Shown here piece after piece: positions 1 to 42,057 of a DNA stretch of 42,057 nt (position 1 is its first letter; each line of letters begins with the position of its first letter). The notes beneath the pieces were generated by a model. The model was given only the letters and a program-made list of their open reading frames with translations. It had not been told where the DNA came from and searched no databases. Source of the DNA: Bacteroidota bacterium (GTDB lineage: Bacteria > Bacteroidota > Ignavibacteria > Kryptoniales > JAKASW01); contig JAKAMG010000026.1 in assembly GCA_021812985.1 (NCBI GenBank), forward strand, positions 1 through 42,057, written 5' to 3'. The position numbers and the translations under genes are program-made.

Positions 1-132
1 GATCCTAAGGTTAGGCAGCCAGACATCACGAGGGCGAGGGAAGTGCTTGGGTGGGAACCGAAGGTGCCGAGGATCGAGGGACTGAAGAGAACCATAGGTT
101 ACTTCAGGGACAAGCTCGGAATAAAGGGGTGA
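1..132 (+). CDS. UDP-glucuronate decarboxylase (SDR epimerase family), C-terminal 43 residues
   Basis: The reading frame is open from base 1 and stops at TGA 130-132, so only the end of the gene is present. The translated tail has the pattern '[18 protein letters not shown]' followed by 'GLKRTI-YF', which is the usual C-terminus of UDP-glucuronate decarboxylase and related extended short-chain dehydrogenases. These make UDP-xylose from UDP-glucuronate in the cytoplasm, supplying a sugar for polysaccharides, which fits the glycosyltransferase genes downstream. The catalytic YxxxK and NAD-binding parts lie outside the window, so a dTDP-glucose dehydratase or another NDP-sugar epimerase cannot be excluded. 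Confidence 0.7.
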
Positions 133-208
133 CGGTGGCGCAACCGGCAAGATCGTTGAATACCGTCCCGTATTTCACCGGGGGCCCAAGTAACCACGCG
201 CGTCTTTT

Positions 209-1150
209 ATGGATCAGTCGATGAATGAATTGAAGGCAGGAGACATAGTTGAAGTGCTTCGACCAAGTGAGATTCTATCCACACTGAACTCAGATGGTGC
301 AACTGATTCGATCCCATTCATGCCAGAGATGATGAAGTACTGTGGCAGGAAGTTTAAAATATCCAGGAGGGTCAATAGATCGTGCGTGACATGCATGGAT
401 CCGGATTATGCGCTGAGGATAGGTGAATTTTCCGGGGACGACGTTTACTTCCTTGATGGGCTAAGGTGCGATGGTTTAGACCATGGAGGCTGTGACAGAG
501 GCTGCATGATATTCTGGAGGTCGGCATGGCTAAGAAAGGCGAGTGTAGGTGTAGCGGATGAGCCGCCTGCGTCTACGACAGGAGTTGAAGAACTCGCGAA
601 AGCTCTCAAAGTCCAGGAGAAAGACGGCCTGTATTTCTGCCAGTCAACTCGCCTGGTGAACGCGGTCACATTCATATCCAAAGGAGAAAGGGCGAGGAAG
701 GCCTACCAGGATCTGGGCATGGGCGTCAGCAGTGGAATTGAAGGAGCAAAAGCTATCGTGATGCCTTTGATACGGAGCGCGGCCGGCAAACTAAAACGTC
801 CGGCCAGGGACGTAAAAGCTCCCCAAACTCCGACGGAGACGCTTGGGCTAATGCCGGGTGATCTCGTCGAAGTAAAATCATTCCGGGAAATACAGTCTAC
901 TCTCGACTCTCTGGGAAGGAACAGGGGACTTACTTTCATTACGGACATGAAACAATACTGCGGCAAGCGTTTCAGAGTCAAAAGCCGTATGGAGAAAACC
1001 ATCCTCGAGCACACCGGCAGGATGATAGAGATGAAAAACACAGTCATGCTGGAGGGAAACACGTGCAGGTATGATCATTTGTTTGGAGGATGTCCCCGAA
1101 ATGAGTACAACTACTGGCGTGAGATATGGCTGAGGCGGGTTGCTGAGTAA
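209..1150 (+). CDS. Uncharacterised Cys-rich protein with two copies of a 'KYCG...' domain
   Basis: Unknown function. The 313-residue protein is an internal duplication: residues about 10-110 and 217-311 share the order 'GD(I/L)VEV', 'STL(N/D)S', 'YCG(R/K)(K/R)F(K/R)', 'LEG/LDG', a Cys-containing 'C...HGGC' or 'LFGGC' segment, and a closing 'W(R)...WLR(K/R)'. The opening resembles small SH3-like barrels, and the conserved Cys residues (two in YCG positions, others in GGC and RGC) could bind a metal or form a cluster. The middle (about 115-215) is unlike the repeats. There is no signal peptide or membrane segment, so it is probably cytoplasmic. I recall single-domain proteins of this type beside polysaccharide genes in other phyla, without a known role. 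ATG 209 is the first start after an in-frame stop at 191; ATG 221 is an alternative. Confidence 0.7.
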   Translation: MDQSMNELKAGDIVEVLRPSEILSTLNSDGATDSIPFMPEMMKYCGRKFKISRRVNRSCVTCMDPDYALRIGEFSGDDVYFLDGLRCDGLDHGGCDRGCMIFWRSAWLRKASVGVADEPPASTTGVEELAKALKVQEKDGLYFCQSTRLVNAVTFISKGERARKAYQDLGMGVSSGIEGAKAIVMPLIRSAAGKLKRPARDVKAPQTPTETLGLMPGDLVEVKSFREIQSTLDSLGRNRGLTFITDMKQYCGKRFRVKSRMEKTILEHTGRMIEMKNTVMLEGNTCRYDHLFGGCPRNEYNYWREIWLRRVAE

Positions 1151-1183
1151 AGGCCCCCTCCCACGGAGGCACTGATTCGATTG

Positions 1184-1336
1184 ATGTTATGCAAAAGGAC
1201 GAAAGAGATGCGCGAAATGATCGACGAAACTTACTGTGGATTGAAGTGGTTTCCTGAAGATGCCTCGACCTCATGGATAGTCGGGATGGCCTCAGTTGCC
1301 GACCCGGCCGAGGGTGTGAAGGGAGGCGGGCGTTAG
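1184..1336 (+). CDS. Possible 50-residue small protein or remnant of the Cys-rich family
   Basis: A short open frame starts at ATG 1184 (or ATG 1208) and its TAG stop directly abuts the GTG of the WecG-like gene in the same frame. It contains 'TYCGLKWFPED', whose YCG recalls the repeats of the protein just upstream; the rest shows no known motif. It may be a translated leader, a decayed extra copy of the Cys domain, or noncoding. No clear ribosome binding site. Confidence 0.25.
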   Translation: MLCKRTKEMREMIDETYCGLKWFPEDASTSWIVGMASVADPAEGVKGGGR

Positions 1337-2044
1337 GTGTCAGTCAAGATACTCTCGACTCGCCTGGATGGTCTGAATTTGGCCGACGTGAAAGCAAGAA
1401 TAATTGAATTCCTTGAATCCGGGGAAATTCACCAGATCACACCTATCAACCCTGAATTTATCATGGCAACGCGCAGAGATGCAGAGCTCCTCGATATAGT
1501 AAACAAATCTGACTTGAATGTAGCCGACGGAGTTGGGCTCAAGTTAGCCGCTATGTTCAAACGCGTAGACATTGGCCAGCGGATTACCGGAGTGGATTTG
1601 ACGTGGGAACTTGCCAGGATTGCATCTGAGCGGAACTTTTCCATTTTTCTCCTCGGAGCCGCAGATGGCATTGCGGAGAAGGCGGCCGGAAAATTGACCT
1701 CCGCATTTCCTGGCCTAAAGATAGCCGGGACCTACGCGGGGAAGCCTTCGGAGGCTGGCATCGTGGATCGGATAAATGACTCGAGGGCAGACATACTCCT
1801 CGTAGCTTTTGGAGTTCCAAAACAGGAGAAGTTCATCTTTGCGAACAGAGATCGATTGAAAGTCAGAATTGCAATGAGCGTGGGGGGAACGTTCGACTTC
1901 ATAGCTGGAGTGGTGCCGCGCGCTCCCAGATGGATGCGGGCCGCCGGTTTGGAGTGGCTTTTCCGCTTGATCAAGCAGCCCGAAAGATTTAACCGCATCA
2001 TAACCGCCATCGTAAGGTTCCCGATCTCTGTCCTCATCGATTGA
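1337..2044 (+). CDS. WecG/TagA/CpsF-family glycosyltransferase (GT26)
   Basis: Membrane-associated glycosyltransferase that adds a second sugar, typically N-acetylmannosamine(uronate), to an undecaprenyl-diphosphate-linked GlcNAc. The 235-residue length and motif order are those of the family: 'TPINPEF' near residue 36, 'ADGVGL' near 63 (the family's active-site Asp lies here), 'FLLGA' near 107, 'VAFGVPKQEKF' near 157, 'GGTFDFIAG' near 185, and the closing 'GLEWLFRLIKQPERF'. The start is GTG, with GGAGG ten bases upstream. It pairs logically with the WecA-type transferase at 27.2-29.2 kb, which would make its acceptor. The sugar donor cannot be read from sequence. Confidence 0.93.
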   Translation: MSVKILSTRLDGLNLADVKARIIEFLESGEIHQITPINPEFIMATRRDAELLDIVNKSDLNVADGVGLKLAAMFKRVDIGQRITGVDLTWELARIASERNFSIFLLGAADGIAEKAAGKLTSAFPGLKIAGTYAGKPSEAGIVDRINDSRADILLVAFGVPKQEKFIFANRDRLKVRIAMSVGGTFDFIAGVVPRAPRWMRAAGLEWLFRLIKQPERFNRIITAIVRFPISVLID

Positions 2045-2106
2045 CAGGCGGCAAGAAGTCAGGTCGCTTATCTGAGACTATCTTTCAGTTAGTTCTTTCC
2101 TGCAGT

Positions 2107-3234
2107 TCACGCCGCGGTGGCGGGGCCTTTCTTTTGTCGTCTCCTCAGCCACTTTGAGAGTGCGCTAAGCCATTCCGGCTGAGCCGCGGAGTCTGACATC
2201 GTGTGTATGAGTTTTGCAGCCGCAGAAGGGCTGGCGAAAGCCGCGAATAGCGGGAAGATTATAGTCGATACCCTTCGACGAAGTGACCACGATGATTTCC
2301 AACGACGGGCTATATATTTGAAGAGGAGACCGAACTTTCGGTCATGAGGGATCGGATGACTTCGGGGGTCGAGTATGATGGAGAAAAGGCGGTAGCCGAG
2401 AAAATCAGGATCTCCTTCTCCAATGTCTGCTGATGGCGTCAGTGAGAATTCACGCGCGAATTTCCTGACGGTTTCAATCTCGTTCAGGGAATAGCTTATC
2501 TTTCTTCGAAATCCGGCGGCGTAACCTCCCGGATCGCTCCATGCGTCGGTTGCATTCCCGCCGTGAGTGCGATACTTCCCAAGTCTCCCGTTCACTCGCT
2601 GGACTCTTCCGAAGAAGGGGAGAGCATGTACGAGATAGCCGTCTGCGGAGTAAATGAAATCCTTTTCAGGCATCGGCATCACTTTCGCCAATGCCGGCCG
2701 TGCGAATGCGAGTCCGCTCGTAACCGTGGTGGGGTAAGTCCCCTCATTCAGGAGCAAACTGCGTACGTCACCGTCAGCAAGGCCAAGGTTTGGGTCTGGA
2801 ATTTCTCCCCAGGGGCGACCTTTTGAATCGATGATGAGCATTGGGTGGTGAACCATGACAGTCCCCTCGCGCCACGCGTTAAGCACCGCTTCCACGGTCC
2901 CAGGCTCCAGCATGTCGTCGGAGTCGAGAAAGAAAATAACATCTCCGGACGCCCTGCGAAAGCCTGCGTTGAAAGCGGACGCCTGACCGCCGTTTTCCTT
3001 ATAGATCGCTTCAACCCTTTTCCCATACGCAGCTATGACATCACGCGAGTTATCCTTCGAACCGTCATCGACTACGATTACCTGTGCGTCGTGAGTCTGA
3101 TTGAGCGCGCTCTCTATAGCTTCGCCAAGAAATGCTGCGTAGTTGTAATTATCAATTATTATGCTGGCGGTTGTGGGCAGCCAGCCGTCCAATTCCTTGA
3201 CCGGCCACGCTTGCGCGCCAGTTTCAGTTGACAT
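2107..3234 (-). CDS. Family 2 glycosyltransferase (GT-A fold)
   Basis: Cytoplasmic inverting glycosyltransferase of the GT2 family. The nucleotide-sugar domain lies at about residues 22-230: 'ASIIIDNYN' opens it, 'VVDDGS' (DDG at 56-58) and the metal-binding 'DSDD' (104-107) follow, with 'NGGQASAFNAG' between them, typical of the family. The C-terminal about 140 residues are basic and hydrophobic, with no clear transmembrane helices. It is a lone - strand gene between + strand neighbours, convergent with the WecG gene (62-base gap), so it has its own promoter in the 660-base region upstream. Sugar specificity unknown. Confidence 0.9.
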   Translation of the reverse strand: MSTETGAQAWPVKELDGWLPTTASIIIDNYNYAAFLGEAIESALNQTHDAQVIVVDDGSKDNSRDVIAAYGKRVEAIYKENGGQASAFNAGFRRASGDVIFFLDSDDMLEPGTVEAVLNAWREGTVMVHHPMLIIDSKGRPWGEIPDPNLGLADGDVRSLLLNEGTYPTTVTSGLAFARPALAKVMPMPEKDFIYSADGYLVHALPFFGRVQRVNGRLGKYRTHGGNATDAWSDPGGYAAGFRRKISYSLNEIETVRKFAREFSLTPSADIGEGDPDFLGYRLFSIILDPRSHPIPHDRKFGLLFKYIARRWKSSWSLRRRVSTIIFPLFAAFASPSAAAKLIHTMSDSAAQPEWLSALSKWLRRRQKKGPATAA

Positions 3235-3895
3235 CAGTAGTTGCTCCTAAGAGAGTGTGGGTTCGCCACAGATTGTGCAGAGAATCTACGAAATGGTACC
3301 ACAGGCTGCCACGTGGCAATAACTCTGTCAGCCTCGTTTGCCCGCGGTCTTATCGTCTCTTTGCAGATATCCTTCTAGTCACTCTCTTCCGTTTATCTTA
3401 CGTTTCGGAATCTTGGTGGTCTCGAATTACGTATGGAGGGGTGCGGTCCCTCGAATCAGGAAAAATTGCCTGGTCTGAAGAAGAGAGTGCAAGCTGCGGT
3501 TTCGAGCCATGGAAACCGCGGCGCAGACCGGAACTTATGGAGCCGGTCCTCGGAAACTCTATCAACGGACCTTGTTTAAATCCGGACAAAATATAAGACG
3601 GATTCCATGCGAGAGTCAAACCTACTATTTATTGATGCGAGCTACTGCCAGACAGTTTTGATTTGTCGTTTTTTTTTGGTAACCTCACATGGCAGTTCTG
3701 CTCTACCCACCGAAGCTCGCAGTAATCTGGGCATTGGCGAGATTGCTTTTCTCAAAGCCGGATTTCCCAGGGAGGATCAAAGAGACAAGGGGGCAACGCA
3801 ATATTGTCCCATCAGTTATTGCGGGAGAGCATTCCCAGCTGAAATCAAAAGATGATTGGTAAGGAGTTCTATAAATAAACCATGAATGAAAAAGC
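3235..3895. other. 661-base divergent intergenic region, no gene seen
   Basis: It separates the - strand GT2 from the + strand FkbM-like gene. The open frames here (for example 3228-3596 and 3607-3855 on +) give low-complexity, Arg/Ser-rich translations with no recognisable motif and are not credited. Visible structure: a 12-base palindrome at 3307-3318 and a run of nine T at 3669-3677. It probably holds two divergent promoters, but I could not fix -35/-10 boxes with confidence. Confidence 0.5.
3307..3318. promoter_or_regulatory. Perfect 12-base palindrome TGCCACGTGGCA, possible operator
   Basis: Self-complementary over all 12 bases, about 75 bases upstream of the GT2 start on the - strand, where a regulator could bind near the promoter. 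Chance occurrence is possible; no regulator is assigned. Confidence 0.3.
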
Positions 3896-4837
3896 ATGAA
3901 AGAGTTGATCAAGAAAGTATTCGTGTGGCTGTTTCGTCCGATACAGCGCAGAACAATAGACCCGATAGTCTATGCCCTCGAAGAGGAACGCATGCTAATC
4001 GCTAAGCTTCTCATCAGGGAAATCAGGACGGGCGGCGTCAAAAACGATCTCCGGTCGAGCGAATTCAGGGTGTTTTCTCAGACAGGCGAGGACGGGATAA
4101 TCCAGTTTCTAATTTCCAGAGTGCCGATTGAGAATGACATCTTCATCGAGTTCGGTGTTGAGGATTATGCCGAGTCTAATACTCGTTTTCTTCTGATGAA
4201 TGACAACTGGAGAGGACTTGTCATAGACGGAAGCATGGCCAACGTCGAGAAAATAAAAAAATCGTCATACTTCTGGCGTCGCGAGCTGACCGCTGTCTGC
4301 GGCTTCATAAACAAAGAAAACATCAACGATTTGATCAGGTCCGGAGGAATTGCGGGTGATATAGGCCTCCTCAGCGTTGATATTGACGGAAACGATTACT
4401 GGGTCTGGGAAAGTATAAATGTGGTGTCGCCGCGAATAGTCGTGTGTGAATACAACGGCCTGTTTGGGCCCAGAGAGGCAGTCTCGATTCCATACTCGGA
4501 AAGCTTCGTGAGGACGGAGGCGCACTACTCGAGACTTTACTTCGGAACGTCATTGAAGGCTTTGTGCGTACTGGCTGAGAAGAAAGGATACGCTTTCGTA
4601 GGGTGCGACAGCGGGGGAGTGAATGCCTTCTTTGTAAGGAAGGACGTGGCAGCGGACCTTCCTCATCTTAGCTGTGAAGAAGGTTATGTTAGAAACAGGG
4701 TCCGTGAGTCAATTGACCGCAACGGAAAATACACCTATCTAACTGGCGATGATCGGATTAAGCTCGTCCAGGACATGCCTGTAGTCGATGTGGTCACCGG
4801 CGAGCGGAAGCTAATCAAGGATCTTGCCCTTTACTGA
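3896..4837 (+). CDS. FkbM-like methyltransferase-fold protein
   Basis: 313 residues. The core 'FSQTGEDGII' (about residue 60), 'FIEFGVEDYAESNTRFLL' near 82, 'GLVIDGS' near 107, 'DIGLLSVDIDGNDYWVWESI' near 155 and 'VCEYNGLFGP' near 182 match a group of Rossmann-fold proteins related to FkbM SAM-dependent methyltransferases and common in O-antigen/EPS clusters. The acidic residues in 'FGVED' and 'DIDGNDYW' sit where SAM-binding and active-site residues are expected, so O-methylation of a sugar is the natural guess. Substrate unknown. The N-terminal 50 residues are basic and hydrophobic and may lie along the membrane. Start ATG 3896, preceded by a weak GAAAAAG; the stronger AAGGAG at 3861-3866 is too far for this ATG. 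Confidence 0.75.
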   Translation: MKELIKKVFVWLFRPIQRRTIDPIVYALEEERMLIAKLLIREIRTGGVKNDLRSSEFRVFSQTGEDGIIQFLISRVPIENDIFIEFGVEDYAESNTRFLLMNDNWRGLVIDGSMANVEKIKKSSYFWRRELTAVCGFINKENINDLIRSGGIAGDIGLLSVDIDGNDYWVWESINVVSPRIVVCEYNGLFGPREAVSIPYSESFVRTEAHYSRLYFGTSLKALCVLAEKKGYAFVGCDSGGVNAFFVRKDVAADLPHLSCEEGYVRNRVRESIDRNGKYTYLTGDDRIKLVQDMPVVDVVTGERKLIKDLALY

Positions 4838-4844
4838 GGCGCAG

Positions 4845-4866
4845 GATCTTCGGACATCCGAAGGTC
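4845..4866 (+). terminator. Hairpin after the FkbM-like gene
   Basis: GATCTTCGGA (4845-4854) pairs with TCCGAAGGTC (4857-4866), one G-T wobble; the outer eight pairs would close a 4-base loop. It lies 8 bases past the stop codon. No T-tract follows, so it may be a weak terminator or an mRNA-stabilising hairpin. Confidence 0.4.
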
Positions 4867-5023
4867 CCGGCCGGTAATCTGGATATGACCAGTATGCTGT
4901 GCGACATCCCCCATGTGAAACATTTAGTCGGCTGGCAAGCTGGTTACTCGAGCAAACAATCCTCCTATAGTCAAAATCTCACCGGCATATAAGTGGAACT
5001 GTAATTTGTTTCAGGGAATTTAG

Positions 5024-6127
5024 ATGCAAGAGAAATTAACCAACAATATGGATATTGAGAAGATTCGTTCACTGACCGTGCTGTCGGGAGGTCTGACGCG
5101 AACGGATATTGCGAAGGAAGAGGCAGATGAGCTTCCCGCGGCCTCATTATACCAGCGCACATTGCGAACAGTGATGATGGACGAAGCGTTATTGGCCAAA
5201 GCCCCTCGTTGGCGGCGGACGCTCTATAAGAAAATACCGTTCGCAGCTGCGGAGGCGATTGAATCGTATGCCCTTCGTGAAAAATTTGATGTGATAATAT
5301 CATGGTCGGATATGCATGCCCTCTTTTTTGCCGCATTGCTGAGGCTGACTTGTAGACGACATCCCCATGTCGCGCTGATGTTCTGGATTTCCAAGCCCAA
5401 GAAAGCATTCTTCTTAAAGTATGTTCAATCGAGGATATCCACGCTCGTACTGTGGACATCGGCACACAGGGACTTCGCGATAAATAGGCTGGGAATCCCG
5501 CCTGAGAAAATCCGCTTCATTCCTTACTACGTTGACCACAAATTCTACCGTCCAATGCATCAGGATACTGACATGATTTGCTCGGTCGGCATCGAGATGA
5601 GAGACTATCCAACATTCATAGAAGCAATGCGCGGGCTTGACATCAGATGTCACATTGCGGCGGGCATGGCGCGTGGTAAGCTGTTCGATACCGTAAAGGC
5701 GATCTATCGTGAACCATCGCTTCCGCCGTCGCTCACCGTGGGCTCACTCTCTCCCACAGAACTCAGGCAGCTGTATGCCCGATCCAGATTTGTGGTCATC
5801 CCGCTTCTCCCCACAGATTCAGACAACGGACTGACCACAATACTCGAGGCGATGGCGATGGGGAAAGCCGTGATTTGCTCGCGTACGAACGGACAGAGGG
5901 ACGTGATCGTGGACGGGAAGACTGGCATCTTTGTCCCTCAGGGGGATCCCAATGCGCTTAGGGAAGCCATACGGTATTTGTGGGAACACCCTGAAGTTGC
6001 GGACGAGATGGGGCGGGAGGGACGCAAGCTCATCGAAGAGAAGTTCACGTGGGAAGGCTTCGTTGCGAACATCCGGGACATAGTCGTTGAGACAGTTGCG
6101 AAGGAAAGGATGAACCGGAAGAAATAA
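5024..6127 (+). CDS. Family 4 glycosyltransferase
   Basis: Retaining GT-B glycosyltransferase, 367 residues. The N-terminal half has 'LTVLSGGLTRTDIAKEEA' and 'FDVIISWSDMHALFFAALL', then 'WISKPKKAFFLKY'. The C-terminal donor-binding domain has 'IPYYVDHKFYRP' near 167, 'SVGIEMRDYPTFIEAM' near 186, 'LSPTELRQLYARSRFVVIPL' near 242, 'GLTTILEAMAMGKAVI' near 268 (the EX7E-type donor site region) and 'VPQGDPNALREAI' near 304. No membrane segment; likely acts on a lipid-linked oligosaccharide at the inner face of the membrane. Start ATG 5024 is supported by AGGGA six bases upstream; ATG 5048 is less likely. Not closely coupled to its neighbours. Confidence 0.92.
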   Translation: MQEKLTNNMDIEKIRSLTVLSGGLTRTDIAKEEADELPAASLYQRTLRTVMMDEALLAKAPRWRRTLYKKIPFAAAEAIESYALREKFDVIISWSDMHALFFAALLRLTCRRHPHVALMFWISKPKKAFFLKYVQSRISTLVLWTSAHRDFAINRLGIPPEKIRFIPYYVDHKFYRPMHQDTDMICSVGIEMRDYPTFIEAMRGLDIRCHIAAGMARGKLFDTVKAIYREPSLPPSLTVGSLSPTELRQLYARSRFVVIPLLPTDSDNGLTTILEAMAMGKAVICSRTNGQRDVIVDGKTGIFVPQGDPNALREAIRYLWEHPEVADEMGREGRKLIEEKFTWEGFVANIRDIVVETVAKERMNRKK

Positions 6128-6475
6128 GGGAATCTGGCCTCAGAACTCTCGCCTCCACAGCTTCGTCAGACAAGACTTGTTCCCTCCATGAGGTCCGTTC
6201 GCTGACGCTGTCTCGCCGAAAAAATCACGTAAATCACGATTATTGGGGAACTTATTCCGCACTTCGGTGTTAAGAGAAGTAGCGAGCGATTAAGAATTGC
6301 TAAGGGATCTGCAGCTGCCTGCAAGGTCTCTTTCTCTTTCTGGCTCTAGTAGCAACATAAGGTCGCAGGGCTGTAACATTTCTGTGGCTGATCCGGGATT
6401 CAACCGGAAGAGGCAATACCTATTATAGAGAATACGCTTCACTTCACGCTGGCGGGTCGGGTCCTTTCTGTATGA
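6128..6475. other. 348-base gap, no gene seen
   Basis: Upstream of the GH18 pair and presumably its promoter region. I see no ORF with protein-like composition and no strong hairpin. A short direct repeat, 'aatcacg' twice within 18 bases, sits near 6224-6240. Confidence 0.4.
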
Positions 6476-7810
6476 TTGGTCCGGCAACACCATCGGGCGA
6501 AGCCAACAGTGAAATTACAGAATCGGTATCATCCTGAGGAGCAAAGTCAGCTGGAAAAAACTGTCAAACGCAGCTTTCGTCTCGGACTTCTGGCGTTTGT
6601 CCTTTTTATAGTCGGTAATGTTCATGCGGGGCCCTGGGTTACCGCTTACGTGGGGGGCTGGTGGTTAGGTATTAACGACAACGGTCAGATGCCCATCTCC
6701 AGGATAGACTTTCGTGGCATGACCGTTTGCGATCATATGGCATTAATCCCGACTGTCCGTTCCCCCTTTATTGACACCGCCTTAACGGACAACTGGGTCA
6801 CGAACGGGATGTCAAGTCAGAATTCTCTCAAGCTTACACGGGCTGCGCATTTAGCCCGAGTGAAATGCATCTTCACAATCGGAGCCGGCAATACGAGGGA
6901 AGCTTTTCTTTCGGCAACTAACCCAGCCAACCTCAACGCTTTTGTGGCAACGCTTGTTGATTTCATGGAGCACCGTCACTACGACGGCGTCGATATTGAC
7001 TGGGAGCCCCTTCGCCGTACTGACGTGGACCAGTGGGAAGATCTGATTGTCGCTCTGAGAAAAATGCTTCCCTCTCCAAAATACTTGATTACGGTCACCG
7101 CCGGATGGGGATCGCCCACCGATGCTTACGAGTCCATACAGGGCTACGTTGACCAGATCAATATCATGACTTACGACTTCGACACAGACGCTTCTGGTTA
7201 CAATTCATGGTATTCCGGCTCCGTCTATTCCGCTGGGGTAGTCGCCCCTTTTGACAACAGGACACCTGTTCCATCTTGTGACTATATGGTCGGTCAATTT
7301 GAGAAAGCCGGAATCGCGGCTTCAAAGCTTGGGATCGGATGCGAACCGGGAGGTGATTTGTGGATAGGAATAAACGGACCCGATCAATCAATAGCCTCCG
7401 TAACATCTTGGAAGCCAGACATTTCATACAACGACATTGTTCGCAACTATTTCCAGCCTCAGATATATCACTGGGACGACAAGGCTGAAGCCGCATGCCT
7501 CGGCTGCAAACCTCATGATGGTAAAGGGGACTGGTTCCTTTCATTTGACGATACGAATGCTTTGAAGGCCAAGTTGGAATATGTCAGGGAAGCAGGCATC
7601 GGCGGGCTTATAATTTATGAAATAGGCATGAGTTACGATAAGGCGTCGGGGCGAAATCCCTTTCTTGACGTCAGCAGGGACTACCTGCGGCGAGACTCTT
7701 CCCCGAAAGGGAAATCGATCCGAAAGATTCACAAACAAATTAAGCGCAGGGTATTCAATATCACTCACCAATATTCTGAAGAACAAACGTTCACAAGGAG
7801 AGAGGAATGA
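6476..7810 (+). CDS. Secreted GH18-type glycoside hydrolase, no T9SS tail
   Basis: Glycoside hydrolase of the chitinase-like GH18 family. The TIM-barrel hallmark DxxDxDxE is intact as DGVDIDWE (residues 170-177, catalytic Glu177); 'YVDQINIMTYDFD' near 224 and 'GIGGLIIYEIGMSYD' near 378 are the later strands. A signal peptide (about residues 30-51, 'FRLGLLAFVLFIVGNVHA') predicts export. The mature part is closely related to the next gene. The end differs: a basic tail with several Lys/Arg replaces the sorting domain, so it may stay periplasmic. ATG 6476 gives an over-long n-region and lacks a ribosome site; GAGGAG at 6536-6541 sits nine bases before an in-frame CTG at 6551, which would give a normal signal peptide. 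Substrate could be chitin-like or the cluster's own polymer. Confidence 0.85.
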   Translation: MVRQHHRAKPTVKLQNRYHPEEQSQLEKTVKRSFRLGLLAFVLFIVGNVHAGPWVTAYVGGWWLGINDNGQMPISRIDFRGMTVCDHMALIPTVRSPFIDTALTDNWVTNGMSSQNSLKLTRAAHLARVKCIFTIGAGNTREAFLSATNPANLNAFVATLVDFMEHRHYDGVDIDWEPLRRTDVDQWEDLIVALRKMLPSPKYLITVTAGWGSPTDAYESIQGYVDQINIMTYDFDTDASGYNSWYSGSVYSAGVVAPFDNRTPVPSCDYMVGQFEKAGIAASKLGIGCEPGGDLWIGINGPDQSIASVTSWKPDISYNDIVRNYFQPQIYHWDDKAEAACLGCKPHDGKGDWFLSFDDTNALKAKLEYVREAGIGGLIIYEIGMSYDKASGRNPFLDVSRDYLRRDSSPKGKSIRKIHKQIKRRVFNITHQYSEEQTFTRREE

Positions 7811-9267
7811 AAAATAAATATTGTAACCGTTTTCTATCTGTTCAGGTGTTGCTGCTTGTCCTGATACCGCTCTTTACGGCCCCCCGGCCAACGGAAGCGA
7901 GCGGAAAGCCGTGGATAACTGCCTACGTCGGAGGCTGGTGGTTCGGATCTGATAATAACGGGTTTCTCCCGATCGACAGTATAAATTTCAAAGGGATGAC
8001 CGTCATCGATCACATGGCCGTATTGCCTTTGACAAAGGCCCCATTCATCGACACCGCACTTGTAAATAACTGGGTGACAAACAGCATGTTCCTGAGCAAC
8101 TCGCTGAAGTTGACAGCGGCGGCTCACGCGGCTGGAGTCAAGTGCACATTCACGATCGGAGCATGGGGTACCCAAAGCAAATTTCTTTTTGCCACGACCC
8201 CTTCGAACCTTCCGGTCTTCGTCGGCAACCTGGTTAGTTTTCTAAAGAATCGCGGCTACGACGGAATAGATATAGATTGGGAGCCTTTATCCGCCACTGA
8301 CACTACACAGTACAAGAACTTCATCATAGCGCTGAGGGATTCACTCCCTTCGCCCTACATAATATCGGTCACATGCGGCTGGGGATCACCCTACGGTGTA
8401 TTCGCGTCCATCCAGAACTACGTCGACCAGATCAACATAATGACGTACGACTTTGACACCGACGCTCCCGGATACAATTCGTGGTATGCCGCCGCCGTCT
8501 ATTCGGCCGGAGTGGTCGATCCGTATGATAACAAGACCCCTGTCGTCTCGTGCGACTACTTGGTGAATCTGTATGAACAGGCCGGCGTAAAACCATCCAA
8601 GCTCGGTATTGGTTGTGAACCTGGTGGCTGTCTGTGGACAGGAATATCAGGCGCGAACCAGTCCATCTCCACCGTTACCTCCTTCACGCCTGACGTTTCA
8701 TACAACACCATAATGAAGGATTACTACCAACCGAACCTGTACCACTGGGATAGTGGGGCCAAAGCTTCTTATTTGAGCTACGACACAACTGACACGGCAA
8801 GCGACTGGTTCCTTTCCTACGACGACACTACGGCAATGAAGGCCAAGCTTTCGTATATCGATTCAGCCGGCATCGGCGGAATGATCTTCTACGAGATCGG
8901 GATGAGCTATGATGATACAACCGGCGCGAACCCGTACCTCGATGTGACTCAAAGATACCTTGAAGGTGTTTCGGCTGTGAAGGAGAGCTCGGAAAGAATT
9001 CCTCTAACTCCTTTTCTTTCGCAAAACTATCCTAATCCGTTTAACCCGACGACCAGGATAGACTACTCGATCTCTAAGAGAGGATACGTGTCACTGGCAG
9101 TGTACAACGTCTTAGGACAGAAGATCGCCACGCTGTTTTCCGGTGTAGAGGTTCCCGGCGATTACACAGCTACTTTTGACGGAAGCCGATTCGCAAGTGG
9201 CGTGTATTTTTACAGGCTCCAGGCTGGTTCGTCCGTACTTACCAGAAAACTTGTTCTCGTCAAATAA
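7807..9267 (+). CDS. Secreted GH18-type glycoside hydrolase with T9SS C-terminal sorting domain
   Basis: Tandem paralogue of the preceding gene, joined by an ATGA stop-start overlap. Residues 1-31 are a signal peptide ('LLLVLIPLFTAPRPTEAS'). The barrel runs about 34-390, with catalytic DGIDIDWE at 152-159 (Glu159), 'YVDQINIMTYDFD' and 'GIGGMIFYEIGMSYD'. Residues about 400-486 form a T9SS sorting domain: 'NYPNPFNPTT', 'VYNVLGQKIATL', 'FDGSRFASGVYFYRL', ending 'LVLVK'. The protein is therefore expected to cross the outer membrane and be released or anchored at the surface. A glycosidase in an EPS locus may trim or release the polymer; nothing in the sequence fixes the substrate. Confidence 0.92.
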   Translation: MKNKYCNRFLSVQVLLLVLIPLFTAPRPTEASGKPWITAYVGGWWFGSDNNGFLPIDSINFKGMTVIDHMAVLPLTKAPFIDTALVNNWVTNSMFLSNSLKLTAAAHAAGVKCTFTIGAWGTQSKFLFATTPSNLPVFVGNLVSFLKNRGYDGIDIDWEPLSATDTTQYKNFIIALRDSLPSPYIISVTCGWGSPYGVFASIQNYVDQINIMTYDFDTDAPGYNSWYAAAVYSAGVVDPYDNKTPVVSCDYLVNLYEQAGVKPSKLGIGCEPGGCLWTGISGANQSISTVTSFTPDVSYNTIMKDYYQPNLYHWDSGAKASYLSYDTTDTASDWFLSYDDTTAMKAKLSYIDSAGIGGMIFYEIGMSYDDTTGANPYLDVTQRYLEGVSAVKESSERIPLTPFLSQNYPNPFNPTTRIDYSISKRGYVSLAVYNVLGQKIATLFSGVEVPGDYTATFDGSRFASGVYFYRLQAGSSVLTRKLVLVK

Positions 9268-9316
9268 AACTGTTGTAATTCAGGAATGTGCCATCGACAG
9301 AATGACCGTCTGAGTC

Positions 9317-9358
9317 AAGCGGGGCTCATGAACGAGCCCGCTTGCACTTATGCAGTGC
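9317..9358 (+). terminator. Double hairpin after the GH18 pair
   Basis: AAGCGGGGCTC (9317-9327) pairs with GAGCCCGCTT (9334-9343) around a 6-base loop, with one bulged G. A second small hairpin, GCACT-TATGC-AGTGC (9344-9358), follows at once. About 50 bases past the stop codon. The GC-rich stem suits a terminator, though no T-run follows. Confidence 0.5.
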
Positions 9359-9445
9359 TATGCGAGGAGTGCGGACTGAGCCATACTGAAATGACGGGTT
9401 CCTTCTGCAAGGCTCACCTCTAAGAGAAATCCATTTGCACGCTAT

Positions 9446-10738
9446 ATGATGTCTGAAGCGATAGTAGAGAAACAGGAGGGGGCGGTCTCCGTCGAAGTTG
9501 TCGATAGCGATGCCGCGTTCGATAATCTCGAGGACGTGTGGAATGACCTCGTCGAGACGGCTGATTGCACAATTTATCAGACCTTCGAGTGGCAACGAAC
9601 ATGGTGGAAGTATTTCGGCAAATCCAGGAAGCTTAACGTACTGGTGATGCGGGAAGGGAGCACCCTGGTTGGTATTGTTCCGATGTTCATTGAACGAAAG
9701 AGTGTCATGGGGATTGCAGTCCTCGCTGTCCTGCAATTTTTAGGTTCAGAGGAATCCGATTATAACGATGTGATTTCTCTGCCGGGGTATCGAGAAATTG
9801 TCATCAATGCGCTCGTCAACTACCTTTCGCGGCCGGACCGGCAATGGGACTGTTTCGAGATCAGAGACGTTAGCGAGCGATTTGAAACTATCACTTTGTT
9901 GCCGGCCCGTCTCGCTGCTGCAGGATTCAAGGTACACACTTATAAGGGCAATGTCTGCCCTCAAGTCAGCCTGCCAAAAACATGGTCTCAATTTTTGGAG
10001 CATCTTGGAGGGAATCTAAGATATCAACTCAAGAAGAAGACCGAGCGGTTGAATAAGTCTCATCAAGTTGTGACTGAAATTGTCACGAGCGGAGACGCAG
10101 AGGTGAAAGAGGCCGTAGGGCGTTTCGCGGCCATCCACGGACAAAGATGGGAAAGCCTCGGCTATCTCAACGCCTTCAAAGACCCTCATTTCCTTGCCTT
10201 TCATGTGGAAGCAGCTCAGAAATTCGCACGGAGGGGGTGGCTCAGAATGCTTTTCTTGAACGTCGACGGGGTTCGTGTGGCTGTGAACTTCGATTTCAAT
10301 TTCCGCGGCAGGATTTACTTCTATCACGGGAATGCGTATGCCTCGGATGAAATCATGAAGTTCAGCCCGGGATTCCTTCTCAGGTGCGCCGCAATCGAGC
10401 AGGGAATTGCGGAAGGGATTGAGGTTTACGATATGCTCCGAGGGAACGAGACTTACAAGGCGAACGACTTCAAGTGCATGCCGATTGGTAACTGGCAAAT
10501 CCGCGCAGTGCCCCAAGACTTTCCGGCGAGAGTCCTCTTCTCGGCGTTCTTGTTCCAGGAATTACTCGGCAAAATTCCCAAGCGGATCAGGCGGGAATTC
10601 CAAGACTATAGAAGGTTCTCGAAAACTAAGGATCCGTCCCCCGCCCTTGTCCTTGAGTATGGATGGGAAAGACTTAAAGACGTCTCCAAGCTTGGCAGGT
10701 ACTATGTTGACAGGTTCTTCGGCAGGTCAACCAACTAG
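9446..10738 (+). CDS. GNAT acyltransferase, BioF2/CelD type (paralogue 1 of 4)
   Basis: 430-residue cytoplasmic protein of the GNAT superfamily group annotated as 'BioF2-like/CelD acetyltransferase' or FemAB-like, often found in cellulose and EPS clusters. Signature segments: 'DCTIYQTFEWQ' (40-50), 'LVGIVPMF' near 75, 'GGNLRYQLKKKTERL' near 190, 'RMLFLNVDGVRVAVNFDF' near 268, 'YHGNAYASDEIMKFSPGFLL' near 295 (the acyl-donor loop region) and 'YDMLRGNETYK' near 328. Likely transfers an acyl or aminoacyl group to a sugar of the repeat unit; donor and acceptor unknown. ATG 9446 is followed directly by a second ATG. Its nearest relative is the next gene, 27 bases downstream, so the pair arose by tandem duplication. 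Confidence 0.87.
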   Translation: MMSEAIVEKQEGAVSVEVVDSDAAFDNLEDVWNDLVETADCTIYQTFEWQRTWWKYFGKSRKLNVLVMREGSTLVGIVPMFIERKSVMGIAVLAVLQFLGSEESDYNDVISLPGYREIVINALVNYLSRPDRQWDCFEIRDVSERFETITLLPARLAAAGFKVHTYKGNVCPQVSLPKTWSQFLEHLGGNLRYQLKKKTERLNKSHQVVTEIVTSGDAEVKEAVGRFAAIHGQRWESLGYLNAFKDPHFLAFHVEAAQKFARRGWLRMLFLNVDGVRVAVNFDFNFRGRIYFYHGNAYASDEIMKFSPGFLLRCAAIEQGIAEGIEVYDMLRGNETYKANDFKCMPIGNWQIRAVPQDFPARVLFSAFLFQELLGKIPKRIRREFQDYRRFSKTKDPSPALVLEYGWERLKDVSKLGRYYVDRFFGRSTN

Positions 10739-10765
10739 TTCGCCACAATGAGAAATCGCTGCTAA

Positions 10766-12091
10766 ATGACCCCACAGACATCGGACAGACAAGCGAGACC
10801 AATGGCCGAAACGGTTAATCCCCCCAACACCCATACGGCAAATGCGCAAGCTCCAACCGTCACAGTTGTCCGCTCCATCGCGGAGCTGAGTAATTTTGAA
10901 GGATCATGGGACAGCCTGTCCAGTCTTGCCGATTGCACGATCTTCCAGACTTATGACTGGAATGTCGCCAGGTGGAAATATTTTGGAGGAGGGACATGTC
11001 TCTATTGCCTGATCGTGAAAAGGGGAGAAGCGGTAGTAGGGATAGCGCCGCTACAGATTGAAAATTCCACGCTTCTGGGCGTGAGGGTGGCAAGTGTTGT
11101 TAAGTTCATTTTCGGGGATTACATAAACCTCATAGCTGCGCCTGAGGACTTCGAAGTTGTCCTGGCGGCAGTCCTGGATCATCTAATAAATAATGCCCCG
11201 GCTTGGGATATATTCGAGGTAAATGAAATCAACGAAAGATATCCTCTATTGAAACTCCTCCCGGAGTACCTTAGGGAAAGAGGGATGAAGCATTCTCTCT
11301 ACAGAGGGAATATCTTCTCAAGGGTCCAGCTTCCGGCCTCATGGGAGGAGTTTCTTCAGCAATCAGGAGGTAAATTCAGGCACGAACTCAAGCGGAAGAC
11401 CGACCGGATGAGCGAGAAATTCAATGTGGATGTCGAGCTAATTACGGACGGTGATAAGGAGGTTAGGGAGGCGGTTGAGTCATTTGCTGAAATTCACGGC
11501 AAAAGATGGAGAAGTCTCGGGTATAAAAGCCAGTTCGATAACCAGACGTTTCGCGACTTCCACGTCGAAGTCTCTCAAAGGCTTGCGAGGAAGGGGAGTC
11601 TCCGGATGTTGTTTTATAGAGTCAACGGCGAACGCGCAGCCGCAAGCTATAACTTCATCATGGGTACTACACTCTATGCCTATCACGCAAATGCCTTTGC
11701 CTCCGATGAGGTCATGAAATATAGTCCTGGTTTTTTGCTCCACTGTTCTGCGATACGGAGAGCGATCGACGAAGGCGCGCTTGTTTACGACATGCTGAGA
11801 GGAAATGAATCCTACAAGTATGTCGATTTCAATTGCGCTTCGAGCTTCAACTGGCAGGTTAGAGGGATTTCTCCGAGCCGGGCCGCCGACATCAGATATC
11901 GACTTTTCACCATCATCGAGTTCTTCTCAAAAGTATCAAGCAGGCTGAGTGCGGAGTTTCATTCGTTTAAAAGATTCTACGTGACTCGACATCCGTCTCC
12001 AATGACGGCGGTGAAACGTGTACTTTCGCAGATGAAAGGCATGGTGGGCTTGGCTGGATATTTTGTGAAACGGTCCGAAGGGAATTCCTGA
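10766..12091 (+). CDS. GNAT acyltransferase, BioF2/CelD type (paralogue 2 of 4)
   Basis: 441 residues, co-oriented with and similar along its whole length to the preceding gene. 'DCTIFQTYDW' near 56, 'GGKFRHELKRKTDRM' near 202, 'RMLFYRVNGERAAASYNF' near 279, 'YHANAFASDEVMKYSPGFLLHC' near 305 and 'YDMLRGNESYK' near 340. The first 30 residues are Thr/Pro/Asn-rich and poorly conserved; ATG 10802 (Met13) is a possible alternative start. Role as for paralogue 1: acyl modification of a cell-surface glycan is the family-based expectation, not shown by the sequence. Confidence 0.87.
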   Translation: MTPQTSDRQARPMAETVNPPNTHTANAQAPTVTVVRSIAELSNFEGSWDSLSSLADCTIFQTYDWNVARWKYFGGGTCLYCLIVKRGEAVVGIAPLQIENSTLLGVRVASVVKFIFGDYINLIAAPEDFEVVLAAVLDHLINNAPAWDIFEVNEINERYPLLKLLPEYLRERGMKHSLYRGNIFSRVQLPASWEEFLQQSGGKFRHELKRKTDRMSEKFNVDVELITDGDKEVREAVESFAEIHGKRWRSLGYKSQFDNQTFRDFHVEVSQRLARKGSLRMLFYRVNGERAAASYNFIMGTTLYAYHANAFASDEVMKYSPGFLLHCSAIRRAIDEGALVYDMLRGNESYKYVDFNCASSFNWQVRGISPSRAADIRYRLFTIIEFFSKVSSRLSAEFHSFKRFYVTRHPSPMTAVKRVLSQMKGMVGLAGYFVKRSEGNS

Positions 12092-12110
12092 AAGGGATCC
12101 AGCTAGGTTG

Positions 12111-12163
12111 TTAAATGTGGCAGCGTCAGCTGTCGGGCATGAGGAAGCGTGAAGCACATTTAA
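12111..12163. repeat. 9-base perfect inverted repeat between convergent genes
   Basis: TTAAATGTG (12111-12119) and CACATTTAA (12155-12163) flank a 35-base loop in the 93-base space between two converging GNAT genes. It could act as a weak two-way terminator, but the stem is AT-rich and the loop large. Confidence 0.35.
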
Positions 12164-12184
12164 GGTAGACGGTTGCGAGTCGGC

Positions 12185-13600
12185 TCAGGAATGAGTGATG
12201 TTCTGACCGGCAATCCTTAGAATTGCTTTCACGCGAGTACTCATGAATCGGAGCAAAACGGGGAAGGAGGGGCGCTTCGTAATCACGAATCTCCTCACTT
12301 CGTGATATTCGAGCAGGAAGCGTGATAGTGTCCTTCCAAGCGTCTCATCGATGCGTGCCGCGCCTGATTTCAGGGAAGAGAAAGTGGACGGAGAAACTGC
12401 TCTGACTGACCAGGTTGGAACCGGGACCCCCTTGAACTCCTTCATCTTGTAATCTTCTTCCCCGTAAAGCATGTCGTACGTGTGCAGTCCTTCATCGATT
12501 GCCTGTTTTATGGCGGCGCAGTGGAGTATGAAACCGGGGCTTAGTTTCATCATTTCCTCTGTTCCATTTGCATTCCCCTCATAAAAATACAGCCGACCAT
12601 TGAACGCGAAGCTGAAGTTTGTCGCGATTCTATTCCCGCCGACTTTAAGGAACATGATGCGCAGCCATCCCTTGTTGGCAAACTTGGCGGCGATATCTTT
12701 GAGGAAATCAGTTTCCTCTTCCTCCTTGTATCTTGTCGTGTAGCCCAGGCTGTGCCAGCGTCCGGTATTGATTGAAACGAAATCATCCACCGCTTGTGCT
12801 ATGCCCTGGCCGGGATCAAGCAGTAGCTCAAACTCCATCCCGAAAATGTCATTTAATCTCTGACGCTTCCTTTTGAGCTGGGACTTTTTGTTCCCACCGA
12901 GGAGGTACAGAAATCCATCCCACGAGGTCGGTAGAGCGAGCTGAGGGCATGACTGCTCCCGTCGTGTCTCAATCTTGACATGCAGACTATCCAACCGATT
13001 ACGGAGAGAACTTAACCAGCGTGAGCGATCTTCGATTTGAATAATCTTGAGCAGGTCCCATTCACTGTGTTGAGACGACAAATATTCAGCGAGCGCTTGT
13101 GCTACGGTCTCTTCGTCTTCGCGATTGCTTATTATGCCGCCGTACCCAGCGTCTATGAATCGGAATGTGCGCATAGGAATAATTCCGAAAACTCTGGATG
13201 TCTCAATAAACGCCGGCGCGATTCCGACCACTCTGCCAGCCTGACTGAATACTAGGATATGCAAATCCTTATCGCCGCCAAAGTGGCTCCACCATGTCTT
13301 TTGCCATTCGTAAGTCTGAAATACTGAACAGTCTGAGTTGCCAATTAATTGATCCCAGACCGTCTCAAGGCTATCGAACTCAGATGCTGATATTACAATT
13401 GAAACTGAAAGTGCGAAGTCGTCGGGGCCCGCTCCTTGAGACGTGCGAGAGTCGTCACGGGAAGGGGAAAGCGGCCGAGTCTCTTCAGAGAGGGTTGGCC
13501 GGTCGCCTGGAGATTCAGTTCCATTCATTTCGCGATGGTACCGCTCGTGAGCCAGCTTCGGGAAAGAAAGGTGAAACGACTGCTCAGCGGTCGACCGCAT
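12185..13600 (-). CDS. GNAT acyltransferase, BioF2/CelD type (paralogue 3 of 4)
   Basis: Last gene of the long - strand EPS operon. Motifs match the family: 'DCSVFQTYEWQKTWW', 'GGNKKSQLKRKRQRL', 'RIMFLKVGGNRIATNFSFAF', 'YEGNANGTEEMMKLSPGFILHC' and 'YDMLYGEEDYK'. The frame is open to ATG 13648, but that start would run 65 bases into the GT2 gene upstream. I chose ATG 13600 (GGGG five bases upstream, 17-base overlap with the GT2 stop), giving about 471 residues. ATG 13528 gives an N-terminus nearer in length to paralogues 1 and 2 and is also possible. The leader between these starts is Ser/Arg/Asp-rich and probably disordered. Confidence 0.85.
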   Translation of the reverse strand: MRSTAEQSFHLSFPKLAHERYHREMNGTESPGDRPTLSEETRPLSPSRDDSRTSQGAGPDDFALSVSIVISASEFDSLETVWDQLIGNSDCSVFQTYEWQKTWWSHFGGDKDLHILVFSQAGRVVGIAPAFIETSRVFGIIPMRTFRFIDAGYGGIISNREDEETVAQALAEYLSSQHSEWDLLKIIQIEDRSRWLSSLRNRLDSLHVKIETRREQSCPQLALPTSWDGFLYLLGGNKKSQLKRKRQRLNDIFGMEFELLLDPGQGIAQAVDDFVSINTGRWHSLGYTTRYKEEEETDFLKDIAAKFANKGWLRIMFLKVGGNRIATNFSFAFNGRLYFYEGNANGTEEMMKLSPGFILHCAAIKQAIDEGLHTYDMLYGEEDYKMKEFKGVPVPTWSVRAVSPSTFSSLKSGAARIDETLGRTLSRFLLEYHEVRRFVITKRPSFPVLLRFMSTRVKAILRIAGQNITHS

Positions 13601-14816
13601 TCGTGCCCCGGTTTTCCCGCGCAGTGCGGACCCATGTCCGGTCATCACCTTTCAACATAGTCTTGAGATATATTGCCAATTTCCAGACTGCGAATCGTGG
13701 AAAATTAAGGAGTGCAAGATAGGCTCCGGGGTCAGCATCAGAGACTTTAAGCCCTGCAATAACATGGAATATTTCCAGTAAGAGAGCAGAGCTCCATACC
13801 AGGAGAATGACTCTTATCCCGGGAGGGTTCAGGCCCAACAAAATCAAGAGATTTGCAGCGAGGCCGAGGACAGTCACGAGAACGAGGTTCACGAAAGCGG
13901 GGGTAACTAACTCCATGAACATATCGGCTATCATGACGGATCTTTGCTTTATGGCCTCGGCGACAAGTCTGCCTGTGTACTTCCTTATGAGGGGGAATCG
14001 TCCCATCTCCCAGCGTTTCCTCTGCGTCTCGGCGTTGTGCGGGTCGCTGGGCATAATCGCCCTGACGACCGCTTCCGGCGCAAACTGAATTTTAATTCCT
14101 TCCAGTGCCAGTTGGAGCGAATGTTCGAGATCTTCGACTCTTGAATACGAACTCCAGGGAGAAGTGGCAATTAACTTTCGAGAGAAACACATACCATTCC
14201 CGTTTAGGCCTGAGCTGCATCCTATCACCATCTTCCCGAGAGGCCGCACATAATTGTGAAGTATGAATGCCACCCTGGTCATCTCAGGGCTCCAGCGGCC
14301 GGGCTGGGGCTGAACCATGTCGCTGCTCTGTATGCAGTCCGCACCATCACGTAGATATGCGCCCATTACGGTGAGGAAATTGCCTGATACGACAGTATCA
14401 GCATCAACGATACAAAAAGCATCGTATGCCTTTTCCGATCTCATAAGCTGATCCAGACACCACCTAAGAGCCTGTCCCTTTCCAATATTCACGTTGTCAA
14501 ATCGCTCGAGCACGTTCACTCCGGTACGTCTTGCCACTGCGGCAGTGTTATCCGTGCAGTTGTCGGCAATCACGTAGACGTCGAACAGATTCCTGGGATA
14601 GTTGATCTCCTCAAGGCTGCTGAGTGTCTGGTCTATTACTAATTCTTCGTTATGTGCAGGTACGAGTATGGCAAAGCGAGCATCCTTCTCGGATTGCACG
14701 TCGAATCGCCTCAACTTCTTGAACATCGCGAGGAAGGTCAATAAGGCGAGGTAGAACGAAAATATTAAAACCGGCAAGAGACCGAGCATATCCAGCGTTA
14801 CGATAATCATCTTCAC
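13584..14816 (-). CDS. Membrane-anchored processive-type GT2 glycosyltransferase
   Basis: 410 residues. A transmembrane helix at about 7-31 is followed by the GT-A domain: 'VPAHNEE' (52-58), 'ADNCTDNT' (84-91), 'DAD' (138-140), 'RVEDLEH' near 223 and 'QRKRW' near 265. The last three, with D,D,D,QxxRW-like spacing, are typical of cellulose/hyaluronan-synthase-type enzymes and of DltP/IcaA-like transferases. At least two further helices follow at about 310-365. It may therefore both add sugars and pass the chain across the membrane, or act on a lipid-linked sugar. Start GTG 14816, with ATG 14810 as alternative; 25 bases after the preceding operon gene. It overlaps the next GNAT start. Confidence 0.9.
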   Translation of the reverse strand: MKMIIVTLDMLGLLPVLIFSFYLALLTFLAMFKKLRRFDVQSEKDARFAILVPAHNEELVIDQTLSSLEEINYPRNLFDVYVIADNCTDNTAAVARRTGVNVLERFDNVNIGKGQALRWCLDQLMRSEKAYDAFCIVDADTVVSGNFLTVMGAYLRDGADCIQSSDMVQPQPGRWSPEMTRVAFILHNYVRPLGKMVIGCSSGLNGNGMCFSRKLIATSPWSSYSRVEDLEHSLQLALEGIKIQFAPEAVVRAIMPSDPHNAETQRKRWEMGRFPLIRKYTGRLVAEAIKQRSVMIADMFMELVTPAFVNLVLVTVLGLAANLLILLGLNPPGIRVILLVWSSALLLEIFHVIAGLKVSDADPGAYLALLNFPRFAVWKLAIYLKTMLKGDDRTWVRTARENRGTNAVDR

Positions 14817-14841
14817 TTCTTCGTGCTTTCCTTATAAGTGG

Positions 14842-15744
14842 TCAGGACTTGATGTGAACGTCTTTCGCGATGTTTAATGGGACATAGCCGAAAGGCTCCC
14901 GTCCATGGCTGTTCCATGGTCTTGGTCTTGGAATTGTGAAATCGCGGATCAGCCAGGCCATCATGGATGGACGTGAAAGAAAGAAATGCCAATTGTAGGG
15001 CATATACGGACTTCTGTAAGCGATATAGATGAGATATGGGCATTTGTATTTCCTCGAGAGGTCGAACCCATTCAAGGGAAGCGAGAAGAATTGGGCCAAC
15101 TCGAAGCGAGCATCGGACTCCGCGAGGATTTCGAGGGCTTTGTCTGCGAGCGGGTAGTCATGTGTGCCGATGCTGACGTCTGCCCCCCTTTTGGCCAGTT
15201 TCGACACGATAGTGAGGAAGTTAGCCCTGGGATCGATTTTTGGGGAAGTCGGATCATGCCACTGTCCTTTGACGACGCGGGCGTGTATCCGGAGCTCTGC
15301 AGCCCGCTCGGCGTCAGATGCGCTCCGTAACCAGCGAGATGGGAGAGTGCATCCGATGTTTCTGTAAGTCGCCGACGCCTTCTCGATAAGTGCGTGCGTC
15401 TTTGCGGCAGACTCATGTTCGAGCGAGTCAATTTGTAGCTTTACCTTTTTCGAGCGGGCGATACCGAGGAGCTCTTCGAACAGTCCGTAGTCGTATCCTA
15501 ATGCGCTTAACTTTATTGCGACGTGACTCCCAAGGTGATTGGGTTGCACTGCGCTTATCGCGTCTGAGTATAGCTGCAATACCTGCCGAGGAGAATCCAG
15601 TGAACCTATCCATGGCGAAATGACTGTGCCCACGTCTCTGGTTTCCGCCCAGTCACGGATGAGGAGCGCGTCTTTGAGATCAGGGCCGGCAACATGTCTG
15701 GAGGATATGACTGCCACTGCCTTATTCTTAAATTTGTCAAGCAT
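14842..15744 (-). CDS. Proline-dehydrogenase-like (PRODH-fold) protein in EPS operon
   Basis: 300 residues with the PRODH TIM-barrel motif order of monofunctional bacterial enzymes: 'HVAG..LKDAL' near 17-26, 'VAIKLSALG' (Lys79), 'LQID' (Asp106), 'GCTLPSRWLR' near 131, 'RVVKGQW' (156-162), 'GTHD' (193-196) and 'YMPYNWHFFLSRP' (247-259). PRODH oxidises proline to pyrroline-5-carboxylate with FAD. The flavin-contact residues look kept, but the Arg-Arg pair that holds the proline carboxylate is replaced by Phe-Phe here, so the substrate may differ. ATG 15744 has AGGAG six bases upstream and overlaps the preceding stop (ATGCTTGA), so the gene is translationally coupled to the GNAT gene. ATG 15774 is less likely. 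No membrane segment. Confidence 0.8.
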   Translation of the reverse strand: MLDKFKNKAVAVISSRHVAGPDLKDALLIRDWAETRDVGTVISPWIGSLDSPRQVLQLYSDAISAVQPNHLGSHVAIKLSALGYDYGLFEELLGIARSKKVKLQIDSLEHESAAKTHALIEKASATYRNIGCTLPSRWLRSASDAERAAELRIHARVVKGQWHDPTSPKIDPRANFLTIVSKLAKRGADVSIGTHDYPLADKALEILAESDARFELAQFFSLPLNGFDLSRKYKCPYLIYIAYRSPYMPYNWHFFLSRPSMMAWLIRDFTIPRPRPWNSHGREPFGYVPLNIAKDVHIKS

Positions 15745-17173
15745 CGATGTCTCCTGCGTTCTCCCTGCCATCAATCGCCACCAACTCCTTGGCGGGGATT
15801 TCTGGATGGCTCTCTCCCGTTAATGCGTGAGAGACAAGGGCTCTTCTGTCAGAAATCCGTTTTCTTAAATGTGAAAAGTAATGTGGGAGGGCGAGTGCAT
15901 AGCCGTCCCTACCGGCAATTGTAAAGAATATTGTGGATTCACATCTGATCCGTGAAAGTGCCGACCTTGCTCCCGATTTGAACCGGTAAACTGATCGCAA
16001 TATGTTTGCATTATCCGACCTTGCGCCGAATATCCTAACCCGGTAGTTCTTTGCGGCCCCGTTTGCCAGATCAAACTTGTACTCTTCTGCACCTCTCAGC
16101 AGATCGAAGACGCGGTATCCTTCCTCAATCATCCTTTGAATTGCCGTGATGAGGAGCGCCACCCCTGAGCCGGAGTAACCAGATGAGCCGTCATGTTCCT
16201 TGCGGGTGTCTGTTCCGCTTAAGTAGTCATAAACCCGGTCCTTAAATGTGAACACGAGCCGGGCTGAGACAGGCCTGTCGCCATCCTTGAGGACGAATAT
16301 CCTGAGTCGTCCCTTGGCGGCAATTGATTGTGCCAGATCGAACTGCATAGATTCGAATCGTTTGTCAGAGAAAAGCCCGGGATAACCTAACGCATTCCAT
16401 CGTTGCTGATGAAGAGCGGCCAGGGTTTGAACGGCTGATATAATCTCTGAACCGCCTGTTACTTCAATTAATTGAAAATTACGGCTCTCGATATATGTCT
16501 TCCTCGCTCGACGGAGACTCCGTCGTGTCCTCTGGTTGAGTGTCGCGAAAAAGTCATCAGCGGTTGGGGGAAGTGCGATGTTGGGACACACGTCGCTGTC
16601 ACTCGTTGAGATAGGTACTCCGCCGTCCCGCATCTGCGGAACTACCTTATTCAAGAGAATGCTCCCCTCCGGAATATTCTGGAGGTCAATCTCATCCCAC
16701 AATTGCGTCGTCTTCATCAGATACGCGGCTAAAACCGAGCTCACGCTGTGTTCGTATCCGGGAAGGGCAATCACATCAAGGTAGTCAGATGGCCCAACGC
16801 GGTCCATCGAAAGAACCGGTGACCTGGCGGAGGTTATTCCGGATCCGATGAGTCTAAGATGAACGTCGATCGTCATGCCGAAAATCGAGTGCGTTTCCAT
16901 GAAGAAGGGCGCGATCCCAACGAACTTACTGCCATCTTTGAAGAGGATTATGTGTGGTCTGTGCATTGTCGTTGAGCTGAAGTGAGTCCACCACAGATAT
17001 TGCCAGTCAAAGGTTTGAAATACCGTGCACGAGGAACGCGCTGTTAAGTCCTCCCACTTGTCGGCGAGGGAGCGGAATGATTCGCCATCCTCAACGATTT
17101 CAATCGTCAGGCTTTGATGGCTGAACCTTGCCGGCCAGGTATTTGGCTGTTGTTGGTCCATCCCTTTCAACAT
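15737..17173 (-). CDS. GNAT acyltransferase, BioF2/CelD type (divergent paralogue 4 of 4)
   Basis: About 478 residues from ATG 17173, which has AGGAG three bases upstream and gives the same N-terminal length as the paralogues; the open frame extends to 17350 but would enter the preceding gene. Motifs: 'SCTVFQTFDWQYLWW', 'LNQRTRRSLRRARK', 'RIFVLKDGDRPVSARLVFTF', and 'FDLLRGAEEYKF'. The region equivalent to the acyl-donor loop differs from the other three ('HDGSSGYSGSGVALL'), so it may use another donor. Directly coupled by an 8-base overlap to the proline-dehydrogenase-like gene, which suggests the two products act on one process. Confidence 0.84.
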   Translation of the reverse strand: MLKGMDQQQPNTWPARFSHQSLTIEIVEDGESFRSLADKWEDLTARSSCTVFQTFDWQYLWWTHFSSTTMHRPHIILFKDGSKFVGIAPFFMETHSIFGMTIDVHLRLIGSGITSARSPVLSMDRVGPSDYLDVIALPGYEHSVSSVLAAYLMKTTQLWDEIDLQNIPEGSILLNKVVPQMRDGGVPISTSDSDVCPNIALPPTADDFFATLNQRTRRSLRRARKTYIESRNFQLIEVTGGSEIISAVQTLAALHQQRWNALGYPGLFSDKRFESMQFDLAQSIAAKGRLRIFVLKDGDRPVSARLVFTFKDRVYDYLSGTDTRKEHDGSSGYSGSGVALLITAIQRMIEEGYRVFDLLRGAEEYKFDLANGAAKNYRVRIFGARSDNANILRSVYRFKSGARSALSRIRCESTIFFTIAGRDGYALALPHYFSHLRKRISDRRALVSHALTGESHPEIPAKELVAIDGRENAGDIDA

Positions 17174-17298
17174 GGGCTCCTGCGCGGGTTTTCGGGCCAG
17201 CAGCATCGTGCCGTACCGGAAGCACCCGGCAAAGTTGGCATGTCCTCGTTCAAAGTACTGGGAAAGCATGATGAGTGTGTCACTCTGTGGCGTGAGTA

Positions 17299-19347
17299 TC
17301 AATTTGAAAAGGACAGGAATGAGCGCTGACGGGCTTTCCACCTGATCCATGCATAGTACTCGTAAGGAGCCAGGACCTTGAGGGCAAAATCTGCAAGGTT
17401 GGTCGACCTTGTAATCGGGATGCGCCTTACGTTGAAGAAATCATCACCGAACCTGGGAGGACCCGAGTAGACTCCGCATCCGTATTGATAGCCTGCTGCC
17501 CTGACGAGCGTCTTCAATCGCTTCGAAGTTATGCCGAAAGGGTACGCGAAGACGTCGACCGGATTTCCAATGAGATCTTCCAGTATTTGCTTGGAACCCA
17601 ATACTTCGTCCCATGCCTGGTCTTCAGGGAGGTCGTTTAAATGCGGATGGGTAAGAGAATGCGAGCCGATTTCGAAACCCATTTTGTGCAGCTGTACAAT
17701 GCTATTTGTTGTCAGGAGGGGTACCCCCTTCGAAACGAAATCCGCATCCCACAAATTCGACCGCATACCCGAATCTCCAAGCACGAACATTGTGGCTTTC
17801 GCCCCAAATTCTTTTAAGACGGGCACTGCATTGGCCAAAATCTCATCATACCCATCGTCGAACGTGAGTATCACAGGCTTGCTTGGAAGAGCAATTTCCC
17901 CTTTCAGAGAGAGGGAATAATCGTGAAAGCTGATACAGGTGTAACCCCACCTGTCCAGGAATTCGAGCTGTTGACGCAATTGCGTACGAGTTATGACCCA
18001 GTCGTATCCGTTCTTGCCGTCCTGGTTGGCAACGACTCTGTGGTACATGAGGACCTTAACGCCACGCTGAGAACCGTTTGGACGCTCTTCCCGGTCATGG
18101 TGTCTGCTGTTAGTGTTCATTCCTTCCTGCTTGTCGATTCTTTTTATGTGATCACGTTTGTCGATTGTTGAAGTGATTGCGATGTCCAGGTGGTGCGCGA
18201 CCGCCTCCCAATCGTATTTGTCCTTGACCAGCCTGTAGCCTGACTCGCCAAGCCGTGTCGCGCGCTCCGGGTCGCGGAAAAGTTTAATTACTTTTGCAGC
18301 GAACGTCGCGGGATCATCCGCAATGTCGACATTGATACCGTCCTCGACGTCAAGGCCTTCACAGCCTATTGACGTCGTCACTATGGCTTTTTTCATCGAA
18401 AGTCCCTCGAGTATCTTTAGTCTTGTGCCACTGCCCATCCGCAGTGGGACCACATACACTGCAGCCTTGCGTGCATAAGGTCGCACGTCAGAAACTGTTC
18501 CGGTAACAACGATGTCTTCCGAGTTCTTTTCCATTAGCGAGGCCGGTGGATTCTTACCGACAACGTACAGTTTGGCCGCGGGCTCCGACTTCTTAATCAG
18601 CGGGAAAATCTTCTCAGTGAAATAGATTATGGCGTCCTGGTTCGGGAAATAATCCATTGTACCGGTGAAAACCATTGAAAAAGGCTCGACTTCCTCGTCT
18701 GAGGGACTGAAATATTCTGTCTCTACTCCGTTCGGAATCACGAACTTATCTTTTGAGGGCAGGGCAGAGTCGAGAATTGTCTTATCATTTACAGAAGTCG
18801 TTAGGATTGCATCCACTTCGCGGCAAATATCCAATTCCTCCCTAAGCAGCTTCCTGGATTCTCTGAAGAAGATGGCCTTTCTGAAAGGATTCACGGCTGT
18901 CCTGTGCATTCTCTCGAGGTTGCTGAATTCCACGTTATGCTCGTCGAGAATCCTGATCACTCCCTTCGGGAGGCGGAATTGGCCGACAGATGGAAATTCC
19001 ATGAGCGCGACGTCGAAGTCCTCGGTCTCGCAGAGGCGATCCAGGGTGGACTGCATATCCGTGGCGGAAGCAGTCTGGAAGAGGAAACTCCTGCGGTTCA
19101 AGAGCGCGCCAAGAACTATGTTCCACCGTCTTGACATGAAGGAACGTGAATGCGGTCGAACCACGTTGATGCTCCTCACGCTATCGCCGAAGTGCAGATC
19201 CAACAGTTCCTTCTCCGGTCGGCCTCCCACCGTTACAAATGTAACCTCGTGCCTGCGTGACAGGCCTTTGAGTATGTGGTAAATGCGTATTGCGCCGCCG
19301 AAATTTGGTGGTGCCGGAGAGTACGGAGCAATGTGCAATATCTTCAT
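17299..19347 (-). CDS. Fusion: GT4 glycosyltransferase + polysaccharide deacetylase (NodB domain)
   Basis: 682 residues with two enzymes in one frame. Residues 1-390 are a GT-B family 4 transferase: 'HIAPYSPAPPNFGGAIRIYHI', 'LDEHNVEF' near 134, 'IPNGVETEYF' near 204, 'VFTGTMDYFPN' near 225, 'VVPLRMGSGTRLKILEGLSM' near 298. A Lys/Arg/Asp-rich linker (about 390-428) follows. Residues 429-650 are a NodB-type deacetylase: TFDDGYDE (495-502, metal-binding Asp498), H563-S-L-T-H567-P (metal His pair) and YPFG (602-605). Family knowledge says such deacetylases remove N- or O-acetyl groups from sugars; the fusion suggests a sugar is added and deacetylated in the cytoplasm, or that the domain acts on lipid-linked units. 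Overlaps Wzx by ATGA (19347/19344). Confidence 0.93.
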   Translation of the reverse strand: MKILHIAPYSPAPPNFGGAIRIYHILKGLSRRHEVTFVTVGGRPEKELLDLHFGDSVRSINVVRPHSRSFMSRRWNIVLGALLNRRSFLFQTASATDMQSTLDRLCETEDFDVALMEFPSVGQFRLPKGVIRILDEHNVEFSNLERMHRTAVNPFRKAIFFRESRKLLREELDICREVDAILTTSVNDKTILDSALPSKDKFVIPNGVETEYFSPSDEEVEPFSMVFTGTMDYFPNQDAIIYFTEKIFPLIKKSEPAAKLYVVGKNPPASLMEKNSEDIVVTGTVSDVRPYARKAAVYVVPLRMGSGTRLKILEGLSMKKAIVTTSIGCEGLDVEDGINVDIADDPATFAAKVIKLFRDPERATRLGESGYRLVKDKYDWEAVAHHLDIAITSTIDKRDHIKRIDKQEGMNTNSRHHDREERPNGSQRGVKVLMYHRVVANQDGKNGYDWVITRTQLRQQLEFLDRWGYTCISFHDYSLSLKGEIALPSKPVILTFDDGYDEILANAVPVLKEFGAKATMFVLGDSGMRSNLWDADFVSKGVPLLTTNSIVQLHKMGFEIGSHSLTHPHLNDLPEDQAWDEVLGSKQILEDLIGNPVDVFAYPFGITSKRLKTLVRAAGYQYGCGVYSGPPRFGDDFFNVRRIPITRSTNLADFALKVLAPYEYYAWIRWKARQRSFLSFSN
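18118..18128 (-). promoter_or_regulatory. Possible internal ribosome site and ATG inside the fusion gene
   Basis: Reading the - strand, AGGAAGGA (18128-18121) directly precedes an in-frame ATG (18120-18118, Met410) at the start of the interdomain linker. Use of this start would give a free 273-residue deacetylase as well as the full fusion. The spacing (four bases from the first AGGA) is short but within range. Confidence 0.35.
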
Positions 19348-20843
19348 TGGCTTATCCCGGTTCGTTTGAAGGGCACTAACCGCAACTTTGTCAAGGTCGC
19401 CGCCTTTCCCATTAGTTCTAACTCGCGGTCGTCAAATGTCCTTAAGAGGAAGAGAGAAACCGCGTATGTGAGGAGACCGATGCCGCTTGTGGCAGGCCAG
19501 GGGATGCCGAGCCTGTATCCAAATGTGATCGCCAAGGCCATAAGGCCTCCTGATACTAAAGCTTTGGCGGCGACCCGAAGGAACGCCGCGCTGAATAATT
19601 CCCGTGGGAGGAGGTACACTGCGGACAGCAATACCGCAAGTTCCGTGATGTCGGTGGCGACAGCAGCACCTATCCCTCCGTTATTGAACCTTGTCTGGAA
19701 ATATCTTATCAAAAGCAGGTTGAGTACAATATTAAGGGCCATGGCGAAGAATCCCACGAATGCCCACTGCTTCTGCCTGTCAATCGCCTGCACCGCGTTG
19801 CCGAGGGCAAAATCCATGTAAACGAGTACTGTCCCCACTGAGAAGAGCTGAAGTATGACAACGCTCGGCCCAAACTGATTAAGTCCCAACAAGAGAGCAA
19901 CTACCGGCTTGGAAAAATAAATGAAACCGACGGCGATGGGTATGCTTGCAAGCAAAAGGAACTTCAGACTTCGCTGGGTGGCACTAATCATCGCGCCTCC
20001 CGCCGTCTGACTCAACTTTGATATAATCGGATATAAGGCCTGTCCGAGGATTGAGGGAATAAACATAACGATGTCGAAGAATCTGTATGCAGCTCCGTAC
20101 CAGCCGACAACCGCGTCAGGAACCATCAGAGACAAGAGGACAGCATCTATTCTGAAATAAATGATTCCAAAAATGGCCCATAGGAAATACGGCAAACCTT
20201 CCTTCAGCGACTTTACCACGGTCTTCAGATGGGCTGAAAATGTCAGATGGAACATCTCCCGTGCGTGTCTGGCGGACACCATGAAGCTTACCAGGCCGCT
20301 CGCCGCTATCAGTAGTATGACGGTAAGTTCCTTTGCACCCATGAAGAGTGCGGGGATGACGGACAGCGCCAAGAAGCCTCTCTCCGCGACCGCACCTATG
20401 GAAGGATACTTCACATCTTCGAAGCCGAGGTAGCAGTAACGCATCAACAGCGTCAATTCTACCCACAGATTCGAAACCGCGAGAATCATGATGAGGAGCA
20501 GCTCCGTCAGCGGGTAGTGGGCGGAAATGCCCGTCGCCGCCGCAATGAAAAGGGATGCAACCCACAGGATAAGCCGAAGCGAGATGGCTTCGCTCATCGT
20601 CTCAGACGCTCGTGTCCGGTCCCTCGAAATGTGCTTGGTGATTAGCGAATTCCCACCGAAGTCTATGATGCTTCCAAGAATCATTTGAAATGAGATGGCC
20701 AGATAAACACGTCCGTATGCATCGCTTCCGAGGAACCGCGGCACAAATATGAACACTGCAAGCCCACAAACCCAGGTAATCATCTGAGCCGCCATCATGG
20801 TGATGCCGTTTCTGAAAAGGGATCTTGCGTTTGAGGAGGGCAT
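19344..20843 (-). CDS. Wzx-type polysaccharide flippase (MOP superfamily)
   Basis: Inner-membrane transporter expected to flip undecaprenyl-diphosphate-linked repeat units to the periplasm. From ATG 20843 it is 499 residues with about 12-14 hydrophobic segments. The opening 'RNGITMMAAQMITWVCGLAVFIFVPRFLG' and 'YGRVYLAISFQMILGSIIDFGGNSLITKHISR' are typical Wzx/RfbX features. The open frame reaches 20978, but that start would overlap the Wzy gene by 44 bases and has no ribosome site; ATG 20843 has GAGGT ten bases upstream. Stop overlaps the fusion gene start by four bases. Confidence 0.92.
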   Translation of the reverse strand: MPSSNARSLFRNGITMMAAQMITWVCGLAVFIFVPRFLGSDAYGRVYLAISFQMILGSIIDFGGNSLITKHISRDRTRASETMSEAISLRLILWVASLFIAAATGISAHYPLTELLLIMILAVSNLWVELTLLMRYCYLGFEDVKYPSIGAVAERGFLALSVIPALFMGAKELTVILLIAASGLVSFMVSARHAREMFHLTFSAHLKTVVKSLKEGLPYFLWAIFGIIYFRIDAVLLSLMVPDAVVGWYGAAYRFFDIVMFIPSILGQALYPIISKLSQTAGGAMISATQRSLKFLLLASIPIAVGFIYFSKPVVALLLGLNQFGPSVVILQLFSVGTVLVYMDFALGNAVQAIDRQKQWAFVGFFAMALNIVLNLLLIRYFQTRFNNGGIGAAVATDITELAVLLSAVYLLPRELFSAAFLRVAAKALVSGGLMALAITFGYRLGIPWPATSGIGLLTYAVSLFLLRTFDDRELELMGKAATLTKLRLVPFKRTGISQ

Positions 20844-20934
20844 CGTGTTCTTTACCTCTGTCCTGTACGGCTCGGCATGCAAAATCGCCCGGCGATGGGT
20901 AAGGTCTGATGACTCTTGGTCAGTCTTAGCCGGT

Positions 20935-22524
20935 TCATACGTTGGCGGTCTCAGGGGTGAGATTGGGTTGACCGGCATGGAGGCCGGTTGAATCGCTTGG
21001 CGCGGAGGTCTCCTTTGAAAGTCGAGTGATCGTCGGAAGCAATGCGCTGAATGTTCCCATGAAGACCATGTCCCTGTACCATGTCAATTGCATGTCGAAG
21101 TAGGAGACTACCATTTGATTCACTATCATCGCACCTATCATCAGCGTAACGGCTTTCAGGAAAGGATCCCTGACGAGGCCTGCAACTTTGCCTGATTCAA
21201 ACATCAAAGCGTTGATGAAGAGAAAGAAAATGAAGAATCCAACGGCACCCATGTTGACCATGAGCCAGAAAATCTGGTCGTGGGGGATCCAATCCTGAAG
21301 TGAAATCCCGAGGTTCACAAGGAAAGCGGGGCGCATATATTTCTGCCCGAAACCTGTTCCGATGACCGGGTGATTTCTGACCGTGACTGCCAGGTCGTAC
21401 CTTTCGAATTCCCTGTACAGGTTCGAGTCAAATCTCTCGCCGGCTCCAGAAGCATCTTTTGAAAAGCCGGACTTAACAAGTTGGATCGGTTCTGAAATTC
21501 TTCCGTTGTAGTTCCAGAAAATGGCAGTGTATGCTCCGAGGAAGAGAAAGATCGGGAGCGCCGCTCTGAAGAATTTCTTCCTCTCAACTCGATTTAGCAT
21601 GACGATAAACGTGCCCAAAGCAATGAAGAATCCGGCGTAGCACGCCCTGCGCTGGCCTGAGTAGAAGCCCATCAAAAGAACGGGAAGGAGCCAGAAGATC
21701 ACGCGTCGCTGACCTGTCTTGGCATCAAAGAGTGAATATCCTATGAGGAGAATGAAAAGATCTGCCATGAACATCGGATCTTCATGGTTGGTGAGAACGG
21801 TATAGTCGTCAAACTTGAATCCGAGACGGATGAATCGTATGTCGCCCTGCAAAGCCTTGACTGTTATCATGGCGATAAAGATCCATAGGATTACACTGAT
21901 CTGTTCCTTTGTCTGGATCACTTGTGGCACGAGGAAATAGAGAAGCAGGAAGTACATCAAGGCCCGAATTTCCCACAGCGAGACAAGGAAGTCTCCGCCC
22001 CCGTGAAGACCATACAGCTCCGATGCCATGAGCTCGAGAAAGAGAAGGATGGCAAACCCCCAATATGGTGCGCCCTGTACCTGTCTTCTTGTCCTCGAGC
22101 TTACGGATATGAACCATGCGAGAAGTATGAGAGCCATCTGTATCTCAAGCGGATTCATGACGCCTGCGGAAAACGACGGGATAAATGGATTCATGTTGAG
22201 GTTGTCAAAGTACGCTACTTTCTCAGTGAACGGAATCCCAAACGGCATCGGGTTTAAGAATTGGTCAAAGAGCATGACCATCGCGAAGAACATGTAGAAG
22301 CCCCATTCGACCTTGTAGAAGGTCGTGAAGACAACAGCGACCGCGACAACAAACGCCATTGCGGCCTCTACGTTGCCGTTCGTCCAAACGACGATTAGGG
22401 CGACGGCCAAGGAGACAGCAAGTGCGATCGAATACCCTATAGTGAGGTTAGCATCGAATACGTCAGATATGCTGGAATAAAATCCTGAAAGGCGAAGAAC
22501 GGCTCCCTTATACCAGGCGAACAA
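20935..22524 (-). CDS. O-antigen ligase/polymerase (Wzy-like) membrane protein
   Basis: 529 residues, at least ten hydrophobic segments, and a large external loop at about 345-420. The segment 'HPVIGTGFGQKYM' then 'DWIPHDQIFWLMVNMGAVGFFIF' is the conserved Wzy_C (O-antigen ligase/polymerase) region, with the loop Arg and His residues used by the family. In this operon, between Wzx and the Wzz/CpsD pair, polymerase is the better guess than WaaL ligase. Start TTG 22524 has AAGGAGG five bases upstream, the clearest ribosome site in the operon. The C-terminal 30 residues are Ser/Pro/Thr-rich and cytoplasmic. Confidence 0.9.
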   Translation of the reverse strand: MFAWYKGAVLRLSGFYSSISDVFDANLTIGYSIALAVSLAVALIVVWTNGNVEAAMAFVVAVAVVFTTFYKVEWGFYMFFAMVMLFDQFLNPMPFGIPFTEKVAYFDNLNMNPFIPSFSAGVMNPLEIQMALILLAWFISVSSRTRRQVQGAPYWGFAILLFLELMASELYGLHGGGDFLVSLWEIRALMYFLLLYFLVPQVIQTKEQISVILWIFIAMITVKALQGDIRFIRLGFKFDDYTVLTNHEDPMFMADLFILLIGYSLFDAKTGQRRVIFWLLPVLLMGFYSGQRRACYAGFFIALGTFIVMLNRVERKKFFRAALPIFLFLGAYTAIFWNYNGRISEPIQLVKSGFSKDASGAGERFDSNLYREFERYDLAVTVRNHPVIGTGFGQKYMRPAFLVNLGISLQDWIPHDQIFWLMVNMGAVGFFIFFLFINALMFESGKVAGLVRDPFLKAVTLMIGAMIVNQMVVSYFDMQLTWYRDMVFMGTFSALLPTITRLSKETSAPSDSTGLHAGQPNLTPETANV

Positions 22525-22647
22525 TCAATCCTCCTTCGTCTGATTCACTGGGGTCTGGAAAAGCAAGGTCCGCATTTCCGGAAGGCGCCATGCTCCTGGA
22601 CAGGGTCGGCAATGTCGAATGGATCGAATGCGAGCACCTTGTTGGCA

Positions 22648-22827
22648 TTATGGCAGGTAATTCCCCTTCGGCATCTTCATTGTGAAGAGGAGTACCAGGT
22701 AAAGTAGCGTCTGCAGCATTGCCACTGCCGAGATTACGGTGATCTTCACCGACTTCGATCTCCACTCTTTTTGCCCAAGAATGGCGGAAAGCATTAGGCA
22801 ACCAACTAGAACAATGACGGGGAGCAT
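22648..22827 (-). CDS. 59-residue two-helix membrane protein
   Basis: Small open frame (ATG 22827 to TAA 22648) in the 331 bases between the CpsD-like and Wzy genes. The product has a hydrophobic helix at about 2-18, a charged turn with Lys, Glu, Trp and Arg ('GQKEWRSKSVKI'), a second helix at about 30-50 and a short polar tail. This pattern is protein-like, unlike the opposite or shifted frames, and the frame is co-oriented 28 bases after the CpsD stop. No family recognised; a partner of the Wzy, Wzz or CpsD proteins is a guess. No strong ribosome site. The remaining 123 bases before Wzy hold only that gene's ribosome site. Confidence 0.6.
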   Translation of the reverse strand: MLPVIVLVGCLMLSAILGQKEWRSKSVKITVISAVAMLQTLLYLVLLFTMKMPKGNYLP

Positions 22828-22855
22828 AGCTCAGAGCTCGCGAGATAATGAATGA

Positions 22856-23629
22856 TCAGAGGTCATTCTCTCTGACCTCATTCATGACGAATGCCTGCAC
22901 AGTTTCTTTCCGAACTTTTCTGAAGAGCCTCTCAATGTCTCTCCGTCTTGTCTTTCGCGATTTGACTACCACGATTAAGCCTGTAAGCTGATTTGCGATG
23001 AGAGTTGGAAAGTCTTTTTCGCCAACGGAAGGAAGGTCAAGAAGTATCAATTCAAATTCCTTGTAGAGGGACGCAATGACTCCCTGAAAAGACCAGGAGC
23101 GTCCCGGCTGAAGCGGACCAGCCTGACCCGCCGACATCACGTACAGATTATCAACTAGGGTCGGCGTGACCAGCAATTCACCCCCCGAAAGAGCCTCCGA
23201 GATACCTATGTCGTTAGTTGTCCCGAATACCTCGTGTAGTTTAGGCTTGCCGAAGTTCAGGTCGATTAACAACGTCTTCCTTCCCATTCCGAGAGCGAGG
23301 GCCGTCGCCAGATTGCAGACGGCGGTGGTCTTGCCCTCACCGCGATTCGGGCTCGTGATCCCAAGGCTTAGATTAACGAACCTGTCGTCAGGAGGGAGGA
23401 AGAGAGAGTAATTAAATGAGTTATATAGCCCGTAATTGACTACCTTCTCATCGACGATGTCGCCTCGCGTGCTGTTAATCTTTACCGGGCGAGTCGCGAT
23501 TGCGGTTCGTCTGAACTCGCTCTTTGCGATGGGCGAGAGCTTTCCGCCTTCCCTCTGAAGGCCCATGTCGTCTGACGCGCTCTGTTCAGGGCTCGACATA
23601 ATACCAAGTGTCTTTTGAATTAGTTCCAA
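22856..23629 (-). CDS. CpsD/Wzc-type P-loop ATPase, degenerate as a tyrosine kinase
   Basis: 257 residues. Walker A 'PNRGEGKTT' (94-102), Walker A-prime region 'LLIDLNFGKPKL' (120-131) and Walker B 'LILLDLP' (194-200) place it with the cytoplasmic halves of BY-kinases that work with Wzz/GumC proteins. The family's Walker A-prime is DxDxR; here it reads DLNFG, so the second Asp and the Arg are missing. No C-terminal Tyr cluster is present. I infer an ATPase that regulates chain assembly without autophosphorylation. Start TTG 23629 (or ATG 23599). 31 bases after the Wzz gene, consistent with a split Wzc. Confidence 0.88.
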   Translation of the reverse strand: MELIQKTLGIMSSPEQSASDDMGLQREGGKLSPIAKSEFRRTAIATRPVKINSTRGDIVDEKVVNYGLYNSFNYSLFLPPDDRFVNLSLGITSPNRGEGKTTAVCNLATALALGMGRKTLLIDLNFGKPKLHEVFGTTNDIGISEALSGGELLVTPTLVDNLYVMSAGQAGPLQPGRSWSFQGVIASLYKEFELILLDLPSVGEKDFPTLIANQLTGLIVVVKSRKTRRRDIERLFRKVRKETVQAFVMNEVRENDL

Positions 23630-23660
23630 CTCTTATTGCCTCAAATTCTTTTGACATCTG

Positions 23661-25001
23661 CTACGATTTCGGTGCTGGCAGATATGCGATTATCGGCTTT
23701 TCGAATATTTCCACATCCTGAGGTACCCTGATTCGCGTGTCGAAAAGCTCCGTCAGGCCTGCGGACAGAAGTCCCATGAAGAGCGCCAACCCGAATCCAC
23801 CGCCTATGATCAGGGCCTTGTTGGGCTTTGCGGGTTTCACAGGAAGTTGCGGAGGGTCTATGACGATGTAGTTCTGTGCGCTGTTCTGGTCAAGGTCCCG
23901 GGTAGTCTGTGCCTGCTCAAGCTTTACTTCCATTTCGCCGTAAAGTTTCTGGTAGATATCGAAATTTGCCTGCAGGTCCTGGTCCTGGCTGTTCGCGGCT
24001 GCTGCTTGTTGAACCGCGACTATGGCGTCGTGTCTCATTCTGTCCAGCGACATGATCTGATCCTGCTTCCGAACCTCCTCCGCCCGAATCGCGTTGGCGA
24101 CAAGTCCGACAAGCTGAATCACCTTCGCCCGAGCCGTCTGGACGTCCGGGTACTGCTCCGTGTATTCCTGGGACAACTGGTCGTATGATGTAACGGCGTT
24201 CTGAAGGTCTTTGGAATAAGGCACGTCTAGAAGCGGAATGAGGTAGAGCTTTGTAAGATCTATGTGTTCCGTTCGCTGGGTATTGGCCGCTGCTTCAAGT
24301 ATCGACAGCGCATCATTATAGTTCTTCATGGTTTGTTCTAAGGCATGAAGGTTTTCGCCGTACTTGTTGATATTTGCATAAAGGGTGCGGTCATCTTCTG
24401 GGAGGCTGTCTATATGGCGTTGAAGCGCGTCTACCATCGCACGCTGGCTATTCTGAAAAGTACTGCGAAGCTCTCCCACTTTTCGCTTGAAGAAGTTTAC
24501 CGTAAACTCGTTCTTTCTGTTCTGGACGTTGAGCTTCGTTTGTATAAACAGCTCGGACAGTACCCGAACGGCCTGCTGAGCACGGGAGGGGATTGTGTCG
24601 TAGTAGGAGATCGTGAAAGAGCTAGTCCCTTGCCTGGAAGTCTTGATGTTCTTCGATATGGCCGTAATAATCTTGTCTCTCAACGGGAGGTTTGTCTCGT
24701 ATTTCCCCAGCCCGAGGCTGTCCATAAGACCTTCGATTGTGGGTCTGCTATAGACTATCTCATCGAAATCTCCCAGCCTGTCGTCAGGCTGCAGCTCCAT
24801 AGCCAGCCTGTAGTTAAGAAGGGGATTGAGAGTCTGGTTCTCCTGTACGAGGATTGTAGTCGACGATTCGTATTCCCTCGGAAGCAGGAAGGCCCCCGTC
24901 GCGCAGATGGCAATGATCAAAGCAGCTGGTATGATGAAAGCAAGTCTGCGCCTCCTCAGCATGCTGGTAAACTCGTCGAATGTAAATTGTGCATTACGCA
25001 T
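23661..25001 (-). CDS. Wzz/GumC-family polysaccharide co-polymerase
   Basis: First gene of the - strand EPS operon, 446 residues. An N-terminal cytoplasmic stretch and helix ('LAFIIPAALIIAICATGAFLL', about 20-40) is followed by a long periplasmic coiled-coil region rich in Gln/Arg/Asp (about 60-370), with the Wzz signature 'YESSTTILVQ' near 50. It ends with a Pro-rich 'PQLPVKPAKPNK' and the second helix ('ALIIGGGFGLALFMGLLSAGL', about 392-415). The family sets chain length and links polymerase to the export channel. It works with the CpsD-like ATPase immediately downstream and the Wza lipoprotein transcribed divergently. Start ATG 25001. Confidence 0.95.
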   Translation of the reverse strand: MRNAQFTFDEFTSMLRRRRLAFIIPAALIIAICATGAFLLPREYESSTTILVQENQTLNPLLNYRLAMELQPDDRLGDFDEIVYSRPTIEGLMDSLGLGKYETNLPLRDKIITAISKNIKTSRQGTSSFTISYYDTIPSRAQQAVRVLSELFIQTKLNVQNRKNEFTVNFFKRKVGELRSTFQNSQRAMVDALQRHIDSLPEDDRTLYANINKYGENLHALEQTMKNYNDALSILEAAANTQRTEHIDLTKLYLIPLLDVPYSKDLQNAVTSYDQLSQEYTEQYPDVQTARAKVIQLVGLVANAIRAEEVRKQDQIMSLDRMRHDAIVAVQQAAAANSQDQDLQANFDIYQKLYGEMEVKLEQAQTTRDLDQNSAQNYIVIDPPQLPVKPAKPNKALIIGGGFGLALFMGLLSAGLTELFDTRIRVPQDVEIFEKPIIAYLPAPKS

Positions 25002-25029
25002 AATGTCTCTAGACCTTTTTCACGTATAA

Positions 25030-25046
25030 GGTCAAAAGCCGTGCCG
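25030..25046 (-). promoter_or_regulatory. Sigma54-like promoter for the - strand EPS operon
   Basis: On the - strand the sequence reads CGGCACGGCTTTTGACC. The -24 element GGCACG is exact and the spacing GG-N10-GA matches the sigma54 rule (GG-N10-GC) apart from A in place of the last C. It would start transcription near 25020, about 20 bases ahead of the Wzz start codon. Confidence 0.5.
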
Positions 25047-25124
25047 ATATAATTCCGGCGTAACGCCATGTTTTTCGCCCTTTTTGTCGTGCTGGAGAGG
25101 ATGTATGTATCGCAACTAATCGCG

Positions 25125-25198
25125 CCTCACTCATTGGCGTATACAAACTACACACACTCACCTCCTCTATGTATACATTCTATCCGCCTTGAGTGAGG
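25125..25198. repeat. Inverted repeat between the EPS promoters, candidate activator site
   Basis: CCTCACTCATTGGCG (25125-25139) is matched on the other strand by CCTCACTCAAGGCG (25198-25185): 13 identical bases, one spacer base different in length. The arms are 45 bases apart and lie roughly 75-145 bases upstream of both sigma54-like promoters, a normal distance for an enhancer site of a sigma54 activator. Confidence 0.5.
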
Positions 25199-25270
25199 TC
25201 TATAAGATCTCCCGCAAGTCAAATAAGCTTGTATCATGATATTTTAGTCCCTTTCGCCTGAATCAGAGCA

Positions 25271-25287
25271 GTGGCACACATGTTGAT
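25271..25287 (+). promoter_or_regulatory. Sigma54-like promoter for the + strand EPS operon
   Basis: GTGGCACACATGTTGAT: TGGCAC in the -24 position and TTGA in the -12 position with exact GG-N10-GA spacing (GG at 25273-25274, GA at 25285-25286). It departs from consensus at the last C of TTGC, as does its - strand partner. Predicted transcript start near 25298, about 55 bases before the wza GTG. Confidence 0.5.
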
Positions 25288-25352
25288 GAATTACGAGGTG
25301 ACACATGCTATCAAAGTATTAGAAAACGAAATGTCCACGTCGAAAGAATTGA

Positions 25353-26201
25353 GTGAAGAACGAATCTAATTCTAAAAGCAAAATCATCAGGGCACCAGAG
25401 GGCAAGGGCAGCACGGTAATCGTGTCGACAAAAGCGAGAGAGAACTCGTCGGTACAAAAAGTACTTTTTCTCATCAAGTTGCTCACCGGTTTCATGGTTA
25501 TTGCCGTCGGGACGTCCGGCTGCTCATTGGAGATGGCGTCGACACGCCCTCCCGCTTCCGCCAACACCCCCGTGCAGCCCGTTCTGGGGGGAACGAGTTC
25601 CAACATCGGGGCCTTGACAACAGACTCTGACTCCCTGAAAAAGGAGAGCGTGATCATGGCCGGCGACAAGGTTCAGTTGACAGTCTGGGGGTATCCCGAG
25701 TTCAATACGACAACCACGGTGAACGAGTATGGAACGATCACCGTCCCGCTCGTTGGAGAGGTAATCGTAGCAGGGTTAACAGGGACTCAGCTCGCAGGTG
25801 TGCTGAGGCAAAGGATATCAGAATATGCGAAAGGAAACGTGAAGCTGACGGTGTCCCATGTTGGGATGAACGACCTCGTGAGCGTCCTGGGAGCGGTCAC
25901 GCGACAGGGGAATTATTCAGCCCTTTCGAATAGATCACTCGTGAATGTCCTGGCCGATGCAGGGGGAACCACCACTGACGCCGACCTTGAGGGGATCAAA
26001 ATCTATCGTGGCGGAGACAGGTCGGATGTCGTCAACGTGAATCTCACCAATTATTTGCGAAGCGGAAACGTCCAGTATGTTCCGAGAGTGAGCCCGGGAG
26101 ATGTCGTGTTCGTACCTGAACAGCCCAATTTCATCCGAGATTTCTCGACTTACGCAAGCGAAGTGGTCTTCCTCTTCGGCTTCTTTGCCCTTCTTAAATG
26201 A
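25353..26201 (+). CDS. Wza-type polysaccharide export lipoprotein
   Basis: 282 residues. Export signal with lipobox 'VGTSGC' (lipidated Cys57), a Thr/Pro linker, the polysaccharide-export (Poly_export) domain 'GDKVQLTVWGYPEFNTTTTVNEYGTITVPLVGEV' near 101, then an SLBB-type domain 'VSVLGAVTRQGNYSALSNRSLVNVLADAGG' near 172, and a C-terminal hydrophobic helix that would cross the outer membrane ('EVVFLFGFFALL'). Forms the outer-membrane channel for EPS. First gene of the + strand EPS operon. GTG 25353 gives a long polar n-region; GTG 25422 is a plausible later start. Stop overlaps the next start by ATGA. Confidence 0.93.
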   Translation: MKNESNSKSKIIRAPEGKGSTVIVSTKARENSSVQKVLFLIKLLTGFMVIAVGTSGCSLEMASTRPPASANTPVQPVLGGTSSNIGALTTDSDSLKKESVIMAGDKVQLTVWGYPEFNTTTTVNEYGTITVPLVGEVIVAGLTGTQLAGVLRQRISEYAKGNVKLTVSHVGMNDLVSVLGAVTRQGNYSALSNRSLVNVLADAGGTTTDADLEGIKIYRGGDRSDVVNVNLTNYLRSGNVQYVPRVSPGDVVFVPEQPNFIRDFSTYASEVVFLFGFFALLK

Positions 26202-27124
26202 TCGTGAAAGAGACTCAAGTGATTAAGCTCACGCTCATCCCGTTCGCGTTGATAGTGTGCCTCGTGTCAAACGCGTTCGGTCAGGCTCTTAATTCCAGCA
26301 TGAGTGTTGGCGCAAGAAATGTCGCATTGGGAAATGCAGATATGGCGGAACCACATGACATAGGTTCCCTATATGGAAACCCGGCGACAATAGCCATGCT
26401 CGGGAGCCCGACTGTTCTGGTCAATCACGTCCAAGGCTCCGACAGTCAGTTGCAGGAGGATGTTGCTTTCCCCGTCATCTACACAAAGTCTCAGATGCTC
26501 GCCTTCGGAGCGGAGTATTATTCGGTCGGAGTGCTGACCGGATCGCCCGATCAAAGGAGAGTCTCGCTTGGCTATAACGTGGCGTTCGCAAGCAAGATCA
26601 ACAGTACAATGAGCCTTGGTGGATTAGTCTTGTTCCAAAGGGGGTACGTCGCCCACCTGAATGCGGCCGCATCCGCGTCGTACGCATTAGGATTCGACTA
26701 TAAGCCAAGCCCTGACCTCAGTTACGGGTTGACGTTGAGTGGTCTGGGTACAGGCGTCGATTTTGCGACTGCCAATTCGATAGTCACTCCTATCCAGACG
26801 GTCCTTTCGCGGGCGCTAACAGTGAGTGCCGTAATGCGTTTTCCTACAGAAGCGTCTTTTCGGCCGGCTTTCATGACTATCGCGCTTGCTTCGCAGAAGG
26901 TGTTCAGCGTTTCCGGCGTTAATTACATGGGAGGGGTTGAATTCTATCCGACGAATTTTCTGACTTTGAGATTCGGGTATAATGCGGGGCCTGCCGGGGC
27001 CAGGCAGGCGTATGGAATCGGACTGTCACGGGGAGTCCTTGCCCTCGACATGGCTATCTCGTCCGTGAGTTCCGGCAATTCAAAAACCTTATTAGATCAA
27101 CTGTCTCTGTCGGTGAAATTCTGA
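26198..27124 (+). CDS. PorV/PorQ-like outer-membrane beta-barrel protein
   Basis: 308 residues with signal peptide 'LTLIPFALIVCLVSNAFG' and repeated amphipathic beta strands ending in Phe. 'VGARNVALGNADMAEPHDIGSLYGNPATIAML' (residues about 37-68) is the hallmark of the PorV/PorQ/OmpP1-like family, where it precedes the barrel. PorV and PorQ serve T9SS cargo release and attachment. Being coupled by ATGA to the Wza gene and followed two genes later by a T9SS-tailed protein, it may be a locus-dedicated surface partner. A general fatty-acid-transporter-like barrel is the alternative. In the 106 bases after the gene a small hairpin GGACC-TCAG-GGTCC is visible at 27187-27200. Confidence 0.75.
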   Translation: MIVKETQVIKLTLIPFALIVCLVSNAFGQALNSSMSVGARNVALGNADMAEPHDIGSLYGNPATIAMLGSPTVLVNHVQGSDSQLQEDVAFPVIYTKSQMLAFGAEYYSVGVLTGSPDQRRVSLGYNVAFASKINSTMSLGGLVLFQRGYVAHLNAAASASYALGFDYKPSPDLSYGLTLSGLGTGVDFATANSIVTPIQTVLSRALTVSAVMRFPTEASFRPAFMTIALASQKVFSVSGVNYMGGVEFYPTNFLTLRFGYNAGPAGARQAYGIGLSRGVLALDMAISSVSSGNSKTLLDQLSLSVKF

Positions 27125-27230
27125 TGCCGGCATTTTCTGCCACAGACGTCCGCATGGCTGATCCCTCTTCACGTGAGGAGCATAATGGACCTCAGGGTCC
27201 CAACCCGACGGGCAAGAAGGAGAATGGCAA

Positions 27231-29201
27231 ATGATATCCGTCTTCATATTAAACTTCGTGGTTTCCACTCTTTTGTCGATCGTGTTGACGCCTCTCGTGA
27301 TTCGTCTTGCCGTACTCATCGGGGCAGTCGATAAGCCGGATGAGAGGAAGATACACAAGAAGGTGATGCCGCGACTTGGCGGGGTGGCGACCTTCTTCAG
27401 CTTCTCAATCACGCTGGCGATATCTCATTTCGTCTTCCCGGAAATGAGGCTGGATGAAATCGTATCCAGGGGGAATTTCGGTATGATTGGGCTCTCCTTC
27501 TTTATGATCCTGATGCTTGGCGTCGGTGACGATGTGTGGACGCTAAAGCCGAAGCAAAAGTTTCTTGTGCAGTTCCTGGCTGGTTCGCTTCTGTACCTCG
27601 CCGGATTTAGAATTGAACAAATAACAAATCCTTTCGGCGGTGGAACTCTTGTGCTCGGACCTCTTTCATACCCCCTCACGGTGTTTTGGATGGTGGGTAT
27701 CACGAACGCGTTCAACCTCATCGATGGTCTGGATGGGCTTGCGTCCGGTATAGCACTCATCGCAGGGCTTAGCATAACCGCAATATCTGTCTTCGACGGC
27801 GATATCGAGACCGCCGCTGTCACTCTCATTCTCGTCGGATCCGTACTTGGATTCCTTAAGTACAATTTCAACCCCGCCAGGATTTTCCTCGGAGACTCAG
27901 GAAGTCTGTTCCTTGGCTTCATGCTCTCGGTCCTCTCCATCGAGAGTTCCACGAAGGGTTCGACCGCCTTCTCTCTTCTCATCCCGATACTCGTGCTTGG
28001 CGTTCCCATAATGGATACGCTCCTCGCAATGCTCAGAAGGGTCCTTAGGTCCTTCATTCCGGGACAGGCTTCGAAATCTCCGCTCAAGAAGCTGAGTTCA
28101 ATGTTCCTCCCTGACAAGCGCCACATTCACCACCAGCTCCTCGCCAAGGGATTGTCGCACCGGAACGCTGTCATCGTCCTTTACATAGTATCGATTGCGC
28201 TGGGGCTGAGCGCCCTCCTGGTTACCGCGGGCAGTCTGAACACGTTCATACTCCTGATCGGTGTGGCGTCAGTGATTAGTTTCGGGATAAGAGTCCTCGG
28301 GTACAGAGAAATGGCGTTCATACGCAATGGTACGTTACTTCGGCTGTACAGCAGGGCATTCCTTGGATCCGCCGTACCGCTTATAATACTTGACGCGCTG
28401 TCGGTCGGCGTGGCATTTGTGATGACCCAGATCCTCCTTGCGCCTGCTGGATTCGGCCTGTCTCTTTGGCGCTCCATGGCTTTTGCCATGCTTGTGATCA
28501 CTATAATACAACTCCTGACGTATACGCTCGGTGGCTTGTACAAGCGCACGGTAAGCCTGTTTGGACTCGGTGATCTTCTGCAAATGTTCAAAACCACAAT
28601 CACCGGTGTTGCCCTCACAGTCGTCGCACTGGTCTGGCTTCCACTGTTGCCTCGCGGCACAAACACGGTTGACTTCGCGCTTCTCTACTTTTACTTCCTC
28701 ATTACGCTCGTCATCGGGTCGCGCCTTATTTTCCACGCCTTGAATTATGTATTTCACCGGGAGCTGACCGATGGCAAGAAGTCTCTGATCTATGGAGCCA
28801 ACCGTGACGGACTCATCACACTCCAGTCGCTTATAGCTCAGGGGAACGCCAGAGGAGCTTTCCCGCTTGGTTTCCTGGATGACGACCCCAGTCTCGAGGG
28901 AAAATACCTCGACGGCTATCCGATCTTCGGCGGACATTGGAAGCTTGAGAGACTGATAAACAAGTGTAATATCGGAGAGGTCATCCTCGCGGGTGCGCGA
29001 ATAAATCCGCTCGTATTAGGGAGAATCAGGAAAGTCGCCGGGGAATACAAGATTCCCATCAGGGTCCTTCGAATTAAATTCGAGATGATCGAGTCGGAAG
29101 CTGGTGCCGGCGCTGACGTGTCGGAAGACAGTCTGGACACAAATACGGAATCGCTTTCCGCAAACATCGAGTATTATGGCATCTCAACTCAAGCTGTTTA
29201 A
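27231..29201 (+). CDS. Fusion: WecA/TagO-type phosphoglycosyl transferase + CapD/WbpM-type N-terminal domain
   Basis: 656 residues. Residues 1-350 are a polyprenyl-phosphate HexNAc-1-P transferase with about ten helices: 'VGDDVWTLKPKQKFLVQ' (98-114, catalytic Asp pair 100-101), 'NLIDGLDGLASG' (162-173), 'FLGDSGSLFLG' (219-229) and 'HIHHQLL' (298-304). Residues 375-505 add four more helices, and 515-620 form a Rossmann-like domain: 'LIYGANRDG' (519-527), 'LGFLDDDP', 'GYPIFGG', 'EVILAGAR'. This second half is the membrane and CoA_binding_3-type region of CapD/WbpM/PglF proteins and of WbaP-type transferases, here without the catalytic SDR or transferase part. It starts the lipid-linked repeat unit. 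AAGGAG eight bases before ATG 27231. Confidence 0.9.
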   Translation: MISVFILNFVVSTLLSIVLTPLVIRLAVLIGAVDKPDERKIHKKVMPRLGGVATFFSFSITLAISHFVFPEMRLDEIVSRGNFGMIGLSFFMILMLGVGDDVWTLKPKQKFLVQFLAGSLLYLAGFRIEQITNPFGGGTLVLGPLSYPLTVFWMVGITNAFNLIDGLDGLASGIALIAGLSITAISVFDGDIETAAVTLILVGSVLGFLKYNFNPARIFLGDSGSLFLGFMLSVLSIESSTKGSTAFSLLIPILVLGVPIMDTLLAMLRRVLRSFIPGQASKSPLKKLSSMFLPDKRHIHHQLLAKGLSHRNAVIVLYIVSIALGLSALLVTAGSLNTFILLIGVASVISFGIRVLGYREMAFIRNGTLLRLYSRAFLGSAVPLIILDALSVGVAFVMTQILLAPAGFGLSLWRSMAFAMLVITIIQLLTYTLGGLYKRTVSLFGLGDLLQMFKTTITGVALTVVALVWLPLLPRGTNTVDFALLYFYFLITLVIGSRLIFHALNYVFHRELTDGKKSLIYGANRDGLITLQSLIAQGNARGAFPLGFLDDDPSLEGKYLDGYPIFGGHWKLERLINKCNIGEVILAGARINPLVLGRIRKVAGEYKIPIRVLRIKFEMIESEAGAGADVSEDSLDTNTESLSANIEYYGISTQAV

Positions 29202-32200
29202 TTTCCGACGCTGGACAGATCGCTTGGTTAAACCAACTCTTGGGCTGGTCCTGTCGCTGTTTTTAATCGCCCTAAGTTGGCAGAGCGTTCTTGCTGGTTC
29301 CTTGCCGGCGCCGATGCAAACAGCGCCTGCGAACGACGCGGTCCTGGCCAAATCTTCTTCTTATACTTTGAGCTGGCAAGCTGTGAGCGGAGCCATTTCT
29401 TACAGACTCCAGGTCTCGGCGGATTCAACCTTCTCGACCACTTCCTCCATTGCAGTTGATTCGGTGACAACATCGAATATGGCTGTCGTATCTAACGTTA
29501 AACCTTTAGTGTACTACTGGCGCGTGCAGGCCGCAGATTCCACCGACACAAGTTCCTGGTCATCAGTCTGGTCTTATGACGCTGGGCCTCCGCCCTCTCC
29601 TTCATTGCTGGCTCCACCGAACGGTGCCTCAGATCGCCCTTCGCCAATCACTCTCCGATGGTCAGCTCCCTACGCTGATTCCTCTCGTGTTCAATTGGCG
29701 AATTACAAGGGAGATTACTCGTTCTCACCCGGAGATATAGTTCTGGACACGACTGTATCAGCGGATTCCGTTGGCGTGAGCGGACTTGGTCTCGGGCAGA
29801 CTTACTACTGGCGTGTGCTCGGTAAGAACGTAAACCAGTCCGGGCCATGGAGCACTACCGGAGTGTTCTACACTTCCTACCCTCCGTCAGTTTCGCTTCT
29901 GCAGCCAGGATACGCCGCTCAGGTTAGCTCAGCCGATATCAACTGCTCATGGTTGCAATCGGGTGGCGTAGTGGCATACGAGCTCCAGGTTTCAACTGAC
30001 CAGTTCTACAATTCACCACCAGTACTCGACACAATTGTGCAGGCCACTTCGTTCAGGATCGACTCTCTTCCAAAGGGTGGTACTTACTATTGGCGCGTGA
30101 GAGGGAAGTCAAACGTAGGCGGTTTCCTGGGAACTTGGTCGTCTGCTGTCTTCTATACGTTTCCTGCGGCACCTTCTCTTTTGATTCCCGCAAACGGCGG
30201 ATCAACATTTGCCGTGAATCCAACGCTGCGCTGGAGGGGAGTGAATGGGGCCGCATTCTACAGGATTCAGTTAGCGCTGGATTCAACTTTCGCGTCAATT
30301 GTACTTGATTCCACAACCACATCTGCCGTTGACTCCCTGACGCTCGATTCGTTAAACGCAGGAGCCAAGCTTTACTGGCACGTGGATGGGGGGTCCAACA
30401 ATAACGGCTGGGGGCCTTACTCGGCCACTTTTGAGTTTTCCACTGGGCCAATGCCGCCTAATCCACCCTTACTGCTGGCCCCGGGGGACTCTTCTACGCT
30501 CTTTCCACTTGATGTGGTTGTGTCTTGGAGTAGGGCGTCAGGCGCCGAACGCTATCTGGTAGAGCTGTCATCTGATTCCACTTTCAGGAATCTCGTTGTA
30601 CTCGATTCTTCAGTCGCAGTCGATAGTCTGAGAATTGACTCACTGAAAACCGGCGCGGTCTACTTTTGGCGAGTGAAGTCGGAGTCTTCATCGTCGGGAT
30701 GGGGACTTTTTTCTGAGGTTCGGAGGTTTTTCACGGAGTCATCCTACTTGCCAAGCCCCCTGCTCGAACAGCCGGCCGACAGCACTGTTAATTTGCCGAC
30801 AAGCCTTGTCCTTCGGTGGTCTGCAGTGACACACGCAGCTCTCTACCAGGTACAACTTTCGTCAGACTCCGTCATGGATACTTTAACTGTCAACGATTCG
30901 ACGCTGGCCGTGGACTCTGTCTCTGTTGGTCAGTTGATGCGAGGCTTCAGATATTATTGGCGCGTCAGGGCGGGCGTTGCCGGCGGAGGGTGGGGACCAT
31001 TTTCGAACACCCACAGGTTTACCATCGAGCCATGGACACAGGGGAGTACTCTCCTCATCAGTACGATTCTTAATTACCCTCACTATTCCAACATTGCCCA
31101 GTTCAAACCAACTGACTATAGGCTGTTCGGAATACCGGGGAACTCAGGAATGTCCATCGCGGGCCTGCTTAAGGGCACTCCGGGAAGAGATTGGCAAGCT
31201 TTCACCGATAACGGCGACTCAACGAACTTTCTCTTAAAATACGATGCCTCGGGCAATTTCAATCTTGTAACCGGAAAGGCATTTTGGCTGATCTACAACG
31301 GTCAGATGAAGATTGACACATCGGTTTATTCATCGGTGCTCGATTCCATCGGCCAAATAGGAATTGAATTGCACCATGGCTGGAACATTATAACAGACCC
31401 GTTCTCGGTGGATGTTCCCTGGGATTCCGTTCAGTCGATTAACGGTGTGAACACCGGGCCGATTTGGGGTTACAACAACGGCTTCAACACGTCAAGTACC
31501 CTTGCGCAATTTCAGGGGTACTATTACTTCAATCCAGATAGCGCAAAGGTACTGAAGATTCCATATATGGAGGTCCAATCGCGGCCCGGCCACGTAGTGG
31601 GTACGGTGCGGACCTTCAGTGTGAATTCGACTTGGACTCTCCGTCTAACGCTTTCAACCGGCGGGCTAGTTGACAGTTCGGCCTGGTTTGGTGTTTCGGC
31701 ATTAGCAACTAATGGCTTCAATACGCTGGATGCTCGGAAGCCTGAAGGTCCCGGCCTCGAGCCTTCCGTTTACTTCGATCATCCGGAATGGGACCCCGGC
31801 AACAGAGAATTTGCTTCTGAGATGCGTCCGGCCTTCGGCGATTCGTCTGAATGGACGCTGGCCGTTAACGGCATCCCAGGGACGGAAGCTACTCTCAGCT
31901 TCAATGGCTTGCGGGAACTGCCTGAGACATTCAGCGCGTACCTGTATAACCCGACAACTGGATCGTGGACCGATATGAGGAGCACGCCTGTTTTTACTTT
32001 CGTGCCAGAATCACGGACCTCGACATTTACTATTCTGGTTGGGCGAAGTGACTTGGTAAGCGGTCTTCTCAGCGTCAGCGAGCCCAATGAGTTTCGTCTC
32101 GACAGGAACTACCCGAATCCATTTAATCCAACGACTGTCATAGGCTATCATCTGCCCGCTCAAATGAAAGTGAGCATGACAGTTTATAATGTCATTGGAC

Positions 32201-32349
32201 AGCGTGTCACGACCTTGGTTGACGGAGTGGAGGGCCCCGGCGAGCATTCAGTCCAGTTTGACGGTTCGCGATTCGCCAGCGGAGTTTACTTCTACCGTCT
32301 GATCGCCGGCGGTCGTGTGTTTACCGGCAAAATGGCTTTAGTGAAGTAG
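29176..32349 (+). CDS. Large surface protein: six FN3-like repeats + T9SS sorting domain
   Basis: 1057 residues from ATG 29176, which overlaps the WecA fusion by 26 bases; the frame is open to 29104, but the later start gives a normal signal peptide ('LGLVLSLFLIALSWQSVLA'). Six FN3-like repeats of about 95-100 residues follow (about 25-615), each with 'L..P.. ....L.W', 'Y.(L/V)QLS.DSTF' and the closing 'YYWRV.....GWG/SWS'. A middle region (about 620-960) has 'YRLFGIPG', 'GKAFWLIYNG', 'GWNIITDPF', 'FQGYYYFN', common in surface proteins of this clade. The last about 80 residues are a T9SS tail: 'NYPNPFNPTT', 'VYNVIGQRVTTL', 'FASGVYFYRL', 'MALVK'. Probably a cell-surface adhesin or EPS-binding protein. 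Confidence 0.9.
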   Translation: MASQLKLFNFRRWTDRLVKPTLGLVLSLFLIALSWQSVLAGSLPAPMQTAPANDAVLAKSSSYTLSWQAVSGAISYRLQVSADSTFSTTSSIAVDSVTTSNMAVVSNVKPLVYYWRVQAADSTDTSSWSSVWSYDAGPPPSPSLLAPPNGASDRPSPITLRWSAPYADSSRVQLANYKGDYSFSPGDIVLDTTVSADSVGVSGLGLGQTYYWRVLGKNVNQSGPWSTTGVFYTSYPPSVSLLQPGYAAQVSSADINCSWLQSGGVVAYELQVSTDQFYNSPPVLDTIVQATSFRIDSLPKGGTYYWRVRGKSNVGGFLGTWSSAVFYTFPAAPSLLIPANGGSTFAVNPTLRWRGVNGAAFYRIQLALDSTFASIVLDSTTTSAVDSLTLDSLNAGAKLYWHVDGGSNNNGWGPYSATFEFSTGPMPPNPPLLLAPGDSSTLFPLDVVVSWSRASGAERYLVELSSDSTFRNLVVLDSSVAVDSLRIDSLKTGAVYFWRVKSESSSSGWGLFSEVRRFFTESSYLPSPLLEQPADSTVNLPTSLVLRWSAVTHAALYQVQLSSDSVMDTLTVNDSTLAVDSVSVGQLMRGFRYYWRVRAGVAGGGWGPFSNTHRFTIEPWTQGSTLLISTILNYPHYSNIAQFKPTDYRLFGIPGNSGMSIAGLLKGTPGRDWQAFTDNGDSTNFLLKYDASGNFNLVTGKAFWLIYNGQMKIDTSVYSSVLDSIGQIGIELHHGWNIITDPFSVDVPWDSVQSINGVNTGPIWGYNNGFNTSSTLAQFQGYYYFNPDSAKVLKIPYMEVQSRPGHVVGTVRTFSVNSTWTLRLTLSTGGLVDSSAWFGVSALATNGFNTLDARKPEGPGLEPSVYFDHPEWDPGNREFASEMRPAFGDSSEWTLAVNGIPGTEATLSFNGLRELPETFSAYLYNPTTGSWTDMRSTPVFTFVPESRTSTFTILVGRSDLVSGLLSVSEPNEFRLDRNYPNPFNPTTVIGYHLPAQMKVSMTVYNVIGQRVTTLVDGVEGPGEHSVQFDGSRFASGVYFYRLIAGGRVFTGKMALVK

Positions 32350-32350
32350 A

Positions 32351-32902
32351 ATGGAGGAACGAGTTTTGATTTCAAAGTGGAAAGGTGATGGTCTGAATGC
32401 GGCGCTCCATTCAGTTCTCATCATCTCTGTATTTGTATCTTTCACGATAGCTTCCGGCAGATGTTTTGCAGACGAAGGGGCGCCAGTTGTTTCGAACGTG
32501 GAATTCACTGTGTCTGGCCTGAACGTTACGGTCACGTACGATCTTTCGGGAAGCGCGAAAGCGAATTATAATGTCGCATTGGTCCTCAGAAGCCGTTCTG
32601 ACCCTTCTTTCAAATATTCACCAAAGGTACTAACGGGAGATGTCGGACTCGGAACTCATGCAGGCATTCAAAGAAAGATTGTGTGGAACATGGAACAGGA
32701 GTTTCCTGAAGGGCTTCCAGGCAATGGCTACTATTTCGTGGTAAATGCTGACGAAGTAGATGCGGACCACTCGACAGGTATCCTCACCTGGTTAGGGGCA
32801 GGCGCAGTCGCAATCGCGGCCGTAACAACCTACATAATAGTGTCTCATAACGGAGGTCTGAAAGCGCCGGTATCCTACCCCGTCCCTCCCGGGAGGCCCT
32901 AG
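32351..32902 (+). CDS. Secreted small beta-domain protein with C-terminal helix
   Basis: 183 residues starting two bases after the T9SS protein stop. Signal segment 'LIISVFVSFTIASGRCFA' (about 23-40), then a beta domain at 42-140: 'VVSNVEFTVSGLNVTVTYDLSG', 'VALVLRSRSDPSF', 'GDVGLGTHAGIQRKIVWNMEQEFPEGLPGNGYYFVVNA'. This domain is often seen at the start of Bacteroidota formylglycine-generating-enzyme-like or surface proteins. A single hydrophobic helix ('GAGAVAIAAVTTYIIV', about 150-165) and a short Pro-rich tail follow. Function unknown; likely anchored in the inner membrane and facing the periplasm. Confidence 0.75.
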   Translation: MEERVLISKWKGDGLNAALHSVLIISVFVSFTIASGRCFADEGAPVVSNVEFTVSGLNVTVTYDLSGSAKANYNVALVLRSRSDPSFKYSPKVLTGDVGLGTHAGIQRKIVWNMEQEFPEGLPGNGYYFVVNADEVDADHSTGILTWLGAGAVAIAAVTTYIIVSHNGGLKAPVSYPVPPGRP

Positions 32903-33041
32903 TGGGAGACAAATTCAAAGTGTTCTTATATCTAAAGCCGAGATCGATCACTTCATGCTCGGTGTGTGTCGAAAAACGGTCGGAACTCCGTCATCGATCT
33001 GATCGGCGGGCCTGGGTGAGTCCTTTGGTCTCGCGAAATGT

Positions 33042-34988
33042 TTGGCGAAGAAAGGACTTAATACCCACTTGAGAGGCAATGACGGCAAGGTGGTTCCGGA
33101 GTTCGAAAGGCCGGCACTGCGATTGAAGCGTGAGAAAGTTCTGGTGTTGCATTCGTCCGATGACGATATCGCTGCCATTGAAGAATTTGAAATGAGGAGA
33201 GTAGGTTCGCTGGCGGACTTCGATTTGGCGTTGAAGGAATTTGTCCCCGAAGCGGTCGTAATTGACAGTAGGATGGGTGAAGCAAACCTCCAAGGGGTTG
33301 CGGGCCTCTTGGAGACAAATCGAATGGCGATGCCGGTTGTGATTTTGATGGACAAGGAAGCCCCCAAGGGCGCCGATGAATCAGGAGGGACCTCGCAAAA
33401 GCCTGGCCAGTTCTTTGCTGACTCAAGTAACCTTCCCAACGTGCTCGCAGAAGTAGTCCGGTCTGGCAGACGGCAGGAATTGATTTGGAGCAACAGTTCG
33501 GACGATATCCTGTTTCCGAAGGAATCTCTGACAGCCTTCTCTGACGGTGAAGACAGAGAGGAGGCGGGATTCGCGATACTTGAGGCGGACTCGAGCTCAC
33601 CTCTTTATGTCAGCAAAGCCTTCTGTGCGATTACGGGTTATTCCGTGGTTGATATTCTTTCCATGAGTTCGATAGCGAACATTATTTCGTCTGATGACCG
33701 GGATGCCTTTAGCGAGGCGCTGGTTGCAACACCGGAAAATGAAGGTGGAACAATCGCTGTCTCTACGCAGATACTAACCCGCGATGGCAGGAAGACACGG
33801 CTCCAGTGGTCGGTAAAGCATTTCAGCTGGAACAGGAAGAGAAGAGTCGTGGTTGTCGTAAGCGAACCAGGATTCTCCGGAATGACTTCGGACAAAGAGG
33901 AGCTTGACTGGATCTCCCCGCGGACTTCTGTCGCCGGTTTATCATCGGGTAGTGGTGAATTGGGCCCGGCAGATTTCATTCTTCTCGAGACGGATGAATC
34001 CGGAAAGATAAGGAGTGCGAGTTCCGGAGCGGAAAGGATGCTCGGTGTTGGTCAGGGCATGCTTCTTGGGCGAGATGTTGATTCCTTCATTCCGATCGAG
34101 GGTGGAGCGAGAAATGTGGTCTCTTCTTTTCTAAGCAGTTCTAACGCCGTAGAGAAGCTGGAGATGATGTCATGGCTTTCAATTGATGATGGCGACAGGT
34201 TGTACGGAAAGATTACCATCACCAGGCTGCCTGAAATGGACGGTCGCCCATCCGGTTACTCAATACTCGTCAGAAATTCGGGGAGGCAGGGTACCAATCA
34301 GGGGTTGAGGGAGAGGGAAGCCCAGCTCCGGTCACTCGCTGCATATCTTCAGAAGGCATGGGAGGAAGAAAAAGCAAGCATCGCAAGGCAGCTCCACGAT
34401 GAGTTTGGCCAAATTCTAACAGCGATGAGAATGGATCTCTCCATACTAGGAAGGATGGTAGCAAAGACGGTATCGGAACCGTTGGGCCGCCTTCCATTAC
34501 TCGAAAAGATATCCTCCAACTCTGATATGCTTGAAAGGGCGATAAGATCTGCAAGAGAGTTGATAACGGGACTCAGGCCTGCAGTTCTGGACGAGCTGGG
34601 CCTCTTCAGCGCCATTCAGTGGCAGGCGGTAGAATTTGAGAATCGCACAGGGATTAAATGTCACGTTGAGCGAATGGATCGCGGTGTAAGTCTGGACTCG
34701 AACGCGTCTACGGCACTCTTCCGTGTGCTCCAGGAAGCTCTCGAAAATGTTAGAAGACATGCGGATGCAACTGAGGTTTCCATCTCTTTAGATGAAGTCG
34801 GGTCAGACATCGTCATGTTGGTAAGCGATAACGGAAAGGGGATTGATCGGAAGAAACTGAAAGATCCTTCATCAACTGGGATCATAGGAATGCGGGAACG
34901 GATCGCCTCCGTCAACGGAAATCTTAATATTCGTTCCGAGCCGGGCAAAGGGACGGCCCTGGTCGTCTCGATCCGCAGGTCGCTATAG
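33042..34988 (+). CDS. Sensor histidine kinase, NarX/LiaS type, with receiver-like N-terminus and two PAS domains
   Basis: 648 residues, no transmembrane segment, so it senses an internal signal. Residues 30-110 look like a degenerate receiver ('KVLVLHSSDDD', 'AVVIDSRMGE' with Asp75). Two PAS domains follow at about 180-285 and 305-425. The HisKA_3 helix has the phospho-acceptor His452 in 'RQLHDEFGQ', with the 'LRPAVLDELGL' turn after it; the HATPase domain has 'EALENVRRHA', 'DNGKGI' and 'GIIGMRERI'. Start is TTG 33042; GTG 33090 is an alternative. The gap to the next regulator is 24 bases, so the two are co-transcribed with the EPS operon. Confidence 0.88.
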   Translation: MAKKGLNTHLRGNDGKVVPEFERPALRLKREKVLVLHSSDDDIAAIEEFEMRRVGSLADFDLALKEFVPEAVVIDSRMGEANLQGVAGLLETNRMAMPVVILMDKEAPKGADESGGTSQKPGQFFADSSNLPNVLAEVVRSGRRQELIWSNSSDDILFPKESLTAFSDGEDREEAGFAILEADSSSPLYVSKAFCAITGYSVVDILSMSSIANIISSDDRDAFSEALVATPENEGGTIAVSTQILTRDGRKTRLQWSVKHFSWNRKRRVVVVVSEPGFSGMTSDKEELDWISPRTSVAGLSSGSGELGPADFILLETDESGKIRSASSGAERMLGVGQGMLLGRDVDSFIPIEGGARNVVSSFLSSSNAVEKLEMMSWLSIDDGDRLYGKITITRLPEMDGRPSGYSILVRNSGRQGTNQGLREREAQLRSLAAYLQKAWEEEKASIARQLHDEFGQILTAMRMDLSILGRMVAKTVSEPLGRLPLLEKISSNSDMLERAIRSARELITGLRPAVLDELGLFSAIQWQAVEFENRTGIKCHVERMDRGVSLDSNASTALFRVLQEALENVRRHADATEVSISLDEVGSDIVMLVSDNGKGIDRKKLKDPSSTGIIGMRERIASVNGNLNIRSEPGKGTALVVSIRRSL

Positions 34989-35012
34989 CATCCGGCAGGA
35001 GCATCATTCTAT

Positions 35013-35636
35013 ATGACAAGAATATTTATCGCTGACAACCATCCGTTAGTGCGGAAGATGCTGAGAGAGATACTCGAGAGGGAAGAGGATCTGTTCGTCG
35101 TCGGAGAGGCTGCCACACGACAGGGGGTAATGGAGGGTGTCGCTGGTGGCGGAGTTGATGTATTGATAACCAGCTTATCGGTAAGTGGTGCCGGGGCCGG
35201 AAACCTAATAAGTGAGCTTAAGACGCTCTACTCCGGAATGGCAATTCTTGTTCTGACGATGCACCCTGAGGACAGATTCGCGGCGCATATAATTAACTCG
35301 GGAGCTTCGGCATTTCTGACTAAGGACGTGCCTCCGGAAGAAATCGTGAATACCGTCAGGGCTATCATGACTGACGGAAATCATTCTAAACCCGGGCGAA
35401 CGTTGGCCAAAACGGAGACTGCGCCAAAGAAAAAAGAAAACCCGTTCACCCGGAGGGAAGTGCAGATACTGAAAGCTGTCTCGTCCGGCAGGAGTATCTC
35501 GGAGATTGCGCTTGAACTAGCTGTGACGGCTGCGACGTTAAAGCGCCATTTTGTCAGGATTAGCAGAAAAGCCAGGCTGAAGACGATCGCGGATATCGAA
35601 GAGTTTGCTGTACGTAACTTCGGAAATGAACTTTAG
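35013..35636 (+). CDS. NarL-type response regulator with degenerate receiver
   Basis: 207 residues: a receiver fold (1-118), a Lys/Pro linker and a LuxR/NarL-type HTH ('FTRREVQILKAVSSGRSISEIALELAVTAATLKRHF', 144-180). The conserved phospho-acceptor Asp is absent: the position reads Ser54 ('DVLITSLSVSG'), and the acidic pair at the N-terminus is D8-N9 ('ADNH') where DD is usual. The switch residues Thr82 and Lys104 are kept. It probably does not accept phosphate from a kinase in the normal way. AGGAG lies 12 bases upstream of ATG 35013. Converges with the sigma54 activator across 37 bases. Confidence 0.88.
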   Translation: MTRIFIADNHPLVRKMLREILEREEDLFVVGEAATRQGVMEGVAGGGVDVLITSLSVSGAGAGNLISELKTLYSGMAILVLTMHPEDRFAAHIINSGASAFLTKDVPPEEIVNTVRAIMTDGNHSKPGRTLAKTETAPKKKENPFTRREVQILKAVSSGRSISEIALELAVTAATLKRHFVRISRKARLKTIADIEEFAVRNFGNEL

Positions 35637-35673
35637 CAGAGTCGCCGGCAGATAGCCTGCTCGAAAGTGTTAA

Positions 35674-36747
35674 TCAGTTCCCCTCGACATCGAGCCCGTA
35701 TCGCTTGAGTTTATCATAGAGTGCCTTCCGGCTCAGTCCGAGAATTGCGGCCGTTCTGGATTTGTTGTTGGCTGTCGCAGAGAGGGTCTTTAGAATGATC
35801 TCCTTCTCGGCGGCCTCGAGCGTGGTGCCGATTTGGATTGATATAGTGTTGCTTGTCGACATCTTTCCTGCCATTGAGGACGGGAGCAAATCGGGTGTAA
35901 TGGAGTCTCGCGTAGACAGGATGACTGCTCTTTCTACCACATTCCTCAGCTCTCTCACGTTTCCCGGCCAGTCGTAGTCCTGCATGGTCTTCATGGCCTC
36001 GTGCGAGAATTTTCTGGTCGCTTTCTTGTGTTTATGGCAAAAGTGCTGAAGGAAGTGATCTATGAGAAGCTCCACGTCTTCCTTCCGTTCCCTTAGAGGT
36101 GGAATGAAGATCTCGATCACGCTGAATCTGTAGTAGAGATCTTTTCTCAGTTCTCCAGAGTCGAGGGCCTGCTGTACGCTCTTGTTTGTTGCGGCGAGCA
36201 ACCGGACGTCCGCGCTCAACTCCGTCTTACCTCCGAGCCTTCTAAAAGCCTTCGTCTCGAGAACGCGGAGTAGTTTTGCCTGCGTGTCCGTCTCCATCTC
36301 TGCAAGCTCGTCGAAGAACAAAGTACCGGTATCTGCCATCTCAAGGTAGCCCATCTTCTTCGAAGTCGCACCCGTAAACGCCCCAAGCTCGTGTCCAAAA
36401 AGTTCGTTCTCGAAAACTTCCTTCGGAACCGCCGCGCAATTGATGGCAATGAATGGGAGATCAACCCTTGGACTTTGCATGTGGATGAGTCGAGCGACCA
36501 CATCCTTCCCCGTACCGCTCTCACCTGTGATCAGAACCGGCGTTGAAGAGTCTGCCACGAGGCCGATCATGGAATGAATTTCCTTCATTACGGGACTTTT
36601 TCCGATGAGCTCCACCTTCAATTCCTTTGGAGCATGACTTCCGTGAGCTCCGGCAGCCGGCCGGTCAGCACTGGCCTGAGGTGCCGGGCTGAAATCCTGA
36701 ATTTCCGTTCGTCGTGTGGAAGAACGGGATCGGTCGCTTGAGCTCAA
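35674..36747 (-). CDS. Sigma54-dependent activator lacking a receiver (AAA+ and Fis HTH)
   Basis: 357 residues. A disordered Ser/Arg/Ala-rich N-terminus (1-43) replaces the usual receiver or sensor domain. The AAA+ domain has Walker A 'GESGTGKD' (75-82), the sigma54-contacting GAFTGA (122-127), Walker B 'GTLFFDEL' (141-148) and the 'LRERKEDVELL' and 'WPGNVRELRNV' segments. The Fis-type HTH is at about 318-352 ('RTAAILGLSRKALYDKLKRYGL'). All residues needed to activate sigma54 promoters are present. Start TTG 36747 has AGGGA five bases upstream and overlaps the preceding small ORF by four bases. Natural candidate to drive the sigma54-like EPS promoters at 25 kb. Confidence 0.93.
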   Translation of the reverse strand: MSSSDRSRSSTRRTEIQDFSPAPQASADRPAAGAHGSHAPKELKVELIGKSPVMKEIHSMIGLVADSSTPVLITGESGTGKDVVARLIHMQSPRVDLPFIAINCAAVPKEVFENELFGHELGAFTGATSKKMGYLEMADTGTLFFDELAEMETDTQAKLLRVLETKAFRRLGGKTELSADVRLLAATNKSVQQALDSGELRKDLYYRFSVIEIFIPPLRERKEDVELLIDHFLQHFCHKHKKATRKFSHEAMKTMQDYDWPGNVRELRNVVERAVILSTRDSITPDLLPSSMAGKMSTSNTISIQIGTTLEAAEKEIILKTLSATANNKSRTAAILGLSRKALYDKLKRYGLDVEGN

Positions 36748-36995
36748 AGAGATCCCTGCATCGACTCGCCCGCTCTTCCTTCAATGGAGTCGGCTCCTGA
36801 CACCGGAATTTCGAAGCGGGGAAATGGTCCTTCTGAGAGGATATGACGGATCGCGCATCTACTCGCGAGCGCAACTCCAGTGCGTACGGTCAATTTCCTT
36901 GTCATCTGCAGTTTTAGCGAATCGAAAGTAAGAGAATGCACCTCTGTCCAGCGACCGGGTGCTATAAGAATTTCAGGCACATTATAATCATTCAT
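36744..36995 (-). CDS. Possible 83-residue coupled small protein
   Basis: Frame from ATG 36995 to TGA 36744. Its ATG overlaps the NarL-type regulator stop (ATGA) and its TGA overlaps the TTG start of the sigma54 activator (TTGA). Those two four-base overlaps continue the pattern of this operon (kinase/regulator also overlap by ATGA) and argue for translation. The sequence shows no motif, signal or helix pattern that I recognise; it is Arg/Glu/Ser-mixed and Gly-rich at the end. It could be a translated spacer, or a lost receiver-like domain of the activator. Confidence 0.4.
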   Translation of the reverse strand: MNDYNVPEILIAPGRWTEVHSLTFDSLKLQMTRKLTVRTGVALASRCAIRHILSEGPFPRFEIPVSGADSIEGRAGESMQGSL

Positions 36996-37660
36996 TCGTG
37001 GCTCAGCTCGATCAGACTCTTCTGAATTGCGTATTTTACAAGGCCGACAATATCGTGAATGTCAAGCTTCTTCATCATTCTTGTCCTATAGTTTTTCACC
37101 GTCGCCGCCTTCAAGTGTAGTTTCTTCCCAATTTCTTTGCTCGTCGCACCGGAGGCGATCATCCTGAGTATTTCTGTCTCGCGTTCGGTCAGCTTGCTCT
37201 CTTCGGCGATCTGGAAGGGGATTTTATTCCTCACGTTTCTGACGAGGCTGTCAACAAGTGTCGTGGAAACACCCTGGCTGAAATAACCCGCTCCGTTTGC
37301 CACAGCTCTCACCCCATCGAAGATTTCCTTCTTCTGCGCGTTTTTCAGGACATAACCGTCGGCGCCTGCCGAAATTAGCTCATGGATGTATTCCTCATTC
37401 TCGTGGATTGTTAGGATGAGGACTCTTGTGCCGGGGTATCGAGCTTTTATAATGCTCGTGGCCTCGATGCCGTTTACGTTAGGCATCGAAATATCCAGGA
37501 CAGCCACGTCCGGATTATGTTTTGCGACGAGTTTGACAGCCTCTGCGCCATCAGATGCCTCGCCTACAATCTCAAAGCCGGGGTCGCTCTTGAAGAGCGA
37601 TCTTAAACCATCGCGGACTATCGCGTGGTCGTCTGCAAATAATATCTTTATCTTTTTCAT
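36992..37660 (-). CDS. NarL/FixJ-type response regulator, intact receiver
   Basis: 222 residues. Receiver with acidic pair D10-D11, phospho-acceptor Asp56 ('DVAVLDISMPNVNG'), the switch Thr in 'LILTIHENE' and Lys in 'GYVLKNAQKKEI'. HTH at about 157-210: 'LTERETEILRMIASGATSKEIGKKLHLKAATVKNYRTRMMKKL'. The start overlaps the kinase stop by ATGA, so the histidine kinase upstream is its cognate partner. Controls DNA targets unknown, plausibly its own operon or the EPS promoters. Confidence 0.95.
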   Translation of the reverse strand: MKKIKILFADDHAIVRDGLRSLFKSDPGFEIVGEASDGAEAVKLVAKHNPDVAVLDISMPNVNGIEATSIIKARYPGTRVLILTIHENEEYIHELISAGADGYVLKNAQKKEIFDGVRAVANGAGYFSQGVSTTLVDSLVRNVRNKIPFQIAEESKLTERETEILRMIASGATSKEIGKKLHLKAATVKNYRTRMMKKLDIHDIVGLVKYAIQKSLIELSHE

Positions 37661-39456
37661 TTTGATTTGCTCAGCTTGTTTGGCACTGTCGCGTTCAATG
37701 TCGTTCCTTCTCCCGGAGCAGAAACCAGGCTAAACGTCCCACCCAAAAGTTCTGTCCTTTCACGCATGTTGATGAGGCCGAAATGTTTTCCCTCGTCGGT
37801 TTCATCGAGGTAAGCCTCCAATTCAAAACCATCGCCGTTATCAACCAGGGACAACGAGAGTTCGCTAGAATCAGCCTCCAGCTTAAGAGACGCCATCGTC
37901 GCATTTGCATGTTTCGTGCAGTTCGTCATGGCTTCCTGAGCGATTCTGTATAAGGCTATTTCAATTTCAGGGTCGAACCTCGTATGTGAGGCCACTTCAG
38001 ATTCAAACCGGACTTTGATACCGTGGAGCTTCTCGAATTCGGAGCAGAGAAGCTTCAGCGCAGTCACCAGCCCGAAATGATCCAGCGCCGATGGACGCAA
38101 ATCATAAGATATTTTCCGGACTTCCGAAATCAAATTGTTTATTTCGTCCCTTAGAATGTTAATCCGACGGACTCCAACCGGTTTCCGGCCTTTGGACAGG
38201 TCCTCAAACACATTCAGTTGAAAATTGAGCGCAGTCAGTCGCTGGCAGATATCGTCGTGCAGTTCTCTGGAGATTCTTCGACGTTCATCTTCCTGCGCGT
38301 TCTGTGCGAGGAGTGTGTACCTTTTTAAGTCTTCGGCCTGCTTGCGCTGCCTTTCGATTGCATCCTCTTCAATGAGCTTTCGGTCCGTGTTGTCACGTAC
38401 CATGACTATGGCATGCGTGACATTTGAGTAACTGCTGGAATAAGGATAACAGTCGATCTCCAGGTACCTCCTTCCGGCTCCTTCTAGGAGGAACCAACCC
38501 TCGTCCTTGGCTTCCGTCCCCTCGAGACAGCGTGACACGCTCGCTCCGAGAGTGTGCCTGAGGAGTTCGTTATCGACCACGTCGTCAAGTCTGCTCCCTA
38601 TGATTTCTTCCTTCTTCCGGGTGAGGGCAAGGCGCCATGCCTGGTTGACGGCCTCGACTTCACTCCTGGAATTCAGAAGAAGCATCAGCTCGTTCGAGGC
38701 ATTAATTATAAACTCAAATTTCCTCCGGATCTCCTCAAGGTTCTTCCGCTCAGTTACGTCCCTCGAATTCAACAGCACCATGTCTCTGACGAAAGGATTG
38801 TCAGGGAGTTTACTCCCGATAGACTCAAGCGTCAGCCACTCGCCGTTCCCGTTTTTGAACCGGAACTCGACGCGGGCGGCGGAAAACGGCGATTTCCTTC
38901 CAGCCTCAAATAGCTCGAGCACCAGGTCCACGTCCGCAGGGTGGATGAATTCCATTATGTTTCTTCCAGTGAACTGGTCATGCTTGTAACCCAGGACCCT
39001 TTCGGCGGACGGGCTCATATAGACGAGGTTGCCCTCTCTGTCCAGTATGGTGACGATGTCGAGGGCGTTTTCGATAAGCGATTTGAAGTAGCGCTCGCTC
39101 TGCAGAAGAGCCTGCTCCGCATCACGCCGTTCATCGATTTCCTTTTTAAGTATCGCGGCGGCATCTACGAAACCGCGGGAAGTCATGTCGAAGGGAGACA
39201 GGAACTCCGAGAAAAATGAGTGGGCGTCCGCTATCGCTTTCTGGTGAGCCCCTTCCTCCAGTCCGGAGAGTATGGACAACAGCTGCTCTGCATGAAATCT
39301 TGTCACATCCAGGAGGTTTTCGCCTTCATCCAAAGCCTTACGTCCAAGTTGGTAGGCTTTGTATAAATCGCGCTCTCTTCCGATGCTCATAAATTCCTGC
39401 AGGGAGCCAACGTATTCTCTCTTAAAATCTTCCTTTAGCGTCCGGTTACCCTCCAA
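37657..39456 (-). CDS. Histidine kinase with RsbU-type N-terminal domain and two PAS domains
   Basis: 599 residues, no transmembrane segment. Residues about 8-92 resemble the N-terminal domain of RsbU ('EYVGSLQEF..IGRERDLYKAYQLGRKALDEGENLLDVTRFHAEQL'), the part that binds the RsbT switch kinase. PAS domains are at about 120-235 and 245-360. The HisKA_3 helix carries His400 in 'SRELHDDICQRL' with 'LRPSALDHFGL' after it; the ATPase domain has 'EAMTNCTKHA', 'DNGDGF' (539-544) and 'FGLINMRER'. The RsbU phosphatase domain is replaced by a kinase core. Start TTG 39456; ATG 39390 has a better ribosome site but would cut off the homologous N-terminus. An RsbT-like gene lies just upstream on the same strand. 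Confidence 0.9.
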   Translation of the reverse strand: MEGNRTLKEDFKREYVGSLQEFMSIGRERDLYKAYQLGRKALDEGENLLDVTRFHAEQLLSILSGLEEGAHQKAIADAHSFFSEFLSPFDMTSRGFVDAAAILKKEIDERRDAEQALLQSERYFKSLIENALDIVTILDREGNLVYMSPSAERVLGYKHDQFTGRNIMEFIHPADVDLVLELFEAGRKSPFSAARVEFRFKNGNGEWLTLESIGSKLPDNPFVRDMVLLNSRDVTERKNLEEIRRKFEFIINASNELMLLLNSRSEVEAVNQAWRLALTRKKEEIIGSRLDDVVDNELLRHTLGASVSRCLEGTEAKDEGWFLLEGAGRRYLEIDCYPYSSSYSNVTHAIVMVRDNTDRKLIEEDAIERQRKQAEDLKRYTLLAQNAQEDERRRISRELHDDICQRLTALNFQLNVFEDLSKGRKPVGVRRINILRDEINNLISEVRKISYDLRPSALDHFGLVTALKLLCSEFEKLHGIKVRFESEVASHTRFDPEIEIALYRIAQEAMTNCTKHANATMASLKLEADSSELSLSLVDNGDGFELEAYLDETDEGKHFGLINMRERTELLGGTFSLVSAPGEGTTLNATVPNKLSKSK

Positions 39457-39857
39457 TTAATGGGGCAGCTCTCATTTGTCTGGTTCGTCTTAGAGTCCTT
39501 TGCCGTTTCTGAAATGAAGTAACATAAATGACGTCGTTACAATTCCAAGTCTTGAGTCAATCCTTGTCATGGGGTATAGGTTGCCATGATTGTCACCGCA
39601 TTACGATTGAGTACGTACCGGGCGATTTTGCCCCGGCACGGGAAGAACGGAAGTTTGACGGTCGCTCCGAGCTGCCTTTTTTCTTGACCACTTTGGATTT
39701 GATTGCTAACGCCGGGGATTTTCCTGGGGCAGAAGTATCCAGAAGACAGTGGGCAGCTTGATGCTGTCTGGGTCAGTTCCTGCCCCGGAACATGCCTCAC
39801 GGCGAAAAGAGACTATGGCACCGCGGTTTTGTGATCGGAAGCAGCTGGAGGCTCTCC
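39457..39857. other. 401-base gap between RsbT-like and kinase genes, no gene seen
   Basis: Open frames on both strands (for example 39528-39761 + and 39567-39800 -) give Arg/Pro-rich translations without motifs and are rejected. No STAS-domain (RsbS/RsbR-like) gene is present in this space. A small hairpin GTTCC-(6)-GGAAC occurs near 39775-39790. It probably contains the kinase promoter on the - strand. Confidence 0.45.
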
Positions 39858-40271
39858 TCAGGCAACAGATTTCCGCCACATCCTCATAACGACGGAAGTG
39901 CCCATTCCAGGATCGGATGATACCTCGAATTCGTCCATTAGCCTGCGGACTCCGGGAAGCCCAAGTCCGCGGCGGTTGCTGGTGGAGTATCCGTCTATCA
40001 TTGCAAGCTTCATATTATCGATCCCCGGACCTTTGTCCGTGGCCTTTATCTCGATCCCGCGATTGCCATCCCTATCTATAATCAGTATGGCTATCTCACC
40101 GCTCTCAGCAAAGTCTACGATATTCTTCGCGACCTCAGAGATGGCTGTCGTAATCCTTGTCTGGTCTTCGCACGGGAAACCGATTTCCCTTGCTATCCGG
40201 CGTCCTTCTTCTCTTGCCGAAATTATGTCCGACTCAGAGGTGATGTTATAGGTGAAAAACAGTTTCTGCAA
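39858..40271 (-). CDS. RsbT-like switch kinase (GHKL serine kinase)
   Basis: 137 residues, single GHKL ATPase domain. N-box 'TTAISEVAKNIVDFA' (41-55; Glu46, Asn50), G1 'DKGPGID' (79-85), 'DGYSTSNRRGLGLPGVRRLMDEF' (93-115) with the G2 loop, and the final 'GMGTSV' (122-127). The 'ISEVAKNIV', 'GLGLPG' and 'RRLMDEFEV.S.PG.GT' strings are those of RsbT rather than RsbW. RsbT phosphorylates an RsbS-type protein and, when free, activates RsbU by binding its N-terminal domain. Start TTG 40271. No RsbS or RsbR is in the window. Confidence 0.9.
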   Translation of the reverse strand: MQKLFFTYNITSESDIISAREEGRRIAREIGFPCEDQTRITTAISEVAKNIVDFAESGEIAILIIDRDGNRGIEIKATDKGPGIDNMKLAMIDGYSTSNRRGLGLPGVRRLMDEFEVSSDPGMGTSVVMRMWRKSVA

Positions 40272-40714
40272 GTTGCACCACGTTTTTGTTCTTCAGCAGT
40301 TACGTGCCGTTGGCAGCTCGTCTCTTTTCCTTGTCACGTTTAAATATATAACACCTTTCCAGCCGTGCCATCATTAGAGGAAACTTGCCGCGGACGTGAT
40401 TAATAACGCGCGGGGCCGCGATAAAGTTTAAAAATAATGAGTGAAAAGTGACTTACCAAAAAATAATCAGGTGCGTTTTCCGGAATGGGGCTATGGTACG
40501 GGGCTGAATTGTCGCCTGAATGCGGTGAAGGTAGTGCGATCCGTATGTAAGGGGAGCAATGCGCGCCTCTGTGGCATGCGCCGTATTGCTAATCTATACT
40601 CGAAAGGTTAGATTTTGGAGCAGCAATTCCGTTTGCTTTCCTATTTTCAGCATCACCCGAATTCAGGAAGATGGAGTATATGAGCGAAGGTCGCTTTGTA
40701 ATCGGTGCCGATAT
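40272..40714. other. 443-base divergent gap, no confident gene
   Basis: It separates RsbT (-) from the acyltransferase (+). A frame open from 40559 would extend the acyltransferase by 52 Cys/Arg-rich residues but has no family support. A 15-residue frame at 40671 ends in an ATGA overlap with ATG 40715. An AT-rich patch near 40340-40352 ('TTTAAATATATAAC') may be a promoter. Confidence 0.4.
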
Positions 40715-41899
40715 ATGAAGAGTCGGGGATTTCTCTCCCGATTTTCGAGAGTCACAACTTCCGGGAAATTCATATCCGAGATAGACGGGCTTAGATTCAT
40801 CGCGATCGGCATAGTGGTACTGTTCCATATCGGGGCTTCAGCCATTTTTGCCGATCCTACGGGTACCCTCGTTGGTGGAAGGTGGCTGGTGTATATTGTG
40901 AGGGAGGGGGCCCACGGTGTGGAGTTGTTCTTCATGATCAGCGGCTTCATCCTGGCATTGCCATTTGCCTCTCACGCGCTTAAGGAGAAGCCTCAAGTAA
41001 ATCTGCGGAAGTATTTTCTACGTAGGTTGACCAGACTCGAGCCGCCCTACATGCTCGCCATGTTCCTCTTCTTTCTGATGGCCGTTTTCCTAAAGAGAGA
41101 AAACTGGAACGAACTCTTCCCGCATCTCCTCGCAAGTCTGGCCTATGTACACAATCTAGTCTACAAGGCCGCCAGTCCGATAAACGACGTTGCCTGGTCC
41201 TTGGAAGTTGAAATTCAATTCTATCTCCTTGTCCCACTCCTGGCAGGAGTTTTCTTCATCAAAAGAAAATGGATTAGGAGGGGATTGATCGTCGCAGTTT
41301 CCATTGTATCGACGGTCCATGCGTGGCTGTTCATAGGACCGGCGGACATCTCGTATTTGACAATCGTCAGATTCATTCAATTCTTCCTGCTCGGCTTTCT
41401 GCTTGCAGATGTGTACCTGACAGATTGGAACTCGAGTCCTTCGATGGGTTTCGGTTGGGATGTCATCTCGTTTCTGGGATGGCCGCTTCTCTTTCTCGTT
41501 TGGAATGAGTTGGATTCGTCGGGCATTGCAGGGCATGCTAGCATTTGGTGGGGAGTGATTTCTTGCAGTTATCCGCTCATCGCATTCTTCCTGTACCTGG
41601 CGGCATTTCGAGGCCCGATCTTCAATAGGTTCTTTACAAACCCTTGGATCACGACTTTGGGCGGAATGTGCTACTCGATTTACCTGATCCACAATCACAT
41701 CATCGGGGTGATCGAACGTGCAACGAGGCATCTGGCGTTCACCAACAGCTATGTCCTGAACTTTGCCATTGAGAGTGTGATTATTATCCCGGCCATTGTG
41801 ATCGCCAGCAGCATTTACTTTGCCCTGATCGAAAAGCCCTGTATGCGGAGTGACTGGCCTCAGCGTGCCTACGCGAGGGTCCTTCAATTTTTCATGTAG
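40715..41899 (+). CDS. Acyltransferase 3 family (OafA/NodX-like) membrane protein
   Basis: 394 residues from ATG 40715, with about ten hydrophobic segments. 'FISEIDGLRFIAIGIVVLFHIG' (His in the first helix is the family's proposed catalytic residue), 'HGVELFFMISGFILALPFA', 'YFLRRLTRLEPPYML', 'NDVAWSLEVEIQFYLLVPLL' and a closing 'YSIYLIHNHI' are the family landmarks. It moves an acetyl or other acyl group onto a glycan across the inner membrane. ATG 40715 was chosen because the family begins about 20 residues before 'LDGLR'; the upstream frame to 40559 is unlike the family. Stands alone as a transcription unit, though it may modify the EPS of this locus. Confidence 0.9.
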   Translation: MKSRGFLSRFSRVTTSGKFISEIDGLRFIAIGIVVLFHIGASAIFADPTGTLVGGRWLVYIVREGAHGVELFFMISGFILALPFASHALKEKPQVNLRKYFLRRLTRLEPPYMLAMFLFFLMAVFLKRENWNELFPHLLASLAYVHNLVYKAASPINDVAWSLEVEIQFYLLVPLLAGVFFIKRKWIRRGLIVAVSIVSTVHAWLFIGPADISYLTIVRFIQFFLLGFLLADVYLTDWNSSPSMGFGWDVISFLGWPLLFLVWNELDSSGIAGHASIWWGVISCSYPLIAFFLYLAAFRGPIFNRFFTNPWITTLGGMCYSIYLIHNHIIGVIERATRHLAFTNSYVLNFAIESVIIIPAIVIASSIYFALIEKPCMRSDWPQRAYARVLQFFM

Positions 41900-41960
41900 C
41901 CTGATGCGGAGTGACCATCGCACTTGCACGCAGCCAATTGAACCATGAGTGCTTAGGAAG

Positions 41961-42057
41961 ATGGTCTCGATTGAGAGTGGATACAGGTTCCGTTCAGAAT
42001 TCGTCAAATCAATTATGGGGGCTCACGCGTCGGACACGATACCGCAGCACATTACAT
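41961..42057 (+). CDS. Possible start of a further gene, cut by the window end
   Basis: ATG 41961, with AGGA two bases upstream, opens a frame that stays open to the last base (32 residues, no motif). A second in-frame ATG is at 42015. Too short for any assignment; the 61 bases before it are the only spacer after the acyltransferase. Confidence 0.3.
   Translation, partial: MVSIESGYRFRSEFVKSIMGAHASDTIPQHIT

Follow-up and report, generated by a model that had tools for sequence, protein, structure and literature searches.

Proline dehydrogenases (PRODHs) work with a catalytic lysine and a hydrophobic tyrosine, and an Arg-Arg pair together with a tyrosine of helix 8 binds the proline carboxylate (PMC10651016, PMC6017737). 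In the PRODH domain of PutA, Asp370 and Leu513 also contact the substrate, and Arg431 and Glu559 contact FAD (PMC3718742). The described enzymes closest to the gene considered here are the monofunctional PRODHs of Thermus thermophilus (2g37/2ekg) and Deinococcus radiodurans (4h6q), and the PRODH domain of PutA from E. coli and others. The setting of the gene also bears comparison with XrtA/PEP-CTERM-type EPS loci (TIGR03087, FemAB TIGR03019). To our knowledge, no PRODH homolog has been described in loci of that type. Here we analyse the window, a stretch of 42,057 nucleotides from contig JAKAMG010000026.1, in which a PRODH-like gene lies among genes for EPS.

A PRODH-like gene in an EPS operon

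The putative PRODH-like flavoenzyme gene occupies 14842..15744 on the minus strand, as judged from its ORF, predicted fold and family alignment. Its frame is intact and encodes 300 aa, running over 300 codons from an ATG at 15744 to a TGA at 14844-14842; the original prediction had recognised the ORF and left its strand unstated. The start overlaps the end of an upstream GNAT ORF (17350..15737) by 8 nt and follows a good ribosome site, a GGAG Shine-Dalgarno element with a 6-nt spacer to the ATG (15745..15754, minus strand; GCAGGAGACATCGATG). Both features had been reported before and are evident in the sequence, as are all four of the PRODH motifs listed then, IKLS (residues 77-80), LQID (103-106), RVVKG (156-160) and GTHD (193-196).

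This gene is part of a Wzx/Wzy-type EPS operon, in agreement with the setting first proposed for it. The minus-strand gene order is Wzz, Wzc-like, Wzy, Wzx, GT4-deacetylase, GNAT, PRODH-like, GT2 and GNAT. A Wzz/Wzc-type chain-length protein (23661-25001) and a Wzc-like kinase (22856-23629) were assigned from sequence features read directly and from orthology in locus L036 rather than by a profile search. They are followed on the same strand by a Wzy-type polymerase (20935..22524), a Wzx-type flippase (19344..20978), a TIGR03087-like glycosyltransferase fused to a polysaccharide deacetylase (17299..19347) and an Acetyltransf_6 GNAT (15737..17350). Next after the PRODH-like gene come an EpsU-like GT2 glycosyltransferase (13584..14816) and the second GNAT of the minus-strand operon (12185..13648). 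The glycosyltransferase and GNAT neighbours resemble parts of XrtA/PEP-CTERM-type loci, all with scores below the curated cut-offs.

The EPS region of the window holds four Acetyltransf_6 GNAT genes (9446-10738, 10766-12091, 12185-13648 and 15737-17350). The first three share 34-42% mutual identity and by appearance are a local expansion, the 12185 protein being 40% and 34% identical to the 9446 and 10766 GNATs. Two tandem genes for GH18 chitinase-like proteins (6476-7810 and 7807-9267) overlap by 4 nt, and the second protein ends in what reads by eye as a type IX secretion-like sorting tail (YPNPFNPTT...). A conserved 313-aa EPS-region protein (3896-4837) has an ortholog in locus L038 and no Pfam match.

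Predicted fold and active site

Structure prediction, which had been suggested as a check, places the window protein in the PRODH (beta/alpha)8 fold. The AlphaFold model, built from 61 relatives, has a pLDDT of 89.5 and superposes on Thermus PRODH 2ekg with a Z of 27.8 and 2.9 A over 254 residues; the likeness to the Deinococcus enzyme is similar (Z 26.4). Single-sequence searches reach PRODH weakly, and the window protein matches PDB 4h6q at E 1e-6 in such a search, whereas the family profile matches 2ekg at E 1.3e-30. Against NCBIfam ProDh_Thermus the window protein gives E 3.5e-9, far below the curated cut-off, with 36.2 bits where the equivalog model NF045947 requires 500. A Pfam search of the window copy returned no match; 45/61 relatives are matched at E <= 0.01.

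The catalytic residues are retained. Window Lys78, Asp106, Tyr240 and Arg156 correspond to PutA Lys329, Asp370, Tyr540 and Arg431, and across 61 family members the conservation is 61/61 for K78 and R156, 59/61 for D106 and 58/61 for Y240. Lys78, Arg156, Lys159, Gly160 and His195 are invariant in the family and Asp106, Tyr240 and Tyr250 nearly so, with the conservation of KGQW partly enforced by the pattern used to scan for relatives. The carboxylate clamp is replaced. Thermus Arg288-Arg289 (PYLTRRIAERP) aligns to His253-Phe254 (PYNWHFFLSRP), whose codons, placed by translation and alignment, lie at 14985..14987 and 14982-14984 on the minus strand, and the Tyr-x-x-Arg-Arg of helix 8 reads Tyr250-Asn-Trp-His253-Phe254. 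The altered carboxylate site of the original prediction therefore holds, with one correction: three alignments give His-Phe in place of the Phe-Phe that was read there, the earlier count having fallen one residue late. Close orthologs carry Arg-Phe at this position. Among the 61 members the pair is intact in one and Arg-Lys in another, and in 34 both positions are non-basic.

The flavin side is also changed in part. PutA Glu559, an FAD contact, is represented by Ser257 in the window and is variable across the family, and the FAD-side Gln of strand 5 is not conserved, with Pro135 in the family. Because neither is kept, flavin binding could be altered. The loss of the clamp, together with a preserved catalytic core, suggests the same type of flavin chemistry acting on a substrate without a free carboxylate.

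The family has in common with the Thermus and Deinococcus enzymes the catalytic Lys, Asp and Tyr, the flavin Arg, and the RxVKG and THD motifs. It differs from them in identity (19-20%), in the replacement of Arg288-Arg289, and in carrying TLPGRW, KGQW and ELLxGLP where they have an LQSYLYR segment, KGAY and QFLYG. With the PRODH domain of PutA it shares the fold and catalytic core, but it lacks a P5CDH domain and equivalents of Arg555, Arg556 and Glu559. The window genome carries one other PRODH, which is canonical and keeps Arg-Arg.

A subfamily found in many phyla

Scanning one genome per species yielded 63 relatives, mostly on MAG contigs, from Ignavibacteriota, Bacteroidota, Calditrichota, Acidobacteriota, Gemmatimonadota, Armatimonadota, Planctomycetota, Myxococcota, Chloroflexota, Actinomycetota and Pseudomonadota. 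They are marked by KGQW, TLPxRW and QFF/ELL-GLP motifs. In the tree, six canonical PRODHs from the order of the window fall outside the family with a support of 100/100, and the window copy groups in a clade of 8 with L039-L044 and L054. The window gene belongs to an uncharacterised PRODH-fold subfamily distributed over many phyla. A search of viral contigs found no relative, and on plasmids the only matches were two haloarchaeal canonical PRODHs. PADLOC gave no match, and a role in anti-phage defence was set aside. In the literature, with most subscription journals outside the search, we found no paper that ties PRODH homologs to EPS or to a cognate GNAT.

A dedicated GNAT partner

Immediately upstream of the PRODH-like gene, and in the same orientation, 49/64 loci carry a GNAT gene, mostly less than 50 bases away. 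Most of these partners form one clade of ~365 residues, present in 51/64 loci by profile-based counts. The clade falls in Acetyltransf_6 (PF13480), which holds FemAB-like GNATs; unlike other GNATs of PF13480, it is tied to the PRODH-like gene. In four loci (L043, L040, L058 and L060) the cognate GNAT lies just downstream. Cultured carriers of a cognate pair include Altererythrobacter xiamenensis (L085) and Thiocystis minor (L079). In an Ignavibacteria locus and its copy (L051 and L149) the two domains are fused in a single 622-residue frame, and in two Myxococcota loci (L082 and L097) a more diverged Acetyltransf_6 domain is fused in frame with the PRODH-like domain. Distances within the two protein families mirror each other over 50 loci (r = 0.83, 0/2000 permutations, uncorrected for species history).

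The two genes also occur together across genomes. Among 395 genomes of the phylum, a sample free of the scan-pattern bias, PRODH-like proteins above 200 bits are found in the window genome, G054, G060, G100 and G218, and the cognate GNAT above 400 bits (E<=1e-100) in exactly the latter four. Within the genus, the cognate GNAT is confined to G002-G005, the other carriers of the PRODH-like gene. The 1.5 kb flanks of 44 loci with canonical-scoring PRODH contain no GNAT of the cognate kind (0/44). Unlike Thermus/Deinococcus-type PRODH, the family has a GNAT as its genetic partner and not P5C dehydrogenase. Comparative genomics thus reveals a GNAT/PRODH-like module, and members of the subfamily probably act, in the normal state, together with a dedicated GNAT of ~365 aa as a two-enzyme unit. 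The original prediction had coupled the window gene to an acyltransferase; across the family this tie is far stronger than could be known from the window, but the overlapping GNAT on which it was based belongs to another family. That protein (15737..17350) is conserved in the EPS operon and is non-cognate: it scores 57 bits with the cognate profile, where true members score 250-525, which rules it out as the family partner.

Other genes recur near the pair. A ~960-aa protein lies beside it in 17/64 loci (L056:10823-13711; also L033, L034, L035, L053 and L070). Its domains are phosphoribosyltransferase-like (Pfam 1.8e-7 in L070) and, at the C terminus, HAD phosphatase, and the part in between resembles a kinase by eye; the window genome lacks this protein. 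In some Bacteroidota and Ignavibacteria, ATP-grasp genes lie directly upstream of the PRODH-like gene (L058:7329-9973, L060:7280-9970 and L051:825-2785), one of which matches CPSase_L_D2 and, weakly, ATPgrasp_Ter.

Recurrence beside EPS genes, another check proposed at the outset, is seen in part of the family. The other carrier genomes of the genus have one PRODH-like copy in the same EPS operon (4/4), and in the genus and related Ignavibacteriota the GNAT/PRODH-like pair lies within the EPS operon. At least two kinds of glycan gene occur in the fetched flanks of 20/64 loci, a lower bound from loci that also supplied the seeds. In most phyla the pair is found outside recognisable EPS clusters among mixed neighbours, which speaks against a general role in polysaccharide modification and rules out EPS as a universal context. 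The EPS association is real in the lineage of the window and is not general, and the new step in polysaccharide modification that was first suggested is at present a guess.

The window copy has lost its partner

A search of the window genome (98.95% complete) with the cognate GNAT profile found no member, adjacent to the PRODH-like gene or elsewhere. Its best GNAT reaches 74 bits to this profile, whereas those of the other carriers in the genus reach 475-505; the second GNAT of the operon (12185..13648) scores only 74-100 bits. In orthologous loci the cognate GNAT lies between the EPS GNAT and the PRODH-like gene (L039, L041) or between the PRODH-like gene and the GT2 gene (L043). In the window the genes at these joints overlap by 8 bases and are spaced by 25 bases, respectively, and since the window is continuous where the orthologs carry the GNAT, the absence is not an assembly gap.

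The protein itself has diverged. It is altered at 21/93 positions fixed in five orthologs, against 0-5 for any other in a leave-one-out comparison that favours close pairs, and its end branch (0.68) is the longest of its clade, the others being 0.13-0.49. The nearest ortholog is 45% identical, too distant for dN/dS. Other GNAT-less copies (L042, L044 and L054) occur in genomes of the group, among which G002 and G003 also hold a paired copy. L054 (G003) and L044 (G002) are second PRODH-like paralogs that lie outside the EPS operon and have lost the catalytic Asp (GS for DS).

As the cognate GNAT is gone from the genome, the window gene is best read as an orphaned member of the subfamily, the most diverged among its close kin, which is either drifting or re-purposed with another GNAT of the operon.

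Discussion

We tentatively propose, with confidence a little short of even, that the subfamily and its partner form a widespread and undescribed PRODH-fold/GNAT module for a new modification, flavin redox of a masked-carboxylate N-group that the GNAT installs or caps, serving EPS in some lineages and used elsewhere in the rest. In the reading that we favour and judge more likely than not, the PRODH-like enzyme would bind FAD and, like PRODH, shuttle a hydride between flavin N5 and a C-N bond, here in a substrate with an absent or masked carboxylate. Candidates include sugars, lipids or small molecules that bear an aminoacyl or prolyl-type group, and other cyclic or secondary amines; the GNAT would either make the acylated substrate or consume the product. 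The unit would have been built into an EPS operon in the Bacteroidota/Ignavibacteriota lineage. In the window genome, where the cognate GNAT is gone, the copy would be left to drift or to a new use alongside another GNAT of the operon.

A substantial alternative, though one we think somewhat doubtful, is that the window copy no longer has its original function and evolves under relaxed selection, its frame persisting while the protein decays after loss of the cognate GNAT. The missing partner, the 21 changed positions and long end branch, and the failure of Pfam to detect this copy any longer all fit such decay, as do changes at near-invariant sites (Glu217 to Ala, Arg238 to Leu, Gly244 to Arg and Ala193 to Gly). 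However, the 300-codon frame is intact, with a good ribosome site and a tight operon position, and K78, D106, R156, K159, G160, T194, H195 and Y240 are all kept.

For the family as a whole, the missing Arg-Arg pair, Glu559 and FAD-side Gln (replaced by Pro135), together with constant pairing and fusion with the GNAT, could also describe a PRODH-fold protein that is now flavin-free and serves the GNAT in a structural or regulatory capacity. We regard this as unlikely, given that at least ten phyla retain the flavin-site residues Arg156, Lys159, Gly160, Thr194 and His195 along with the catalytic Lys78, Asp106 and Tyr240. Far less probable still is an ordinary catabolic proline dehydrogenase situated by chance in an EPS operon. 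The PRODH fold and the catalytic Lys, Asp and Tyr are what such an enzyme would have, but the Arg-Arg pair is lost, identity to canonical PRODH is ~20-25%, a canonical PRODH is encoded separately in the genome, and the family is paired with a GNAT rather than with P5C dehydrogenase. Lost clamp, separate canonical enzyme and partner gene together lead us to reject ordinary proline catabolism.

The GNAT/PRODH-like module is better supported than the claim about the window gene that led to it. PRODH is treated as a family with one reaction, and the only NCBI model under which these relatives are named is that for the Thermus proline dehydrogenase. A clade spanning many phyla that has dropped the proline clamp, apparently retains the chemistry and is accompanied by one GNAT may represent an activity hidden by the annotation 'proline dehydrogenase', and its gene pairs, natural fusions included, provide a short list for assay.
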